The notes under the pieces were generated by a model. It worked only from the letters and a program-made list of their open reading frames with translations. It made no database searches and was not told the DNA's origin. A program made the position numbers and the translations under genes. From Candidatus Angelobacter sp. (GTDB lineage: Bacteria; Acidobacteriota; Terriglobia; Terriglobales; Acidobacteriaceae), in NCBI GenBank assembly GCA_025462835.1, contig JAOAPH010000019.1, positions 1 to 64,000 of the forward strand: 64,000 nt of DNA, written 5' to 3'. Of this stretch, positions 1 through 64,000 are shown in pieces (the stretch's first letter is position 1; each line of letters starts with the position of its first letter).

Positions 1-404
1 CACGGGATCCTTCTTATCCATTGACCTGTTGGACCTTCACCCTTGGCCATGACCAGCCTAGTACCAAGGTTTCGACTTGGCTGGTCAAAAATGCTCATGC
101 GATCTTCGGTCCCGCGGAAGCGCTTGCACCGGGCGTTTCGACAGAATGTGGGTTGTCGTTGTTACCGCTAAGGTACCCACCAGAGGGCACTCTTCAGATG
201 TTCCTAAGTCGTGAATTGTGAGCAGAGGCCTGGAGAGGAATCCAACGCATGACATTGTGTTTCCCCTATGTCCAACCGTGCCATTGAATAGGCAATGAGA
301 CTTGCTAGGTGTTCTCTTATATCGCGACGGAAGCTTGTAGGACCTAGTTATTCCTTTCTGTCCTGTTTTCGTAAATTCAACTTGGAATGCCTCCGTTCAC
401 AGAA

Positions 405-432
405 AGCCCGCAAAAATGAGTTGCCGCGGGCT
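405..432. terminator. Possible stem-loop terminator
   Basis: AGCCCGC and GCGGGCT form a perfect 7-bp stem with a 14-nt loop. No clear T-run follows, so a Rho-independent terminator role is only possible. Confidence 0.25.
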
Positions 433-635
433 GTAAGTTCCTGCCCGTACTAGATCAATCCTGTTCAATCCTTGGACAGCCTGCGGTTAGCGGTTTTAGG
501 ACAGCGATTCGACTTAGAGTCTTCTATGTCCTCGTTTCAAATGAATTACTTGCGCAGTCGTCGCGAGTGGCCATCCCCGTGCTTTCTGATAACTCGGAAG
601 TTGACGTTCTTGAGCGCTTATTCGGGGAGAACAAG

Positions 636-758
636 ATGTTAGCGAATGCACAACCAAGAGTTCTGGTGGTAGATGATGAGCCGGAGATGCAAAAGGTACT
701 GTCTGACATCTTGCGGCTGAAGTTGACCGCTGTCGGTACCAACTGGCCACCTTACTAA
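636..758 (+). pseudogene. Truncated response-regulator receiver domain
   Basis: From an ATG at 636 the frame encodes about 40 residues. They contain RVLVVDDEPEMQKVLSDIL, the beta1-alpha1 start of a CheY-like receiver domain with its Mg-binding acidic pair (DD). The frame then stops at 758, before the phospho-accepting Asp expected near residue 55. No continuation of the receiver fold was found in the other frames downstream. It looks like the 5' remnant of a two-component regulator gene, not a functional protein. Confidence 0.55.
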
Positions 759-1399
759 GCTGACGTCAAGCAGAAAAGGGTAACTGTTACGCTTTCCGGA
801 ATCCCGTCCTAGTGAATGGCCCACAACTTTGCGTACGCAGCCGTGCGGAGCAAAGCTATGCATAAGGAATCGCACTGTGGCGCCGAACTCCTTTTCGATA
901 TGCACACAGACAATTGCGTTGTACGACGCTTTGCACAATGACGTTTCCTATCGACCCTGTGGAAAACGCGCTTGCAAGTCACTGAAAACAAAGTGTACGT
1001 TCAGGGCGTAGTAGTCCCCCGCAACCAATCCTTCCAACAACTTACCGGCGCTCCCATTGGGACGCCTTTTCTATTTCCCCAAGGATTTCCCCAAACCATT
1101 TCCAATCTAAAGTAACCAACTTTTCCATTTGCGATGTCTCCCGAGTTCTTTATCATCTCTGTAGGTATGGCGATCCACTAGGCGCGCCGTTACTAAATAA
1201 AATCAAACGATCGCCGGTTACTTTATGCAGAAACATCTCGCGCAAGTGAAATCATTCATTCCATAGCATCGCGGTTGGCCCGCTACTTCCGGGTCGGCCA
1301 CCCGCTGCATTCTTGCCTAGACAGGGGAACCTCAATCGAGTAGTATCCCCGGCACCTTCTACATACCCCGTTACACCCCCCTGACAACGGAGGTTGCCA

Positions 1400-3367
1400 A
1401 TGATTGTTCGACGTAGCTCTGTAGTAGCCCTTTCCTTGACTCTGGTTCTAGTTCTCGTCGGCGGGACTGTTTCCCGAATTGCCGCCGCGCCCGCCCCCGT
1501 CCGTCCGGCCGTATTGCTTGATGGCACGGTCGTGACGATGAATCCGGCGCGTGACGTTATCGAAAACGGCCATGTCCTGGTGCGCGATGGCCGCATAGTC
1601 GCCATCTGGCGCGGATCAAAGCCGCCAGCGGGAGTAAGCCTTGACGGTGTCGTTCGCACTAGCCTCGGCTCTCACGCGCTTATCTTTCCGGGGCTGATCA
1701 ACCTGCATGACCACCCGTTTTACGCCATGCTGCCACTTTGGCAGCCACCTTCGTCGCATGTACAAGCGGCGCTCGGGAGACCGACGGGCACCGAACCGTA
1801 CGCGAACCGCAACCAGTGGAGGGGCACGACACCGGAACATGCGCGCCTAATATCGAACCCAAACACAATACTTACGGATGGAAACGCACTGAACCGATAC
1901 CTCGATGTCATAAAGTATGACAAGGTGCGAATGATCCTGGGCGGCACCACGACTACACAAGGCTGGGGTCCAGACGCGGCGCTTGATAGGCTCCTTGCGC
2001 GAAATGCGGAGAGTCCGAACTTTGGCCGCCAGCGCATCGGGAGTAGCGTCTTCCCTTTGTCGCTGTCGGCGAGCGATGTGGCCTCTCTGAGAGGGGCGAT
2101 GTCAGCGGGTCTGGTGGATGCCTGGTTGGCACACCTGGCCGAAGGCGTGCGCGATGGCGATCGTCGCCCTGGTGACCCCACCTCATCTCGCTCCGAATTC
2201 GCGGATCTCAAGGCAAAGCACTTGTTGAACGACACGACCGTGATCATTCACGGAACCGGTCTGGAGCCCGAAGATTTCGCTGCTATGGCCAGCGCACCGG
2301 CAGCTAGGGCTGACGGCATTGGTGACGGGCGAGGAGCGAAGCTCGTATGGTCGCCACTCTCGAATTTGCTGCTCTACGGAAAAACGACGGCGGTATACGA
2401 CGCACTCAACGCCGGAGTGCTCGTTTCGCTAGGCACCGACTGGACACCCAGCGGCTCGGCGAATCTGTTGGCCGAATTGAAGGTCGCCGACCGCGCCTTA
2501 CGGGATGATGCCGTGCTCGGTTTGCACAGGTTTCTCGTCCCGCGCGTGATGGCTGGACAATCGGATGAAGCCCATGGTGCGGGAGAGCGGGCGCTCGATC
2601 AACTGCTCGTGGAGATGGTCACGATTAACCCCGCGACCGCAATCCGTTGGAATGATCAAGTGGGCTCTGTCGAGGCGGGTAAAGTGGCGGATCTGATCGT
2701 CGTGAACCGGTCGCAGACACCCCTCGAACTTGGCATCCCGCCTTCGCCCTATCGCGGGCTCATCGATGCGACTGAACGTGACGTGCAGCTCGTTATGGTT
2801 GACGGCGTTCCTGTTGCTGGTGACGTGAGCATAATGGAGAGCCTCAAACCCGGCCACTTCGAGGTAGTGACGAGTCCTGCTGGTTGTTTCGACAAAGCAA
2901 TTGATGTGACCGAACCGTCTATACCCGGCGGAACCGAAACGCTCGCTCATATCTCCGCTTCAATCAGCAATGGCATGCACGCGATGGGGGGCGATTTTCC
3001 GCCGGCTGGCGGTGGTCCCTCTTCGCCATACGCCAACACCTGGAGCTATCTGAAAGCAAACTTCCTGGGCACGGCGGGCCTCCCGGATTCGACCTTCAAC
3101 TTTGGTTTAGCGTTCTTTTTCGGATTGACGCCCGAGAACAAGGTCAACTTGGAAGCCATGAAGCCGCCTCCGTTTTTCACGGTGGATGATGCTTGGTGGC
3201 TTGCGACACTCGGTGCGAAACGGGATGCCACCGGACTCATCGAAGACGTGGCACCCCCATATAAACCCTACCTCGCCAACACCAACCATGTGAGCGCGTC
3301 TGATAACCCGTTCGCGCCAGAGACGTTCGAGCAGCGCTGGTACAGCACTGGCTGTCCGGTGCACTGA
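1400..3367 (+). CDS. Secreted amidohydrolase-family metal-dependent hydrolase
   Basis: This encodes about 655 residues. I chose ATG 1400 because ACGGAGG lies 6 nt upstream; a TTG 6 bp earlier is less likely. A hydrophobic N-terminus ending near AAAPA suggests Sec export. The protein has the layout of the amidohydrolase superfamily (imidazolonepropionase/cytosine-deaminase-like). An N-terminal beta element (DGTVVTMN) is followed by the metal-binding HDH near residues 103-105 in INLHDHPF, then VIIHGTGL with a further His. SLGTDWTPSGS carries the late Asp, and the C-terminal INPATAIRW plus GSVEAGKVADLIVV closes the barrel. The family hydrolyses C-N or C-Cl bonds on ring compounds. The substrate cannot be told from sequence. 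An extra ~150-residue tail follows the usual end of the domain. It stands alone, and a hairpin follows it. Confidence 0.85.
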   Translation: MIVRRSSVVALSLTLVLVLVGGTVSRIAAAPAPVRPAVLLDGTVVTMNPARDVIENGHVLVRDGRIVAIWRGSKPPAGVSLDGVVRTSLGSHALIFPGLINLHDHPFYAMLPLWQPPSSHVQAALGRPTGTEPYANRNQWRGTTPEHARLISNPNTILTDGNALNRYLDVIKYDKVRMILGGTTTTQGWGPDAALDRLLARNAESPNFGRQRIGSSVFPLSLSASDVASLRGAMSAGLVDAWLAHLAEGVRDGDRRPGDPTSSRSEFADLKAKHLLNDTTVIIHGTGLEPEDFAAMASAPAARADGIGDGRGAKLVWSPLSNLLLYGKTTAVYDALNAGVLVSLGTDWTPSGSANLLAELKVADRALRDDAVLGLHRFLVPRVMAGQSDEAHGAGERALDQLLVEMVTINPATAIRWNDQVGSVEAGKVADLIVVNRSQTPLELGIPPSPYRGLIDATERDVQLVMVDGVPVAGDVSIMESLKPGHFEVVTSPAGCFDKAIDVTEPSIPGGTETLAHISASISNGMHAMGGDFPPAGGGPSSPYANTWSYLKANFLGTAGLPDSTFNFGLAFFFGLTPENKVNLEAMKPPPFFTVDDAWWLATLGAKRDATGLIEDVAPPYKPYLANTNHVSASDNPFAPETFEQRWYSTGCPVH

Positions 3368-3413
3368 AGGGAAAGCTCTTTTCACTGCTTCTCCCCGCGA
3401 CCGGAACGGGTGA

Positions 3414-3442
3414 CTAAAGGCGTCGCACTGCCACGCCTTTAG
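3414..3442 (+). terminator. Stem-loop downstream of amidohydrolase gene
   Basis: CTAAAGGCGT (3414-3423) and ACGCCTTTAG (3433-3442) form a perfect 10-bp stem with a 9-nt loop, 47 bases after the stop codon. There is no U-tract, so it may be a processing or Rho-assisted terminator, or a REP-like palindrome. Confidence 0.5.
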
Positions 3443-3479
3443 CAATCCATCGCGGGCCGAAATTCAAGACGAACCCATA

Positions 3480-4264
3480 GCGCCAAAGCTGCCGACCACT
3501 GTTGATCCGACGATCGCGGCGAACCTGCCGCTGGTAATGACTGACCTTTCGGTGGAGACTGCTTTCGGTCACTGCCGTTCGCGCACTCGGCCATGGGAGT
3601 ATTTCAACGAATTGGCTGGTGGTCCCGATAAGGGGTACCTGCACTTCGCGGATGAAAGTGTCGACATCGGACAGCGAAGGTTGCATTTTGTCCGCTACTA
3701 CCAGGAGCGTCTGTTGCCCCTCAGGGGATGTCCCTTATTTTTTTTATCCGGTAGCCCCGAGCGAGATGAAGCGCCTCGGTGTTCGCTACCACAGTGCCCG
3801 GGGTGTCGGCGATGAGCAGATTGAGAAGACCCAGGATGTCTCCGGGACCTTTCTTGTTCGTTCTATTGCCGTGATGCGCAATCAGCGATATGCGGTTTTT
3901 CGCGACGTCACGCCGACGATGCGCATTGGGAATCTCTTGATTTATCGAGGCACCTTCCATATACCCTGGATCCGCCAGGAGGCGATGCTGGGCCGGGCCC
4001 GCAGAACGCTGTACTCGCCCAACCCTGATCTCGACAAGGCAAAGAACTACCTGCGCGAAATTCTCGCGGGCGACTCCAATAATTTTTTCGCTAACGTCGA
4101 ACTCGGTAATGTCATGGTCTTTCGCAAGAGACCCGAGGAGGCGCAGCGCTACTCACCAAAGTGCACTGCGGCTCACCGAAGAATGAGTCTTCGCGCCAGG
4201 CGCTGGAAGCGCACATTGCGCGACTGTCCGCCTACGAGACGCTGCAAAACATTCCGAGTCTAAG
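3480..4264 (+). pseudogene. Decayed membrane glycosyltransferase (GT39/ArnT-like) with TPR tail
   Basis: Pieces of one protein appear in successive frames. The frame near 3600 gives ELAGGPDKGYLHFADESVDI followed by GQRRLHFVRYY, which resembles the periplasmic GGPxNGYRYLxDSNxDWGQ motif of dolichyl-phosphate-mannose mannosyltransferase-like enzymes. A shift near 3700-3720 moves to a frame reading VPYFFYPVAPSEMKRLGV, then a helical repeat (KAKNYLREILAGDSNNFFA) like a TPR. A further shift near 4145 moves to a frame ending RLSAYETLQNIPSL. No N-terminal membrane helices are present. I interpret this as the 3' half of a glycosyltransferase gene broken by at least two frameshifts and a 5' deletion. 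Confidence 0.6.
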
Positions 4265-4355
4265 GATTGGAGGCGAATAAACAGCGTGAGTATGCTGAAG
4301 CCAAGTATTTTGCCGTTATGGGTGCTCACTGCCGCTCGGACGTCCGGTAACTTGC

Positions 4356-6059
4356 TTACGGCACACCTACTCTCGCGCTGTCCGTAGAGAACTCCCCTTT
4401 TCTGTTCCAGGCACGCACAATGACAAAATGTATTCCTGAGCCGACCGTGAAAGTTTTGTCGACGAAGGCGGCTGTTGTCGTGAACCTCGATGCGCCGTCG
4501 ATATAGACGATGATGCCCGTGATTCCAGCGGTTGACGTCGCGTTTACCCGCACCCACACAGGCGATGGCACGATCGTATTATTGCTCGGTGAGAAGATTT
4601 GGAACAGAGGCAGGCTGCTAGTGCTGCCGACCACCTGTATCGAGGCTATATACGTTCCAAATTGACCGATGTTGTTCCATGCACGCACAGTCACACGGTG
4701 AATGCCCGATGTCATCGGCAGCACCGCGTCTACAAAAGGCCGCGTGGTCACGTATCTCATGATGCCATCCACATAGACAATGACTCCTGTGATGCGCAGC
4801 GATGACGTTGCATTCACCCGCACCCAGAACGGAGAAGAAACAGTGGCACCGTTCAGCGGTGAAAATCCCGTAACAACCGGGGTCGTTGATGTCTGAGCGG
4901 CAGTAATGTTCAGCAGAACGGAAACCAAGTTGGAGCCCTCATTCGCCACCACCAGATCCGGCTTGTGGTCTCCATTGAAATCGGCGGCGGCAATCGCGGA
5001 GGGCTTGTTGCTGCTTAGAAGCGCAACATCTCCCTTTTTGCTCCCCAAGTGAATGTAGGTGACCCCGGTGTTGGGGACGGCGACTGCGATATCGGAGTCG
5101 CCGTCGAGATCAAAATCGCCGACTGCGATCCTGACTGCAAAGTCGCCTGCTGTGCCGAAGCTGGTGGATAGCTGGAACGTGCCGTCGCCACGGCCCAGAA
5201 AGATTTGAATCAGGGAGCTTGCGCTCGCGAAGTCAAGCTTCCCATCATTATTGAAATCGGCTACGGCGACGCTTTCTACAGCGTTGCCGAAGTTTCCTGA
5301 TAAACGGAAAGTACCATTGCCTATGCCGAGGAGAATGGCTGTGTTGCCTGAAGCAAACGGCCCACCCTCATTGGCGACGGCGATGTCCAGAATGCCGTCG
5401 TTGTTGAAATCGCCGACAGCAAGCCCGACGGGAGCTGAGGTGTTGCCGACAGAGCAGCAGTCTATGGCCCGAAAGGTGCCATCCCCATTACCGAGCAGGA
5501 TTGCGATGCTGTTGGAATCTCTAAAGCTCGTGGCGACGGCGAGATCAAGCTTGCCATCGCGATTAAAATCGCCGACCGCCAATCCGGCCGGAGAACTTGA
5601 GGCAATATTATTGGGCCCTCGAAAGGTACCATCACCATTGCCGAGAAAAATCGAGATGCTGCCGAGCACGTTGTTCGCAAAGACGCCGAAATTGGCAATG
5701 GCCAGATCGAGTTTGTGGTCTCCATCGAAATCTCCTGCGATGATGGCCACAGGGAAAGACTGATCGGCATGGGGCTGATTCACTGGAAAACTGCGCGGTG
5801 GCTGGAACGTACCATCGCCGTTGCTGAGGATGACAGAGAAAAGGCTTGCTGGACTCGTGTCGATTGCGGCGATATCAAGTTTGCCATCGCCATTGAAGTC
5901 GCCTGTGGTGACAGCACTAGGGGAATGAGGCAAAGAAATATTCTGAGGAGGACCGAACGATGGGGCCTGCGCGAAGCATTGGCTGGCAAAGGCTAGAAAC
6001 GCAGCGATTAAGACAGTTATGGACCAGGATTTGAGCGAGAGAGTAGGAAGAGAGGTCAT
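4356..6059 (-). CDS. Secreted FG-GAP/VCBS-repeat protein with two Ig-like domains
   Basis: About 567 residues from the ATG at 6059, preceded by GAGGTG. A longer frame reaches 6185, but the chosen start gives a clean signal peptide (LIAAFLAFASQCFAQ). The body holds about seven FG-GAP/VCBS-type repeats, each with a Ca-binding DxNxDGxxD loop, as in GDFNGDGKLDIAA and GDFNNDGILDIAV. They predict a seven-bladed beta-propeller. The C-terminus has two tandem, closely similar ~85-residue Ig-like domains, each with WVRVNATS, a VYxDG turn and VRAWN, which look like an internal duplication. Such proteins usually act outside the cell in adhesion or ligand binding. No anchor or catalytic motif is seen. It is convergent with the pseudogene to its left. 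Confidence 0.85.
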   Translation of the reverse strand: MTSLPTLSLKSWSITVLIAAFLAFASQCFAQAPSFGPPQNISLPHSPSAVTTGDFNGDGKLDIAAIDTSPASLFSVILSNGDGTFQPPRSFPVNQPHADQSFPVAIIAGDFDGDHKLDLAIANFGVFANNVLGSISIFLGNGDGTFRGPNNIASSSPAGLAVGDFNRDGKLDLAVATSFRDSNSIAILLGNGDGTFRAIDCCSVGNTSAPVGLAVGDFNNDGILDIAVANEGGPFASGNTAILLGIGNGTFRLSGNFGNAVESVAVADFNNDGKLDFASASSLIQIFLGRGDGTFQLSTSFGTAGDFAVRIAVGDFDLDGDSDIAVAVPNTGVTYIHLGSKKGDVALLSSNKPSAIAAADFNGDHKPDLVVANEGSNLVSVLLNITAAQTSTTPVVTGFSPLNGATVSSPFWVRVNATSSLRITGVIVYVDGIMRYVTTRPFVDAVLPMTSGIHRVTVRAWNNIGQFGTYIASIQVVGSTSSLPLFQIFSPSNNTIVPSPVWVRVNATSTAGITGIIVYIDGASRFTTTAAFVDKTFTVGSGIHFVIVRAWNRKGEFSTDSARVGVP

Positions 6060-6555
6060 GACGCACCTCGCGTATGGAGTAAGTAATTTGAGAATGAGCG
6101 ATCGGAAAAGGATTGCTAAAGACATCGAGAGACCCAGGAATGCTGCTAAACCCGCCGCCCTAGTAGAGCTAGGACAACCACCCATATGATTGACTCTTTC
6201 GAGATTTATTACGAATCCTGAATAGTAATGAGAGTGGTGCGCATGTAAGGCTGTTCCGTGGGTACCGGTCGCCTTTAAAATACTTCACCGTCTTTTCCTT
6301 TTCATCACTGTGCCGATAACGAAGCGTGAGATCGGCGCGGGAAGGTTGAACGAATAACGCTGCAACGGGAACTACGAATTCGAGCGCATCGAATTCGCTG
6401 CTTTCTTATAGATCTCTTTTCTGATTTATTCTTCATGGATTCCAGTCAATTAACGAAGGCCATCCTGTCATGTTGAAAGGATAATCACGAACTGCAAAAA
6501 CAAGGGAAGCACGATGCATTCATAAGTTGAATTACTAATTACGATATTGCAAGGG
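6060..6555. other. Intergenic region
   Basis: About 500 bases without a supportable gene. It should hold the promoter of the FG-GAP gene (leftward) and the 3' flank of the Oar-type receptor gene. A short direct repeat of GAATTCG lies near 6377-6400. No terminator hairpin is obvious. Confidence 0.4.
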
Positions 6556-7668
6556 TCAGAAGATGATCTTAATTCCAAGCTGCATGTTGCGCCGCTGGCG
6601 CGTGTCGAAGTCTGAATTCAATCCCAATCCACCTTTCTTAGCGACGACCACCGGGCAACTTCCAACTGCAGTCGCCGGACACCCACCGGAACCCGGGGCA
6701 TCGCCAGTAGTGGATACGTCCACAGGACCACTAACGAACGTGTTCGGGTGGTTGAAGATGTTGAACGCTTCCCCGCGGAGCTGCAGCCCGACCCACTCGG
6801 TCAGTTGGAAGCTCTTGTACATCGCGAAGTTCAGGCTCCATTGGTTGGGACCGCGGAAGGTGTTCCGTCGTGTCATTTCCGTCGGGTACGGGCACGATGT
6901 GTTAGAGCTAAACGTACCACCACCAGTTACACTCGTTGTGCCGGCGTTTCCCTCTCCCGGCTTCGTGCATGTGCCGAAATCAGAGAACCCGAGCAGGCTG
7001 CTAGTGAAGCTGTTTGCCGGCGGCAGCTCAAGGTAATTAAACGTGTTCGGCCCGGAAGGATTGTTCACATCCCCGGTGAGCGGGATTGTAATGCCAGCAG
7101 TGTTCGGCGTGTACCTCGGACAGTATTCAATTGCATTGGTGCAATCGAATAACGTGTACGGAGTACCCGTATAGGCAGTGAAAATAGGCACCATGCTCCA
7201 ACCTCCGAGGACCTGCTTCGTCCAACCCTTGTCGGAAGTAACGGACGGCGAGTAGACGGCGCTGATCGTTACTCGGTGTCGGATATCGAAATCAGCATTG
7301 CCCCTGTCCAGTGCCGGATGGAATGGATCGGTGAAACCGAGGTTTGCATTGGTGCCGACCTCACTGAACGTTGTGCTTAGGTCATCAATCGCGTGCGCCC
7401 AAGTGTAGTTCGCGGTGAACGTCAGGCCAGCGTAAGCAAAATTGTTGCTCTGGACGCGAACATTGAGAGCGTTGTAATACGCATCGCCATCACTTCCGCG
7501 CCAGTTGATGTTGCTGTACCGCGTTTGGATGCGGCTCTCGGGAAGCACTACAGTTGGATCCAATCCCAAGTAGACCACCCCGGCCCCTTGACGATTGAAG
7601 TCTGAGATGGAGTACTGGTGGAGACCACGCGATCCGGTGTACGCCAGTGAAAGCACCGTGTTGCTCAT
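6556..7668 (-). CDS. 3' part of frameshifted Oar-type TonB-dependent receptor (beta-barrel)
   Basis: These 370 residues are the C-terminal half of the beta-barrel whose first part lies at 7668-10148. The frame opens with MSNTVLSLAYTGSRGLHQYS, an internal barrel motif of Oar-like receptors. It ends with a typical barrel closure (RNMQLGIKIIF, terminal Phe), as needed for insertion by the BAM machinery. There is no signal peptide, so on its own it could not be exported. The ATG shares one base with the stop of the upstream frame (TAATG). In the same frame the protein-like sequence continues upstream of this ATG (FYSTAWEQQL). That shows the ATG is internal and the gene was once continuous. Confidence 0.8.
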   Translation of the reverse strand: MSNTVLSLAYTGSRGLHQYSISDFNRQGAGVVYLGLDPTVVLPESRIQTRYSNINWRGSDGDAYYNALNVRVQSNNFAYAGLTFTANYTWAHAIDDLSTTFSEVGTNANLGFTDPFHPALDRGNADFDIRHRVTISAVYSPSVTSDKGWTKQVLGGWSMVPIFTAYTGTPYTLFDCTNAIEYCPRYTPNTAGITIPLTGDVNNPSGPNTFNYLELPPANSFTSSLLGFSDFGTCTKPGEGNAGTTSVTGGGTFSSNTSCPYPTEMTRRNTFRGPNQWSLNFAMYKSFQLTEWVGLQLRGEAFNIFNHPNTFVSGPVDVSTTGDAPGSGGCPATAVGSCPVVVAKKGGLGLNSDFDTRQRRNMQLGIKIIF

Positions 7669-10148
7669 TAGCTGCTGCTCCCACGCCGTACTGTAGAAGT
7701 ATAGGAGTTCGAGATGTGGGGATCAACAGCCCGCAGGCTGAAAGGCCTCAGCGGAAGGGTTCCCGAAGTACCGTCGGCAGGCCCGAGGCTGTTGTTCGAA
7801 ATCGCGATCGGTCCACCTACATCAGCAGGCCGGATTGAAAGCGTACCCGTAGCCGGCGGGTTTTGGATTACGTTGAACGTCACGTTTCCAAAATTGCGTT
7901 CATACGCGATGCCAAATCCCCCTCGAAGACTGGATTTTCCGGTGCCAAACAGGTCCCAGGCAAATCCTAATCGCGGCGCCCAGTTGTTCAAGTTCTTGTC
8001 CCATAGTCCACCCACCGGGCTTTGCGCAGCAATGAGCGTTTGCCCCGCGAGAACATCTTGCGGTTGTACCGTACCGTTGCCATTGTTCGCAGGGTAGAAG
8101 TTCGAATCCAGTTGCGGGTTGGCATTGTGCTGCACGCCATAGTACTCCCAGCGTAAGCCCAGATTGAGCGTGACGTTCGGGCCCACCTTCCAGTTGTCCT
8201 GACCATAGAAGGCCCAATCGTTGTACCGGTTATTGCGGCTAAAATCCGGAGCAGTCGCGGGCAGCGTTATGGAGCAAGCCGGAATGACAATGGCCGTCCC
8301 TGTTGCGCGGTCGCTTTCGCAGGGGAACTTGCCCTGGGGATCGATCGCGCCTTCGAACTGGAAGAGGTTCCCGGCCAGCATATTACTGAGGACCCCGTCT
8401 AAGTCGCCCACCCGAGCCAACGTTTCGAATCCGGTTGCAAAGTTGCCGAAGGTGCGGTTGTCACGGATGTGAACGTACTGTCCACCGAATCGGAGGTTGT
8501 GGTTGCCCCGACTCCAGGAGACATCCTCATACCACTGGTACAGATTCTGCGGTCCTCCAAATGGCACGGCGTCAATCGGAGAGAGCGGCAGATACCCTGG
8601 CAGGATGATGAACTGACCGACGCTCGATATCAAGAACGGCGCATTGCTCTGCGGAAAGAGACCAGGTACGAATCCTGCCGCACCCAGCGGCTGATTGAAA
8701 TTCAAGCGATTGTAGGCAGATTTCGATGATGACACCACCGAAGGCGAGAACGTATGCGTCAAGCTGAGGAGCACGTTCTGATTGAACGCATTCGTACCCG
8801 TCTCATAACCCAGGAATGGGCTGGTGCTCACTGTACCCGGGAATTGGTTTTCGTGGTCACCTCCATAACGCACAAAGAAACTGGTGCGGTCAGTCGCATT
8901 CCAGTCCATTCGAATCACACCAAAATACGTGTTCTGTGGTAGTCCGCCGCCGGAATCTCCTGGGGCTTGGTAGCTGACCGTCTGAAATATCGGTGTTGCC
9001 GCGGGTAACGTGCCAGCGACTGCGGGAAACGTGGTGGCGATCACATTTGGATCGATTGAACCGGCGAGATCGGCGAGGTTACTGGTTGGCCCCCTGACAA
9101 CATCTGGCCGCAGCGTTCCAAAGGAGTTAAAAAAAGCCTGCGTATTTGGGGCTGTCAATGCCACGAACTGAGGGGTGGGAACCACACCCTGTGCGGTGGC
9201 ATTGCTGCGAACGCGAGTCCATTCGACGCTGTTGAAGAAGAACAGCTTGTCCTTGACGATTGGGCCGCCGATTGAATATCCGAATTGGTTACGTGTGAAC
9301 ACGGGTTTTGGCTGTCCCGTCGCATTGTTCTGGGCGCTGTTCGCAGCCAAATCCGAGATTCGATTGAACTCATAGAGCGAGCCGTGGAAAGCGTTCGTAC
9401 CAGACTTTGTGGCGACATTAATGACACCACCGGTGGCGCGACCGTACTCGGCTGTGAAATCGCTGGTAAGAACACGAATCTCCTGCACCGCATCTAGCGG
9501 AACCTTCATTCCAACGGTCGTGTCAAACTCGTCCCTGTTCTCTCCGCCGTCGAGCAAGATGTTGTTACTGGCGTTACGCTGCCCGTTGATGTTGAAACCG
9601 GCGCCGCGTGGGGTGCCGGCCGTAGAGATTTGCGTGGGATCCGGAGCCACGTTCCCAGTAATGGAGATCAGGTCGTACGGATCGCGGGTTAAGGTTGGCA
9701 ATTGAGTGACCTGTGTGGAGGTTACGACCTGGGAGATGGTCTGGTCCGTTGTGTTGACCTGAGCGCCCCCCTCCGCCACAACTTCTACAACTGTGCCCGC
9801 GCCCTTAACGGAAAGTGCCGCGTCTGCGGTGTTCCTAGAGCCGACGGTCACTTGTAGTTTCTGTTTGAATGGTGCAAAGCCTGATTGGTCAATGGAAATT
9901 TCATACATGCCAGGCTGTAGGTTGGTGAATCTGTACAACCCAGTGGAACTGCTGGTGGTGGTTAGCTTGATTCCTTTGTCAGCGCTGTGGAGTGTCACCG
10001 TCGCTCCAGGAATCACCCCTCCGCTTGGGTCTTTCACGGTGCCTGCGATCTGGCCCGTCTCTGCCTGTCCCCACACCATCGCCGATGTGAAAATTAGAAA
10101 TATGAGTACGGTTATCGAAACTCCTGTACTTCTAAAATCCACTTTCAT
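7668..10148 (-). CDS. 5' part of frameshifted Oar-type TonB-dependent receptor
   Basis: These 826 residues start with a signal peptide (hydrophobic stretch ending SAMVWGQ). A carboxypeptidase-regulatory-like beta-sandwich follows at about residues 30-115 (GTVKDPSGGVIPGATVTL). Next is a TonB plug domain (NGQRNASNNILLDG, then EIRVLTSDFTAEYGRATGG), and then much of the barrel. Such receptors bring large substrates across the outer membrane using TonB energy. The frame ends ISNSYTSTVRRGSSS and stops. The neighbouring frame supplies the missing barrel, so a -1 shift near 7695-7705 restores a ~1,190-residue protein of normal length. This is either a genuine inactivating frameshift or a sequencing error. 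No enzyme genes adjoin it to hint at a substrate. Confidence 0.85.
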   Translation of the reverse strand: MKVDFRSTGVSITVLIFLIFTSAMVWGQAETGQIAGTVKDPSGGVIPGATVTLHSADKGIKLTTTSSSTGLYRFTNLQPGMYEISIDQSGFAPFKQKLQVTVGSRNTADAALSVKGAGTVVEVVAEGGAQVNTTDQTISQVVTSTQVTQLPTLTRDPYDLISITGNVAPDPTQISTAGTPRGAGFNINGQRNASNNILLDGGENRDEFDTTVGMKVPLDAVQEIRVLTSDFTAEYGRATGGVINVATKSGTNAFHGSLYEFNRISDLAANSAQNNATGQPKPVFTRNQFGYSIGGPIVKDKLFFFNSVEWTRVRSNATAQGVVPTPQFVALTAPNTQAFFNSFGTLRPDVVRGPTSNLADLAGSIDPNVIATTFPAVAGTLPAATPIFQTVSYQAPGDSGGGLPQNTYFGVIRMDWNATDRTSFFVRYGGDHENQFPGTVSTSPFLGYETGTNAFNQNVLLSLTHTFSPSVVSSSKSAYNRLNFNQPLGAAGFVPGLFPQSNAPFLISSVGQFIILPGYLPLSPIDAVPFGGPQNLYQWYEDVSWSRGNHNLRFGGQYVHIRDNRTFGNFATGFETLARVGDLDGVLSNMLAGNLFQFEGAIDPQGKFPCESDRATGTAIVIPACSITLPATAPDFSRNNRYNDWAFYGQDNWKVGPNVTLNLGLRWEYYGVQHNANPQLDSNFYPANNGNGTVQPQDVLAGQTLIAAQSPVGGLWDKNLNNWAPRLGFAWDLFGTGKSSLRGGFGIAYERNFGNVTFNVIQNPPATGTLSIRPADVGGPIAISNNSLGPADGTSGTLPLRPFSLRAVDPHISNSYTSTVRRGSSS

Positions 10149-10337
10149 CCAACGACCGTGCCAAAGTGATCTCAGAATTCCCAGTCAGAACACCGCCGCG
10201 ATTATCGTCACCTTAGTGAGGCAGCAGGAGCTTTCACATGGATGAAGAAGAGCACGACGAAGGTGGCCTCAACTATGGCAATCGTGACGGCGATCGGAGG
10301 TTGAACATTCCAAATCCCTAAAAACTGCCGAGTGCCG

Positions 10338-10361
10338 CACCTGTGCGCCTTTTCACAGGTG
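10338..10361. repeat. Perfect 8-bp inverted repeat
   Basis: CACCTGTG (10338-10345) and CACAGGTG (10354-10361) are separated by CGCCTTTT. It could be a small terminator for the truncated leader ORF or a protein-binding site. Confidence 0.4.
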
Positions 10362-10388
10362 GGCGCGAGTTAAGGCGCTTAAGTCGAT

Positions 10389-10413
10389 CCTTCGCTACGC
10401 TCAGGATGATAAG
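10389..10413 (+). repeat. Dispersed intergenic repeat (CTTCGCTACGCTCAGGATGA type)
   Basis: GATCCTTCGCTACGCTCAGGATGAT resembles elements at 13315-13353 and, on the other strand, at 36303-36333. All sit between genes. A CAGTGGTCAGT string follows about 10 bases later and recurs near 13244. It fits a short dispersed repeat family. Confidence 0.45.
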
Positions 10414-10581
10414 CAGAGCAGTGGTCAGTGGTTCAGTGCTAAAGGCAAAAGCAGGATCGCCGGCTACTCGCGAATTTCCGTGTCATCCAGCTCTGGAATT
10501 AGTACACAATCTAGAAGAGAGTTTGCACGTTCACCTCACAGGCGCTGCACCGCTGACAGTCACAAGAACCAAGGAGTCACA

Positions 10582-10689
10582 ATGGTGACGTGCAGGGGAA
10601 GATTAATCTTGGGCGACGAAGTTGCCACGGTCTTTAAAGTCTACGACGGAGAGGCGACAGCAGTCGTATCGTTCCGCAAAGCCGCTTGA
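10582..10689 (+). CDS. Possible 35-residue small protein
   Basis: ATG 10582 is preceded by AAGGAG with a 5-nt spacer, a better start signal than many larger genes here have. The 35 residues begin MVTCRGRLILGDEVATVFKV and end SFRKAA. They alternate polar and hydrophobic residues as in a short beta-hairpin protein, without a signal peptide or known motif. It lies 151 bases upstream of the kinase start on the same strand. It may be a genuine small protein, a leader peptide, or a remnant. I do not recognise a family. Confidence 0.35.
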   Translation: MVTCRGRLILGDEVATVFKVYDGEATAVVSFRKAA

Positions 10690-10840
10690 GCGTACATCGT
10701 CCCTGCTCATGCATCCCTCTCAACGAGCAATGAATTTCCTGCTGTTCTGAATTTGATCGCGGGCAGTGAACGACAGACTGCGGTGCTTTCATCGTGCTCG
10801 AACTAAATGCATCGGGGCTGACGAGAGAGAAGGAACCACA

Positions 10841-13240
10841 GTGCGAGCCGGCGCGGATCAATACGAGGCCCCTTTTAGACCGCTTGTTGGCCAGGTACTT
10901 GGACGTTACAGGGTAATCGAGAAAATTGGTTCCGGCGGGATGGGCGTTGTGTACCGGGCGCACGACGAGCGCCTGAAGCGCGATGTCGCGCTGAAGATTT
11001 TGCCTGAGGGCACCCTGGACGACACGCGCCGCAAGCACTTCCGCAAAGAGGCTTTAATTCTCTCTCACCTGAATCACCCGAACATCGAGACCGCCCACGA
11101 CTTCGAATCTGCCAACAGTGTCGACTTCTTGGTGATGGAGTTCGTCCCCGGCGTGACTCTTGACCGGAAGTTGGAAGACGGTCACTTGCCGGAAAAGGAA
11201 ATCACACAACTCGGAATGCAATTGGCGCAGGGCCTTCGAGCAGCGCACGCCGAGGGGATCATCCATCGCGATCTTAAGCCGAAGAACCTGCGCATCACGG
11301 AAGATGGCCGCCTAAAGATTTTGGATTTCGGGCTCGCAAAGTCGATTGCACCGTCCGATCCGTGCGCTTCGACCGAAAGCGTCTCCGAAAACCAGCATCT
11401 GGTTGGCACCATCGCCTATATGGCACCGGAGCAGTTGCGATGTGAGCAAGTGGACGCCAGAGCAGATATTTATGCCGCGGGCAGCGTGCTCTACGAGATG
11501 ACTACGGGAAGGCGGGTCTTCACCGAGGAAGGGCCGCGCTTAGTCGATGCCATTCTGCATCAAGAGCCGATTCCGCCGCGCACGATCAATCCGCAAATTT
11601 CATCAGGCCTGGAAGCGATCATTCTCAAGGCACTGGATAAAGACCCGGAACATCGTTACCAGAGCGCTAGGGAGCTTCTGGTCGATCTGGAAAGGTTGAC
11701 CGCTTCTGCCCGTTTGGTATACGCATCGCGGTCGCGAGGTCATGCTCGGAAAGTGCGGTTGTACGCGGCGCTCGGTTTGCTGTTCATTACAGCAACAACG
11801 CTTTTTGCCGTTTTCGCCCTGCGGCCTAAACAGGAAAAGATCGATTCCATCGCCGTCATGCCATTTGTAAACACCAACGCAGATCCGAACACTGAATATC
11901 TGGGCGATGGAATTACGGAGAGCTTAATCAATGAGATGTCTCACATTTCTAACCTGAAGGTAATTTCGCGGGCCTCAGTTTTTCACTACAAGGGAACTGA
12001 TGTGGACCCGCAGCGCGTGGCACACGATCTGGGGGTTCACGCGGTGCTTACGGGCAGATTTGCCCAGCGCGGCGACTCGCTCTTGATAAGCGCAGAGCTG
12101 GTTGACGCGCGCGACAACATGCATCTATGGGGAGAACAATACAGCCGCAAGTTGGCCGATCTTCCCGCGATCCAGGAAGAGATTTCCCGCGGTATTACGC
12201 GCAAGTTGCGTCCGCGACTCACGACAAGCGAGCGGGAACATCTTGCCGCCGGCGGCACCACCGATGCTGAGGCCTATCGGCTCTACATAAAGGGTCGCTA
12301 TTTTTGGAACAAAAGAGATGTGGAAGGGCTGAAAAAGGCGCGGGATTACTTTCAACAGGCGATTGAGAGAGACCCGAATTATGCGCTGGCTTACACCGGA
12401 CTGGCCGACTCCTACGCTCTGCTGGGAGACGCTCTGTCTGAGGTACTGAACCGTGAGGAACTGCGTAAAGAAGGGTGCCAGAAGGCGATCGCCGCTTCCA
12501 AGAAGGCGTTGGAGATCGACGACACTCTGGGCGAAGCCCATGCCTCTTATGCGTATGCGCTCTTTGATTCGTCGGATTTTTCCGGGGCGGAAAAGGAATT
12601 CAAGCGAGCGCTGGAACTCAACCCAAACTATGCCAATGCGCATCATTGGTACGCCAATCTGTTGCTGTGCCTGGGCCGCCAGGAGGAAGGGCTCACAGAG
12701 ATCCGGCGAGCACAACAGTTGGATCCGCTATCTCTAATTATCAACACGTGGGTAGGCGAACATCTGTTTGCCATGAATCGAGTTGATGAAGCCATTGAAC
12801 AGTACAAAAAGGTACTCGAAATGGATCCCAATTTCATCCAGGCGCACTCCAACCTGGCGGAAGCATATGACGTGAAGGGGATGCATTCTCAAGCCATTGA
12901 CGAGTACGAAGTAGGTATATTTCATACTCCGCAGAGTGACGCAAAAACGGCCGCCGAGGCTGTCCAACTGCGCAGAGCGTATAGGTCCTCTGGAGCGAGG
13001 GGTTACTGGCTGCAAAAACTGCAATTTGCAAAATCGAATCAAGACTACGCGGGGATTGCCGTTTTCTATGACCTTCTTGGCGACAAAGAAAATGCAATTA
13101 AAGCATTACAAAAGGTAACACCAGATGAAAACTGGTACTTGTTGATCAACGGTCCATACTTGGAGGATTTGCGCTCCGACCCTCGTTTCCAAGATCAGGT
13201 GCGGCGAGTGCGGGAGTTCTATAAAGGCGGTAATCAGTAA
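10841..13240 (+). CDS. Membrane Ser/Thr protein kinase with TolB/CadC-like and TPR domains
   Basis: About 799 residues. I prefer GTG 10841 (AGAAGGAA 6-7 nt upstream) over an in-frame GTG at 10766 with no ribosome binding site. The cytoplasmic Hanks-type kinase domain (about 20-290) has the glycine loop GSGGMGVVY near 30, ALK lysine near 52, HRDLKPKN near 142-149, DFG near 162 and APEQ. All catalytic residues are present. One membrane helix follows near 305-328 (LGLLFITATTLFAVFAL). The outer part has a TolB/FlgO-like domain (IAVMPFVN, then ITESLINEMS) at about 333-465, then about six TPR-like helical repeats. This layout is common in Acidobacteriota. It probably couples an envelope signal to cytoplasmic phosphorylation, but the partner is unknown. 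Confidence 0.9.
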   Translation: MRAGADQYEAPFRPLVGQVLGRYRVIEKIGSGGMGVVYRAHDERLKRDVALKILPEGTLDDTRRKHFRKEALILSHLNHPNIETAHDFESANSVDFLVMEFVPGVTLDRKLEDGHLPEKEITQLGMQLAQGLRAAHAEGIIHRDLKPKNLRITEDGRLKILDFGLAKSIAPSDPCASTESVSENQHLVGTIAYMAPEQLRCEQVDARADIYAAGSVLYEMTTGRRVFTEEGPRLVDAILHQEPIPPRTINPQISSGLEAIILKALDKDPEHRYQSARELLVDLERLTASARLVYASRSRGHARKVRLYAALGLLFITATTLFAVFALRPKQEKIDSIAVMPFVNTNADPNTEYLGDGITESLINEMSHISNLKVISRASVFHYKGTDVDPQRVAHDLGVHAVLTGRFAQRGDSLLISAELVDARDNMHLWGEQYSRKLADLPAIQEEISRGITRKLRPRLTTSEREHLAAGGTTDAEAYRLYIKGRYFWNKRDVEGLKKARDYFQQAIERDPNYALAYTGLADSYALLGDALSEVLNREELRKEGCQKAIAASKKALEIDDTLGEAHASYAYALFDSSDFSGAEKEFKRALELNPNYANAHHWYANLLLCLGRQEEGLTEIRRAQQLDPLSLIINTWVGEHLFAMNRVDEAIEQYKKVLEMDPNFIQAHSNLAEAYDVKGMHSQAIDEYEVGIFHTPQSDAKTAAEAVQLRRAYRSSGARGYWLQKLQFAKSNQDYAGIAVFYDLLGDKENAIKALQKVTPDENWYLLINGPYLEDLRSDPRFQDQVRRVREFYKGGNQ

Positions 13241-13314
13241 TCAGTGGTCAGTAAGTCACACGCAAAACCTGGCACTGATTGCAATGGAAATCGAGCAAAG
13301 TCGGAATGCATAGG

Positions 13315-13353
13315 ACCTTCGACTCGCGCTCAACGCGCTTGCTCGGGATGACA
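13315..13353 (+). repeat. Dispersed intergenic repeat, second copy
   Basis: The copy opens CCTTCGACTCGCGCTC and ends TTGCTCGGGATGACA. It is a diverged relative of the element near 10389 with an internal CGCG insertion. It follows a CAGTGGTCAGT string as the first copy precedes one. Confidence 0.4.
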
Positions 13354-13389
13354 GGATAAATGTGGATACCATTGAATACTAGGTACTCC

Positions 13390-13420
13390 ACGCCCACGTT
13401 GAGCCCTGCTCCGTGGGCGT
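13390..13420. terminator. Perfect 9-bp stem-loop
   Basis: ACGCCCACG (13390-13398) and CGTGGGCGT (13412-13420) enclose a 13-nt loop, 150 bases after the kinase stop. There is no T-run. It may terminate kinase transcription or be part of the repeat family next to it. Confidence 0.35.
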
Positions 13421-13691
13421 TCAACAATGGACGCCTTGATGCTCTTATCCAAATTCGAGTACTCTGGGCTAGAGGCCCACCAAAGGCAAAGTCCGTACCG
13501 CTTTTCCGTCAACCGCGACGGAATGTTAATGACAGCAGGCGAAATCACAGGAAAAGATCGCACGCCTTGCGTCCTGCTGTAACTTACGTGACCCTTGCGC
13601 ATCCACTGGCAAGAACAGGAAGAACCACTTAAAATGTCCGTTCCTCTTTTCCCGTCGCAAACCCCGGCATCCATTGGGTATGAGGTTCACG

Positions 13692-14186
13692 ATGATAACG
13701 AACACAAGCCCAACACAAAATGTGGCCAACCAACTGTCCGCGGCAAATGGGCTGGCAATAGTTCGTCTCACGATCGGCGCAATGTTCGTATGGGTCTTTT
13801 TTGAGAATCTGGGAAAAGGCCTCTACACACCGGCTGGTTACGCGGGCCTGATCAGGCACTACATCGAGGCGAGCCACTCGCCGGCTGCCTGGAAGGCGGT
13901 GATGGGCCTGGCGGCAAACCACGCCACGATAGCGGCTCCCATGCAGGGCATAACCGAGATCTCTCTCGGCATCCTGCTCGTCATCGGTCTGCTTACCCGA
14001 CCGGCGGCATTTGTAGCTTTTCTGTTTCTCAGCAGCCTTTGGATTTCGGAGTGGGGCACCTCGTGGATTTGGGAACTGCTGGTTCCGGTGCTCGCATCGC
14101 TTGCGCTCGCGGTGGGGCGGGCCGGTCGAGCGTGGGGCGTCGACGCCTTGCTAGCGCAGCGCTGGCCGTCCTCCTCATGGTGGTGA
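13692..14186 (+). CDS. DoxX-family membrane protein
   Basis: About 164 residues from ATG 13692 (weak GAGG upstream). Earlier in-frame starts at 13674 (TTG) and 13680 (ATG) are possible. Four membrane helices are visible: AIVRLTIGAMFVWVFF, ITEISLGILLVIGLL, PAAFVAFLFLSSLWI and LLVPVLASLALAVG. These, with the GxGL and RPAAF elements, match the DoxX/DoxD family. These small integral membrane proteins are linked to redox or quinone functions, mostly without a known reaction. It is the first gene of a tight plus-strand run. The next gene starts one base after its stop, so translation is probably coupled. Confidence 0.75.
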   Translation: MITNTSPTQNVANQLSAANGLAIVRLTIGAMFVWVFFENLGKGLYTPAGYAGLIRHYIEASHSPAAWKAVMGLAANHATIAAPMQGITEISLGILLVIGLLTRPAAFVAFLFLSSLWISEWGTSWIWELLVPVLASLALAVGRAGRAWGVDALLAQRWPSSSWW

Positions 14187-14187
14187 C

Positions 14188-14910
14188 TTGAGCCAAGATC
14201 AAGTGCGAGTGTCGGTCGTCATTCCTACTCACAACGAAGCGCAGTCCATCGGCCGCGTCTTAGCTGATCTCCCGGCCGATATTGTCGCTGAGGTCTTGGT
14301 TGTAGATAGCAATTCAACGGACGGGACTCCCGAGATCGCCTCAAAGATGGGAGCCCGCGTCCTGCACGAACCTCGTCGCGGATACGGTCGCGCCTGTTTG
14401 ACCGGACTGGCTGGTGCAAGTAGCCCTGACATTGTAGTGTTCCTCGACGGCGATTACAGCGATCGACCAGATGAGCTGCCACTGCTCTTGACTCCAATCA
14501 TTGACGGCCGTGCCGATATTACGCTCGGTTCCCGCCTGGGGAAGCAGAGCATTCATGGTGCGTTGCCTTGGCATCAGGTGTTTGGGAATCGTCTCGCCGC
14601 CAGCCTGATCAGGCTTCTCTATGGACTGGAAATCAGTGATCTCGGCCCGTTTCGCGCTGGCCGCGCAGACATACTGCGCGCGCTCGCCCTCGAAGAGACC
14701 ACCTATGGCTGGGCGGTTGAGATGATCCTCAAAGGCGCCCGGGCTGGATTCCGCGTGGTTGAAGTCCCGGTGAGCTACTACCCGCGCATCGGAAAATCGA
14801 AGATCAGCGGCACGTTGAAGGGCACGGTCGGCGCCGCTTGGTTCATTCTCAGCTTGATCGTGCGCTATTACTTCCGGCACCGAAGAGCCGGGACACCACG
14901 GCCAGCGTAG
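14188..14910 (+). CDS. Family 2 glycosyltransferase (DPM1/polyprenyl-phosphate type)
   Basis: 240 residues from a TTG start one base after the DoxX stop; GTG 14203 is the alternative. It has a GT-A fold with VSVVIPTHNEAQSIGRVL at the N-terminus, VDSNSTDGT for nucleotide binding, and FLDGDYSD as the metal-binding DxD-type site. GSRLGKQSIHGALPW and a C-terminal basic/hydrophobic stretch (FILSLIVRYYF) resemble dolichol/undecaprenyl-phosphate sugar transferases. The likely reaction is transfer of a hexose from a nucleotide sugar to a lipid phosphate on the inner face of the membrane. The next two genes (a CofC/TIGR04282-like protein and a GT87-like membrane protein) fit a pathway in which a lipid-linked sugar is used outside. 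The sugar is not predictable. Confidence 0.88.
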   Translation: MSQDQVRVSVVIPTHNEAQSIGRVLADLPADIVAEVLVVDSNSTDGTPEIASKMGARVLHEPRRGYGRACLTGLAGASSPDIVVFLDGDYSDRPDELPLLLTPIIDGRADITLGSRLGKQSIHGALPWHQVFGNRLAASLIRLLYGLEISDLGPFRAGRADILRALALEETTYGWAVEMILKGARAGFRVVEVPVSYYPRIGKSKISGTLKGTVGAAWFILSLIVRYYFRHRRAGTPRPA

Positions 14911-14927
14911 GTTCGCGTCAAAACTTT

Positions 14928-15659
14928 ATGAAATCTTCAAGCGATACCGTGGTGCGTTCGCCAGACAGTGACCGTGTGCTGGTAATCATGGCGAAAGCAC
15001 CGAGGCCAGGCGAGGTCAAAACCCGCCTGGCTTCCAGCCTTTCTCCTGCGGCCGTCGCCGCTTTCTATTGCTGTCTTCTGGACGACACGCTGGCGCTGGC
15101 GCGGTCATTGGGCGATGTGGAAGTTGCCATCATGTGCCCGGACTCGGACGTAGACGAGTTGGCGCAGTTGGCAGGCGACAAAGCGAGCGTAGTTGCGCAG
15201 AAAGGCGAAGGTCTTGCTGCAGGCCTCGCTTCGGTGTTTGCGCACTTCGCAGAAGGTCATCAACGACGCACCATTGCCTTCAACAGCGACAGCCCACACC
15301 TGCCACGTTCTGTTCTCGAAAACGCGTTCGAAACGCTGGCCGCACATGACGTAGTCGTTGGACCAACGCACGACGGAGGCTACTATCTCGTTGGGGCAAA
15401 GGCTTTTCATCCAACGCTTTTCGCACGCGACGGAATGGGCACCAGTAGCGCGCTGGAGAGACTCCTATCGCGCGCACGAGCCCTTGAGCTTTCCGTAGGT
15501 TTCGCAGCTCCTTTTTACGATATTGATGTAGCTGACGACCTGACTCGATTGGCAGAGGAGTTGCGGCTGGCTCCGGCAAGGGCGCCACGCACGGCGGCGT
15601 GGCTTAAAGAGTGGGAGCTTGTGGCGGCACAATTACGGACGGGCAGGGGAGAATTGTGA
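14928..15659 (+). CDS. TIGR04282/DUF2064-family GT-A protein
   Basis: About 243 residues from ATG 14928 (a longer frame from 14838 overlaps the previous gene). It has VLVIMAKAPRPGEVKTRL, the typical N-terminal motif of the TIGR04282 family, related to CofC-type nucleotidyltransferases. IAFNSDSPHLP and VGPTHDGGYYLVG follow, containing the family's acidic and glycine-rich sites. Members are called glycosyltransferases, but the chemistry is poorly proven and nucleotidyl transfer is an alternative. Its last codons overlap the next gene by 4 bases (GTGA), so the two are probably co-translated. No partner genes of arsenosugar synthesis are seen nearby, although some members of this family occur in that pathway. 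Confidence 0.8.
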   Translation: MKSSSDTVVRSPDSDRVLVIMAKAPRPGEVKTRLASSLSPAAVAAFYCCLLDDTLALARSLGDVEVAIMCPDSDVDELAQLAGDKASVVAQKGEGLAAGLASVFAHFAEGHQRRTIAFNSDSPHLPRSVLENAFETLAAHDVVVGPTHDGGYYLVGAKAFHPTLFARDGMGTSSALERLLSRARALELSVGFAAPFYDIDVADDLTRLAEELRLAPARAPRTAAWLKEWELVAAQLRTGRGEL

Positions 15660-16954
15660 AAATCACCCCCGCGTGGCGAGTGTACATACTCGGCGCCACG
15701 TTGTGCGTGGCGCTAACGATCTGCTCACGCAACTTCGGCGATAGAGGTGGACCGTACTTTATGGCCTCTTTGACGCTTGCGGGCATCGTGTACCTCTTAG
15801 CGATCCGTGAGTTTTTCGCTACGCCAAGATTTGCCCGACGCGTCGTCGTAATTGGGCTCGTCCTGGCTGCTGTGTGGCACATTGAATTTCTTCGGGTGCC
15901 CTCGGGCGCCGATGATGATATCCATCGATATCTTTGGGATGCCCGCCTGCAGCGGCTCGGCTACAACCCCTATATTGTCGTTCCCGGCGATCCTGCTTTT
16001 GGCGGGTTGCACACACCCGAGACCCGCACTTTGAACAACCCGGACATGCCGAGCCCATATCCAGCGGGCGCTGAGCTTCTCTTCCGCGGCATAACAGCCA
16101 TTCATGAGTCCATCTTTGCACTGAAAATAGCATTTGTACTTTGCGATCTGATCATTGTTCTCGTGTTGCTCGATGTCTTGCCTTACAACCAGCAAGGAGA
16201 GCACTGGGTTCTGGCTTATGCCTGGCACCCGCTGCTGGCGACAGAGGTGGCGGGCAGCGGTCACGTTGACATCGTCGGCGCGCTGCTTTTGTTGGTGTCC
16301 TTTGCCGCGCTGGGGCGCCGCTGGCGTACGGTTGCAGCCCTAGCGTTTGGTCTGGCTGTAGCCGTGAAATTGCTCCCGATCGTGCTGCTGCCACTCTACT
16401 GGAAGCGCATTCGCGTGCGCGACGGCGCACTGGCAGCAGTCGTTTGTGGACTCCTGTACTTGCCATTTCTTGATCACGGACGCATTCCGATCGGCTCGCT
16501 CGGCAGGTATGTCCAGAGTTTCCGCTTTAATGATCCGGTGTTTGCAACGCTCGAGCGAGTGGCGGCTCCGCAGTTTGTGGTTGGGCTGGCGGTGCTCATT
16601 GGCTTTCTTACCGCGATCTGGATGCGAAGAAGGTCGGCGGAATGGTCTTCCGACGCGTTTGCCTGGCCAATGGCGGCATCGCTTTTGTGCGCACCGGTTG
16701 TGTACCCATGGTACCTGCTCTGGATGCTGCCGTTCGTGAGGTCGGCCTCGACACTGCCTATCATCATGTGGACGGTGAGCATTATCCCTACATATTACGT
16801 TTGGCACCTGCGCGCGCTTGGACGTCCGTGGGTGCTTCCTGGCTGGATTGTTCTGCTGGAGTACGGATCCGTCGCGATGACCTCTGCAATCATCCTGTTG
16901 CGCCGAACCACTCGACCGGCCGCGCTACCATGTCCAGCAGAATATGTAGAGTGA
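15656..16954 (+). CDS. GT87-like polytopic membrane mannosyltransferase-type protein
   Basis: About 432 residues from GTG 15656. The start overlaps the previous stop and sits after AGGGGAG; a longer in-frame start at 15611 is unlikely. Ten or more hydrophobic helices are visible. After the first helices comes RVPSGADDDIHRYLWDARL, an acidic loop at the place of the catalytic Asp pair of GT-C enzymes, followed by GYNPYIV. The fold fits DUF2029/GT87 polyprenyl-phosphate-mannose-dependent transferases, which glycosylate an acceptor on the outer face of the membrane. Paired with the GT2 gene two steps upstream it may use that enzyme's lipid-linked sugar (inference). It ends a four-gene operon. Confidence 0.8.
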   Translation: MKITPAWRVYILGATLCVALTICSRNFGDRGGPYFMASLTLAGIVYLLAIREFFATPRFARRVVVIGLVLAAVWHIEFLRVPSGADDDIHRYLWDARLQRLGYNPYIVVPGDPAFGGLHTPETRTLNNPDMPSPYPAGAELLFRGITAIHESIFALKIAFVLCDLIIVLVLLDVLPYNQQGEHWVLAYAWHPLLATEVAGSGHVDIVGALLLLVSFAALGRRWRTVAALAFGLAVAVKLLPIVLLPLYWKRIRVRDGALAAVVCGLLYLPFLDHGRIPIGSLGRYVQSFRFNDPVFATLERVAAPQFVVGLAVLIGFLTAIWMRRRSAEWSSDAFAWPMAASLLCAPVVYPWYLLWMLPFVRSASTLPIIMWTVSIIPTYYVWHLRALGRPWVLPGWIVLLEYGSVAMTSAIILLRRTTRPAALPCPAEYVE

Positions 16955-17025
16955 AGGCAACTTCACCACATGCGATTCTTGCATCCCAGGAACCTTTGTG
17001 CGTCATCGAACATGACATTCACTGA

Positions 17026-17037
17026 GGAGGATCCTCC
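17026..17037. promoter_or_regulatory. Palindromic ribosome binding site
   Basis: GGAGGATCCTCC is a perfect 12-nt palindrome made of the Shine-Dalgarno GGAGG and its complement, ending directly before the ATG at 17038. A 4-bp stem with a GATC loop could hide the site. The short stem makes real control uncertain. Confidence 0.3.
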
Positions 17038-17772
17038 ATGGCTAAGCTGGGCCGTTCAACGATGATCCGTTTCCTAGTTCTTGGGGTGCTGTTCCTTGCT
17101 GCGACGTCCTGGGCACAGCAGCGCCCGCCGGTGGTAGAACAGATTGCCAAGGCCTATGGCCTTGATTCGTTCGGGCAAATCGACGCCATCCGCTACACCT
17201 GGAGCGGTGAGATCCCAGGACTTTTCAAGATTTCTCACGTTTGGGAGTGGGAGCCCAAGACCGGCAAGGTTTCCTTTGAGGGAACGGATAAGGATGGTAA
17301 GCCAGTCAAAGTTACCTACTTGCGCTCGCAGCTCAACAGCCAACCCGACTCCGTGAAAAACCAGGTAGAGCCGTCTTTCGTGAATGATAACTACTGGCTG
17401 CTGTTCCCCTTGCATGCATACTGGGACACCAGCGCCACCGTGACCGATCAAGGAATGCATAAACTGCCGCTGGGCAAAGGATCGGCCAGGCTGGTTTCGG
17501 TGAAGTATCCCGCGGATGGCGGCTACACGCCCGGCGACACGTGGGATCTCTACGTCGGCAAAGACAACCGCGTCGAACAATTTGTCTATCACCGCGGCGG
17601 GCCCAAGCCGCCAAAGCTCGTCACTGCAACGTGGGCAGGCTACAAGAAGGCCGGACCACTCCTTGTTTCAACCGAACACCATGGAAAAGCGGACGGCAAG
17701 CCCCTCACCGTGACCATTTCGAATGTGGCGGTTAGGTTAGCGGGATCAGATAAGTGGATCAACGCGCAATAA
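17038..17772 (+). CDS. Secreted protein of unknown function
   Basis: 244 residues from ATG 17038 with a strong GAGGAGG upstream. The N-terminus is a clear signal peptide (MIRFLVLGVLFLAATSWAQ), so the mature protein is likely periplasmic. The rest is beta-rich with many Trp and Tyr residues (YTWSGEIPG, HVWEWEPKTGKV, YWLLFPLHAYWD). It includes a GDTWDLYVGKDNRVEQFVYH stretch typical of lipoprotein-carrier-like or LolA-like beta-sheet folds. I do not recognise a named family. It sits 83 bases after the glycosyltransferase operon, probably as its own unit, and is convergent with the radical SAM gene. Confidence 0.75.
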   Translation: MAKLGRSTMIRFLVLGVLFLAATSWAQQRPPVVEQIAKAYGLDSFGQIDAIRYTWSGEIPGLFKISHVWEWEPKTGKVSFEGTDKDGKPVKVTYLRSQLNSQPDSVKNQVEPSFVNDNYWLLFPLHAYWDTSATVTDQGMHKLPLGKGSARLVSVKYPADGGYTPGDTWDLYVGKDNRVEQFVYHRGGPKPPKLVTATWAGYKKAGPLLVSTEHHGKADGKPLTVTISNVAVRLAGSDKWINAQ

Positions 17773-17811
17773 GGAACGGGCGGATTTCGTTGCGCCCAAC
17801 TACATCGATCT

Positions 17812-18894
17812 TCACTCGCGCGCTATCACGACGGTAGTGCAAGAGCTGCCAAACTTGGGCAGATCGCGGTTAGGAGCCGTCCGGATCTCGAGCCGTGGTC
17901 GTTCCCCGCGAATGATCGGACAATAAGAGTCAGGCTGTATTAGTGCGCCTTGCAAGCGTCGCCGTCCGGCACATCCGCCGTGGCACGACTCCCGGAACTC
18001 GCAAGGCTGGCACGCGTCAGGAAGCGTGCGGGCTTGGTCGAAGGGCGCGGAGTCTAGAATGTCGAGCCCCATCGAGATCAAATCTGACAGCGGCTCCCCC
18101 GATCCTGGCCAATAAACGCAGGGCTGTGTCGTGGCGCGCGGCGTAACTCGCACCGTGCTGACGCCACATCCTCCTTCGAGTGGCGGTAGGCCGGCCATCG
18201 CCCGCACCAGCGGCTCGCCAATAGCGATTACGTCGGTCTCCTCGAACAGGCGCCGAAAGCCTTCCCAGTACTCTTCGTAGCTCAGGGCATAGATGTCCGA
18301 TCGCACGGCTTGGTACACATTCACTCGCAAGGGAGCGTCAAACTGCTTGGCTACTCGCGCTACATCCGCTAGACGCAAGTAGTTCGACTTCATCATGACA
18401 GCGACGATGGTTACAGGAATATGCAGCCTGAGACACCGTTCTGCCTGCTGGTGGATGAGTGCCCAATTGCCAGGCCCGCGCTGTGCATCCTGTTCCGCTT
18501 GTGTCGGGTAATCGAGAGAGAACTCGATGTCGTGGAAGGCATATAGTTCATTGTCTTCCAGAACGCCAACACTATGACCGTTGGAGGTGATGGTGAGCTT
18601 GACCCTTTTCGTTTGCAAGTAGGCCAGTATTGCCTTGAAGTCTGGATGCATGCCGTTCTCACCGGTGCCGAGATTCACCGAGCGCACGGGCAGGCGTTCC
18701 ATGACTGCTTTCACTTGATCTAGGGAGAGACGGTCGGCGCGAGTCGGATCGCGGTAGCAGAAGGCGCAGGCGAGATTACATTCGTTGGTGAGCCCGAGCC
18801 CGAGCGCAATCGTGGCATCGGGCGCCCTCGCGCCGGATGGGGCGGATGAAGATTTGCCGGCGACGTTATTCATGGACCATTCTCCATCAACCAT
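17812..18894 (-). CDS. Radical SAM/SPASM domain protein
   Basis: About 360 residues from ATG 18894, whose A is shared with the TGA of the upstream methyltransferase gene. ATG 18873, preceded by GGAG, is an alternative. The radical SAM signature CNLACAFCY binds the SAM-cleaving 4Fe-4S cluster. Then come GTGENGMHPDF (unusual for the GGE motif) and SNGHSVG. The C-terminus has a Cys-rich SPASM/twitch-like region (ACQPCEFRESCHGGC) for one or two auxiliary clusters. Such enzymes modify peptides, or sometimes other substrates, by radical chemistry. Coupling to a methyltransferase suggests the two act in sequence. The substrate is unknown. A 13-residue ORF upstream of the methyltransferase is one possible peptide substrate. 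Confidence 0.85.
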   Translation of the reverse strand: MVDGEWSMNNVAGKSSSAPSGARAPDATIALGLGLTNECNLACAFCYRDPTRADRLSLDQVKAVMERLPVRSVNLGTGENGMHPDFKAILAYLQTKRVKLTITSNGHSVGVLEDNELYAFHDIEFSLDYPTQAEQDAQRGPGNWALIHQQAERCLRLHIPVTIVAVMMKSNYLRLADVARVAKQFDAPLRVNVYQAVRSDIYALSYEEYWEGFRRLFEETDVIAIGEPLVRAMAGLPPLEGGCGVSTVRVTPRATTQPCVYWPGSGEPLSDLISMGLDILDSAPFDQARTLPDACQPCEFRESCHGGCAGRRRLQGALIQPDSYCPIIRGERPRLEIRTAPNRDLPKFGSSCTTVVIARE

Positions 18895-19694
18895 CAAGGC
18901 AAACGTGCGAAGCATTGTGTGTAGCGCGCGACTGCGGCATACTCCGGTCGCCTGCCCAGCTTGCGCTCCAGCTCAAAAATCCGCTGATACTCGGCGCTGC
19001 GAGAAATCCGCGACGGCAAGTAATCCGCAAGGACGCGTACACCCCGCTCGGCAATCACTGCCAGCGACGCCTCTTTCAGCATGGCTTGCAGGCTATCTGA
19101 CGTAAATAGTCGTACCCGGCCTCCGTACAAAGACTCTTGTCCCCACTCAGCGGTGAGGTCATTTTCCGCAACCGTCAAATCGCCTGCTTGGATAGCGGCC
19201 TTGAATACTTCGCCAGCCCGGTTCCGCACCAGGACAGACAGAATCGCTGACGAATCTCGCAATGTGCGAGCCGCAAGGCGCAACACGAGTCCCGGTTCGT
19301 CGAGATATTCCAGGATGTTGTGGCAGAGAATTACATCGAACGATGCAGCGGGAAATAAGTTGGTCAGTTCCGTAGCGTCACCGAGTTTCAGTACGATCTT
19401 CCCCGAGATCGCTGCTTCTCGTGCCGCGCCCTTTGCGATATCCAGCATCGCTGGTGAGGAATCTAGCAGCGTGACATGAATGCCAAGTCGCGCCAGGCCA
19501 ACGGCAGTCGCTCCCGTGCCGCACCCGAGATCAAGTGCACACAACGACGCTTTGGCCTGCGGGGGAAGAAAATCCTGCAGGCTGGCAAAAGCCAAGTCGG
19601 AGCGCAACCGGCCCTCGGGCGTCTCGAGGTAGACGGCATACTTGTTCGCGCCGCTCTGGAAGCGTTCACTGTCGGCCTTGGCAGTCATCTTCAT
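18894..19694 (-). CDS. Class I SAM-dependent methyltransferase
   Basis: About 266 residues from ATG 19694 (GAGGG 5 nt upstream); GTG 19736 is the longer alternative. The Rossmann SAM site is clear: CALDLGCGTGATAVGL (motif I), VTLLDSSP (acidic end of beta2), and FDVILCHNILEYLDEPG (motif IV). The C-terminal third, with RLFTSDSLQAMLKEA and a Tyr/Arg-rich end, resembles methyltransferases of the UbiE/Methyltransf_11 group. The start/stop overlap with the radical SAM gene implies equal synthesis and a shared pathway. The methyl acceptor cannot be told. Mature tRNA or small-molecule targets cannot be excluded. Confidence 0.82.
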   Translation of the reverse strand: MKMTAKADSERFQSGANKYAVYLETPEGRLRSDLAFASLQDFLPPQAKASLCALDLGCGTGATAVGLARLGIHVTLLDSSPAMLDIAKGAAREAAISGKIVLKLGDATELTNLFPAASFDVILCHNILEYLDEPGLVLRLAARTLRDSSAILSVLVRNRAGEVFKAAIQAGDLTVAENDLTAEWGQESLYGGRVRLFTSDSLQAMLKEASLAVIAERGVRVLADYLPSRISRSAEYQRIFELERKLGRRPEYAAVARYTQCFARLP

Positions 19695-19701
19695 GCGACC
19701 C

Positions 19702-19776
19702 TCAAGCGTGGTGCCAGAGGTCAGGGTCACGGACACTCGTCATTATATTCCAGCCTCCGTGCCATAACTCCCGCAT
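19702..19776 (-). CDS. Candidate very small peptide ORF before the SAM enzymes
   Basis: A 24-codon frame ends 7 bases before the methyltransferase ATG. Its first ATG (19776) has no ribosome binding site. Its second ATG (19743) follows CGGAGG at 10 nt and gives MTSVRDPDLWHHA. Position and aromatic/His-rich content fit either a translation-coupling leader or a minimal precursor peptide for the radical SAM enzyme. A chance ORF is also quite possible. Confidence 0.2.
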   Translation of the reverse strand: MRELWHGGWNIMTSVRDPDLWHHA

Positions 19777-19917
19777 GGTCGGCCACACGGAAGTAATCCG
19801 GCTACTCAAGCCTTCGTCGCGGTCAACTTCTGAGTGGCCCGTCACTCCGGCATGATCCCCAAAATGGGCGTTCCCAGGACAGTCAACCTTTAACCGCGCA
19901 ATCGCAGTCAGATGCAG

Positions 19918-20481
19918 TTAGCTCCGTTCGTAGGTTCCGACCAACTGTCCGTATGCGACCACGATTCCCGTGACATCCTTTAAGAATTTTTTCAGCTTAG
20001 GCGGGGATTGGAATTTGGTATGGCGGTTGAGCGCGAGGATATAGAAGACATAACGATGCGGACCATGTCCGGGCACCGGCCGTGGTCCCATATAGCCTTG
20101 TGCGCCCACAGTGCTCTTTCCGAAATACACATCACTTGTACTGTAAGCAAGACTTCCTTCCGCCATGCCGGTGCGGTCTGAAGAGATTCCGCACGCAATC
20201 ATGTGCACGAAAGGTCGAGGCAACGGCGCATCCAGGTCTTCCATGATGATTGCCAGTTCGAGGGCTTCCGCGGGAATGCCTTTCCAGGTGAACGGTGGAG
20301 AGATGTTTTTTCCTACGCCGATTCCAGCGGAACCGAGCGGCATATGTCCGCCGTTCAAGAACCATGCGCTCTCCAGAAAGATCGTTTCGGGAACACCGTT
20401 CAGCGCAGGATAATTCGCGGCCGAGTGACGATCGCCCGCCCGTACACCTCGCAAGAGCCGGCCCAACCAGTGAAGGTTCAT
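19918..20481 (-). CDS. YbhB/YbcL-type PEBP (Raf-kinase-inhibitor-like) protein
   Basis: About 187 residues from ATG 20481 with GGAGAAG upstream (a longer frame to 20577 lacks support). The PEBP ligand site is present: SPPFTWKGIPAEA, then LAIIMEDLDAPLPRPFVHMI, then GPRPVPGHGPHRYVFYILAL (the conserved GPxPP/GxHRY-like motif). Bacterial members are small soluble proteins that bind phosphate-bearing or other anionic ligands, and their roles are mostly unknown. No signal peptide is evident. It is divergent from the efflux operon and about 140 bases upstream of the small ORF before the methyltransferase, so it is perhaps a separate unit. Confidence 0.85.
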   Translation of the reverse strand: MNLHWLGRLLRGVRAGDRHSAANYPALNGVPETIFLESAWFLNGGHMPLGSAGIGVGKNISPPFTWKGIPAEALELAIIMEDLDAPLPRPFVHMIACGISSDRTGMAEGSLAYSTSDVYFGKSTVGAQGYMGPRPVPGHGPHRYVFYILALNRHTKFQSPPKLKKFLKDVTGIVVAYGQLVGTYERS

Positions 20482-20665
20482 ACTTCTTCTCCGGAATTCG
20501 AAGTCTCGTTCAATACGCGTCGCATCACAATCTTTGTCGTTACTGTGATGGACGCTACTGAGTAAATGCGACTGCACCGTTTTGAATGGGATGGTTACAA
20601 ATGGCCATACTGAATATTCATGTCCAGCGGTTCAGTGTGATTGCTGCCAAAGCTTTCGAGGGGTG

Positions 20666-22156
20666 ATGACCGAGCTCAACCCTGTGAACGTACCCCTGCA
20701 TACTCTGTCCACGGGTCTATGGGTGATCGCTGGTTTGGCATGTCTGCAACTCGTGCCCCTAGTCGCTCTCGCGCAAGATGCACCGAGTGCCCGGATTTCA
20801 ATGCCGCAATCATCTCCTGAACAGGTACCCGTTTCTAGCTCGCAAGGGTTAACTCTACAAGATGCTGTGCAGAAGGCGGTCGCAATTTATCCAACGGTGC
20901 GTATCGCTCTTGAGCGGGTACTCGCGGCCAGGGCGGGCGTTGGGCTCACACGGACTCAAAACCTGCCCCAGGCAATTATGTTGTGGCAGACGAATCGAAG
21001 CACATACAACAACATTCCAGGGCTGCTTACACCTCAGGGAGTTGTCCCTTCTCTGTCCGGCCCTGTTCTTGCAGATACTTCTGGCACCTCAGTATGGGGC
21101 AGCGCCGGAGGTCTATTTATGAATTGGGAGCCGACGCGCTTTGGCTATCGAAAAGCCGAAGTGGCAGCGGCCCAGGCGGGCAGCGATGCAGCAGTTGATA
21201 GATTGGCCCTCACGAAACTGGATGTCGCGAATGCCGCAGCAAGTGCATATCTCACCGTTGCAGCGGTTCATGAACAGATAAAAAGTGCCGAGGCTGACCT
21301 GTCGCGCCGCCAAGCCTTTGCGAATACGATTCACGTACTGGTCAATAATCAGCTGCGACCAGGAGCAGACGCATCCCAAGCGGATGCGGAAGTAGCAGCG
21401 TCTCGCACCGGCCTCATTCAGGCACAGACCCTTGAAAAGGTCAGTCTTGCTGCATTGGCCGAATTGCTCGGTATGCCTTCGAGGCAGATTGTCCTCGTAG
21501 CCGAACCGTTGCTTACTGCGCCCTCGAATCCAGACCTGCCAACGTTCGCAGCTACCACACACCCGTCGGCTCTTGAACAGAGTCATCTTTGGAGACAAGC
21601 TCAAGCGCAGGAACGCATCTGGTCGAAAGCCTATCTTCCACGATTTTCACTTGTGGGATCAGTTTCCGGACGTGGCAGTGGGGTCAAGCCAGACGGAACG
21701 TTGCTGGAAGGTACAAATGGACTTGGACCAGATCGAGAGAACTGGGCAGTAGGGATTCAAACTACCTTCGCACCCTTCGATTTCTTCTCGATTCGTGAAG
21801 AGAAGAAGATCGCGGCCTCCAACCAGCGGGCGCAGCAACTGAAGTATCAGAACACCATCTTGACCCTGAATACCCAGGTGGAACAGGCCCGCGCTCAACT
21901 TGACGGCGCCATGCAGATTGCGCGCAATACTCCGGTGCAACTCGCAGCGGCGCGCATGGGAGAATCGCAGGCTCGAGCGCGGTATCAGGCGGGCCTCGCC
22001 AATATCGCCGAAGCAACACAAGCGTTGGCCCTCCTCCAACAGGCCGAGGCACAAGATGTGCTCGCACGAATTGGCGTTTGGCAAACACTGCTCGGCGTCT
22101 CCGCCGCACAAGGGGATCTAACTCCGTTTCTTAACCAACTGCCGGGAGCTCATTGA
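20666..22156 (+). CDS. TolC-family outer membrane efflux protein
   Basis: About 496 residues from ATG 20666 (GAGG close upstream); a TTG 28 codons earlier is possible. The signal peptide (LWVIAGLACLQLVPLVALAQ) is followed by SSQGLTLQDAVQKAVAIYP, the usual start of TolC proteins. Two repeats of long Ala/Gln-rich alpha-hairpins follow (LDVANAAASAYLTVAAVHEQ, then RAGVGLTRTQNLP and QVEQARAQLDGAMQIARN). They build the trimeric barrel and periplasmic tunnel. It is the first gene of a three-gene operon with the RND pump, starting 3 bases before it, and the adaptor. Together they form a tripartite pump across both membranes. Confidence 0.92.
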   Translation: MTELNPVNVPLHTLSTGLWVIAGLACLQLVPLVALAQDAPSARISMPQSSPEQVPVSSSQGLTLQDAVQKAVAIYPTVRIALERVLAARAGVGLTRTQNLPQAIMLWQTNRSTYNNIPGLLTPQGVVPSLSGPVLADTSGTSVWGSAGGLFMNWEPTRFGYRKAEVAAAQAGSDAAVDRLALTKLDVANAAASAYLTVAAVHEQIKSAEADLSRRQAFANTIHVLVNNQLRPGADASQADAEVAASRTGLIQAQTLEKVSLAALAELLGMPSRQIVLVAEPLLTAPSNPDLPTFAATTHPSALEQSHLWRQAQAQERIWSKAYLPRFSLVGSVSGRGSGVKPDGTLLEGTNGLGPDRENWAVGIQTTFAPFDFFSIREEKKIAASNQRAQQLKYQNTILTLNTQVEQARAQLDGAMQIARNTPVQLAAARMGESQARARYQAGLANIAEATQALALLQQAEAQDVLARIGVWQTLLGVSAAQGDLTPFLNQLPGAH

Positions 22157-22159
22157 TTC

Positions 22160-25100
22160 ATGTGGTTGATACGTCTGGCGCTCCGTCGCCCTTGGACGAT
22201 TATTGTTGGTGTTATTGCTGTCGCCTTGTGCTCCATCCTGGCGATTACGCGGATGCGTGTAGACATTTTCCCCAATCTCAACCTGCCCGTCGTCTATGTA
22301 GCACAGCCGTATGGCGGCATGAGCCCGGCGCAAATGGAAGGCTTCCTAACCTATTACTACGAGTACCACTTCCTATATGTAGACGGCATTGAGAGTGTCG
22401 AATCCAAGTCGGTCCAGGGCGCGGCGCTTATCAAGTTGACCTTTCATTCCGACACGGACATGAGCCAGGCTCTGGCTCAGGTGATCGGCTATGCCAATCG
22501 CGCCCATGCATTTATGCCTTACGGGGCAGTGCCGCCGTTCATTGTGCGCTACGACGCTGGAACGGTGCCGATTGGCTATCTCACATTCTCTTCTCCGAAT
22601 CGGACACTCGGCGAGATTCAGGATCTGGCGCTGAACCGTATCCGTCCGCAATTCGCTACGCTACCAGGGGTATCCTCCCCGCCGCCCTTCGGAGGCAACC
22701 AGCGTGCCGTCGTGGTAAGCGTCGATGCATCAAAGCTTCGCGCCTATGGTATGTCGTCTGAACAGGTGGTTCAGTCGATCACGACTGGCAATGTCATTAT
22801 TCCCGCGGGTAATGTGCAGGAAGGCACATTGCAACCGATCGTTCCAAGCAATTCTGTGGTACGGAACATCCAGGAGTTGGCCGATCTGCCGCTACACACA
22901 GGCGCTGGACCAACGGTCTTTCTACACGACATTGCGAAGGTAGAAGATTCCACGGACATCCTGGCGGGGTACGCGGAAATCGACGGCAAGCGCGCGGTCT
23001 ATATCCCGGTGACGAAGAGACCCGATGCGTCCACGGTAACAGTCGTTAATGAGGTGAAGCAAAACCTCGACCGCTTCCGCTCCCTGGTCCCGCCCGACAT
23101 TCAAGTCGACTACCGATTCGATCAATCTATCTACGTCAAAGATTCGCTTTGGACGATTGGCCGCGAAGGCCTGCTCGGCGCGTTGCTCACCGGTTTGATG
23201 GTGTTGCTCTTTCTTGGCGACTGGCGCAGTGCGGGCATCGTCGTTGTCACAATTCCTTTCGCCATCATCACCGCGATTGTGCTGCTGTGGGCGAGTGGGC
23301 AGACCATCAACATCATGACACTCGGCGGTTTGGCCTTGGCGATAGGCGTTCTGGTGGATGAGGGCACAGTCGTTATTGAAAACATCCATGCTCACCTGGA
23401 GCGCGGCGAACAGCGCGCCATAGCGGTGCTTCATGCAAGCCGGGAGGTTCTCACTCCTCGTTTGCTTGCCATGCTGTCGATTCTGGCAGTGTTTGTGCCG
23501 TCTTTCTTCATGACGGGCGTTGTCAAGGCACTCTTCATTCCGCTTTCGCTCGCTGTTGGGTTTGCAATGGCAGCTTCGTATGTCCTGTCCGGGACTCTCG
23601 TGCCGGTGCTGTCTAATTGGGTTCTTCCCGAAAGATGGAATCACAAAGAGGGAGCATCGAAAGGCGGGTTTCTTTCTCGTTTGAGAGACCGGCTTGAATG
23701 GGCGCTGTCCAAGATAATGGCAAGGCGCGGGTTCGTCTTCGCTGGCTACCTCGTGATCGCCGCTTTGCTGGTCAGTGTCGTTGGTTTACATTTAGGTCGG
23801 GAACTCTTTCCGCCGTCTGGCTCCAATCAATTCCAATTGCGCTTCAATGCGCCCATCGGTACGCGCGTGCCTGTCACCGAAAATCTCGCTCGCCAGGTCC
23901 TCAGCACAATTCAGAAGGAAGCCGGAGGTGGGAACGTCGAGAGCACTCTGGGCTATGTAGGGCTTCAAGCTTCCAGCTATCCCGTCAATACTATCTATCT
24001 TTGGACAAGTGGTCCCCATGAGGCTATCTTCCGTGTCGCTCTCCGGTCGGATGCGAAGATCAAGCTGTCTGACTTCGAAGAACACTTGCGAAAGGTACTG
24101 ACAGACCAATTCCCTGGCAGCACTTTCTCCTTCGAAGCTGGAGACATCGTTTCTCAGATCATGAACCTCGGCGCACCGAGCCCCGTAGAAATCGCGGTCC
24201 AAGGCTCCGACCTTTCACAAGTGCGCGCGTATGCTTTCCGCGTCCACAATGCTATGTCCTCTATCAATTCTTTACGGGATCTGCGTTATGAAGAGCCGCT
24301 CGAATATCCGAGCATCAATGTAGACATCGACCGTGCGCTGACTGGTCAGATGGGGCTCACCGTACAGCAGGTCGGCAACGCAGTTCTCACCGCTACGTCT
24401 TCAAGCCGATTCGTTACTCCGAACTACTGGGCTGATCCGAAAACCGGCGTTGGCTATCAGGTGCAAGTAGAGATTCCGCAGACGCAGATTCACACATTGC
24501 AAGACATCGCCAATATTCCAGCAGGAACTGGCGCGCATCCGCTCGTTGGAGATGTCGCGAAGGTAGAGAATGGAAAACTTGTCGGTGAATTTGACCGCAG
24601 TAATGGCCTGCGCATGGTTTTGATTGCGGCAAACACCTCCGGCAGTGATCTTGGGAGTGTGGCTCGCTCGCTGAATCAAGCCCTCGTTCATATTGCGCCG
24701 GTTCCGCGTGGTTTGACTGTGGAAGTTCGTGGCCAGATCGCTCCGATGCGTCTGACGCTCACCAATCTCAGCGTTGGCCTGGGCATTGCGCTGATCGCAA
24801 TTCTGTTGCTTCTTACTGCAAATTTTCAGTCCTTAAGACTGGCTTTTGTCGTACTGGCAACCGCTCCAGCGGTACTGACCGGAGTTGTTCTCATGCTTTG
24901 GCTCACCGGCACCTCACTCAACATCCAGTCATTTATGGGTGCCATCATGGCCCTGGGTGTGGCTGTAGCGAACGCGATTTTGCTCGTCACCTTTGCCGAG
25001 CAATACCGCAGAGAAGGAAGGTCGGCGCTTGAAGCAGGCATGGAAGCGGCGAAGACACGCATGCGTCCTGTATTGATGACGAGCATAGCTATGACTGCGG

Positions 25101-25321
25101 GCATGATCCCGATGGCGCTCGCACTCGGCTCCGGTGCCGAAGCAACGGCTCCGCTTGGCCGTGCCGTCATTGGAGGCTTGTTGGCTGCAACAGCAACGGC
25201 TCTTCTTCTGATACCGCCAATCTTTGTCATTGCACAGCAAAATGCGAAACGGACCTCCGTATCCCTTGATCCGGAAGATCCCGAAAGCCGCTATGCTTCG
25301 CTTCATCCAGAAGGACTATGA
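22160..25321 (+). CDS. RND efflux pump inner-membrane transporter
   Basis: 1053 residues, normal RND length. TM1 is at about 10-30 (TIIVGVIAVALCSILAI), followed by the first periplasmic loop opening VDIFPNLNLPVV. TM2-6 are at about 335-490 and the repeat unit from about 525 (TM7) to 1030 (TM8-12). In TM4 the proton-relay position reads LVDEGTVVIENI, with Asp-Glu where HAE-type pumps have Asp-Asp. Other RND signs are FMGAIMALGVAVANAILLV near TM10 and TAGMIPMALALGSGAEATAP. It uses proton influx to expel substrates through the TolC partner. Length and loops look like CusA/MdtB relatives, but the substrate (metal or organic) is not decided. Its TGA overlaps the adaptor ATG. Confidence 0.92.
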   Translation: MWLIRLALRRPWTIIVGVIAVALCSILAITRMRVDIFPNLNLPVVYVAQPYGGMSPAQMEGFLTYYYEYHFLYVDGIESVESKSVQGAALIKLTFHSDTDMSQALAQVIGYANRAHAFMPYGAVPPFIVRYDAGTVPIGYLTFSSPNRTLGEIQDLALNRIRPQFATLPGVSSPPPFGGNQRAVVVSVDASKLRAYGMSSEQVVQSITTGNVIIPAGNVQEGTLQPIVPSNSVVRNIQELADLPLHTGAGPTVFLHDIAKVEDSTDILAGYAEIDGKRAVYIPVTKRPDASTVTVVNEVKQNLDRFRSLVPPDIQVDYRFDQSIYVKDSLWTIGREGLLGALLTGLMVLLFLGDWRSAGIVVVTIPFAIITAIVLLWASGQTINIMTLGGLALAIGVLVDEGTVVIENIHAHLERGEQRAIAVLHASREVLTPRLLAMLSILAVFVPSFFMTGVVKALFIPLSLAVGFAMAASYVLSGTLVPVLSNWVLPERWNHKEGASKGGFLSRLRDRLEWALSKIMARRGFVFAGYLVIAALLVSVVGLHLGRELFPPSGSNQFQLRFNAPIGTRVPVTENLARQVLSTIQKEAGGGNVESTLGYVGLQASSYPVNTIYLWTSGPHEAIFRVALRSDAKIKLSDFEEHLRKVLTDQFPGSTFSFEAGDIVSQIMNLGAPSPVEIAVQGSDLSQVRAYAFRVHNAMSSINSLRDLRYEEPLEYPSINVDIDRALTGQMGLTVQQVGNAVLTATSSSRFVTPNYWADPKTGVGYQVQVEIPQTQIHTLQDIANIPAGTGAHPLVGDVAKVENGKLVGEFDRSNGLRMVLIAANTSGSDLGSVARSLNQALVHIAPVPRGLTVEVRGQIAPMRLTLTNLSVGLGIALIAILLLLTANFQSLRLAFVVLATAPAVLTGVVLMLWLTGTSLNIQSFMGAIMALGVAVANAILLVTFAEQYRREGRSALEAGMEAAKTRMRPVLMTSIAMTAGMIPMALALGSGAEATAPLGRAVIGGLLAATATALLLIPPIFVIAQQNAKRTSVSLDPEDPESRYASLHPEGL

Positions 25322-26499
25322 GCATGATTCAATTCAAATCGCCGAAGTCTTTGACGTATTCGCTAGTGCTTATGGCTGGCTGCGCAGGTGCCTCTGTTGG
25401 CTGCAACAAGAACGAGCCGGTTCATGCCGCGGACCCGGAGAAACCTCAACAGGTGACGGTTCGTCCTGTTGTCGAACGACAACTGCAAGCGTCCTTGACA
25501 CTGCCTGCCGAACTAGTTCCGTTCGAAGTAGTCGCCATCTACCCGAAAGCGACTGGCTTCGTGCAGCGGATTGGCGTAGATCGAGGTTCCCGGGTTCACA
25601 AGGGACAAGTCTTGGCTCGCCTCACTGCTCCCGAGCTCGATGCGCGCCGTGCTCAGAGCCAAGCCCAGTTCCAGAACGCCCAATCTCAACTTGGCGCGGC
25701 ACAGGCGAAGCTCGCATCGGATGAAGCAACCAGCAATCACTTGCAGGAGGCCGCAAAGACGCCAGGTGTAGTGGCAGGCAACGATCTCATAGTTGCCGAG
25801 AAAACCGTCGAAGCCGATCGTGCGAACGTGAAAGCCAGTGAAGAACATGTCAATGCAGCGCGGCAGGCACTTGGTTCCGAGACTGCCATCCAGCAGTACC
25901 TGCGAGTGACAGCTCCGTTTGACGGTGTCATCACTGAGCGCAACGTTCATCCAGGGGCGCTTGTCGGCCCATCGACTGATTCAGCTACCGCAGTCCCAAT
26001 GCTGAGACTGGAGACGATCGACCACTTGCGTCTCGTCGTTCCTGTTCCGCAGGCTTACGTCAGCAGCATCGTAAAAGGCCAGAATGTTGAATTTATGGTT
26101 CCAGCTTTTCCAAATCGGAAATTCACGGGGACGATCGCCCGTATCTCAGATGCGGTGGCGCAGGAGACACGGACTATGCCGGTGGAGCTGGACGTAGACA
26201 ACCGCAATCACCTGCTCACGCCCGGCACCTATGCGCAGGTGCAATGGCCGGTCCATCGAAGTGGTAAGAGTCTGGTTGTTCTGAAGACAGCAATTGCCTC
26301 CGATCTTGAGCACTCGTTTGTTATACGGGTCAAGAACAACAAGGCGGAGTGGGTATACGTTCAGGCTGGTCTTACGAAAGATGACCTCGTCGAAGTGTTT
26401 GGAGATTTACACGCGGGAGACCTGGTAGTAGTTCGGGGCACTGATGAGCTAAGACCTGACACACGGGTGGCGGCGTTGCACGACTCAGGGCAGAAATAA
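25318..26499 (+). CDS. RND periplasmic adaptor (membrane fusion) lipoprotein
   Basis: 393 residues starting at the ATGA overlap with the pump gene. The N-terminus (LVLMAGCAGASVGCNK) has a lipobox-like Cys, so it is probably a lipoprotein anchored to the inner membrane. A lipoyl/barrel-sandwich half is seen in ATGFVQRIGVDRGSRVHKGQ. A coiled-coil hairpin rich in Ala/Gln/Glu (about residues 105-185) follows, and then the second lipoyl half (LRVTAPFDGVITERNVHPG). A beta-barrel domain and a membrane-proximal domain near AGLTKDDLVEVFGDLHAG come last. It bridges pump and TolC. No metal-binding His/Met tail is visible, which slightly favours an organic-compound pump. Confidence 0.92.
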   Translation: MSMIQFKSPKSLTYSLVLMAGCAGASVGCNKNEPVHAADPEKPQQVTVRPVVERQLQASLTLPAELVPFEVVAIYPKATGFVQRIGVDRGSRVHKGQVLARLTAPELDARRAQSQAQFQNAQSQLGAAQAKLASDEATSNHLQEAAKTPGVVAGNDLIVAEKTVEADRANVKASEEHVNAARQALGSETAIQQYLRVTAPFDGVITERNVHPGALVGPSTDSATAVPMLRLETIDHLRLVVPVPQAYVSSIVKGQNVEFMVPAFPNRKFTGTIARISDAVAQETRTMPVELDVDNRNHLLTPGTYAQVQWPVHRSGKSLVVLKTAIASDLEHSFVIRVKNNKAEWVYVQAGLTKDDLVEVFGDLHAGDLVVVRGTDELRPDTRVAALHDSGQK

Positions 26500-26661
26500 G
26501 TCGGGACATTCTCTCGTAGTTCGCCACTGGAACGTGGACCGAAAGGGAACAAGCGCCCGTGCACTACGCTGCGCTCGACCATCGCCGTTCCGTCGCTCCA
26601 ACTGATGTCCCCCACTGCGGGCCGATGATCTCGCTGACCCGCAGTCCGGTACAGACCTTCG
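26500..26661 (-). pseudogene. Degenerate tyrosine recombinase (integrase) fragment
   Basis: On the minus strand, 26650-26609 reads TGLRVSEIIGPQWG, the catalytic-Arg motif of phage/XerC-type integrases (TGLRxSEIxGLxW). The next frame continues DISWSDGTAMVERSVVHGRL, the beta-strand that normally follows. Loss of one G in the run of five at 26608-26612 explains the shift. No His-x-x-Arg box or Tyr region is found downstream, and a stop precedes the fragment. So only a ~50-residue relic remains. It lies between the efflux operon and the glycoside-hydrolase operon and marks a past insertion event. Confidence 0.6.
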
Positions 26662-26896
26662 GCCGCTACTTCCCTCTCTAACCGGCGTCGCGGCACGACC
26701 AAGCGCCGGCGCGGGCGGCACTTGGGGCGTGCCAAACGAAGGTCTGACGAACGCCTACGTGCACGGCAGCCTGGTAACACTGTGGTTTGGCCTGTTAACG
26801 CCGAATGGATGCGGTTGTTCTTTGAGCTGCTCGGGACAAAGTTCGTGCACGAAGAGGCCTCGCACGAATCAGCTGGAGCGCTCGTCACTCTGTGCG
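26662..26896. other. Non-coding/decayed stretch next to integrase relic
   Basis: No intact gene. A minus-strand frame contains NNRIHSALTGQ, faintly like the C-terminal end of DDE transposases, but it is too short to call. It is probably debris of the same mobile element. Confidence 0.3.
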
Positions 26897-28342
26897 CTAT
26901 GACCAGGACAAAGTGACAACCGAATCGGCCGGGACACTGATGCGAGCGGACGATGTCCCAACACGAATCGCGACGTCGCGCGCCACGCTTGCCGGGTTCG
27001 TCAGGACAGCCGTGAATGCCCCATCGGGATTACGTGCGGCGACATGATCGATATTCGTAGCACGGTCCGAAGACGAAGATGTCGAAGCGACGATCGTGGC
27101 TCCACGGCTTATGTGGCGACTGAAATGCGCGAAAGCCCAGTACTGGCCACTGCGCGTGATGGTCGCGCTGCGGGAGTCCACAGTCACGAGCCCGGCACAG
27201 TGGAACGGACCGATGTTGGGATTGCCGCGCTCATCAAGAGCGTAATTCCACGCGATGATGGAGCGGGCCTGGTTGCGCAGAATGCCGCTGAACTGGCTAG
27301 CCCATTTTGTCCATTCGGTCTCGTGACCGGTCGTATCGAAGTCGGGGCCGCCCTCGGTCCAGAACTGCCCGACGTTGGGGTACGCCTGCTGCACGCGCGA
27401 CATCGCGTCGGGAGTGCCAACGTAGCCATGCCACGCAACCCCCTTGATGAAGGCGCGTGCCTTCTCGTCGTCGAGTTCGTTGAGGACACGTCCCCACAGG
27501 TTGTAGTTGTGGTCGAGGATCCAGATGTCGGCGGGGGTCTTCGAGGAAGCGAGGACCGGGCCGAGGTGGTCGCGCACGAATTCAATCTCATACTCCTGCG
27601 GCCAAACGCAGGCGGGCATTCGACCGTCCTGATCGGTGTCCACTTCATTCTGCGGGGTGATGGAATTCACGCGCGCACCCTCGGCAGCGTAGGCATCGAG
27701 GAACTTTTCGAAATACCGCGCATAGGCGGCGAGCCACTTGCGGCGCATCACTCCTCCAAGCATGGAGCCGTTGAACTTCATCCAGGCGGGCGGGCTCCAA
27801 GGCGAGGCGAGGAGCCAGAGGTCGGTATTGACGGCACGTGCTTCGCGGAGGATCGGCAGGATGTAAGCGCGGTCGTGGTCGATGGAAAAACGCGCAAGAT
27901 CCGGGTCCGGCTCGGAGCCTTCACTGTACGAATATGCCTTGGTCGCGTAGTCGGACGATCCGACGCATATGCGGCCGACACTCATGCCCATCTCGGAAGG
28001 GTGGAACAGCTCGTGAAAGAGCTGTTGGCGGTCGGAGCCAGACAGGCGATTGAGAGTGAAGCAGGCTGCATCCGTAAATGCCGCGCCGAATCCAAGCACA
28101 TGCTGAAAGCTGCGAGAGGGATCGATTGTTACGACGGCGTCGGTGCCGGCGACCGGCACATCTGCCCAGCGCAGTGGGCGGAGTGCGGCATGGCGGTCGG
28201 AGCCGCCGGTCTTCCAGACAGCGATGTTGCCGCGCGGGTTGGCCGTCTGAGAGGACTGAGCGAAGGACGGCATCGCGACGGATGCGGCAGCGGTGCTGGC
28301 GGCGGTCAACTTCAGGAAATCACGACGATTGAATTGGCCCAA
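26897..28342 (-). CDS. GH30-family glycoside hydrolase with Tat signal
   Basis: About 481 residues. I chose TTG 28342: GGAGG lies 6 nt upstream, and it follows the GH3 stop by 28 bases, whereas the long open frame runs inside GH3. A twin-arginine signal (NRRDFLKLTAASTAAASVA) directs export of the folded protein. The GH30 (beta/alpha)8 barrel opens with VLGFGAAFTDAACFTLN. ITPQNEVD carries the acid/base Glu near residue 233, and GQFWTEGGP the nucleophile Glu near 330. The C-terminal beta domain ends VPADSVVTLSWS. Family activities include beta-1,6-glucanase and glucosylceramidase. The substrate is unproven. It is the last gene of the receptor-GH operon. Confidence 0.9.
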   Translation of the reverse strand: MGQFNRRDFLKLTAASTAAASVAMPSFAQSSQTANPRGNIAVWKTGGSDRHAALRPLRWADVPVAGTDAVVTIDPSRSFQHVLGFGAAFTDAACFTLNRLSGSDRQQLFHELFHPSEMGMSVGRICVGSSDYATKAYSYSEGSEPDPDLARFSIDHDRAYILPILREARAVNTDLWLLASPWSPPAWMKFNGSMLGGVMRRKWLAAYARYFEKFLDAYAAEGARVNSITPQNEVDTDQDGRMPACVWPQEYEIEFVRDHLGPVLASSKTPADIWILDHNYNLWGRVLNELDDEKARAFIKGVAWHGYVGTPDAMSRVQQAYPNVGQFWTEGGPDFDTTGHETEWTKWASQFSGILRNQARSIIAWNYALDERGNPNIGPFHCAGLVTVDSRSATITRSGQYWAFAHFSRHISRGATIVASTSSSSDRATNIDHVAARNPDGAFTAVLTNPASVARDVAIRVGTSSARISVPADSVVTLSWS

Positions 28343-28370
28343 AATTTCCTCCAGTGAAATCTGGCGTTGG

Positions 28371-30875
28371 CTACTGCGTGATGGTGACGCTACCGCGCAG
28401 GTTGATGTTTTGCGACGAGGCACCGACGAGGATGTCGAACTTGCCGGGATCGATGGTCCATGCGTGCTTGCTGACGTCGTAGTAGGAGAACGCGCGCGCA
28501 TCGAGCGACACGCTCACCAGCTTGGATTCGCCGGGCTGCAAGGTCGTCTTGGCGAAACCCTTGAGTTCTTTCACCGGGCGAGGAACGCGGGAATGCTGAT
28601 CGCCGACGTACACCTCCGAAACCTCGGCTCCGCGAAGGCTGCCGACGTTCTTGACCGTGTAAGTGACGGTGACCTCTGTCCCCTGCTTCACGGATGCCGG
28701 CGTGATCGTCAGGCCGCTGTACTCGAACCTCGTGTAAGACAGACCGTACCCGAACGGGAATAGCGGCTTGGTGCCGGTCTTATCGAAGTGCCGGTAACCG
28801 AGAAAAACGCCTTCGCTGTAGGCGACGTGCTTGCTGCCATTGTTGTCGTAATAGCTGTTGAAGGTGGCGTTGTCTTCCCAACGGCGTTCGAGCGAGATGG
28901 GCAACTTACCGGAGGGATTGATCTTTCCGAAGAGGGTCTCGGCGAGCGCGGTTCCCCCTTCCTGACCGGGATACCAGGCGTACAGGACGGCGGAAGGCGC
29001 GTCAATCCACTGCGACATGTCAACATTACCGCCGGCGTTGATCACCACGATGACGTTTTTGTTGGCAGCCAGGATGCTCTTTATGAGGACCTGCTGGTCC
29101 TGCGGAAGCTCGAACGGCCGGTCGAAACCTTCCCCTTCGGTCATAGCACTGAAACCGACACAGAGGACGACGGCGTCGCTCCTGGAGGCGAGAGCGCGGG
29201 CAACATCGAGAGCGTGATTCCCTCCATGGGTGATGCCGAAGCCGATCTTCGCATCGCCATCGCCTTCGAAGTATTCGAGGCGGACTTTGTAATGCAGGCC
29301 CGCTTTGAGATCGAGCTTCTTCTCAATCAAGGTCTCGCCCTGATAGATCCACTGGTCGATGACCAGGTGATCGTCAACGTAGAGGCGGAATCCGTCGTCA
29401 CCGGAAACGGCGAAGCTGTAGCTGCCGCTTTCTAGAGGAGTAAAGTAGCCGATCCAACGCGCGGAAAAGTTGTCAGCCGGTCCCTGGGAGGTGTAGCTCC
29501 CCTGCCCCCAATCGAAGGCGATGTGAGCATCGGTGCGGGTGACAGCGGGCGTTCCGGCGAGATCCTTATTATTGAAGTACTCGGCGCTGAGTCCCGGAGT
29601 AGCGCCATCGGCGGTGGTCGTGAACTTCGAGTCGCGGAAGACCTGCGACATGAGCAGAACGCCCGGGCTGTAGTCCACCTTGACCGAGGTTCCGAGGTAT
29701 TTGTGAACGCCTTCGAGCGGGCTGATCGCATGGAAGGGCTGCACGAGTCCGCTGCCTCCGCCTCCCCACGCGGCGGCTTCGGCGTTCGGCCCGATGAGCG
29801 CGACGGACTTCAACTTCGATGGATCAAGCGGAAGGATGCCGTTGTTCTTGAGCAGGACGATGCTGCCGCGGGCTGCCTCAAGAGCAACGGTGTGGGCTTC
29901 GGGATTGTCGAGCGGAATGGAGTTATCGGTCTGTGGATGGTCGAAGAAGCCGAAGGCGATGGCGGTGCGCAGGATTCGGCGCAACTTGTCTCCGATGACG
30001 GACTCGCTCACCCGACCGCTGTGCACGGCGGGGAGGAGCGTTGCGGCATTCATGAACTTTCCGGAAGGCATCTCGAGGTCGAGCCCACCGTTGGCGGCGG
30101 CGATGCCATCGTAGGTGGCGTCCCAATCGGACATAATGATGCCGCGGAATCCCCATTCGTGCTTGGCGATCTCAGTGTTGAGGTGTGAGTTCTGCGTAGC
30201 ATGGACGCCGTTGACGAGGTTATAGGAATCCATGATGGCGCCGGCGTGTCCGTCTTTCACCGAGGCTTCGAAGGCCGGCAGGTAGATCTCGCGCAATGTG
30301 CGCTCATCCACTTCGGAGCTGACGCGATGGCGATCCCACTCCTCGTTGTTTGCCGCGTAATGCTTGGCGGTTGCGATGACGCTCTGGCTCTGAATGCCGG
30401 CGATATCGGCAACAGCGATTCGCGACGCGAGGAACGGGTCTTCGCCGAAGTACTCGAAATTACGTCCGCACATCGGGGCGCGGTAGATGTTCATTCCAGG
30501 CGCAAGGAGAAAGTGGACGCCACGAGCGCGAGCGTCCTTGCCCATCATCGTGCCGACGCGCTCGATGAGAGCTGTGTCCCACGACGCCGCCATGGCGATG
30601 CCGGTCGGGAACGCGGTAGCAGGGCCGTAGTTGCGGACGCCGGCCGGACCGTCGGCCATCTTCAGCTCGGGAATGCCCAGCCGCGGGATGGCGCGGATGT
30701 AAAAGTTGTTATAGCCGCCGATGTATACAATCTTCTCTTCCAGCGTCATCTGCTTGAGCAGGGATTCGGCGCGTTGGTCAATCTGCGCGGCGGTGGGACG
30801 AGCTTGCGCCACGCACACGATACTTGCAACCACGATGAAGAGTGCTGCAACAATGCTCTTGAATCTTGAATCCAG
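28371..30875 (-). CDS. GH3-family beta-glycosidase with PA14 domain (probable CTG start)
   Basis: About 834 residues. No ATG, GTG or TTG lies at a suitable place. A CTG at 30875 follows AAGGAGG by 6 nt and gives a clean signal peptide (DSRFKSIVAALFIVVASI). The nearest in-frame standard start, a TTG at 30980, lies 92 bases inside the preceding gene. The N-terminal GH3 barrel has KMADGPAGVRNYG and ATAKHYAANNEEWDRHR. The nucleophile Asp near residue 250 lies in GIIMSDWDA. A PA14 domain at about 425-545 (GLSAEYFNNKDLAG, then SGDDGFRLYVDD) is inserted in the second domain, and a fibronectin-III-like domain closes the protein. It probably releases terminal beta-linked sugars from oligosaccharides made by the two GH30 neighbours. 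Confidence 0.9.
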   Translation of the reverse strand: MDSRFKSIVAALFIVVASIVCVAQARPTAAQIDQRAESLLKQMTLEEKIVYIGGYNNFYIRAIPRLGIPELKMADGPAGVRNYGPATAFPTGIAMAASWDTALIERVGTMMGKDARARGVHFLLAPGMNIYRAPMCGRNFEYFGEDPFLASRIAVADIAGIQSQSVIATAKHYAANNEEWDRHRVSSEVDERTLREIYLPAFEASVKDGHAGAIMDSYNLVNGVHATQNSHLNTEIAKHEWGFRGIIMSDWDATYDGIAAANGGLDLEMPSGKFMNAATLLPAVHSGRVSESVIGDKLRRILRTAIAFGFFDHPQTDNSIPLDNPEAHTVALEAARGSIVLLKNNGILPLDPSKLKSVALIGPNAEAAAWGGGGSGLVQPFHAISPLEGVHKYLGTSVKVDYSPGVLLMSQVFRDSKFTTTADGATPGLSAEYFNNKDLAGTPAVTRTDAHIAFDWGQGSYTSQGPADNFSARWIGYFTPLESGSYSFAVSGDDGFRLYVDDHLVIDQWIYQGETLIEKKLDLKAGLHYKVRLEYFEGDGDAKIGFGITHGGNHALDVARALASRSDAVVLCVGFSAMTEGEGFDRPFELPQDQQVLIKSILAANKNVIVVINAGGNVDMSQWIDAPSAVLYAWYPGQEGGTALAETLFGKINPSGKLPISLERRWEDNATFNSYYDNNGSKHVAYSEGVFLGYRHFDKTGTKPLFPFGYGLSYTRFEYSGLTITPASVKQGTEVTVTYTVKNVGSLRGAEVSEVYVGDQHSRVPRPVKELKGFAKTTLQPGESKLVSVSLDARAFSYYDVSKHAWTIDPGKFDILVGASSQNINLRGSVTITQ

Positions 30876-30888
30876 GGTTAGCCTCCTT

Positions 30889-32328
30889 TTAACGCCGCCG
30901 AGCCTTGTGGTTGTGCGAAGCCGCCGGAGCGGTACTCCAAGCGAAGGTTGCGACCGAGCCGGCCGGAAGCGTGTACGCAAACGACTGGCCGTGATAGCTC
31001 ACTGCCAGGTTCGCGGGATCTGCGCCGGGGTTCACGGCGAATAAGGCGATGGAGCCGTCAGGATTCTGGAACGCGACATTCTCGAGCTTGGCGTCGAATG
31101 AAGTGGAGCCGATGCGACGAGCGCCCGGGCGGACGTACTTGCTGACGTGTCCGAGAACGTAGTAGTCGAGGGTGCGCGTCACCGAGACCGGAGACGCCGT
31201 ATTGACGGTGACGACTCCGCGACAGGTATCGCAACCGCCGGCGTTAGGTCCGTGATTCTGATCGAGCGCCATGTTCCAAAGCACAACGCTTCGAGCCCAA
31301 TTGCGCGCGGCGCCGACGATGAGTTGAGCTTCCGTCACGAGCGCATTACCGCTCTGCCACGTTCCTCCGGAGCACTCCGTCTCCCAGAGATCCTTCTCAG
31401 GAAAACGGTCGTGGATCTCGCCCTGCGCGGCGACGTCTCCGCCGTAACAGTGAAACGCTGTGCCGGCGGCGAACTTCGCGGCAACAGGATCGCCCAGGAC
31501 TTTCGCTGGGTATTCCGCGTGATCCCAGTTGTGATCGTAGACCAGGACCTTGGCGTTCACGCCAGCTTCGCGGAATGCTGGGCCGAGGTGATCGCGCAGG
31601 AAGGTGGTCTGCGCGCCGGCGGGCATTTCGCTGCCGGGATAGTCCTTGGGAACGAACAATGGCTCGTTCTGCATAGTCACTGCGTATATCGGCACTCCCG
31701 CGGATTCATAGGCCTGAACAAATCGCACAAAATAATTGGCGAGCGCGGGATAGAACTCGGGGAGTACGGAGCCGCCGACCAGAGACCGCGTTGTCTTCAT
31801 CCAGCCGGGCGGGCTCCATGGAGTGGCCATAACCTTCAACTGGGGGTTGATGGCGCGCGCGGCGCGGAGTAAAGGAAGGATATAGGCCTCGTCGTGCTGG
31901 ATGGAAAAGTGGTTGAGTTCAGGATCTTTTTGTCCAGCAGGCAGGTCGTCGTAGCTGTAGTGGTGAAGCGCCAGATCCGAGGCACCCATTGGCTGGCGGA
32001 TGAAGCTGAGTCCGATTCCGAATATCGGATCGAAGAGGTCGCGGATCACGCCCTGACGTTGCGCGGCATTGAGCTTGGTGTAAAGAAGCCAACCCGAAGA
32101 ATCGGTAAGCGACGCGCCGAATCCGTCAATCTCCTGATATTGCGTTGCGTCATCGACCTGGATGACGAGCGGCGATCTGCCGGTGGTGCCGAAGCGTACC
32201 GGCTTTTGCGTTTGAAGGGCTTGGCGCAGATCGGGCGTGGTTTGCACCACCTGGACATCCTGTGCCGCCAGCGCAGTGACCAGCAGCATAAACAGCCCTA
32301 TCACAAGACCAGGGATCTTCCGTGTCAT
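30889..32328 (-). CDS. GH30-family glycoside hydrolase, Sec-exported
   Basis: 479 residues from ATG 32328 (AGGAAAGCT upstream). The signal peptide is GLVIGLFMLLVTALAAQ. The GH30 barrel starts QEIDGFGASLTDSSGWLL, the acid/base Glu is near 222 (VTMQNEPLF), and the nucleophile is near 318 (LWETECSGG). The aromatic MATPWSPPGWMKT loop and ending AGSVATFAWS match the family. Identity to the GH30 at 26897-28342 appears moderate, and the export route differs. The two may attack different parts of one beta-glycan. It is the second gene of the operon, 108 bases after the receptor gene. Confidence 0.92.
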   Translation of the reverse strand: MTRKIPGLVIGLFMLLVTALAAQDVQVVQTTPDLRQALQTQKPVRFGTTGRSPLVIQVDDATQYQEIDGFGASLTDSSGWLLYTKLNAAQRQGVIRDLFDPIFGIGLSFIRQPMGASDLALHHYSYDDLPAGQKDPELNHFSIQHDEAYILPLLRAARAINPQLKVMATPWSPPGWMKTTRSLVGGSVLPEFYPALANYFVRFVQAYESAGVPIYAVTMQNEPLFVPKDYPGSEMPAGAQTTFLRDHLGPAFREAGVNAKVLVYDHNWDHAEYPAKVLGDPVAAKFAAGTAFHCYGGDVAAQGEIHDRFPEKDLWETECSGGTWQSGNALVTEAQLIVGAARNWARSVVLWNMALDQNHGPNAGGCDTCRGVVTVNTASPVSVTRTLDYYVLGHVSKYVRPGARRIGSTSFDAKLENVAFQNPDGSIALFAVNPGADPANLAVSYHGQSFAYTLPAGSVATFAWSTAPAASHNHKARRR

Positions 32329-32436
32329 AGCTTTCCTGGGACCGAGATTACGGTAGCGCGGACAGACCGCGCGCCTTTGGTTGAGATATCCGAGCGGGAG
32401 GCTCGCGTCGTTAGCACGAGCCTCCACACCACGGGG

Positions 32437-35400
32437 TTAGAAGTAGAACTTCGCGCCGAGTTGAACCACGCGTGGGCCGCCTACGCCTCCGTACTGGCTC
32501 GAGTTCTGGCCCCATGTGGAACCCTTCGAAACAGTGACCGGGGTAGAGGGTGAATTCCACTGCCAAGGTCCATCGACGTTAATGTTGTAGTACTTGTTTT
32601 GGAAGTTCGGATGGTTGAACGCGTTGAACCCTTCCAACCGGAGCTGGATGTAACGCTGTTCGTTCGATCCGACGTGAATGTTCTTGAACAGAGACATATC
32701 CCAGTTCTGCATTCCGCCGCTACGGAGTATGTCGCGCGTGCCACGAGTCGGAAGACCGATCTGTGGAGCGACGACGTTTCCGCTCTTGTCCAGCGTGTAG
32801 TAGTACGGGATCGCTGCCCACATGTTCGAACCAGTCAGAGCACCCGATTCGAACGAAAAGCCGTTGTTCAAATCGATCGGGGTACCGGTCATGAACTGCG
32901 TGACACCGCTCAACTGGAAGTTGTCCGTGATGGCACTCAGCCACTTCGGCCCGTCGAAATGCTTAGTGACGTTCGGCAGGTCGTAAACATAGTTGATGGC
33001 CACCACATGTGTGCGGTCCCAGCCCGCAGCACGGTAGTCGAGCAGCGGATTGAAGGGATCCTGCCGGTCTTCATCCCCGTTCGCGGTCGTCAGCGACTTC
33101 GACCATGTATATGCGGCGCCAAACGTCAGACCCTTGCTGAAGCGGCGCTGCAATGAGACTTGCAAGGAGTTATAGTTCGAAGTCCCGTCGAATTTCAGGT
33201 ACTCGATCTGGTCGTAGCCCTTGTACGGAACTAGCGGCGCATTCGTGAACGAGGACCGCCCGAGGGCGCATTGTCCGCTGAAGCTGTACCCTGCAGCCGC
33301 ATACTGCTGCGGAAGGTTGGGTTCAACGTTCGGGACGACGCCGCCTGGGAAGCAGTTCGGGTCTTGCGCTGCCTTGGTGAACGCCGTGCCATACGGGATC
33401 GCGTTGATGTCGCGGGAGGTCACCAGGTGGCGCGACATCGTCCCCACATATGCAACGTCCATCGTGATGCCAGCACCCAGGTCGCGCTGCACCCCCAGGC
33501 TGAAGCTGTAGACGGTCGGCACCTTTCCGCCTTTCTCGGCCCCGAAGATGCTGGTCAACGGTGAGGTAATGCCGGCCTGCGCCGCCGCCGTAAGCGAAGG
33601 AAGGTTTGAGATGTTGTTGCTCGACACCTTCGGGGTCACAACCAGCGCGGGGTTGTTGAACACGGTGTTAAAGATCAGGTTGCCCTGCGTGCGGTCATGC
33701 ATCATGCCAACACCGCCGCGCAAAACTGTCTTGTGATCGCCGAACGGATCGTAAGCGAAACCGAGACGTGGCTCCGGCATGATGCCGCGGCTGTTCCAGC
33801 CGCCGTCGGGTGCCGTACCATTGTTCGTAAATACCAGCCCGTTCAGCGGATTCCCGCCCTTGGTCAGGTCGATGCTTCCGTCACTGTTCACGTGCACCGC
33901 CTTCGCCGGATCATAGGCGTTCGGATCGAAGACTGCGATCTGGTTCTTGGCGTCGTACTGGGGTGGAATCCATGAAAACCGCATACCGTAGTCGAGCGTT
34001 AAGCGAGGCGTCAGCTTCCACGTGTCCTGCACGTAAAACTCAAGCTGGTTGTAGCGGAAGAAACCTTCCGGACGAGCGCTCGACTGGCTGAAGTTCTGGA
34101 ACATGCCCAGCAACGCGCTGGCGTAAGGATCTCCGCAGGTGGTGTTCGCCGGGCAGTTGCTCGGGGCGGTCGGATTCGTACTGAAGCTGAACTGACCGTT
34201 GACGTTCCCCCACGAGATCTGGTCCTTGCGGCTCCGCTGGTAGAAGATGCCGGTCTTCAGGGTGTGCTTGCCCCTTGCCCACGTCAGGTTATCGTTCAGG
34301 TTGATCGTGGTGTTCGCCTGGTACCAGGGCGTCGCGCCAAGATAGCTCCAGCCGAAGTTCACTCCAGGGACTCCACCGAAGCCCATGTCCGGAATTGACT
34401 GGTCCGGGGAGACGGGATAGAGCAGCGGCAAGTTGATGCCGTTCTTTCCGACAGACAGACTCCCTCCGACGCTGTCGGTTCGGGTCTTCGTAACGCTAGG
34501 TCCGACGGAAAACTCGTTGATGATGGTCGGAGTTATGGTGCTCACCAGGCTCGTTGAGAGGTTCCAGCCGGGGTGAGTCGAAGTGCAGCCTCCCGCCAGG
34601 TTGATGGCGCCTGCACAGGCAAACGTCCCCAAGCCGGGCCACGGCAGGATCGGTGCGGCCTGGTTGTCCGTGTTGTGTATCCAGCGGGCGAACAAGCGAT
34701 TTTTGTCGTTGAGCTGGTAATCGACACGTAAGATGTCCTCGCGTCGCGGATTTGCGTAAGAAAGGGTGGTCGAATAGTTGTAATCGTTGTGGCCGGAGAC
34801 GTTCGGCTGAGGGTACAGATTCAGGATCTTCTGTACCTGATCGAACATCGCCTTTTGCGACGCCGAAAGCATGCTGGGGACGATCTTGTTGTTGACGATC
34901 GCCGGGCCGGAAATCAGGATGGGGTTCCCGTTGCCGTCTTTCGACTGCGAGAAGTCTCCCTGCCGTTCCAGCACCGTTGGCGTATAGAAGGTCGTAACGC
35001 CGCTCACCGGAATCAGCTGGTTGTAGTATTCCTGACCCCAGAAAAAGAATAGCTTGTTCTTGCTCTTGTTGAAATCAGTGCCCGGGACCAGCACGGGACC
35101 GCCAAGCTGATAACCAGCATAGTTGTAGCGGTACTTGGCAATCGGCGTATCGTTCTGTTTAGCGAACCAGTCATTCGCGTTCAGTCCCTCGTGGCGATGG
35201 AAGTAGCGCGCGTTTCCGTGGAACTGGTTGGTGCCTGACTTAGTCGTGATCACGACCTGGCCGCCGGCGGCCTTGCCGTACTCTGCCTGGTAATTCGAGG
35301 TAAGGACTTTCACGTCTTCAATCGCATCGGGGTTGATCGTGACGTGCGTGCCGCCGTTGTTCCCCGTATCGACGTTTGAAGCGCCGTCGATGGTGAATTC

Positions 35401-36003
35401 ATGCTGGTTTGCGCGCGTGCCATTGATATTGAATGCGTCAATGCCGCCGGTGCCGGACTGGTGGCCGTCGAAGCTGCTCACCACACCCGGGATCAGTTTC
35501 ATGTAGTCCAGCACCATGCGGCCGTTGAGGGCCACGTTGTTGAGCTGCTTGTTCGTTATCAGATCGGAACGCTCCCCAGAGTTAGTCTGGAGCTGCAGTT
35601 GTGCGGCATCGGCCGTAACGGTGACCGAACTTTCGGCGGCGCCCACCGTCAACTGGAAGTCTCCGGCGTTCAGGCGGTCTGCCGCGCTGAGGGTGACTCC
35701 TTGTTTCTCAAGCCTTTGAAAGCCGGGCGCTTCCACTGTAATGGTGTAGGTAGCAGGCGGCAGGTTCGGAACGGTGAAGGTGCCGCTATTCGAGGAAACG
35801 ACCTTCCTTTCAACTCCGATCTGCGGACTTTTGACCACTACCGACGCTTTGGGAACATAGGCGCCCGAGGGGTCCTTAACGCTTCCGAAAATCGTGCCCG
35901 ACGTCACCTGCGCAGCGACAGTGCCGCAGATTAGGCAAGCGAACAGCGCAACGAACAGCGAGTTTCGCAGCAGACTAAACCCGATCCCGCATGTACGAGA
36001 CAT
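32437..36003 (-). CDS. Oar-type TonB-dependent outer membrane receptor of the GH operon
   Basis: About 1188 residues from ATG 36003, with AAAGGAA upstream. The signal peptide ends GTVAAQ near residue 32. A carboxypeptidase-regulatory-like domain (GSVKDPSGAYVPKASVVVKS) spans about 33-125, then the TonB plug (NVALNGRMVLDYMKLIPGVV, then DVKVLTSNYQAEYGKAAGGQ). The large barrel ends VVQLGAKFYF. It probably imports the oligosaccharides released by the downstream GH30, GH3 and GH30 enzymes. No SusD partner is present, as is usual in Acidobacteriota. It is divergent from the winged-helix regulator, which may control it. Confidence 0.93.
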   Translation of the reverse strand: MSRTCGIGFSLLRNSLFVALFACLICGTVAAQVTSGTIFGSVKDPSGAYVPKASVVVKSPQIGVERKVVSSNSGTFTVPNLPPATYTITVEAPGFQRLEKQGVTLSAADRLNAGDFQLTVGAAESSVTVTADAAQLQLQTNSGERSDLITNKQLNNVALNGRMVLDYMKLIPGVVSSFDGHQSGTGGIDAFNINGTRANQHEFTIDGASNVDTGNNGGTHVTINPDAIEDVKVLTSNYQAEYGKAAGGQVVITTKSGTNQFHGNARYFHRHEGLNANDWFAKQNDTPIAKYRYNYAGYQLGGPVLVPGTDFNKSKNKLFFFWGQEYYNQLIPVSGVTTFYTPTVLERQGDFSQSKDGNGNPILISGPAIVNNKIVPSMLSASQKAMFDQVQKILNLYPQPNVSGHNDYNYSTTLSYANPRREDILRVDYQLNDKNRLFARWIHNTDNQAAPILPWPGLGTFACAGAINLAGGCTSTHPGWNLSTSLVSTITPTIINEFSVGPSVTKTRTDSVGGSLSVGKNGINLPLLYPVSPDQSIPDMGFGGVPGVNFGWSYLGATPWYQANTTINLNDNLTWARGKHTLKTGIFYQRSRKDQISWGNVNGQFSFSTNPTAPSNCPANTTCGDPYASALLGMFQNFSQSSARPEGFFRYNQLEFYVQDTWKLTPRLTLDYGMRFSWIPPQYDAKNQIAVFDPNAYDPAKAVHVNSDGSIDLTKGGNPLNGLVFTNNGTAPDGGWNSRGIMPEPRLGFAYDPFGDHKTVLRGGVGMMHDRTQGNLIFNTVFNNPALVVTPKVSSNNISNLPSLTAAAQAGITSPLTSIFGAEKGGKVPTVYSFSLGVQRDLGAGITMDVAYVGTMSRHLVTSRDINAIPYGTAFTKAAQDPNCFPGGVVPNVEPNLPQQYAAAGYSFSGQCALGRSSFTNAPLVPYKGYDQIEYLKFDGTSNYNSLQVSLQRRFSKGLTFGAAYTWSKSLTTANGDEDRQDPFNPLLDYRAAGWDRTHVVAINYVYDLPNVTKHFDGPKWLSAITDNFQLSGVTQFMTGTPIDLNNGFSFESGALTGSNMWAAIPYYYTLDKSGNVVAPQIGLPTRGTRDILRSGGMQNWDMSLFKNIHVGSNEQRYIQLRLEGFNAFNHPNFQNKYYNINVDGPWQWNSPSTPVTVSKGSTWGQNSSQYGGVGGPRVVQLGAKFYF

Positions 36004-36449
36004 AGATTGAATTCCTTTCGTGAAACGGTGATATGAAAACCGTGATATATGGCGCATCATGGCACGCGATCCTTACGGACTACGACGGCACCCTTCCGTT
36101 CCGCTCTACTGACCGGTGACCCGCCCGCAGGGCAGATCGGGTGTCAGTCATAGCAAAGCCGGAAGTGGCGACAATCCACAACAATCCACAATTTCGATTT
36201 TCGAGATTTCTGCCCCGTCGGGCCGCGGCGTCCCATTGTCCAGGCAGGACTACAGGCGCCAGCTCAGGCGAGCAGAAGGAACTTAACTTTGTCACACGAT
36301 TTTAATCCTGAGCTGAATCGAAGCTTTGTCTGAGGAAAAGCTTAGGGACAGGGCAAAACAGCCTTAGAACGCAGGTAATCGTCCGCCAGGAAGAGTTGAA
36401 GATATAATTTGAGGTACTCCATTCCATTTTTTGAAGGCTGAACCGAGAC
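36004..36449. other. Divergent regulatory region of the GH operon
   Basis: 446 bases without a gene. It should hold the promoters of both the receptor operon and the winged-helix regulator. It has a tandem CAATCCACAA (36175-36194) that may be an operator, and a diverged AGGATTA-type dispersed repeat at 36303-36333. Confidence 0.4.
36303..36333 (-). repeat. Dispersed intergenic repeat, third copy (reverse)
   Basis: On the minus strand it reads GCTTCGATTCAGCTCAGGATTA, matching the 10389 and 13315 elements in their CTTCG and CTCAGGATNA ends. Confidence 0.35.
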
Positions 36450-38645
36450 TTGATCGGCGATTTCCAACTTGCAGACTGGCAGGTACAACCCCAGCTGAAC
36501 TGTGTCCGCCGAGGTGAGAAATCGATCCACGTCGAGCCGAAAGTCATGCAGGTCCTGGTCCAGTTGGCGGACCATCCTGACGAAGTGCTCTCCAAAGAAC
36601 AATTAATGCACGCGGTCTGGTCGGACACGTTCGTAGGCGATGAGGTTCTGACACGTTGTATCTCGGAAATCCGGCGTGCGCTGGAAGACGATGCCCGGGC
36701 TCCGCGGTTCGTGCAGACGATCCCAAAAGTGGGCTATCGGTTAATTGCGCCAGTGGACCGGCGGGACCTGCTCGCAGACTCACGTGCGACGAAACCTACC
36801 GCGGCTCGCTTGCCCGACGAGCGGAGCGAACCGCCGGCGCCCGCGATGGAAACTCCAGCAGCAGCCCCGTCACCTTCTACGATTGTAAGTCCCGGGCTCG
36901 GCCCCGTGATGGCGCTACGCTGGGCAGTGATCGCGTTCGTCGCGTTGGCGGTCCTGGCAGTTGGAACTTGGATTTTGCGGTCGCGCCGTCCTTTGCAGAC
37001 CGGCACCGGGGATTACCGCACGCTGCCCTTCACCTCGTATTCGGGATCGCAGACACAACCGGCGTTTTCGCCCGACGGGAACAAGATCGCGTTCGTGTGG
37101 AACGGCGAAAACGGCGGCCGGCAAAGTGTCTATGTAAAGGTCATCGGAACGGAGAATCCCGTAAGATTGACCTCGGGGCCAGGGGACGATTACAGCCCAG
37201 TGTGGTCGCCCGACGGTCGCTTTCTGGCGTTTTTGCGCTCGGCCGAGAACGGTCAGGGTCTCTATATTATTCCTTCCATCGGCGGGCCAGAGCGAAAGGT
37301 GGCATCGCGGTCGGGAGTGGCCGACAACAGCAGCCGCATGTCGGTCACGTGGTCTCCCGACGGGAAGCAGCTGGTGTTCACGGACGGGAAATCGACCCAA
37401 AGTCCGTCTTCCCTCTTCTCCTTGAACCTCGAAACGCTCGCAGTGCAACGCATTACGACTCCGGCCCCGTCGTGGGATGGCGACTACACTCCTGTGTTCT
37501 CGCCGGACGGCAAGCGCATAGCCTTCATCCGCGACGTCGAAGCGTCGCTGCGGGACGTGTACATCCTGCCGGCCGATGGCGGCGAGCCCACGCGTCTGAC
37601 CTCCGACAACCGGCAGGTCTCGGGGCTAGCATGGTCGAGCGACGGGACAAGCGTGATCTTCTCTTCTGACCGACGGGGCAAGTTTGCGCTATGGCGGGTG
37701 GCTGCGAGCGGCGGCGCGCCGGAGCGCCTGCCCGTCGGCACCGAAGGCGCATCCTATCCGGCGATCGCCCCGAAGGGTGACCGGTTGGCGTATGCGCAGA
37801 CTTCGGCGCAATGGAGCATCATGCGCGTGGTACTGGACACGGCCGGAAAGGCGAAGACCACGCGACTGCTGTCATCGACGGAACAGGATTCCGCACCCCG
37901 ATACTCGCCGGATGGAACGCGGATCGCGTTCCAGTCCTGGCGCTCGGGGACCCAGGAGATCTGGGTGTGTGCGAGCAGCGGATCGGGGCCGGTGCAGCTG
38001 ACATCGTTCAACGGGCCACTGACGGGAAGTCCGTCGTGGTCGCCGGATGGCCAGCAGATCGCATTCGACTCGCGACCAGAAGGACGTTCGCATATTTACG
38101 TGGTGTCAGTGGACGGGGGAGTACCACAAAAGGTGACCTCCGGCGACCAGAACGACATCCTGCCAACGTGGTCGCGCGACATGAAATCAATCTATTTCGC
38201 GTCGAATCGCAGCGGCGCGTGGGACATCTGGAAAGTTCCTGCGAACGGCGGAGAGGCGCGGCGGATGACCCGTCGTGGCGGTTTCATGGGCATCGAGTCC
38301 TTCGACAGCAAATGGCTTTACTACACGAAGGCGGACCTTTCGGGCCTGTGGAGGATTCCAGCTAACGGCGACAAGGAAGAACAGTTGCTGAACCAACCGA
38401 AGTCAGGATACTGGGGCTACTGGAGCGTGGCAAAGGACGGCATTTACTACTTGAATGATTCCAACGCTCCACCATCGATCGACTTTTTCGATCCATTGAC
38501 GAAGCGCGCACGGCACGTGCACATACTGGACCACATGCCGCCCGTGTACAACGGCCTAAGCGTCGCCGGGGATGGGAGGTCGCTGTTGTACACCGAGGCG
38601 ACCGACGCCGGAAGCCACATCACGCTGGTGGAACACTTCCGCTGA
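36450..38645 (+). CDS. Winged-helix DNA-binding membrane regulator with TolB-like propeller
   Basis: 731 residues from TTG 36450. Residues about 1-100 form an OmpR/CadC-type winged helix (VEPKVMQVLVQLADHPDEV, then FVQTIPKVGYRLIAPV). A Pro/Ala-rich linker and one TM helix at about 153-177 (WAVIAFVALAVLAVGTWIL) follow. Outside are PD40/TolB-type propeller blades, each with a variant of FSPDGxxIAF or WSPDG (about residues 205-635). This design lets a periplasmic ligand control DNA binding at the membrane without a separate kinase. The location, divergent from the Oar/GH operon, suggests that operon as target. The inducer may be an imported oligosaccharide, which is inferred. Confidence 0.9.
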   Translation: MIGDFQLADWQVQPQLNCVRRGEKSIHVEPKVMQVLVQLADHPDEVLSKEQLMHAVWSDTFVGDEVLTRCISEIRRALEDDARAPRFVQTIPKVGYRLIAPVDRRDLLADSRATKPTAARLPDERSEPPAPAMETPAAAPSPSTIVSPGLGPVMALRWAVIAFVALAVLAVGTWILRSRRPLQTGTGDYRTLPFTSYSGSQTQPAFSPDGNKIAFVWNGENGGRQSVYVKVIGTENPVRLTSGPGDDYSPVWSPDGRFLAFLRSAENGQGLYIIPSIGGPERKVASRSGVADNSSRMSVTWSPDGKQLVFTDGKSTQSPSSLFSLNLETLAVQRITTPAPSWDGDYTPVFSPDGKRIAFIRDVEASLRDVYILPADGGEPTRLTSDNRQVSGLAWSSDGTSVIFSSDRRGKFALWRVAASGGAPERLPVGTEGASYPAIAPKGDRLAYAQTSAQWSIMRVVLDTAGKAKTTRLLSSTEQDSAPRYSPDGTRIAFQSWRSGTQEIWVCASSGSGPVQLTSFNGPLTGSPSWSPDGQQIAFDSRPEGRSHIYVVSVDGGVPQKVTSGDQNDILPTWSRDMKSIYFASNRSGAWDIWKVPANGGEARRMTRRGGFMGIESFDSKWLYYTKADLSGLWRIPANGDKEEQLLNQPKSGYWGYWSVAKDGIYYLNDSNAPPSIDFFDPLTKRARHVHILDHMPPVYNGLSVAGDGRSLLYTEATDAGSHITLVEHFR

Positions 38646-39122
38646 TTCCCTCAGGCCAACCCGAAGGTGTGGTGTAGACCCCTCTCCACTTGGTAACAAA
38701 CCGGGCAGGTTACTGCCTTGCCCGGAGTGCATTCCGCGCAGACTCAGCGCACTGCTACGATGTGTACGTCATCGCTGCCACTGCAAAAAGACAAAGCCGT
38801 TGCAATGGATTCGGCAAGACCTAAGACCCACATAGCGTTCCGTGATAAATGACGACAGCATTGTGGTCGATCGAAAGCTCCGCGCCCTTGGTTGGCAATC
38901 CTTCATTATTGCAGGCGAATTGATTGAAGGTCATTGAGTTTGGCTGGGGGCGAGCACGACCAGGAGAGAAACCAATCGCATCCTGGCCAGAGGTGAAAAA
39001 CATAGTCTAAATGGTATGGAAATAACGCAGGTTGCTGCTTCCCTTTTTCTTGGGATTCCATTGAATTTGGAGGGAATATCTGCATTGTTTGAAACAGCTG
39101 CGGCCGGCTGTTTACAAGGTAA
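38646..39122. other. Intergenic region
   Basis: About 480 bases between convergent genes. A stem-loop follows the regulator gene. A minus-strand 60-codon frame (39003-38821) has no ribosome binding site or motif and was not called. Confidence 0.4.
38701..38725 (+). terminator. Stem-loop after regulator gene
   Basis: CCGGGCA and TGCCCGG pair perfectly, with an additional GG/CC step across a bulge, 56 bases after the stop. No T-run follows. Confidence 0.4.
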
Positions 39123-39812
39123 TCAAAAAATTAGATTGGAATTTGCGCTCACGGCGGCGAAAACAGCTGGAAGCTCGGAATCAACAATTCCTAAGAAGCA
39201 TTTCACGACTGCTGGATCAAACTGAGTACCGGAGGACTGAACCAGCCGACGCTTCGCCTCTTCCGTGGGTAAGCCTTTTCGGTATGGACGATTGGATACC
39301 ATGGCATCGAACGAGTCGATGACTGTGACAATGCGGGCTCCCAGGGGAATCTCGCTGCCGCGGAGCTTGCCGGGATAGCCGTTTCCATCAAAGCTCTCAT
39401 GATGGTGTAGCGTGATCAGGCTGGTCTGTGAAAGCGCTGGAAAAAGCCTAAGGACACCCCAACCGTATTCCGGATGCTTATTCATCAACGCGCGCTCGTC
39501 CTCAGTCAGAGGACCATTTTTGTTAAGAATGGCATCTGGAACGCCAATCTTTCCGATATCGTGTACGACCGCGGCCATCTCGATGTCGTGGAGGCTTTCT
39601 TCTGGGATGCCCAACTCCTGTCCCACACGCATGCCCCATTCGGCCAGCCGGGTACTGTGCACTCCAGTATTCAAATCCTTCAGATCAAGCAGTTGATGAA
39701 AGCCGCAGACCAGCGAGTTCAGGGTGCTGGAAAGCTCCTCCTCGAGCACCTTGACGTGCATGGACGATCTTGCTTCGAAGGGCCGGACCGTTGTTGGAAA
39801 TGCATTAATCAT
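39123..39812 (-). CDS. HD-GYP domain protein (probable c-di-GMP phosphodiesterase)
   Basis: 229 residues from ATG 39812, only 12 bases after the stop of the subtilisin gene, so it is likely in the same transcript. The HD site reads AAVVHDIGKIGVP. The extended GYP signature is HHHESFDGNGYPGKLRGSEI, followed by ARIVTVIDSFDAMVSNRPYRK. All metal ligands of an active HD-GYP domain appear present. Such enzymes hydrolyse cyclic di-GMP or related cyclic dinucleotides. There is no receiver domain or membrane helix. The N-terminal ~25 residues are unassigned. Its place at the end of the sigma/CHAT cluster could add second-messenger control, but this is inferred. Confidence 0.87.
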   Translation of the reverse strand: MINAFPTTVRPFEARSSMHVKVLEEELSSTLNSLVCGFHQLLDLKDLNTGVHSTRLAEWGMRVGQELGIPEESLHDIEMAAVVHDIGKIGVPDAILNKNGPLTEDERALMNKHPEYGWGVLRLFPALSQTSLITLHHHESFDGNGYPGKLRGSEIPLGARIVTVIDSFDAMVSNRPYRKGLPTEEAKRRLVQSSGTQFDPAVVKCFLGIVDSELPAVFAAVSANSNLIF

Positions 39813-39824
39813 TTCTAGTTTCGC

Positions 39825-41126
39825 TCACCGAATCCCCAGAGCGGCACGCCAGGCAGCTACAGCAGTGTAAGTGTTGAGGCGACCATGGTTGAGTTCCGCA
39901 GAGATCCAATCCGCTTGAGCTAATGAGGAAGATGCACTTGATTCCTTGACCGAGTTCGATACTTGCACAAGCAACGCCGCCGTGCCCGCTACCATAGGTG
40001 CGCTGAACGAAGTACCCCAACATGCTGCGTAAGTTCCGTAGGGATACATCGTGACTACGCCTTCACCAGGCGCGGCCATCCAAACCAAGTTGGAGCCATA
40101 GTTTGAGAACGAGGAGCGATTATCGCTGTTGTCTGTAGAGGCGACGCCCATCACATCAGGGTAAGCAGCCGGATAGACCAGGACAGCTTTGCCATCGTTG
40201 CCGGCTGAGGCGACAAGCACAACACCTTTTGACGCAACGCTCTTTACCGCATTGGATAATTCCTGCGATGAGGAAGCAAAACTAAAGCTCATGTTGACTA
40301 CGCTCGCCCCATTTTTCTGGGCATAGTAGAGCGCACGCATTACATCAGAGGCATAGCCGGATCCATCAACGCCGAACGCTTTCAACGGGAGGATTTTGGC
40401 ATTTGGCGCTACCAGGTGCACTACTCCAGCCACCATCGTGCCATGGCCAAATGCGGAGTAGTTGCCGCCATCGAGCACGGCAGCGGAGGATTGATCGAGT
40501 ACAGCGGCCGTTGACTGGTTTACATAAGCCGGCTGCGCACCGTCAAGGACTGCAGCGCTGGACTGCGTAACATCGCCCTTTTCGTCGGCTCCGCCCTTGT
40601 TGTGCATGAAGTCATACCCGGTCAGCAAGACAGGTTTCAAAGCCGGATGCGAAGGGTCCACGCCGGTATCAATGATTGCAACGATACCTGCGCCGGTCAC
40701 GCCATAGGCTGATTGCGTTTTGGCCAACTGAATCAATTGAGCCGCAGGTTGATTTACGTATCCGTGCCACACGGTGGAGCCGTAATACGACATGGGAGTT
40801 TGGTCGTACAGAGCGCTGGGTATATTGCTGGCCGTAGCTGACTGTACTTTCATCGTCTGATCGAGCTCAATGTCCACAATGCCCAGATTCAGCGAGAGAC
40901 TCTTTAACAGGGAGAGTGGGTTCAGCAGGTTCGTGGTGACCAGGAATACTTGGTTGTTTGGATCGCCGAGCCCCCATTGAACCGTGCAGCCCAACAGAAG
41001 GCAGCTTGATTTGAGATGCAACAGGCCAAGGCCATCGCGGACAATCAATCGCGTAGTGGCCGCACTCGGAGTGCTCAGAGCCACCATCATAAGAACCAAC
41101 GAAATAATATGTTTGAAGGTCTTCAT
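39825..41126 (-). CDS. Secreted S8 (subtilisin-like) serine protease with QSxAAVLD repeats
   Basis: About 433 residues from ATG 41126 (GGAG 6 nt upstream). The signal peptide (FKHIISLVLMMVALSTPSA) indicates export. The catalytic triad is complete: Asp near 153 (IVAIIDTGVD), His near 228 (AFGHGTMVAG) and Ser near 373 (WGTSFSAPMVAG). The oxyanion Asn is in VASAGNDG. A region of about 120 residues before the domain is a likely propeptide. Between Asp and His is an insert with three copies of QSxAAVLD (40470-40565), an unusual feature. It follows an anti-sigma-like gene by 90 bases, and the intergenic DNA shares a motif with the sigma gene upstream region. Its target is unknown. Confidence 0.9.
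   Translation of the reverse strand: MKTFKHIISLVLMMVALSTPSAATTRLIVRDGLGLLHLKSSCLLLGCTVQWGLGDPNNQVFLVTTNLLNPLSLLKSLSLNLGIVDIELDQTMKVQSATASNIPSALYDQTPMSYYGSTVWHGYVNQPAAQLIQLAKTQSAYGVTGAGIVAIIDTGVDPSHPALKPVLLTGYDFMHNKGGADEKGDVTQSSAAVLDGAQPAYVNQSTAAVLDQSSAAVLDGGNYSAFGHGTMVAGVVHLVAPNAKILPLKAFGVDGSGYASDVMRALYYAQKNGASVVNMSFSFASSSQELSNAVKSVASKGVVLVASAGNDGKAVLVYPAAYPDVMGVASTDNSDNRSSFSNYGSNLVWMAAPGEGVVTMYPYGTYAACWGTSFSAPMVAGTAALLVQVSNSVKESSASSSLAQADWISAELNHGRLNTYTAVAAWRAALGIR
40470..40565 (-). repeat. Triplicated QSxAAVLD coding repeat inside the subtilisin
   Basis: QSSAAVLD, a spacer, then QSTAAVLD directly followed by QSSAAVLD. The codons differ between copies, so the repeats are old and kept by selection on protein sequence. 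They lie just before the catalytic His and probably form a surface loop. Confidence 0.75.
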
Positions 41127-41174
41127 TTCTAACTCCATCCAATCGCCCCGCAATTGAAACATTCCGCTCGGGCG

Positions 41175-41199
41175 ACTTCAAATTACTGTGGTAACCGCT
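41175..41199 (-). promoter_or_regulatory. Candidate shared promoter/operator motif before the subtilisin gene
   Basis: Read on the minus strand, this starts AGCGGTTACCACAG and continues TAATTTGAAGT. About 20 of 25 positions match the motif 33 bases before the sigma gene, with one gap. A GTTACCAG/GTTACCAC tandem repeat overlaps its start. It could be the promoter recognised by the local sigma factor. Confidence 0.4.
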
Positions 41200-41216
41200 G
41201 GTAACACTTGTAGTAA

Positions 41217-41828
41217 TTACTTCCCGACATCGGGAAATTCAGGCACTCGGACGCGGATTTTCTTTTCACAGATATCCAGTTCAAGATGGAGATCCTCCAC
41301 CGGAGAAAAGACCATATGGAACTCGCCCATATCATTGGTTTGTGTCTGCTGTATTATTCGTTCCCCGCAACATAAAGCCACTGGCATAGTCGTCTGCTTT
41401 CCAGAGGTCGATTCTTGTATCTGCCCTATCAGGCTGACTTCGTCAGTCGTTGGCGCCTTTTCCACACGCAAATCGATGAACCGTTGGCCGTGTTGGTACA
41501 GCAGCTGACGGCAGACATTGCTCGAACTGCGCACGCCTGCGGTGAGAGCTTGCTGGGCTGTGTCAAATACCAAGTTCGCCATTAGCTCACCCAGGAAACT
41601 TCCGGCCGGCTTAGAAGGCACGAACTGGGATCGTGCAATTCGTAATGCATCACTCGGGGGAGCGTAATTCAGGTCGTCGGCAGCTGCCTTGGTCACACTA
41701 GACCAGAGTTGGAACGAGGCGCGGCACTCTTCGCAATTTTCAAGGTGCTCTTTCATACGTGCAGATACGTCAGCCGTCTGCACATCCCGCACATAATCGA
41801 TCCAATCCTTAGTTGTGAAGTGCTTCAT
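41217..41828 (-). CDS. Soluble zinc-finger anti-sigma-like protein
   Basis: About 203 residues from ATG 41828 (GGAGGAAATG upstream; an ATG one codon earlier is equivalent). The N-terminus has the zinc-binding anti-sigma (ZAS) pattern: a His at residue 3, then HLENCEEC with His 28, Cys 32 and Cys 35. This matches the HxxxCxxC core that holds ECF sigma factors. Unlike most anti-sigma factors it has no membrane helix. A linker leads to a beta-rich C-terminal domain with LIGQIQESTSG and MGEFHMVFSPVEDLHLELD, like a transthyretin-type fold. It lies between the CHAT protease gene and the subtilisin gene, so cleavage by the CHAT protein is an attractive, unproven idea. Confidence 0.75.
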   Translation of the reverse strand: MKHFTTKDWIDYVRDVQTADVSARMKEHLENCEECRASFQLWSSVTKAAADDLNYAPPSDALRIARSQFVPSKPAGSFLGELMANLVFDTAQQALTAGVRSSSNVCRQLLYQHGQRFIDLRVEKAPTTDEVSLIGQIQESTSGKQTTMPVALCCGERIIQQTQTNDMGEFHMVFSPVEDLHLELDICEKKIRVRVPEFPDVGK

Positions 41829-41932
41829 CATTTCCTCCGCTGGGGGGTGGCGGTTCCAGACTTGGCCCATTTGCTGCTTCTGGGAAAAGGAGTAACCAGA
41901 GTTCAAAAAAATATAGGCGACAGAAACTTTTT

Positions 41933-44803
41933 TTAGATCCGGCCGGTGAGAACGAAGGGGGCCCAATAGTAAGGATGGGGATGTTTCTTACGTAAGTCAT
42001 TGATTCCTTGGAGAGCTGCTGGATAACTCATCCCCTTCAGTCGGCGTCCGTAGAAGGATGCCATGAAATCAGCAGTACTCTCATCATCTACATCCCAAAG
42101 GGAAAGCAAAAGAGAGCCAGCGCCAGCTGCGAAAAGGCCTCGGACAAGCCCTAATAATTCATCTCCACCGGTGACCACATTTAAACCGGTGGCGCAGCCG
42201 CTCAACGTGATCAACTCAGCGGGAAGCCGATATTGGTACAAATCGTAGAGGCTCAGCACGGAATCGCCCAGTTTGATGCCGGAAAAAAGTGGATTGTCTT
42301 GCCGAAAAAAGCCATGCGTTGCGATATGGATGATCCGACTCGACAGCCCAAGCGTGCGCAAAGCAGCAGCGGTGGCCTGAGGGCCTATTAATAGATTCGA
42401 GTCTGGCATGGTGCTGGCGATAGCTTCCGCTTCCTGCTGTATGAACGGTGCCGCGGCGTCGGGCACGCCCATGATCAGAGCGCCGTGCTGATCATCGAAA
42501 GTTCTCGCCTGGCACTTTGCGAAGACCGTCGCACTGGGAGCGTTTGACAATGTAAAGCAATCGATCAGGTACTCGTCTTCGTCCATCAATGCCTGGAAGG
42601 GGATGTAGTGAAGAAACTCGTGAGGCACAATGACCAAGTGCTTTGCCGCGTGCAACAGCGGACGCACTGGTGCGATTAACTCTTTATAGAGATCGCGCAA
42701 GTGCGCCTGCGTAGCCTCCAGCAACGGTTGCTCAAAGTTCTTCACATACTCGCGTCCAAAACGAAATTTGGCGAGTTGAAATTGCAACAGGCGCATGGAC
42801 TTCTGCACCCGCGTAGTCAGGGTAATGGGAACAATCTGAAGGTCGTCGTTCCACAAGACCGCGACCAAAATTTGATCTTTGACGCGGTAGTACTCCAGCA
42901 GGATCGAGTCTGGGGGAAGCTGAGCGCGAATCTCGGCGATACTGCAGGAAACAGCGGGTGCCCCCACAGATTCAGCTTCCGCAGTCGGCAATTCGCGCAG
43001 CACGCGGACGAATTCCGCCTCATGTTGTCTGGCTAGTACTTGGAGCTCGTCGATCCGCGCAGACGTTGACTCTGCACCCTGCAATTGTTCATTTTCGATC
43101 CTGTGGTAATACCAATTCAATTCCTCCCGCAATCTCCCGATCTGCCTTACCAGATCACTTTGGCTCTCGTGAGGTGCAGAGGCCCGCGAGCCAAGTCGCG
43201 ACATCAGATCCACCAAGCTGCGGGATTTTGCCTGTTCTATGTACTGAAACGCCTCCTCGGTCCGGGCCGGCGATGGATCTAACAAGCAAAGATCCACCAA
43301 TCCTTCATATACCTCGAGCCTGTTCTTCATGAAGGCCATCTTCAATTCCTCACCCCGCAAACTGCTACGTAGAACCTCAAGGGCTACGCGTGCTTGCTGG
43401 TATGCGGAATAAGACTGTTCAGGACGATTTGAGAGCGAAAATATCTGGCCAAGCAAAACATGGACTTGGTATTTGAGATTTGGAGATTCGATCCTTTGCA
43501 AGAGCGCCTCGGCTTCCAAGCACTCACGTTCGGCAGAGGCCAAGTCTGAAACGCTGATCTGCAGTCGCGCCATCAACAGCCGGCACAGCACAGCCTTGCC
43601 GATCAAGGGAGATGTCTGAAAGAACTCAAGAGCAGATTGGCAGAGCCGGCGCGACTCGAAATAGCGGCCCTCATTAAAGAGCACCAGTGCTTGATAAAGG
43701 TCGATGAGCGAGGGCCAGACCTGGTTCTGCTCAGCGACAAAAGTTTCCCGGGCTCGCGCGAACATTTCAAGGGCGTGAACGGCTTTGCCTTGCTGGCCGT
43801 ATGCAATGGCCAGGTTGGCCATGCATTTCGCCTTCTCGTAACCCATCCCTTGTTTTTCAAAAAGGGAGATTCCGGCCTGTGCAATCTCTGCCGCCTCCTC
43901 AGCAAGGTTGAGTTCAAGATAGATTTCAGAGAGATCGAGATGACAAAGAGCGAAGTGATAATTGTCGCCGCTTTTGCGGCAGGTCTCGCGGGTGGAACGC
44001 AGCCGATCAATGGCAATGCTATAGTCCCCGCGTAAGTAATAGAGCCACGCGATGTTGTAATCCGCCTGGCTGACAAGCAATGGCATGTTGTGCTGTTCCG
44101 AAAACTGGCGGGCCTCTTGGTAGACATCCATCGCCCTGCGAAAGTCATTCAAGCTGATCAGGCACATAGCCATGTTGTGCAAGGCTACGGCTACACCTTC
44201 CGGATCTTTTTGCCGGTTGGGAAGAAAGTAGCGGTAAGCATGCTCGTAGCGCTCAAGCGCTTCCTGCAGCCGATCCTGCCGATGCAAGATGTTGCCGGCG
44301 TTCAATTCAAGACGTGCCAAACGCCAATGATTACGTTCCGCTAAAAAGATCCGCCGTGCTTCTTCGCTGGCTTGGAGTGCCTGTTGGTATTCGCCCAAAA
44401 GTAGATGGGGCTGAATCGAGGAACTCAATGTGCGCGCCAACTCTGAGGCTTGCCCTTGACGACGAAAAATTTTCATCGCCTGTTCGTGATGATTGATCGC
44501 TTCACGGTGCTGTCCAGCGATGTAAAGAGCGTTGGCTTTTGCGCGGAGGCTCTGCGCCAGAGCACTAGGATTGGTGAGCCGCCGGGCAAGATCTACCGTG
44601 AAATCGGCTATTACGAGGGTTTCATGAACGTTGATACGGGCTTGTTGGCGAACAACCTCAGTGAGCCACTCGACGACATCTGCGCGCACCAGAGCACGGT
44701 TGGCATCCAGAAAGTTTTTGCGCGCCGTCTCCGTTTCCAAACGGGCCAATTTCGGGAGAAGCGCAGTGCGCTCGACTGAGATTTTCTTTTCGTCGCTGCT
44801 CAT
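41933..44803 (-). CDS. TPR-CHAT domain protein (putative caspase-like protease)
   Basis: About 956 residues from ATG 44803, which overlaps the sigma factor stop (ATGA). Residues about 60-530 are helical TPR repeats (for example GEYQQALQASEEARRIF and GNILHRQDRLQEALERYEHA). A Gln/Glu-rich coiled region spans about 540-650, and the C-terminal third is a CHAT domain. Its catalytic dyad is intact: His near 830 in RIIHIATHGFF and Cys near 870 in LITLSGCATG. The conserved GGDELLGLVRGLFAAGAGSL and SLWDVDD motifs follow. CHAT proteins are caspase-fold peptidases or scaffolds. TPR-CHAT proteases in type III-E CRISPR cut an inhibitor of an ECF sigma factor. Here the direct link to sigma and anti-sigma-like genes suggests a similar job. 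Confidence 0.92.
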   Translation of the reverse strand: MSSDEKKISVERTALLPKLARLETETARKNFLDANRALVRADVVEWLTEVVRQQARINVHETLVIADFTVDLARRLTNPSALAQSLRAKANALYIAGQHREAINHHEQAMKIFRRQGQASELARTLSSSIQPHLLLGEYQQALQASEEARRIFLAERNHWRLARLELNAGNILHRQDRLQEALERYEHAYRYFLPNRQKDPEGVAVALHNMAMCLISLNDFRRAMDVYQEARQFSEQHNMPLLVSQADYNIAWLYYLRGDYSIAIDRLRSTRETCRKSGDNYHFALCHLDLSEIYLELNLAEEAAEIAQAGISLFEKQGMGYEKAKCMANLAIAYGQQGKAVHALEMFARARETFVAEQNQVWPSLIDLYQALVLFNEGRYFESRRLCQSALEFFQTSPLIGKAVLCRLLMARLQISVSDLASAERECLEAEALLQRIESPNLKYQVHVLLGQIFSLSNRPEQSYSAYQQARVALEVLRSSLRGEELKMAFMKNRLEVYEGLVDLCLLDPSPARTEEAFQYIEQAKSRSLVDLMSRLGSRASAPHESQSDLVRQIGRLREELNWYYHRIENEQLQGAESTSARIDELQVLARQHEAEFVRVLRELPTAEAESVGAPAVSCSIAEIRAQLPPDSILLEYYRVKDQILVAVLWNDDLQIVPITLTTRVQKSMRLLQFQLAKFRFGREYVKNFEQPLLEATQAHLRDLYKELIAPVRPLLHAAKHLVIVPHEFLHYIPFQALMDEDEYLIDCFTLSNAPSATVFAKCQARTFDDQHGALIMGVPDAAAPFIQQEAEAIASTMPDSNLLIGPQATAAALRTLGLSSRIIHIATHGFFRQDNPLFSGIKLGDSVLSLYDLYQYRLPAELITLSGCATGLNVVTGGDELLGLVRGLFAAGAGSLLLSLWDVDDESTADFMASFYGRRLKGMSYPAALQGINDLRKKHPHPYYWAPFVLTGRI

Positions 44804-45423
44804 GGTCGCCCGAACTCCATTGCTTCCAGGCTGGCGCGCAGCTTGTCGAGACAACGGCCACGAATGAACCCGATCGAGCCCACTGCTATGCCTAAGTTCT
44901 CGGCGACATCCTTATAAGGACGAGGTGGGTCTTCATAGAACAGGGTATGGATCAGCTCTCGGCATCTCGGCGAAAGCTTTGCGATCGCTTCCCTCAACAT
45001 TTGGTCTTTCTCGAGTTCGATGAGCAGATTATCCGCGAGCTTCTCGATCGGAGCCGCTGCCTCTTGCGTTTCCTCGTCTGCGTGGTTCCAGCGTTGCTGT
45101 TGCTTGTGCCAATGAAAACACTTGTGGGCTGTGACCTTTATCAACCATCCCGAGAGTGCCTGTGGATCACGCAGCTTAGGCAGTTCTGAAAGCAACTCAG
45201 CACAGACAGCCTGAAAAATCTCGGCAGCGTCCGCCTGCGGAAGACGGTGCTTAATGGGAATTGAGAAAATGAGGTTTTTATATTTGTCTAAAAGTGCGGT
45301 CCAAGCCTCTTCTTTTCCTGCCAGGCAGCCTTGTACAAGACGATCATCAGTCCAATAAGGCGAACCAGCCTCAGCCACGGATGGGCTTGAAGGGGCTTTT
45401 GGCTTAGGCTGAGGCTTGGGCAT
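44800..45423 (-). CDS. ECF-like sigma-70 family RNA polymerase sigma factor
   Basis: 207 residues from ATG 45423 with only a weak ribosome binding site. After a Pro/Lys-rich N-terminal 20 residues comes sigma region 2 (CLAGKEEAWTALLDKYKNLI, then LRDPQALSGWLIKVTAHKC), which contacts the -10 element and core enzyme. Region 4 follows (AIAKLSPRCRELIHTLFYE, then YKDVAENLGIAVGSIGFIRG), the -35-binding helix-turn-helix. Region 3 is absent, as in ECF factors. The stop overlaps the CHAT start, and an anti-sigma-like gene lies downstream. This is the usual genetic sign of a regulated sigma factor. The upstream 55 bases contain the motif also found before the subtilisin gene. Confidence 0.9.
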   Translation of the reverse strand: MPKPQPKPKAPSSPSVAEAGSPYWTDDRLVQGCLAGKEEAWTALLDKYKNLIFSIPIKHRLPQADAAEIFQAVCAELLSELPKLRDPQALSGWLIKVTAHKCFHWHKQQQRWNHADEETQEAAAPIEKLADNLLIELEKDQMLREAIAKLSPRCRELIHTLFYEDPPRPYKDVAENLGIAVGSIGFIRGRCLDKLRASLEAMEFGRP

Positions 45424-45456
45424 CGGTGAGTCAGCTTACATCATTCAATTCCAAGC

Positions 45457-45480
45457 ACTTAAGTTACTTTTGTCACCGCT
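45457..45480 (-). promoter_or_regulatory. Candidate shared promoter/operator motif before the sigma gene
   Basis: On the minus strand it begins AGCGGTGACAAAAG and ends TAACTTAAGT, 33 bases before the sigma start. The first two bases (AG) are also the end of the transporter gene's TAG stop. It matches the sequence before the subtilisin gene at about 20 positions. This would fit autoregulation by the sigma factor. Confidence 0.4.
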
Positions 45481-47239
45481 ATTGAAGGAATAGCTCGTCC
45501 GCGTTCCACAAAACATACGGATCCAAAATCGAAGGATTAAAGTTCCCAACTTTATTCTTTGCGCCCACTAGGATGTTGGGGCTCGCCAGGCAGATGATTG
45601 GCAGATTATCAGCCACCAGTTGCTGCACCCGGTCGTAAAGCCGCTTTCTGGCCGGAACTTTGAGCGTGGAGAGCTGCTGCTTCATCAGACCATCTATCTC
45701 AGCTTCCCACGGAGTAGCAGGCTTGTTCTCGCCCAGGTTCCACAGGTGATTGCTTCCTGTCGAAAGCCATACATTCATCTGCGGGTTGGGATCGACATCT
45801 CCGCCTCCGAGACCCAAAACCGCGGCTTCATACTCATGAGTTTGAAAGACGCGATCCAGGAGCGAGCGGAATTCTAGCGGAACCACCTGAGCCTTGATGC
45901 CGATCTGCTTGAGATCGTCTTGAATAATGGTAGCGATCTGACTTCGCTGCGCATTGGACGAACTTGTCAGGATACTGAACTCGACGGGAGCGCCTGACGC
46001 AGACACCAGCGTGCCGTCCTGCTTCCAGGAGAATCCGGCAGTGCGCAGCATCTCACGAGCCTTGTCTGCGGATCGTGGCGCAAGCCGCACATTCGGATTG
46101 AGCCACAACTTGTTTGCAGGATTTACATGAGTCACCAGAGAGGTGGCGCGGCCGCGGTAGACAAGTTTCGTGATCGAATCCCTATCGATTGCAGCAGAAA
46201 TCGCCCGGCGAAACTCAACTTTGCGGAACCAATCTTGTTTTGCAGCAACACTTCCAGCGCCCTTCGGCAGTACTGAATTCAAGTTGAAAAAAAGAAAGTT
46301 GTATTCAAGTCCTGGACCCAGGTCGTTCATGTGAAATGCACGCGCTTGCTGGTCGCGTTCCAGCACCGCATAGTTGTCCGCGCTCATTCGGCTAATGAGG
46401 TCCGTCTCGCCCGATTGAAACCGGATTACCTGTGCATCTTCGCTGGGCACAAAAAGGAAGGTGATCTCATCCAAATAAGGAAGTCTTTTCTTTTCCTTGT
46501 CTATCTTCCAGTAATAGGGATTTCGCTCGATCGTGGCGCGCTGCCCAGGCAGATATTCCTTCAGACGGAAGGGGCCAAGTCCGGCCATTTCAGATGCAAT
46601 CGCGGAGATGCTCCACGCTTCGCCAATCTTTCCTTGTTCGTAAGTCTTCAATAGGAGATGCCGGGGCAGGATCGCGATATTGTCGAAGATTCGTTCCGCG
46701 GCGGCATAGGGTTGCGCCAGCTGAAAAGCCACCGTGTAAGCGTCAACCTTCGTGACTGCGATCGGCTTGTCGCCGACGACCAGCAAATCACGCTGTGGAG
46801 AGTGGAGTTTTTCGTCGAGATAAACAGCGAATGAAAATACAACGTCATCGGCATCGAATGGCGCCCCGTCGGAGAATCGCACTCCACGTCTCAATTGCAA
46901 TGTGTAGCGCAAACCATCCTTCGAGACCTTCCAGGATTTCGCCAATGCGGGCTCAGTGTTCTGAGTAGCCCGATTTATGTGTATGAGATCAGCGTTGAGC
47001 CTGCCTGTGATTTCTCGCGAGCTGCCGTCCACCAGCGTTACCGGGTTGAAGGTTTTTGGCTCTGAGCGCAAAGCGATGGCCAATCTTCCGCCATACTTGC
47101 CTGATTGAGCAGTGGAAAGTGCCAGCTCTTCTCCGGGACGCACCGGCTGCGGAGGCACTATGGCCCACGCGCATGCCAACTGGAGTGCGATGACGCCGAG
47201 TCCAAGGATGCTTCGAACTTTTAATTTAAGAGCGCACAT
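45479..47239 (-). CDS. ABC transporter substrate-binding protein, oligopeptide type
   Basis: 586 residues from ATG 47239. A hydrophobic N-terminus (SILGLGVIALQLACAWA) suggests export. It has the SBP_bac_5 layout: RLAIALRSEPKTFNPVT, then LAKSWKVSKDGLRYTLQLR with RGVRFSDGAPFDADDVVFSF (the family signature), GTGP-like GLGPFRLKEY, and FRRAISAAIDRDSI. Members bind peptides, or sometimes nickel or sugars, for import. It is the last of five transporter genes, with permease genes just upstream, and ends 55 bases before the sigma gene. Its place beside a subtilisin cluster suggests uptake of digestion products, which is inferred. Confidence 0.92.
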   Translation of the reverse strand: MCALKLKVRSILGLGVIALQLACAWAIVPPQPVRPGEELALSTAQSGKYGGRLAIALRSEPKTFNPVTLVDGSSREITGRLNADLIHINRATQNTEPALAKSWKVSKDGLRYTLQLRRGVRFSDGAPFDADDVVFSFAVYLDEKLHSPQRDLLVVGDKPIAVTKVDAYTVAFQLAQPYAAAERIFDNIAILPRHLLLKTYEQGKIGEAWSISAIASEMAGLGPFRLKEYLPGQRATIERNPYYWKIDKEKKRLPYLDEITFLFVPSEDAQVIRFQSGETDLISRMSADNYAVLERDQQARAFHMNDLGPGLEYNFLFFNLNSVLPKGAGSVAAKQDWFRKVEFRRAISAAIDRDSITKLVYRGRATSLVTHVNPANKLWLNPNVRLAPRSADKAREMLRTAGFSWKQDGTLVSASGAPVEFSILTSSSNAQRSQIATIIQDDLKQIGIKAQVVPLEFRSLLDRVFQTHEYEAAVLGLGGGDVDPNPQMNVWLSTGSNHLWNLGENKPATPWEAEIDGLMKQQLSTLKVPARKRLYDRVQQLVADNLPIICLASPNILVGAKNKVGNFNPSILDPYVLWNADELFLQ

Positions 47240-47256
47240 AATTTTTTACGGGTCCT

Positions 47257-48252
47257 TCAGATCGGAATGAATTCTAACCTTCGCTGCAATGCGTTAGCCA
47301 TAAGAAAGTAGGCTAGAAAGAGTGGGATCAAACTGATTCCTGGGATGAACATCCACCAATAGGACGTCAGCACGTGATATTGCTGTAAAGCTCCAAGCAG
47401 ATTTCCTAGGCTGGCTGCCGGTTCGCCGACTCCGAGTCCGAGGAAAGACAAAGTGATCTCGGAAAGTATGTATTGAGGGACTAACAGTGCCGCCTGTGCA
47501 AGCACGACTCCATACACCTGGGGCAAGATGTGACGCCGCAGAAGATAGAAGTCTGTGGCCCCAAGGTTTCGTCCTACTAAAACAAAGTTTCTTTGTTTAC
47601 CGCTGAGCACTACGCCGCGAATCAGCCGCGCAGGCCGCGCCCAGCCTATCGCGCCAATGAGCGTGACCAGCAATAAAAATGTCTGCTCCGGACTGAGATG
47701 GAGCGGCAGAAAAGCCCGGACTGCCAAGAGCAAATAGATCCAGGGAAGTGCTAAGAATAACTCTGCCAAGCGCATCAGCACGGTATCTACGATCGAACCG
47801 TAAAAACCCGCGGCCATTCCCACGATCAAGCCGACGATCAAAGCAAGTGTTGTCGCCAACAATCCGGCAAACAGCGACAGCCTTGCTCCAAACAAAAAGC
47901 GCGACAATTGATCACGTCCCAGGCCGTCAGTACCAAGCAACGAGATTCGCCCCGGAGCGTCCACTCCAAACAGATGCGACTTAGTTCCACTCACGAAAAA
48001 ACGAACCGCGTACGTGTGACTGCAATCTTCCTCATACCCGCCGGAACTGTCTTCGACCTCCTTCCTTGCACACACAAAAGGACGAATACCGAAACGGCCA
48101 GCCACGTCCACGAAATGTAACTTCGTCGGCGGCGCATAGGACGCCGCGCGATCCTGTTCAGCTTCGTCATAAGGAGCAAAGAATCCACAGAATAAGAAGA
48201 TGAAATGGATTGCTACCAGAACTGCCAACCATCGTCGTAAGGGACTGTTCAT
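47257..48252 (-). CDS. Oligopeptide ABC transporter permease (DppC/OppC type)
   Basis: 331 residues from ATG 48252, overlapping the stop of the partner permease by 4 bases. The N-terminal helix and a periplasmic domain with VDAPGRISLLGTDGLGRDQLSRFLFGARLS mark the OppC type. The EAA-like cytoplasmic loop for ATPase contact is near IRGVVLSGKQRNFVLVGRNLGATDFYLLRRHILPQ (key residues Gly, Ala, Leu). Five or six membrane helices are visible. It forms the transmembrane channel with the other permease. The periplasmic insertion (about residues 45-95) includes a VCARKEVEDSSGG loop with two Cys, larger than usual. Confidence 0.9.
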   Translation of the reverse strand: MNSPLRRWLAVLVAIHFIFLFCGFFAPYDEAEQDRAASYAPPTKLHFVDVAGRFGIRPFVCARKEVEDSSGGYEEDCSHTYAVRFFVSGTKSHLFGVDAPGRISLLGTDGLGRDQLSRFLFGARLSLFAGLLATTLALIVGLIVGMAAGFYGSIVDTVLMRLAELFLALPWIYLLLAVRAFLPLHLSPEQTFLLLVTLIGAIGWARPARLIRGVVLSGKQRNFVLVGRNLGATDFYLLRRHILPQVYGVVLAQAALLVPQYILSEITLSFLGLGVGEPAASLGNLLGALQQYHVLTSYWWMFIPGISLIPLFLAYFLMANALQRRLEFIPI

Positions 48253-49220
48253 CCGGCGCTCTTCGTTCTGATCCGCGGATCACTGGCAAACAACAGCAGA
48301 TCAGAAATAAACACACCCGCTTGGAGCAAGAGCGTGGACACCAGCACCGCACCGATCACAACGTAAAGGTCTCGTGCTAGTACAGATTCCAGGAGAAGCG
48401 GACCCAGACCAGGCCAACTCATCACGATCTCAGTGATCAATGCCGCGCCGAGCAGATTTGCGATGGAGAGCCCCAGCAACGAGATCAACGGATTGAGTGC
48501 GGCCGGAAAGACATGGCGAAATAACAATCTGCCGCGTGGTATCCCATGTGCTCGCGCCGCTCTCACAAAAGGCGACTGCAATGTTTCAACCATCGTGGCT
48601 CGAATGTGCCGGATCAGGACAGGAACGATACTGAGCACCAACACTGTGATTGGAATCGCGGCATGTAAGGCGATGTCCTTTAGCTTTTCAGGCCATCGCA
48701 TCTCCTCATATCCGAGTGAGGTCATGCTGCCGACTGGAAAGTACCCGGTGCGCAAAGCAAACCAGAGAAAACTCAACGAAATGAGCAGATCCGGAGTTAT
48801 CAGCAAAGTTGTATTGCCTAGGCTGACCGCGCGGTCCTCCCATCTGTTCTGCTTTGCGGCGCTGATCACACCTATAGGAATCGCGACCAACCACGCCAGC
48901 AAGGTAGCGGGCAGTGTGAGCAGCAATGTGTTTGCTACTCGATCACCGAGCAACCTGGTAACGGGCACGTTATAGGCAAAAGAAAAACCGAAGTCCCCGT
49001 GCAGTGCCGCACCCAACCAGTGCGCATAGCGAACCGCTATCGAATCGTCGAAACCATACTGGTGTCGCAACGCAACAAGAGTTTCTGGCGAGATTTGCGG
49101 GTTGAGCCGAATCTCGGAAACGTAATCACCCGGAGCCAGCGCAAACAAGAGGAACGCGAGAACAGAGATTCCAATGAGGAGGAAAATTCCGTGGACCAAG
49201 CGGCTAAAAAGGAATCGCAT
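48249..49220 (-). CDS. Oligopeptide ABC transporter permease (DppB/OppB type)
   Basis: 323 residues from ATG 49220, beginning one base after the upstream ATPase stop. The N-terminal FLFSRLVHGIFLLIGISVLAF is the typical first helix. Then come LRHQYGFDDSIAVRYAHWL and LGDFGFSF-like HGDFGFSF, and AWLVAIPIGVISAAKQN. The EAA loop is VRAARAHGIPRGRLLFRHVF with its conserved Gly. Six membrane helices in all. It pairs with the following OppC-type permease, and the ATGA overlap implies matched production. Confidence 0.92.
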   Translation of the reverse strand: MRFLFSRLVHGIFLLIGISVLAFLLFALAPGDYVSEIRLNPQISPETLVALRHQYGFDDSIAVRYAHWLGAALHGDFGFSFAYNVPVTRLLGDRVANTLLLTLPATLLAWLVAIPIGVISAAKQNRWEDRAVSLGNTTLLITPDLLISLSFLWFALRTGYFPVGSMTSLGYEEMRWPEKLKDIALHAAIPITVLVLSIVPVLIRHIRATMVETLQSPFVRAARAHGIPRGRLLFRHVFPAALNPLISLLGLSIANLLGAALITEIVMSWPGLGPLLLESVLARDLYVVIGAVLVSTLLLQAGVFISDLLLFASDPRIRTKSAG

Positions 49221-49221
49221 C

Positions 49222-50064
49222 TTAAGTCTGGCTCTCGAACGAAAGCATCGCGTTGATCAACGCTTGCGTTTGTGGATGTTCGGGCCGCTGCAACAACCTC
49301 GACGAAAGACCCCGCTCAACGATCCGACCTTCACTCATCACGGCAATCTCGTCCGCAAGGTAGCCGGCCAATTCCATATCGTGCGATATATAAATGAGCG
49401 CGAGGCGGCGCTCGGCTTGAACTGTGAGCAGCAGATTAGCAATATCGGCTTGCACGGACATATCCAAGCCAGAAAGCGCTTCATCTAGGATGATAACTTC
49501 AGCATCCGCCGCCAACGCCCGCGCGATTGCCAATCGTTGCCGCTGACCTCCACTGAACTGCATGGGCGACCTGCTTATTGAATCGACAGGCAATCCCACG
49601 CGCTCCATCAAGTCGATTGCCCGTTGCTGTTGCTCTGCCCTGCTACCGATTGCTCGAATGACCATCGGCTCGCAGATCACTTGCCCGGCTGTGAATGTTG
49701 GATTAAACGAGGTTGCGGCATCTTGAAAAACTAGCTGCAATTTGGACCGGACTTCGCGCAAGCTTGTACCGGAAAGTGAAAACAAGTCCGTACCATTCAT
49801 CAACACCTTGCCTGAATCTGCTTCCAACAGCCGACTGATGCACATGCCAAGCGTTGACTTACCAGAGCCAGACTCGCCCACAAAAGCGATGCTTGACCCA
49901 GCTTCAAGAGTGAAGCTGACTGAGTCCAGCGCTTTCACGTGAACCTTCGCACCAAACGGCCACCTGCTCCGAACATATGTTTTGCTCAGGTCCGTCACTT
50001 GGAGCAGGGGTTTATCTGCTGAATGTTTGATAGTGTCCTCTTCGGAAAGCGAAGAATGCCACAT
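49222..50064 (-). CDS. Oligopeptide ABC transporter ATPase (DppF/OppF type)
   Basis: About 280 residues from ATG 50064. The frame is open to 50169, but that would overlap the preceding gene. Walker A is GESGSGKST, signature SGGQRQRLAIARAL, Walker B VIILDEALSGLD, and switch His in IYISHDMEL. PLLQVTDLSKTYVRSR at the start is typical of the F subunit. It lacks the usual C-terminal Cys-rich/OppF extension, ending soon after QTQALINAM, so it is short (usual about 320). It energises uptake together with the D subunit. Confidence 0.9.
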   Translation of the reverse strand: MWHSSLSEEDTIKHSADKPLLQVTDLSKTYVRSRWPFGAKVHVKALDSVSFTLEAGSSIAFVGESGSGKSTLGMCISRLLEADSGKVLMNGTDLFSLSGTSLREVRSKLQLVFQDAATSFNPTFTAGQVICEPMVIRAIGSRAEQQQRAIDLMERVGLPVDSISRSPMQFSGGQRQRLAIARALAADAEVIILDEALSGLDMSVQADIANLLLTVQAERRLALIYISHDMELAGYLADEIAVMSEGRIVERGLSSRLLQRPEHPQTQALINAMLSFESQT

Positions 50065-50131
50065 TAGCGCCGAGTTCGGAACTCTTTTTTGAAGGCTTTG
50101 AGCTCCGCAAGCTGTCGCAAGCCATCCTTCA

Positions 50132-50956
50132 TCAAGAGCTCGCGCGGGCTGAATGCACCATTTGTCCACGTGAATTCAGCAAACTCTTTGTGTACGGATG
50201 CGAAGGACGGCCAAGGACTTCTGTAGCCAATCCCTGTTCTACGATTTTTCCTGAATGCATGACGAGGATGCGATCCGCAAATTTCGCGAGAATCGCAGGG
50301 TTGTGAGTTATCAGGAGAAATGCGATGTGACGCCGCTCCTTCAGCTCAGATAATAATGTAAGGATGTCGGCTTGTACGGTGGTATCCAGCGACGATGTCG
50401 GCTCGTCTGCAATAACCACCTGCGGTCTGCATGCCAGCGCTTGAGCAATCGCAACCCTTTGACATTGACCACCGCTCAGCTCGTGTGGAAATGCATCGTA
50501 AATCTTCTCAGCATCTAGCCGCACCTCGGTCAGCATCGCGAGCGCCTCGTCTCGGCACTTAGAACTATTCCATGCACGATGAGCACGGATCACCTCCGCG
50601 ACCTGAACGCCCACCCGCATCACCGGATTCAAAGCTATTCGTGGCTCCTGAAAGATGGTGGAGATAGCCGCCCCACGAATCGCTTGCAGCTCTCTCTCAT
50701 TCAGCCCATTCAATTCCCTGCCAGCAAATCTGATCGAGCCACCTGTGATGCTCCCTCCCGGAGGCAACAGCCCGAGAATAGCCGACCCGAGCGTAGTCTT
50801 CCCGGATCCTGACTCGCCCAGCACCCCGACTACTTCACCAGGAAAGACCCCAAAACTGGCGTGGTCTACGGCTATTACTTCCACTACAGGCGCCTGGAAG
50901 CGGACTGTCAAATTCTCGACAAGCAATACTGGGTCAGCGGAACCCGACTTAGTCAC
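50132..50956 (-). CDS. Oligopeptide ABC transporter ATPase (DppD/OppD type)
   Basis: 274 residues from GTG 50956. Walker A is LGESGSGKTTLG, signature LSGGQCQRVAIAQAL, Walker B VVIADEPTSSLD, and switch His ITHNPAIL. It is first in the operon ATPase-ATPase-permease-permease-binding protein. No ribosome binding site precedes the GTG, but a TATATT box lies about 9-14 bases upstream, as expected of a leaderless mRNA. It is shorter than typical OppD (about 330) because the C-terminal oligopeptide-transporter domain is brief. Confidence 0.9.
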   Translation of the reverse strand: MTKSGSADPVLLVENLTVRFQAPVVEVIAVDHASFGVFPGEVVGVLGESGSGKTTLGSAILGLLPPGGSITGGSIRFAGRELNGLNERELQAIRGAAISTIFQEPRIALNPVMRVGVQVAEVIRAHRAWNSSKCRDEALAMLTEVRLDAEKIYDAFPHELSGGQCQRVAIAQALACRPQVVIADEPTSSLDTTVQADILTLLSELKERRHIAFLLITHNPAILAKFADRILVMHSGKIVEQGLATEVLGRPSHPYTKSLLNSRGQMVHSARASS

Positions 50957-50964
50957 GAATGTAA

Positions 50965-50970
50965 TATATG
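50965..50970 (-). promoter_or_regulatory. Possible -10 box of a leaderless transporter transcript
   Basis: TATATT on the minus strand ends about 8 bases before the GTG start of the first transporter gene, with no ribosome binding site between. No good -35 box was found. Confidence 0.25.
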
Positions 50971-51074
50971 AGAAGGCGCTGAGAAGATAAAGCTAAGAAA
51001 GCCTAAACTGACGAGTGCAGCATTCCGCATATGCGGGCGCCTTCCCGATGCGGCAAGGTATTCGGGAACCTTCG

Positions 51075-51917
51075 TCACACTGCAGCACGGATTTGTTCCG
51101 GAAGGACGAAGTCTTCCATCGCCTTTGCGAACCCCTCCTCCTCGTTTGAGGCAGTCACGAAGGTGGCTGATTTCTGGACCTCAGGATTGGCGTTTCCCAT
51201 CGCGATACTCACACCGCTCTTGCGAAACATCAATACGTCGTTTGGCATGTCGCCGATAGTTGCAATCTCTTCCGGCGAAATCTTGAGCAGCTCTGAAGCG
51301 ATGGTGACGACCTCGCCCTTGTTGGCATTGGGATGTGTCACATCGAGATAGTAAGGTTGCGAACGCGCTGCTGACACATGTGTTCCGCATGCCTGTTGCA
51401 CATCCTTCTCGCAGCGAGCAACAGCTTCGTAATCGTCACTGACGCCCACGATCTTCGCAACTTGTCCGAAAAGACCGTCAAAGCTCGTTGTGATCGTTGG
51501 GGGGAACTTCACCGTCCACTGTTCTCGCGCGACATGCGGCGCTTGCGGATCGCGGATGAACCATTCGCGTTCGGTGTAGAGCCACACGTCCAATTTGTGC
51601 TGCTCGATGATTTGCACCGCCTGCTCCGCAGCTTCTGCCGGCAACAGCTTCTTTGATACAACGGACAGGTCCGGACGAATTATCACTCCGCCATTGAAAC
51701 CGGCGATGAATTCAGCGTGTTGGAGGACTTCAACCAACATCTTCATCCCTAGCGGGGGCCGACCGCTGGTGACTGCTAGGGCGATTCCCGCGCGTCGCAT
51801 CTTGTCGACCGCTTCAATCGCCCTTTGCGTCAGGACTTTTTCTTGAGTTACCAGCGTTCCGTCCACATCGGCGATGACAAGGCGAACAGCTCGGGATTTC
51901 GGAGTCGCAGCAGTCAC
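51075..51917 (-). CDS. HAD-superfamily Cof-type sugar-phosphate phosphatase
   Basis: 280 residues from GTG 51917, with GGAGG 6 nt upstream. HAD motif I is VIADVDGTLVT (nucleophile Asp), motif II VTSGRP, the Lys of motif III lies in the region before motif IV, and motif IV is IATIGDMPNDVLMF. The C2B cap domain (about residues 85-195) fits the Cof/YbjI group, which dephosphorylates sugar phosphates or flavin intermediates. It is divergent from the transaldolase-gnd-zwf genes, so a hexose- or pentose-phosphate substrate is plausible but not shown. Confidence 0.88.
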   Translation of the reverse strand: MTAATPKSRAVRLVIADVDGTLVTQEKVLTQRAIEAVDKMRRAGIALAVTSGRPPLGMKMLVEVLQHAEFIAGFNGGVIIRPDLSVVSKKLLPAEAAEQAVQIIEQHKLDVWLYTEREWFIRDPQAPHVAREQWTVKFPPTITTSFDGLFGQVAKIVGVSDDYEAVARCEKDVQQACGTHVSAARSQPYYLDVTHPNANKGEVVTIASELLKISPEEIATIGDMPNDVLMFRKSGVSIAMGNANPEVQKSATFVTASNEEEGFAKAMEDFVLPEQIRAAV

Positions 51918-52168
51918 TTTGAACCTCCGCTATGTCTCACGTTGTTGTCTTCAACACCGACTGCGACGAATTGCTGCCATCTGCAACCTGCGCCACCGTA
52001 CATCCTTCTAAAGAATACTGGCAATTGATCCGCTCCTGCGATCCTTCGCATGAAGCGCGACTATATCCGCAGTTTTTAGGGCTGCCTATCTGTTCAGAAA
52101 ACAACTGGCAGATTTACCAGTCTCGTATCCCGATTATCACTGCTAGTTTGATGCCTCGAGGTGCCACG

Positions 52169-53254
52169 ATGAGAGCGACGAAAATGCTTAACGATTTGGG
52201 CCAGAGTCTCTGGTTGGACAACATTACGCGCGAACTCCTGGACAGCGGAACGCTCCAAAACTACATCGACGAGCTCTCGGTGACCGGGCTCACATCGAAC
52301 CCAACGATCTTCGACCACGCCATCAAGAACAGCGATGCGTATGACGAGGCAATCCACGAGAAGCTGGAAAAGGGAAAGTCAAGTGAGGCACTTTTCTTCG
52401 ACCTCGCGCTCGAAGACCTCACGCGGGCAGCCGACATGTTCCGACCAATCCACGAGAAGACGAACGGAGTAGATGGATGGGTCTCACTGGAGGTGTCGCC
52501 TGCTTTAGCCTATAACACTGCCAGTAGTCTCGCCGCAGCTAGAGAGCTGCATGCACGCGCCAGACGTCCTAACCTTTTCATTAAAATTCCGGGGACAAAG
52601 GAAGGCCTACCCGCGATCGAAGAAGCAATCTTCGCCGGTGTTCCTGTGAACGTTACGCTCTTGTTTTCCCGGGAACAGTACTTGGCGGCCGCGGATGCGT
52701 TCATGCGCGGGATTGAGCGGCGCATCGCTGCCGGGCTCAACCCGAATGTCGGCTCGGTGGCCTCAATCTTTGTCAGTCGCTGGGACTCGGCGGTCATGGA
52801 CAAGGTGCCTGACTCGCTACGAGACCAACTCGGCATTGCCATTGCTGAACGCACATACAAGGCGTACCGCACTCTGCTTAGCTCTCCGCGCTGGCAGCGC
52901 GTTTACAACGACGGAGCTCGCCCGCAACGGCTCCTCTGGGCCAGCACGGGGACCAAAGATCCGAAAGCCTCTGACATTCTGTACGTTCAGGCACTGGCTG
53001 CGCCTTTCACGGTGAACACGATGCCTGAAGCGACGTTGAAAGCACTATCCAATCACAGCGAACTTGGTCCTATACTGCCGGCAGATGGTGGCGATTGCGA
53101 AAAAGTATTAGCGCAGTTTTCCAAGGCCGGCGTCGATGTAGAAGCATTAGCTGTCCAGTTACAGGAGGAAGGAGCCAAGTCATTCGTAAAATCCTGGAAC
53201 GAACTGATGGCAGTGATCACGTCGAAGAGCGCACTTCTCGAGAAGGCTAGTTAG
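52169..53254 (+). CDS. tal: Transaldolase
   Basis: About 361 residues from ATG 52169 (GAGGTG upstream); the open frame runs back to 51932 without support. [48 protein letters not shown] (Schiff-base Lys near 139) and [13 protein letters not shown] are all transaldolase marks, of the TalC-like ~360-residue bacterial type. It transfers a dihydroxyacetone unit between sedoheptulose-7-phosphate and glyceraldehyde-3-phosphate in the non-oxidative pentose phosphate pathway. It is first in an apparent operon with the two oxidative-branch genes, 32 bases before gnd. Confidence 0.95.
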
Positions 53255-53286
53255 CTAGAGGTCGGATGACCTGGAAGGAGTTGGTT

Positions 53287-54315
53287 ATGCAGATCGGGAT
53301 GATTGGTCTTGGACGGATGGGCGCAAACATGGTGCGTCGGCTTCTCAGGCAGGGACACAACTGTGTGGTCTTCAATCGATCTCCGAAGCCGGTGGAGGAG
53401 CTCACTAAAGAGAAGGCGGTGGGAGCCGTGTCGCTCCAGGACCTTGTGAAGAAGCTTGCGAAGCCGCGAGCGGTCTGGATGATGGTGCCTGCGGCGGTGG
53501 TGGACAAGACAATCTCTGATCTCCTGCCCCACCTCGACGCCGGTGACATTCTCATCGACGGTGGCAACTCCTATTACGTGGATGACATTCGCCGCGCAAA
53601 GGAACTCGCGCCCAAGCAGATTCATTACATGGACGTGGGCACGAGCGGTGGTGTCTGGGGGCTGGAGCGTGGTTACTGCATGATGATTGGCGGCGAAGCG
53701 GACGTCGTGAAGCACCTTGACCCCATCTTCGCAGCGCTGGCGCCCGGAGTAGGTGAGGTTCCGCGCACTCCGGGCCGCGAGAAGATTGATGGCACTGCCG
53801 AGCAGGGTTACTTGCATTGCGGCCCAAACGGTGCCGGCCATTTTGTAAAGATGGTCCACAACGGAATTGAGTACGGGCTCATGGCCGCGTACGCCGAGGG
53901 ATTGGGCATTCTGCGTGCGGCCAACATCGGCAAGCAGGAACACGCCATTGACGCCGAGACCACGCCACTGCGAGATCCCGAGCACTATCAGTACGAACTC
54001 GATCTACGTGACATCACGGAAGTGTGGCGCCGCGGCAGTGTGATCGCTTCGTGGCTGCTGGATCTCACCGCCGCTGCCCTCCTCGAAGATCCGACTCTAT
54101 CGAATTTCACCGGCCGCGTCTCTGATTCAGGCGAAGGACGCTGGACGATCAAGGCCGCCATCGATGAAGCCGTACCAGCGCAAGTACTCACTACCGCGCT
54201 CTATGAACGATTCAGCTCGCGCGGCGAAGCCGACTTCGCGAACAAGCTTTTGTCGGCCATGCGATACGAGTTTGGTGGGCACCTCGAAAAAGTGGGAAAG
54301 CCTCAGGCTGCTTGA
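53287..54315 (+). CDS. gnd: 6-Phosphogluconate dehydrogenase, short (NAD-type) form
   Basis: About 342 residues from ATG 53287 (AAGGAG upstream). The Rossmann start is [17 protein letters not shown], and VFNRSP follows beta2. [35 protein letters not shown] and [22 protein letters not shown] (catalytic Lys) are diagnostic. The length near 340, not 470, fits the shorter GndA-like class that often uses NAD. It oxidatively decarboxylates 6-phosphogluconate to ribulose-5-phosphate. The stop lies 11 bases before zwf. Confidence 0.94.
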
Positions 54316-54326
54316 AGGAGACGTTG

Positions 54327-55736
54327 ATGACTACTCCTCATTCGGATGCGCTGGTCTTCTTCGGAGCAACCGGCGATTTGGCCTACAAGAAAATCTTTCC
54401 GGCGCTACAGTCGATGATCAAACGCGGCCATCTAGGTGCTCCCGTAATCGGCGTGGCCAAGGCCGGCTGGAACCTCGACCAGTTCCGAGCTCGGGCGCTG
54501 GATAGTTTGGAGAAACACGGCGGAGTCGATCCTGCGGCTTTCGAGAAGTTGAATAGTCTGCTCAGATATGTCGATGGTGACTACGCAGACTCGGCGACCT
54601 TCGAGGCGCTGCGCAAGGAAATCAACGTCGCTCAGCGACCAGCGCACTATCTGGCCATCCCTCCCGCGCTATTTGGCTCGGTTGTCGAAAAGCTGGCGCA
54701 TTCAGGCTGTCACACGAATGCTCGTGTGATTGTCGAGAAGCCATTCGGAGATGACCTCGACTCAGCACGGAAACTCAACCAGATATTGCTTGGAGCCTTC
54801 GACGAGACAGCAATCTTCCGCATCGATCACTATCTTGGAAAGCGACCGGTTCGCAGTATTCTCGTGTTCCGTTTCGCGAATGCGTTTGCCGAAGCATTCT
54901 GGAACCGCCACTATATCGAGAGTGTGCAGATCACAATGGCGGAAGATTTTGGGATCCAGGGTCGAGGCGCTTTCTATGATGGGACGGGCACCATCCGCGA
55001 TGTGATTCAAAATCATCTCTTTCAGGTTTTGTGCAACCTGGCCATGGAGCCTCCCGTCAGGACTGACAGCGAATCGATTCGCGACGAGAAGGTCAAAGTA
55101 CTGAAGGCAATTGCACCGATTGAAGCAAAGGACGTTGTCCGTGGGCAGTTCCGGGGCTACCGAAAGGAGAGGGGCGTGGCTGCGGACTCGAGAACTGAGA
55201 CTTTTGCAGCCCTGCGACTGGAAGTCAATTCCTGGCGGTGGAAAGGAGTCCCATTTTATATCCGGGCTGGAAAGTGTCTGCCCCTGACGTCTACCGAAGT
55301 AGTCGGCCGATTTCGCAAACCTCCCTCTGTGATACGCGAGAGTGCGCTGTCACCAAACTATCTCAGATTTCGGATCAATCCTGAAGTACACATCGCCCTG
55401 GGCATGAACGTGATGAGTCAGGGGGAACAGATGATCGGCGAATTGTCGGAGATGCTCGCGAGCCATCACCCTCGCGCGGACGAGATGGATGCCTACGAAC
55501 GAGTGTTGGGAGACGCGATGGCGGGAGATCCAACGCTGTTTGCCCGCGAGGACTACGTCGAAGAGGCATGGCGGATCGTCGATCCAGTGCTGAACAACGC
55601 TACTCCTGTCTACGAATACGACGCAAACACCTGGGGGCCGGATGAGGTCGAAAAGCGAGTCACTCCCGCAGGTGGTTGGCAGAACCCGACAGTGATTGGG
55701 CGGGAGGCAGTCGGTGGAGTGTCCACGGCTGCGTAA
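54327..55736 (+). CDS. zwf: Glucose-6-phosphate 1-dehydrogenase
   Basis: About 469 residues from ATG 54327 with GAAGGAG upstream. The nucleotide-binding FFGATGDLAYKKIFPAL is normal. The active-site motif is FRIDHYLGKRPV, with Arg-Pro where most enzymes have Glu after the Lys. VIVEKPFGDDLDSAR and FYIRAGKCLP are also typical, as is GEQMIGELSEM in the C-terminal half. It makes 6-phosphoglucono-lactone and NAD(P)H. It is the last gene of the pentose-phosphate unit. No lactonase gene is seen in the window. Confidence 0.95.
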   Translation: MTTPHSDALVFFGATGDLAYKKIFPALQSMIKRGHLGAPVIGVAKAGWNLDQFRARALDSLEKHGGVDPAAFEKLNSLLRYVDGDYADSATFEALRKEINVAQRPAHYLAIPPALFGSVVEKLAHSGCHTNARVIVEKPFGDDLDSARKLNQILLGAFDETAIFRIDHYLGKRPVRSILVFRFANAFAEAFWNRHYIESVQITMAEDFGIQGRGAFYDGTGTIRDVIQNHLFQVLCNLAMEPPVRTDSESIRDEKVKVLKAIAPIEAKDVVRGQFRGYRKERGVAADSRTETFAALRLEVNSWRWKGVPFYIRAGKCLPLTSTEVVGRFRKPPSVIRESALSPNYLRFRINPEVHIALGMNVMSQGEQMIGELSEMLASHHPRADEMDAYERVLGDAMAGDPTLFAREDYVEEAWRIVDPVLNNATPVYEYDANTWGPDEVEKRVTPAGGWQNPTVIGREAVGGVSTAA

Positions 55737-55762
55737 ACTCGATCGTTCTGGCAAGGAAAAGA

Positions 55763-55990
55763 TTAGGGCTCAGACCGCCGACGCATTTCCACAGCCTCGC
55801 CCGCTTTTCCCATCGGCACCACGCTTGCTAGATTGACAAACAACCCGTGTTCGACCACACCGGGCCGTGTAATTACAGAGTCGGCCAGTGGTGTTTCCAT
55901 GGTCGTCAATTCAGGATCTAACCTTTAGCGAGTAACACGGTTAATCACAGGCAGCGCGACAGCGGATTTCAACTTCAATAAAGAGGTGGA
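55763..55990 (-). pseudogene. rpiA: Remnant of ribose-5-phosphate isomerase A (3' end)
   Basis: On the minus strand a frame ending at TAA 55763 reads RPGVVEHGLFVNLASVVPMG, which matches the C-terminal IPGVVEHGLF signature of RpiA. DPELTTMETPLADS precedes it. An in-frame stop is found just upstream, and the catalytic N-terminal domain is missing. So this is a relic of a pentose-phosphate gene that probably once adjoined zwf. Confidence 0.6.
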
Positions 55991-56086
55991 GAGCCGTCAA
56001 GCTGAACCAGACGGTGCTTTACTGAAGGTCGCCGATTGCAGCCGTTTGAAGCCACCGCTTCCCGATCTTTCTAAGAGGAACTGCTT

Positions 56087-57139
56087 GTGCAAGACGTGTA
56101 CTCGAGTAAACGGATGCTACGGCCTGCTCTGAAGGTCCTATCGACTTTGTTCTGTCTTTCAACCACCTCTGTTGCTGATTCTCCGACCTTCTCAAGCCCG
56201 ACCAATATTTTTGCTCCTGCATCCACCCCTGCCCATTCAATATTCGGGCTGAATCTGTTTGTGCTGGCGATAACGGGGGCGATTTTCGTAACGGTGTTTA
56301 GTTTGCTGGCGTACGCTGTCGTGAAATTCAGGAAGAGAGCAGACGACGATGGCCGCGAGCCCGCCCAGGTGTATGGGAGCAATCAGGTGGAGGTCGCTTG
56401 GACGGTGATTCCGATTCTCATCGTAGTGGTCCTATTCATGGCAACTGCGCGCGTGATCGCTTATGTGCAAATGGCAATGCCGGAAAACGCCATGCAGGTT
56501 GTCGCCGTAGGTCATCAGTTCTGGTGGGAATATCGGTATCCCGGTGCGAATGTGGTGACCGCAAATGAATTGCATGTGCCGGTCAGCGATCCGGCACATC
56601 CAACTCCGACTTTTATAAAGTTACTGTCCGCAGATACGGACCATAGCTTCTGGGTGCCACGACTCGCGGGCAAGACCGACCTGATTCCCAATCGCACAAA
56701 CACTACGTGGATCGACCCGCAGCAAGTGGGACTGTACTTGGGACAGTGCGCGCAATATTGCGGAACGCAGCATGCAAAGATGCTTCTGCGTGTTTATGTG
56801 CAATCACGCTCGGATTTCGACCGATGGATTCAAGAGCAGAGTCAGCCGGCACACGTGAGTGACACTGCTTCCGAGGGGCGTCGCATTTTTGAATCCATTG
56901 GTTGCATGAATTGCCACGCAGTGGCGGGCACAGCTGCAGACGGACGCTTCGGTCCTGATCTCACACACCTGATGAGCCGCGACACTATCGCTTCCGGCAT
57001 CGCCCCAAACACACATGAAAAACTGCGGCAATGGATCCAAGACCCCAGCACGCTAAAACCTGGGGCACGGATGCCGGCAATGGGACTAGATGAACCTGAA
57101 CTGAATGCAGTGACCGCTTACGTGGAAACGCTTCGTTGA
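56087..57139 (+). CDS. coxB: Cytochrome c oxidase subunit II with fused haem-c domain
   Basis: 350 residues from GTG 56087 (AGAGGAA upstream). An N-terminal export signal is followed by two helices (about 50-78 and 102-125). The CuA-binding region has GHQFWWEYRYPGANVVTANE and the ligand motif GQCAQYCGTQHAKM, with both Cys, His and Met present. A cytochrome c domain follows at about 260-350 with haem site CMNCH and axial Met in ARMPAMGLDE. This is a caa3-type arrangement: electrons enter through the tethered haem c, pass to CuA and on to subunit I. It is first of an eight-gene respiratory run. Confidence 0.95.
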   Translation: MQDVYSSKRMLRPALKVLSTLFCLSTTSVADSPTFSSPTNIFAPASTPAHSIFGLNLFVLAITGAIFVTVFSLLAYAVVKFRKRADDDGREPAQVYGSNQVEVAWTVIPILIVVVLFMATARVIAYVQMAMPENAMQVVAVGHQFWWEYRYPGANVVTANELHVPVSDPAHPTPTFIKLLSADTDHSFWVPRLAGKTDLIPNRTNTTWIDPQQVGLYLGQCAQYCGTQHAKMLLRVYVQSRSDFDRWIQEQSQPAHVSDTASEGRRIFESIGCMNCHAVAGTAADGRFGPDLTHLMSRDTIASGIAPNTHEKLRQWIQDPSTLKPGARMPAMGLDEPELNAVTAYVETLR

Positions 57140-57159
57140 ACCTTAAGGAGGACGAATCC

Positions 57160-58833
57160 ATGTCCACCGAACTGATTGCTTGGCCGAGGGCCCCCGAGTC
57201 ATCTGTTCCATTCGTGGAGAGGCTTCACGGATGGGTGACAACTGTCGATCATAAGCGGCTCGGTCTCATGTACATCCTGTATGCCATGGTGTTCCTTCTG
57301 ATCGGCGGGATTGAAGCCTTGATAATGCGCATTCAGCTCGCTGTGCCGCACAACAACTTCGTTTCGCCGCAAGTCTTCAATCGGTTGTTCACCATGCATG
57401 GCACCACCATGATTTTTTTTGTGATCATGCCTCTGGTTTTTGGCTTCGCAAACTACTTGGTCCCGCTGATGATCGGAGCCCGGGACATGGCGTTTCCGCG
57501 ACTCAACGCATTCAGTTTCTGGCTGACAGCATTCGGCGGCATTCTTCTTTACTTCAGCTGGCTCGGTGCTAATGGCTTGTACGGTGCCGGAAACGCGCCC
57601 GACGTGGGGTGGTTCGCCTATGCACCTCTGACTTCAAGGACGTTCTCCGTCGGTCACAGTACCGACTACTGGACCCTGAGCCTGTTGGTTTCAGGATTCG
57701 GCAGTATCGGCGCGGCGATCAACATCATAGCGACAACACTGTGCCTGCGCAGTCCCGGGATGACGCTTGGGAAAATGCCGCTCTTCGCTTGGCTGAACCT
57801 GGTGATGGCGGGCTTGGTGATCCTGGCGATAAGTCCGTTGTCGGCGGCGCAGATCATGCTGGTCATTGACCGCTACCTTGGCGGGCATTTCTTCGACACA
57901 CAAGCCGGGGGTTCGGCAGTGATCTGGATGCACTTTTTCTGGGTCTTCGGACATCCGGAAGTCTACGTCCTGGTCCTTCCGGCATTTGGGATCGCTTCGG
58001 AGATCATCCCCGTATTCTCCCGCAAGGCGATCTTCGGCTACCCGATCATGGTGGCGGCGACCGTTGCCATTGGGTTTATCTCGATGAGTGTGTGGGCCCA
58101 CCACATGTTCACGGTGGGGATGAGTTCTAACGCCAACACATTTTTTGTTCTATCGACTATGGCAATCGCCGTGCCCACGGGAATCAAGATCTTCAACTGG
58201 CTCGCCACCATGTGGGGAGGAAAGATCGAGTTCAAGGCGCCGATGCTTTTCTGCACCGCATTTCTATTTCAGTTCCTGATCGCCGGATTGACTGGGATCA
58301 TGCAGGGTGCCGCTCCGTTCGATTGGCATCTTGCAAATTCATATTTCGTGATTGCGCATTTCCATTACGTGATCGTTGGCGGAATCCTCTTCACATTTTT
58401 CGCCGCCTTCTATTATTGGTTCCCAAAAGTGACAGGAAGAATGTACAACGAGACGCTCGCGAAACTGCATTTCTGGCTATTTTTCATCGGTTTCCATCTG
58501 ACTTTCGATTTCATGCACATACCCGGTCTCCTGGGCATGCCTCGGCGGATTTACACATATGAGCCAGGTCGCGGATGGGAGACCTGGAACTTGATCGTTA
58601 CCATCGGTGTGGTTTTTCAAGCGCTCGGCATTTTGGTTTTCATCGTCAATCTGCTCTGGTCTTACTTCAAAGGTAAGACTGCCGGAAATGATCCATGGGA
58701 CGCATGGACCCTGGAATGGTCAACCAGCTCGCCGCCGCCCGCATATAACTTCGCAGTGACTCCATCGGTTAAGAGCCGCCGTCCGCTCTGGGACCTCAAG
58801 CACCCGGAAGATCCGGACTGGAGATATGAGTAG
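57160..58833 (+). CDS. coxA: Cytochrome c oxidase subunit I (A-type)
   Basis: About 557 residues from ATG 57160 (AAGGAGGAC upstream). Twelve helices carry the haem and copper ligands: the low-spin haem His in TMHGTTMIFFVIMP; HPEVYVLVLPAFG with the His-Tyr crosslink pair and the proton-path Glu of A1 enzymes; the CuB pair in WAHHMFTVGM; and the His pair in AHFHYVIVGG. It reduces O2 to water while pumping protons. It is normal length and follows coxB by 20 bases. Confidence 0.96.
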   Translation: MSTELIAWPRAPESSVPFVERLHGWVTTVDHKRLGLMYILYAMVFLLIGGIEALIMRIQLAVPHNNFVSPQVFNRLFTMHGTTMIFFVIMPLVFGFANYLVPLMIGARDMAFPRLNAFSFWLTAFGGILLYFSWLGANGLYGAGNAPDVGWFAYAPLTSRTFSVGHSTDYWTLSLLVSGFGSIGAAINIIATTLCLRSPGMTLGKMPLFAWLNLVMAGLVILAISPLSAAQIMLVIDRYLGGHFFDTQAGGSAVIWMHFFWVFGHPEVYVLVLPAFGIASEIIPVFSRKAIFGYPIMVAATVAIGFISMSVWAHHMFTVGMSSNANTFFVLSTMAIAVPTGIKIFNWLATMWGGKIEFKAPMLFCTAFLFQFLIAGLTGIMQGAAPFDWHLANSYFVIAHFHYVIVGGILFTFFAAFYYWFPKVTGRMYNETLAKLHFWLFFIGFHLTFDFMHIPGLLGMPRRIYTYEPGRGWETWNLIVTIGVVFQALGILVFIVNLLWSYFKGKTAGNDPWDAWTLEWSTSSPPPAYNFAVTPSVKSRRPLWDLKHPEDPDWRYE

Positions 58834-58845
58834 AGGGAGATTCTC

Positions 58846-59442
58846 ATGAGTGCAGCGATAATTACGATGCCTGAACCGGAAGTCCAGTGGACTCTTCCCT
58901 CGCGTGGACGCGTCGCAATGTTTTCCTTGATTGCGGCTGAGTCCGCAATCTTCTCGATATTCGTCGTCGCCTACCTGTTCTACCTGGGCAAGAGCCTCAG
59001 TGGGCCGACTCCAAAGGAAATACTCCGCGTCCCGATCGTGTTTACCATCTGCTTGCTCTCGAGCAGCATAACAATTCACTTGGCTGTTAGATCGCTGCAG
59101 AGCGGAAAGCTCGGTGCCTTCACTCGCTGGTGGTTTCTGACATTTGCTCTTGGAGCCGCGTTCCTGGCGGGGACAGCGATCGAGTGGCGACACCTGATTT
59201 ACGACGAGGGATTCACGATTCAAACCAACCTGTTTGGGACCACTTATTTTTCTTTGGTTGGACTGCATGCTTTCCACGTGCTGATGGGCCTCATGGCTCT
59301 ATTCACGGTGTGGCTGCTCACGCTGCTTGGAAATGTCAAACGCGAGCATGCCGAGCGCGTGGATGTTCTTGCGCTCTATTGGCATTTTGTCGACTCAGTA
59401 TGGGTCGTGGTTTTTCTGGTCGTCTACGTCATTGGGCGCTGA
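58846..59442 (+). CDS. coxC: Cytochrome c oxidase subunit III
   Basis: 198 residues from ATG 58846, 12 bases after coxA, with GAGGGAGA upstream. Five helices. RVAMFSLIAAESAIFSIFVV carries the conserved Glu of the lipid-binding site, and FSLVGLHAFHVLMGL and YWHFVDSVWVVVFLVVYVIG are the usual C-terminal signature. It stabilises proton uptake in subunit I. It is the short five-helix type found in many Gram-negatives. Confidence 0.94.
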   Translation: MSAAIITMPEPEVQWTLPSRGRVAMFSLIAAESAIFSIFVVAYLFYLGKSLSGPTPKEILRVPIVFTICLLSSSITIHLAVRSLQSGKLGAFTRWWFLTFALGAAFLAGTAIEWRHLIYDEGFTIQTNLFGTTYFSLVGLHAFHVLMGLMALFTVWLLTLLGNVKREHAERVDVLALYWHFVDSVWVVVFLVVYVIGR

Positions 59443-59453
59443 AGGGAAAGAGG

Positions 59454-60293
59454 ATGGTCGATTCAGCAAAGAGCGCAGTGAGCGCGCCTGACAAGCTGCA
59501 ATTGCCCGCGCCCACCGCGTGGCCCATAGTGCTCGCATTCGGAATTGCATTAGTGTTCGCAGGTTTGGTTACGAGTGCGACGGTGAGCGTCCTTGGAGCG
59601 ATCTTGTTGATAACTGGCGCGGTCGGCTGGTTTCGCGACGTGCTACCCCACGAAGCACACGAAACGGTGCCAGTGCTACCAGATACGGCGGTGATTCAAA
59701 CCTCGCGCCGTGAAGTCGCTCGACTCGGAGTAGCGCCGGGAGTGAGACGGGCGTGGCTGCCGATCGAAGTCTATCCGGTCTCGGCGGGAATCAAGGGAGG
59801 GCTCGCGGGAAGCGTCGCTATGGCCGCGTTGGCCATGCTCTACGGTCAACTGACGCATGGCAGCATTTGGTATCCGATCAATCTATTGGTCGCTGGATTT
59901 TTTCCTGCTGCTGCGACTACCGCTCAAATCGCCGCATTTAACCTGAGCGCCTTGCTGATCGCGATTCCCATCCATCTGCTCACGTCTCTTTTGGTGGGAT
60001 CGCTCTACGGCGTTTTACTGCCGATGTTTCCTCGACGTCCGATACTGCTGGGAGGTCTTTTCGCGCCCATCTTGTGGTCGGGACTGCTCTTCAGCACTCT
60101 AAACATCATTAATCCGGTGCTCAACAAACGCATCAGCTGGCCGTGGTTTGTTCTATCGCAGGTTGGGTTCGGCATCGTGGCGGGTATCGTTGTTTCGTAT
60201 CAAGCACGAATTCGTACGTGGCAGAACTTGCCCTTTGCTGTGCGTGCCGGAATTGAAGCTCCCGGGCTGATGACAGAAAAGGATCAGGAGTAA
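59454..60293 (+). CDS. Membrane protein of the oxidase cluster, unknown function
   Basis: 279 residues from ATG 59454 (AAAGAGG upstream); the frame is open further back, inside coxC. About seven or eight hydrophobic segments are seen: ILLITGAVGWF; a Pro-rich 50-residue soluble segment with EAHETVPVLPD; then several helices, including LLIAIPIHLLTSLLVGSLYG and GLFAPILWSGLLF. The placement between coxC and a cytochrome c is where other operons carry subunit IV or assembly factors, but it does not match the small subunit-IV fold. I do not recognise a named family. No haem or metal motif. Confidence 0.78.
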   Translation: MVDSAKSAVSAPDKLQLPAPTAWPIVLAFGIALVFAGLVTSATVSVLGAILLITGAVGWFRDVLPHEAHETVPVLPDTAVIQTSRREVARLGVAPGVRRAWLPIEVYPVSAGIKGGLAGSVAMAALAMLYGQLTHGSIWYPINLLVAGFFPAAATTAQIAAFNLSALLIAIPIHLLTSLLVGSLYGVLLPMFPRRPILLGGLFAPILWSGLLFSTLNIINPVLNKRISWPWFVLSQVGFGIVAGIVVSYQARIRTWQNLPFAVRAGIEAPGLMTEKDQE

Positions 60294-60297
60294 AACA

Positions 60298-61029
60298 GTG
60301 AGGCACTCAATCCTTTTTCTTCTTTCATTGGCGCTGGCTATAGAGGTCTCCGGCTGCAACAGTGCGCCGGGCAAGCCTGGGCCCGAGTCTAAGGTGCTCC
60401 CACCCGACAAAATATTGAATTTCGACAGCCTCTATCAACAGAACTGCGCGGGATGTCATGGTGCACAGGGCAGCGGAGGAGCGGCAATTGGGTTAAACAG
60501 TCAGGTTTACCTTGCAATCGCCGATGACGCGACGATTCGTCGAGTCACCGCGGAGGGAGTTCCGGGAACGGCTATGCCTGCGTTTGTCCAAAGCAGCGGC
60601 GGCATGCTGACCGACCAGCAAATCAATGCCATAGTGACGGGGATACGGACACGCTGGTCCAAATCTAATCCTACTGACTTCGCACCGCCATCCTATGCGG
60701 CGCTTACTCCTGGTGATCCTAAACGCGGTGCCGAGGCATACGCCACGTACTGCTCTTCGTGTCACGGCAATGAAGGTCGAGGCGGGTCTCGGGCCGGATC
60801 GATTGTGGATCAATCTTATCTTTCGCTTGTCACTGACCAGTACCTCCGCACCATCGTGATTGTGGGACGGCCTGAAATCGGGCATCCGGATTGGCGTGGC
60901 GATGTGGCTGGCAAGCCCATGTCCCAACAGGATGTTTCGGACGTGGTTGCATGGCTCTCTGCGCAACGCCCGAAGATCCCAAACCAGCTCTCTTCAAGCG
61001 CAAACTCTAGCGAGGGAGGAACCAAATGA
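60298..61029 (+). CDS. Dihaem cytochrome c lipoprotein
   Basis: 243 residues from GTG 60298 (AGGAG 7 nt upstream). The start IEVSGCNS is a lipobox, so it is probably membrane-anchored. Two cytochrome c domains carry CAGCH (about 51-55) and CSSCH (about 156-160), each with later Met candidates (GTAMPAF and KPMSQQD). It can carry electrons between the bc complex and the oxidase. It overlaps the Rieske gene by 4 bases (ATGA), so it is co-made with the bc complex. Similar anchored cytochromes act in alternative complex III systems, but no ActA/B genes are here. Confidence 0.9.
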   Translation: MRHSILFLLSLALAIEVSGCNSAPGKPGPESKVLPPDKILNFDSLYQQNCAGCHGAQGSGGAAIGLNSQVYLAIADDATIRRVTAEGVPGTAMPAFVQSSGGMLTDQQINAIVTGIRTRWSKSNPTDFAPPSYAALTPGDPKRGAEAYATYCSSCHGNEGRGGSRAGSIVDQSYLSLVTDQYLRTIVIVGRPEIGHPDWRGDVAGKPMSQQDVSDVVAWLSAQRPKIPNQLSSSANSSEGGTK

Positions 61030-61577
61030 CATCACCTGAGTCACCTGATCTGTCTAGACGCGGATTTTTAGCGAAACTCGGCCTGCTCTTCAATGTTGGT
61101 GTGGTTGCGACTCTCTCTGCTCCGATTTTGGCATACGTCCTTTCGCCGGCCAGCCGCAAAAGCAATGCGGGATATGAATCCTGGGTACCACTTGGCTCGC
61201 TCGACCACTTCCCCTCCGGCCAGACACGGTTTGCCACTTATCGGAATCCGGTCGTGCATCCCTGGGACGGAGAAACCGCAGACATTCCTTGCTGGGTCCG
61301 CAACGTTGATGGCAAGAAGTTCCAGGTGTTTGCGATCAATTGCATGCACCTGGGATGTCCAGTCCGTTGGTTCCCACAATCGAACCTGTTCATGTGTCCA
61401 TGCCATGGTGGCGCCTACTACAAGGACGGCTCCCGCGCGGCCGGTCCTCCTGAGCGAGGATTGTTTGAATATCCCAACAAGATTGAAGGAGGTACGCTCC
61501 TGATTCACGCAGGCGAGATGCCTACCCCGGTCTCCCGGGCTTGCAACAAGTCCGAACTAGTAGTCATTGATTCGTAA
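61026..61577 (+). CDS. Rieske 2Fe-2S protein of the bc complex
   Basis: 183 residues from ATG 61026, overlapping the cytochrome c stop. A twin-arginine anchor (SRRGFLAKLGLLFNVGVVA) holds it in the membrane. The Rieske cluster ligands are CMHLGC and CPCHGG, with both Cys and both His present. Met replaces the more usual Thr after the first Cys. It takes one electron from the quinol at the Qo site and passes it to the haem c chain. The gene ends 13 bases before cytochrome b. Confidence 0.94.
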   Translation: MTSPESPDLSRRGFLAKLGLLFNVGVVATLSAPILAYVLSPASRKSNAGYESWVPLGSLDHFPSGQTRFATYRNPVVHPWDGETADIPCWVRNVDGKKFQVFAINCMHLGCPVRWFPQSNLFMCPCHGGAYYKDGSRAAGPPERGLFEYPNKIEGGTLLIHAGEMPTPVSRACNKSELVVIDS

Positions 61578-61590
61578 GTTGGAAACCAGA

Positions 61591-63078
61591 ATGCGTCTAG
61601 TTCAACAACTCGGAGAATGGTTTGACGAGCGGCTTCAACTCGGGAGAACGCTTCGGGAAGTAATGGAGCATCCTGTACCGAGACAGACCGCAAGCTGGTG
61701 GTACGTCTTTGGCAGTGCGGCTCTGACGATATTCGTCTTCCAAATTGCCACCGGCATTCTTCTTGCCCTGGTCTATGTGCCGTCTGGAGCAGAGGCATGG
61801 AACAGCTTGCAAACCCTCAATCAGCAGATCGCCTTTGGATGGTTTATTCGAGCTTTGCATGGATGGGGCTCGAATTTCATGCTCGCTGTAGTCCTCATTC
61901 ACATGGCGCAGGTCTTTCTCTTCGGAGCCTATAAGTTCCCCAGAGAACTCACTTGGATTGCCGGCGTTTTTCTCCTCCTTATGACACTGGGCATGGCATT
62001 CACCGGCCAGATAATGCGATTCGACCAGGACGCTTATTGGGGATTGGGAATCGGCGCATCGATTGCGAGCCGCGTGCCTGTTTTTGGACCTGCACTTGTG
62101 AACCTGATGCTCGGAGGGCCAATCATTGCAGGCGCGACGCTATCGCGATTTTTTGCGTTACACGTCTTTGTAATCCCGGGACTCTTAATTGCATTTGTTG
62201 GGTTGCACCTCCTATTGGTTCTGAAATTGGGAGTGAATGAATGGCCAATGCCCGGCCGAATCGTGCGGCGCGCTACTTATGAGCGGGAGTATCACGAGCT
62301 AATCCAAAGGGATGGCGCGCCGTTTGTGCCTTACGCTGTTTGGAAAGACATCTTCTTTTCCGGCTTTATTCTGTTGTGCATTGCTGCATGCGCTCTTCTT
62401 CTTGGTCCGTTTGGACCCAGCGGTCAGCCAGATCCCACAATCATTCAGACTGCTCCGCGGCCCGATGCATTCTTCCTGTGGATCTATACGTTACTTTCAT
62501 ACCTGCCCCCAGCGGCTGAGACCCCAATAATGTTGATCGGGCCAGTGATAGGGATTCTAGTGCTGCTCGCGCTTCCTTTTGTGGCAGGCGAAGGTGAGAA
62601 GAGTTGGAGGCGTCGACCGATCGCCGTCCTCACAATTTTGCTCATCGCCGTAGCCCTCGGCACGATGACGCAATTAGGTGAGCACACACCTTGGAGTCCT
62701 GTAATGGACGCTTGGAGCAGCGACCCAATCCCGACAGAGTACTTGAAAGGCCGGACGCCTCTTGAGCATCAGGGCGCTCTCGTCTTCCAAGCGAAGCAAT
62801 GTCACAACTGTCATTCATTGGCTAATGACGGAGGAAAACGCGGACCGGCGCTCGATAGCGTCGCCCTGCGCCTTACGAACGACCAACTCATTCGTCAAGT
62901 GATTCAGGGCGGAGGCAATATGCCGGCATATGGCAAGAATTTGAGCGCGGCTGAGACGACTGCGCTGGTGAAATTCTTAGAAACGCTGCACCCTCCCGGG
63001 CAAGAGCCGGCACGTGATGCTTCGCGCGGAGTTGCAGTGGGAGCAATTGAAGAGCAGCCCTCCCCCAAGCAGCGTTAG
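61591..63078 (+). CDS. Cytochrome b fused to cytochrome c (bc complex)
   Basis: About 495 residues from ATG 61591; a TTG at 61567 is the alternative. Helices B and D carry the haem pairs: ALHGWGSNFMLAVVLIHMAQ and FFALHVFVIPGLLIAFVGLH. The C-terminal subunit-IV-like half has PRPDAFFLWIYTLLSYLPP, in which PDAF replaces the usual PEWY/PDWY of the Qo site. After the last helix comes a cytochrome c domain with CHNCH and a Met in GNMPAYGK. The fusion gives a b-type subunit with its own haem c, like menaquinol bcc complexes of other phyla. Confidence 0.93.
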   Translation: MRLVQQLGEWFDERLQLGRTLREVMEHPVPRQTASWWYVFGSAALTIFVFQIATGILLALVYVPSGAEAWNSLQTLNQQIAFGWFIRALHGWGSNFMLAVVLIHMAQVFLFGAYKFPRELTWIAGVFLLLMTLGMAFTGQIMRFDQDAYWGLGIGASIASRVPVFGPALVNLMLGGPIIAGATLSRFFALHVFVIPGLLIAFVGLHLLLVLKLGVNEWPMPGRIVRRATYEREYHELIQRDGAPFVPYAVWKDIFFSGFILLCIAACALLLGPFGPSGQPDPTIIQTAPRPDAFFLWIYTLLSYLPPAAETPIMLIGPVIGILVLLALPFVAGEGEKSWRRRPIAVLTILLIAVALGTMTQLGEHTPWSPVMDAWSSDPIPTEYLKGRTPLEHQGALVFQAKQCHNCHSLANDGGKRGPALDSVALRLTNDQLIRQVIQGGGNMPAYGKNLSAAETTALVKFLETLHPPGQEPARDASRGVAVGAIEEQPSPKQR

Positions 63079-63110
63079 GTCGCAAATATAGTTTTAGGAG
63101 AAGCCCGCTT

Positions 63111-63983
63111 TTGGAATCTTGGTCGTTGCCCATTCCATTTACGCTGTTTTTACTTGTCGTGGAATGCTTCTATGCGCGTGGATGGCTCCGCCTTCAGAAG
63201 ACATTTCTGCATTCCATATCCTTCCCACAGCTCGCAGCTTTTACGGGCGGACTTTTGTCAGTCTGGATCGCGATAGCTTCTCCCCTCGCCTTGCTTGACC
63301 ACGAACTGCTATCGATACACATGTTGCAGCATATTCTTCTAATGGCAGTAGCGGCTCCTTTGATTCTGCTTGGAGAGCCCACCCTGCCACTACTGCACGG
63401 ACTGCCGAAGCTCTTTGATAATGGGATCTTGGGTCCTTGCCTGCGCTGGGATCCGATGCGGAGGGTCGGAAGATTTGTTACCCAACCGATCTTTTGCTGG
63501 ATTGCTGCGACGCTTACGGTAATTGGTTGGCATGTTCCCGCAATGTTTGAGCTTGGAATGCGCTCACACTGGTGGCATGCAATCCAGCAAATCTCTTTCT
63601 TCGCGGCGGGACTGTTGTTCTGGTGGCCGGTCATTCAACCTTTCCCGAGCGTTTCGAGGTGGCCCAGATGGTCGATTCCTTTGTACCTATTCTTTGCTAC
63701 TCTCCCGTGCGACGCGCTTTCAGCTTTTCTCACGTTCTGTGATCGCGTGGTTTATCGGCCCTACTTGTTGCAGCATCACCACGCCTTCGGCATTTCACCT
63801 CTGCAGGATCAGGAGTGGGCTGGCGTGCTCATGTGGGTGTGCATAACGTTCATATATATGTTCCCTGCGGTGGTGATCACGGTACGCCTCCTTTCGCCTG
63901 TGAACGCTCCATCCCTCCAGAGATCATGGATTCCTCGGCATCTGCGACGCATCCCAGCCTCCACCCAATGCTTCAATCAATAG
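63111..63983 (+). CDS. ctaG: CtaG-family cytochrome c oxidase assembly protein
   Basis: 290 residues from TTG 63111 (AGGAG 10 nt upstream). Seven helices. SIHMLQHILLMAVAAPLILLG is the family signature (caa3_CtaG), and WWPVIQPFPS, ATLPCDALSAFLTFCDRVVY and DQEWAGVLMWV follow. His and Met residues facing one side may hold copper. It is needed for insertion of copper into caa3-type oxidases and is the expected last gene after a caa3/bc cluster. The C-terminal 35 residues are hydrophilic and variable. Confidence 0.9.
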   Translation: MESWSLPIPFTLFLLVVECFYARGWLRLQKTFLHSISFPQLAAFTGGLLSVWIAIASPLALLDHELLSIHMLQHILLMAVAAPLILLGEPTLPLLHGLPKLFDNGILGPCLRWDPMRRVGRFVTQPIFCWIAATLTVIGWHVPAMFELGMRSHWWHAIQQISFFAAGLLFWWPVIQPFPSVSRWPRWSIPLYLFFATLPCDALSAFLTFCDRVVYRPYLLQHHHAFGISPLQDQEWAGVLMWVCITFIYMFPAVVITVRLLSPVNAPSLQRSWIPRHLRRIPASTQCFNQ

Positions 63984-64000
63984 CACGCTCGCCGCCATCC

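Follow-up and report, generated by a model that had tools for sequence, protein, structure and literature searches.

What signal does a caspase-like protease receive, and which protein might it cut, when its gene overlaps that of an ECF-type sigma factor and is followed by the genes of a putative anti-sigma factor and a secreted subtilisin? The question is posed by a locus in Candidatus Angelobacter sp., a member of the Acidobacteriota, an abundant soil phylum, and specifically by the 64,000-nucleotide stretch of contig JAOAPH010000019.1 that was analysed here (hereafter the window). The original prediction read the locus as the sigma switch of type III-E CRISPR (Craspase) operating without CRISPR: an internal signal sensed by the TPRs would activate the CHAT protease, which would cut the anti-sigma factor and release the sigma factor to transcribe the operon. 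The evidence assembled below tips somewhat towards a different answer, namely that the operon is an imported-peptide signalling circuit ending in a protease-controlled ECF sigma factor. As such, it has the look of a peptide-signalling system not reported before, one that would switch genes through protein cutting.

The operon lies entirely on the minus strand, in the order importer, sigma factor, TPR-CHAT protein, zinc-finger protein, subtilisin and HD-GYP protein. Its first part (45479-50956), with genes joined by overlaps or short gaps directly upstream of the sigma gene, encodes a complete OppDFBCA-type importer: an OppD-like ABC ATPase (50132..50956; PF00005, E 2.4e-28), whose gene is the first of the operon and overlaps the next; an OppF-like ABC ATPase (49222..50169; PF00005, E 7e-32); the Opp/Dpp permeases B (48249..49220; PF00528 and PF19300), kept upstream of sigma-CHAT, and C (47257..48252; PF00528), also conserved; and a peptide-binding protein of SBP family 5 (45479..47239; PF00496, E 1e-85). 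Next come the ECF-type sigma factor (44800..45423; TIGR02937 sigma70-ECF, E 2.4e-20), for which the family models recognize only the Sigma70 regions 2 and 4, and the TPR-CHAT protein of 956 residues (41933..44803), whose ATG at 44803 forms the ATGA overlap with the sigma gene that had been foreseen. The zinc-finger protein (41217..41831) is followed by the subtilisin of the S8 family (39825..41162, with the likely start codon at 41126; PF00082, E 2e-39), which has a signal-peptide-like start, an I9-like prodomain and an intact D165/H240/S385 triad, and by an HD-GYP protein of the c-di-GMP phosphodiesterase type (39123..39812; PF13487 (HD_5), E 4e-39) with the motifs HDIGK and HHESFDGNGYP. The HD-GYP gene is found in some clades and is conserved in only part of the phylum; its product is a probable output of the system. 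The five genes of the original prediction, including a secreted protease and an HD-GYP protein, were all recovered at their stated coordinates on one strand, with short gaps except for the 101 nucleotides between the CHAT and zinc-finger genes, which hold a conserved promoter-like motif. The prediction fell short as to the extent of the operon, having missed both the upstream importer and a set of octapeptide repeats in the subtilisin. Rfam models gave no match in window positions 38000-53000, and a reading as a defence system was set aside, since PADLOC matched nothing beyond generic models of subtilases and, weakly, Cas3g HD. Downstream, a convergent gene on the plus strand (36450-38645) codes for a protein that combines a winged-helix DNA-binding domain with PD40 propeller repeats.

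The TPR-CHAT protein is of the caspase-like protease type. Its CHAT domain (PF12770, E 2e-59) carries the His/Cys dyad that the original prediction had placed near residue 870, at H830 and C870 when translation starts from the ATG at 44803, and both residues are invariant across 26 orthologs. The domain is distantly related to Csx29 (NCBIfam Csx29, E 7e-10, 38 bits against a cut-off of 300) and matches the Craspase structures PDB 8d9g, 7x8a and 7zoq at E about 1e-7. In Craspase, cutting of Csx30 by the protease has been proposed to relieve the inhibition of a sigma factor (PMC10028731). The operon resembles that system (Cas7-11, Csx29, Csx30 and CASP-sigma) in placing a TPR-CHAT protease, with a homologous CHAT domain, next to an ECF sigma factor and the presumed inhibitor of that factor; it differs in the far larger TPR domain, in the ZAS type of the inhibitor and in the built-in peptide importer and repeat-bearing subtilisin. 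In line with the earlier claim, no direct repeats of at least 20 nucleotides, and hence no array of them, were found in window positions 30000-56000, and no Cas7-11 (gRAMP) or other Cas gene occurs in the conserved block from the importer to the HD-GYP gene. The notion of a Craspase without CRISPR finds support in the gene order, the ZAS-like anti-sigma candidate and its loss together with sigma, the promoter-like motif and the distant relationship to Csx29, but calls for revision as to the signal and the role of the subtilisin that it proposed.

The candidate inhibitor probably starts at position 41831, after a GGAGG, giving a protein of 204 residues in place of the 249-residue ORF obtained mechanically. 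It carries the motif H29-x3-C33-x2-C36 together with an upstream H4, all four residues being invariant, and has no evident membrane segment. In keeping with the earlier description of a soluble, HxxxCxxC anti-sigma-like protein, it looks like a ZAS factor, although the similarities are weak: zf-HC2 at E 9.5e-4 (below the Pfam cut-off), ChrR in its SigE complex by Foldseek at E 4e-3, and RsiW and RslA by profile search at E 0.004 and 0.012, respectively. The same profile, run against PDB sequences, found RsiW and RslA and no similarity to Csx30. An AlphaFold2 model (pLDDT 87, pTM 0.57) displays four helices (residues 7-70), a weak linker and a beta-sandwich (86-195). The protein shares with the ZAS factors ChrR, RsiW, RsrA and RslA the HxxxCxxC motif with its upstream His, the four-helix N-terminal domain and the ECF sigma neighbour, and with ChrR also the solubility and two-domain layout. 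Unlike them, it has a distinct C-terminal beta-sandwich that is conserved throughout the family, and the proposed trigger of its release is a CHAT protease, where theirs is a metal, redox or membrane-protease signal.

The distribution of the zinc motif speaks to the function of the N-terminal domain. Among 98 proteins of the family, 81 have both the motif and a nearby sigma gene and five have neither, these five being partly related loci and so not five independent losses; away from contig edges, none has the motif without the sigma factor. A further five have a nearby sigma gene and no zinc motif, and seven lie at contig edges. At one locus (L074) the sigma gene is reduced to a fragment and the zinc domain is gone. 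This joint loss supports the N-terminal domain as the putative sigma-binding part. Four relatives without the zinc finger (L074, L093, L094 and L068:2544-3026) keep the C-terminal beta-sandwich, and an S8 gene adjoins three of the four.

Where the CHAT protease might act on this protein is suggested by the coil between its domains (residues 91-106), a candidate cleavage site with its invariant R101. The paralogs lacking the zinc finger nevertheless keep the R101 motif with no sigma factor to release, so R101 may not be the site after all. The retention of the conserved LVFDS/AGVR loop in proteins unable to bind sigma would also fit if CHAT had a target other than the anti-sigma factor, or a binding role only, with the peptide-bound TPR-CHAT protein releasing or destabilising the anti-sigma factor by a partner switch. 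Cleavage sites of CHAT proteases are, moreover, poorly predictable, and Craspase orthologs cut a site that is not conserved (PMC11106740). Yet a pure partner switch would have no need of the invariant His/Cys dyad, and this alternative is judged to be rather unlikely, although it deserves a hearing. The reading preferred here keeps the anti-sigma factor as the protein that CHAT would cut.

The genes that the liberated sigma factor would transcribe can be sought from the 101-nucleotide gap upstream of the zinc-finger gene. There, a bipartite promoter-like motif with fixed spacing, cCTATATTTTTt-N13-CCCTTATt (also written CCTATATTTTT-N14-CCCTTAT), was found and set down as a matrix of 82 sites out of 98 upstream regions. 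The window's instance (41885..41917, minus strand, 32.5 bits) is the sole match above 8 bits within 26 kb. Over all loci analysed, there are 93 matches above 20 bits, most of them training sites, against none with the reversed matrix, and about 27 matches above 18 bits fall elsewhere. Among these are ones that precede the importer operon (L180 and L082), a second S8 gene (L126) and the gene of a small secreted protein (L126, L142, L202 and probably L139 and L140). A strict form of the motif has eight matches in 30 operon-bearing genomes, seven of them in the CHAT-zinc-finger gap, and none in 30 genomes of the family without the operon. From this distribution it can be inferred that the operon's ECF sigma factor reads the motif, and the original proposal that sigma transcribes the operon, the subtilisin gene included, gains from the presence of a common promoter-like motif ahead of the anti-sigma and subtilisin genes. 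In gp2 Acidobacteriota, the motif precedes, upstream of CHAT, a conserved secreted protein of about 145 residues (the QAKDAPAYEKGVL region), a likely regulon member, while at one further position (L234, G059:C68:13659-13689) a strict match lies outside the operon and is followed by no obvious long ORF. Known types of ECF promoter (GGAAC-N-CGTC and similar) upstream of the sigma, zinc-finger and S8 genes were mostly near expectation, one looser form upstream of sigma reaching 12 occurrences against 3.6 expected; they were dropped once the CCTATATTTTT-N14-CCCTTAT motif had emerged.

None of this is peculiar to one genome, for the arrangement recurs far beyond chance. Matches to the CHAT protein at E < 1e-30 occur in 33 of 150 genomes of the family, of which 30 hold close orthologs, nearly all adjoining the zinc-finger gene, and orthologs at E < 1e-150 occur in 22 of 297 genomes from across the phylum. 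A scan of GTDB species genomes yielded 79 named loci, every one titled as from Acidobacteriota, spanning gp1, gp2, gp6, gp13, Terriglobia, Bryobacterales/Solibacter and Thermoanaerobaculia. By neighbourhood comparison, the block of importer, sigma, CHAT, zinc finger and S8, with or without HD-GYP, recurs at CHAT identities of 40-77%, and in many loci of other Acidobacteriota families the order is sigma, zinc finger, CHAT and S8. Thirty of the 150 family genomes, along with dozens of named Acidobacteriota contigs, show the recurrence of gene order on which the original prediction had staked itself. The importer mostly travels with the rest: among the 79 loci with enough flank for the count, 65 carry parts of the transporter immediately ahead of sigma-CHAT, and in 59 of these the two permeases are present as well as the binding protein; the other 14 have none directly upstream, some of these having parts elsewhere nearby. 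One contig (L167) carries two complete, adjacent sigma-CHAT-zinc finger-S8 operons, and one genome has two more, distant CHAT-domain genes (G000:C225, L091, and G000:C150, L092) lacking a sigma or S8 context.

The repeats in the subtilisin indicate what such an importer may carry. Between its catalytic Asp and His, the window's protein has three copies of an octapeptide, QSSAAVLD (40542..40565), QSTAAVLD (40494..40517) and QSSAAVLD (40470..40493), all on the minus strand. In 78 of 82 CHAT loci, the octapeptide of the S8 protein occurs two or more times in identical form, 38 distinct octapeptides being represented; exact repeats are absent from the remaining four and from several distant loci. 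The number of copies per protein ranges from 2 to 16, and in the gene with 16 copies all differ in DNA while 15 are identical in protein. In the first 34 S8 genes, the copies within a gene have a pS of 0.75, near saturation, and a pN of 0.007, and the mean difference is 0.12 of 8 residues within proteins against 2.75 between them. Because the expression used for the search holds parts of the unit constant, these figures count too few degenerate copies, but positions 4-5, which it left free, behave alike. Gene conversion was rejected as the cause of the identical copies, since synonymous sites are near saturation and even the window's own S8 gene contains no DNA repeats of at least 20 nucleotides.

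These arrays set the protein apart from other secreted S8/I9 subtilisins, with which it shares the fold, prodomain and triad; its AlphaFold2 model (pLDDT 90) matches pro-subtilisin, with the fold and the Asp/His/Ser triad present. The octapeptides lie in the insert between Asp and His, at the prodomain junction, or in both, the latter junction being the location in other families, with QTSQAFID, QISHAFLD, QRSLAFID and QRSQAFID. The arrays also track the operon. A DNA pattern for tandem octapeptides is found in 22 of the 150 family genomes, each of which has the CHAT operon, and in 6 of the 297 genomes from across the phylum, each one belonging to the 22 that have a CHAT ortholog, with no match in any genome for a reversed-pattern control. 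In other Acidobacteriota families, three loci (L270, L271 and L275) have an S8 gene near sigma, zinc finger and CHAT whose prodomain bears the repeats SWSVGQ, SWAIGH or SWAVGR, possibly a second class of peptide.

The octapeptide behaves as a code that belongs to the genome rather than to the individual subtilisin. Nine loci have two S8 genes with repeats, and in every one of them the pair has one octapeptide in common, against a probability of 0.04 that random loci share one. In one clade with paralogs S8a and S8b, identity between species is 72-95% for a with a and 76-96% for b with b but only 60-66% for a with b, so the duplication predates speciation; the octapeptide nonetheless goes by genome (QSTTSILD, QSTAGILE and QSTSTVLE) and not by orthology. 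Unlinked S8 genes match as well (L093 with L072, QSTVGVVD; L094 with L074, QSTAGVID), and the octapeptide of one locus (L101, QSSAAILD) agrees with that of the second CHAT operon in its genome and differs from that of the first. The two operons of L167 differ, with QSTVSLLN and QSTVAFLD. To judge from these comparisons, such sharing within genomes is explained by a shared recognition partner, and not by recent duplication or gene conversion.

Which protein that partner might be was approached through co-evolution, in tests whose 49 and 73 loci are related and may retain some phylogenetic structure. Partial Mantel tests on 49 loci (78 in a first version), controlled for the divergence of the sigma factor, the permeases and the CHAT C-terminus, give r of about 0.2-0.44 between the octapeptide and windows of the CHAT protein starting at residues 24-221. 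Values are near zero for most of CHAT 340-930, for the permeases and for sigma, and 0.29, as expected, for S8 itself; the binding protein was dismissed as the main co-evolving receptor, its whole-protein partial r being only 0.13. A test on tree branches, covering 73 loci and 68 octapeptide changes, finds r 0.405 (p 0.001) at CHAT 24-230, r 0.325 (p 0.003) for 230-340 and a weak r 0.207 (p 0.047) for 480-640, with no signal for 340-480 or 640-956. RapF, a receptor of peptide pheromones, matches residues 95-278 at E 3.5e-7, other TPR proteins matching equally well or better. Together, the co-evolution and the RapF match make the N-terminal TPRs (about residues 24-340) the best candidate for the receptor site of the octapeptide. 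Given this co-evolution and the presence of a peptide importer in the operon, the subtilisin more probably supplies a peptide signal that is then imported; the earlier view of it as a mere output of a switch driven by an unspecified internal signal appears unlikely on both counts. Weighing against the peptide reading are the 14 of 79 loci with no importer part directly upstream, the loci whose S8 protein has no exact repeats and the five proteins beside a sigma gene that lack the zinc ligands.

A rival explanation builds on that earlier view: the octapeptides act inside the subtilisin, through folding, self-inhibition or substrate-like occupation of the active site, while sigma, CHAT and anti-sigma make up a switch that answers to stress through an unrelated signal within the cell, with S8 only as its secreted output. 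Such a role would suit repeats that lie near the prodomain or between the catalytic Asp and His and have some predicted secondary structure, in a partly structured insert that is the least certain internal stretch of the model (pLDDT about 60-76), and parts of S8 outside the repeats also co-vary with the octapeptide. It sits poorly, however, with a unit whose copy number and position vary as its sequence stays identical, with paralogs that share their genome's octapeptide, with the octapeptide's tracking of the TPRs, but not the protease domain, of a cytosolic protein, and with a peptide importer as part of the operon; this alternative is considered unlikely. Still less can be said for the octapeptide as a homotypic (amyloid- or beta-zipper-like) recruitment motif, with S8 repeats binding each other or an extracellular partner and the TPR co-variation indirect, which would fit identity within genomes and divergence between species but is very improbable, as it leaves the importer and the TPR co-variation without a role and as the single-copy pattern, of whose matches not all were translated, clusters in 30 operon genomes only in S8 genes and is otherwise scattered as singles.

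The imported-peptide reading finds its closest parallel in the RRNPP(A) systems, in which an exported precursor is matured, imported by Opp and bound by a cytosolic TPR receptor, some precursors holding tandem pheromones, with subtilisin-type proteases to mature them (PMC11343458, PMC9765709). The operon resembles Rap-Phr, NprR, PlcR and ComR in that the TPRs of RapF match the co-evolving region of its CHAT protein, and Opp genes form part of it. It departs from them in that a CHAT protease replaces the HTH or the Rap 3-helix bundle (Pfam recognizes TPR and CHAT domains only, with neither of these effector domains), in that the proposed precursor is the subtilisin itself and in that RRNPPA proteins are reported from Firmicutes, as against the Acidobacteriota here. 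Most simply read, the operon couples an RRNPP-like cycle (PMC11343458, PMC9765709) with an output of the Craspase kind (PMC10028731), and the circuit so conceived works like Craspase plus RRNPP signalling, yet is a member of neither family.

In such a circuit, the secreted subtilisin would double as a pro-pheromone, from which proteolysis, by the subtilisin itself or another protease, would set free the repeated octapeptide (here QS[S/T]AAVLD). Entering through the OppDFBCA-type ABC transporter, the octapeptide would be bound by the TPRs at the N-terminus of the cytosolic TPR-CHAT protein, comparably to the binding of Phr-type peptides by the TPRs of Rap and NprR, and binding would change CHAT activity in one direction or the other. 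Active CHAT would inactivate the ZAS anti-sigma factor, probably by a cut between the ZAS domain and the beta-sandwich. The sigma factor, which is presumed to contact the anti-sigma factor, would then be free to transcribe from the promoter ahead of the anti-sigma, subtilisin and HD-GYP genes and, in some lineages, also the importer operon or other secreted proteins. More pro-pheromone would furnish positive feedback, and more anti-sigma factor negative feedback.

Extended to the phylum, the proposal becomes one of import-based peptide quorum sensing, in which the subtilisin is a multi-copy pro-pheromone, a caspase-like receptor cuts the anti-sigma factor to free the ECF sigma factor, the octapeptides are species-specific and orphan subtilisins bear the same code; this wider claim is held to be evenly poised. 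A search of open-access papers returned no sigma/CHAT/anti-sigma operon tied to peptide signals and no description of peptide pheromones in Acidobacteriota. Cognate and non-cognate peptides can be predicted from the sequences, so the reading is directly testable with synthetic octapeptides. If it is true, caspase-like proteases would act as signal receivers tied to imported peptide pheromones, joining two themes that have been separate; the sigma switch of Craspase would have a relative free of CRISPR; and there would be a hint at the signals that the large TPR domains receive in CHAT proteins of this kind.
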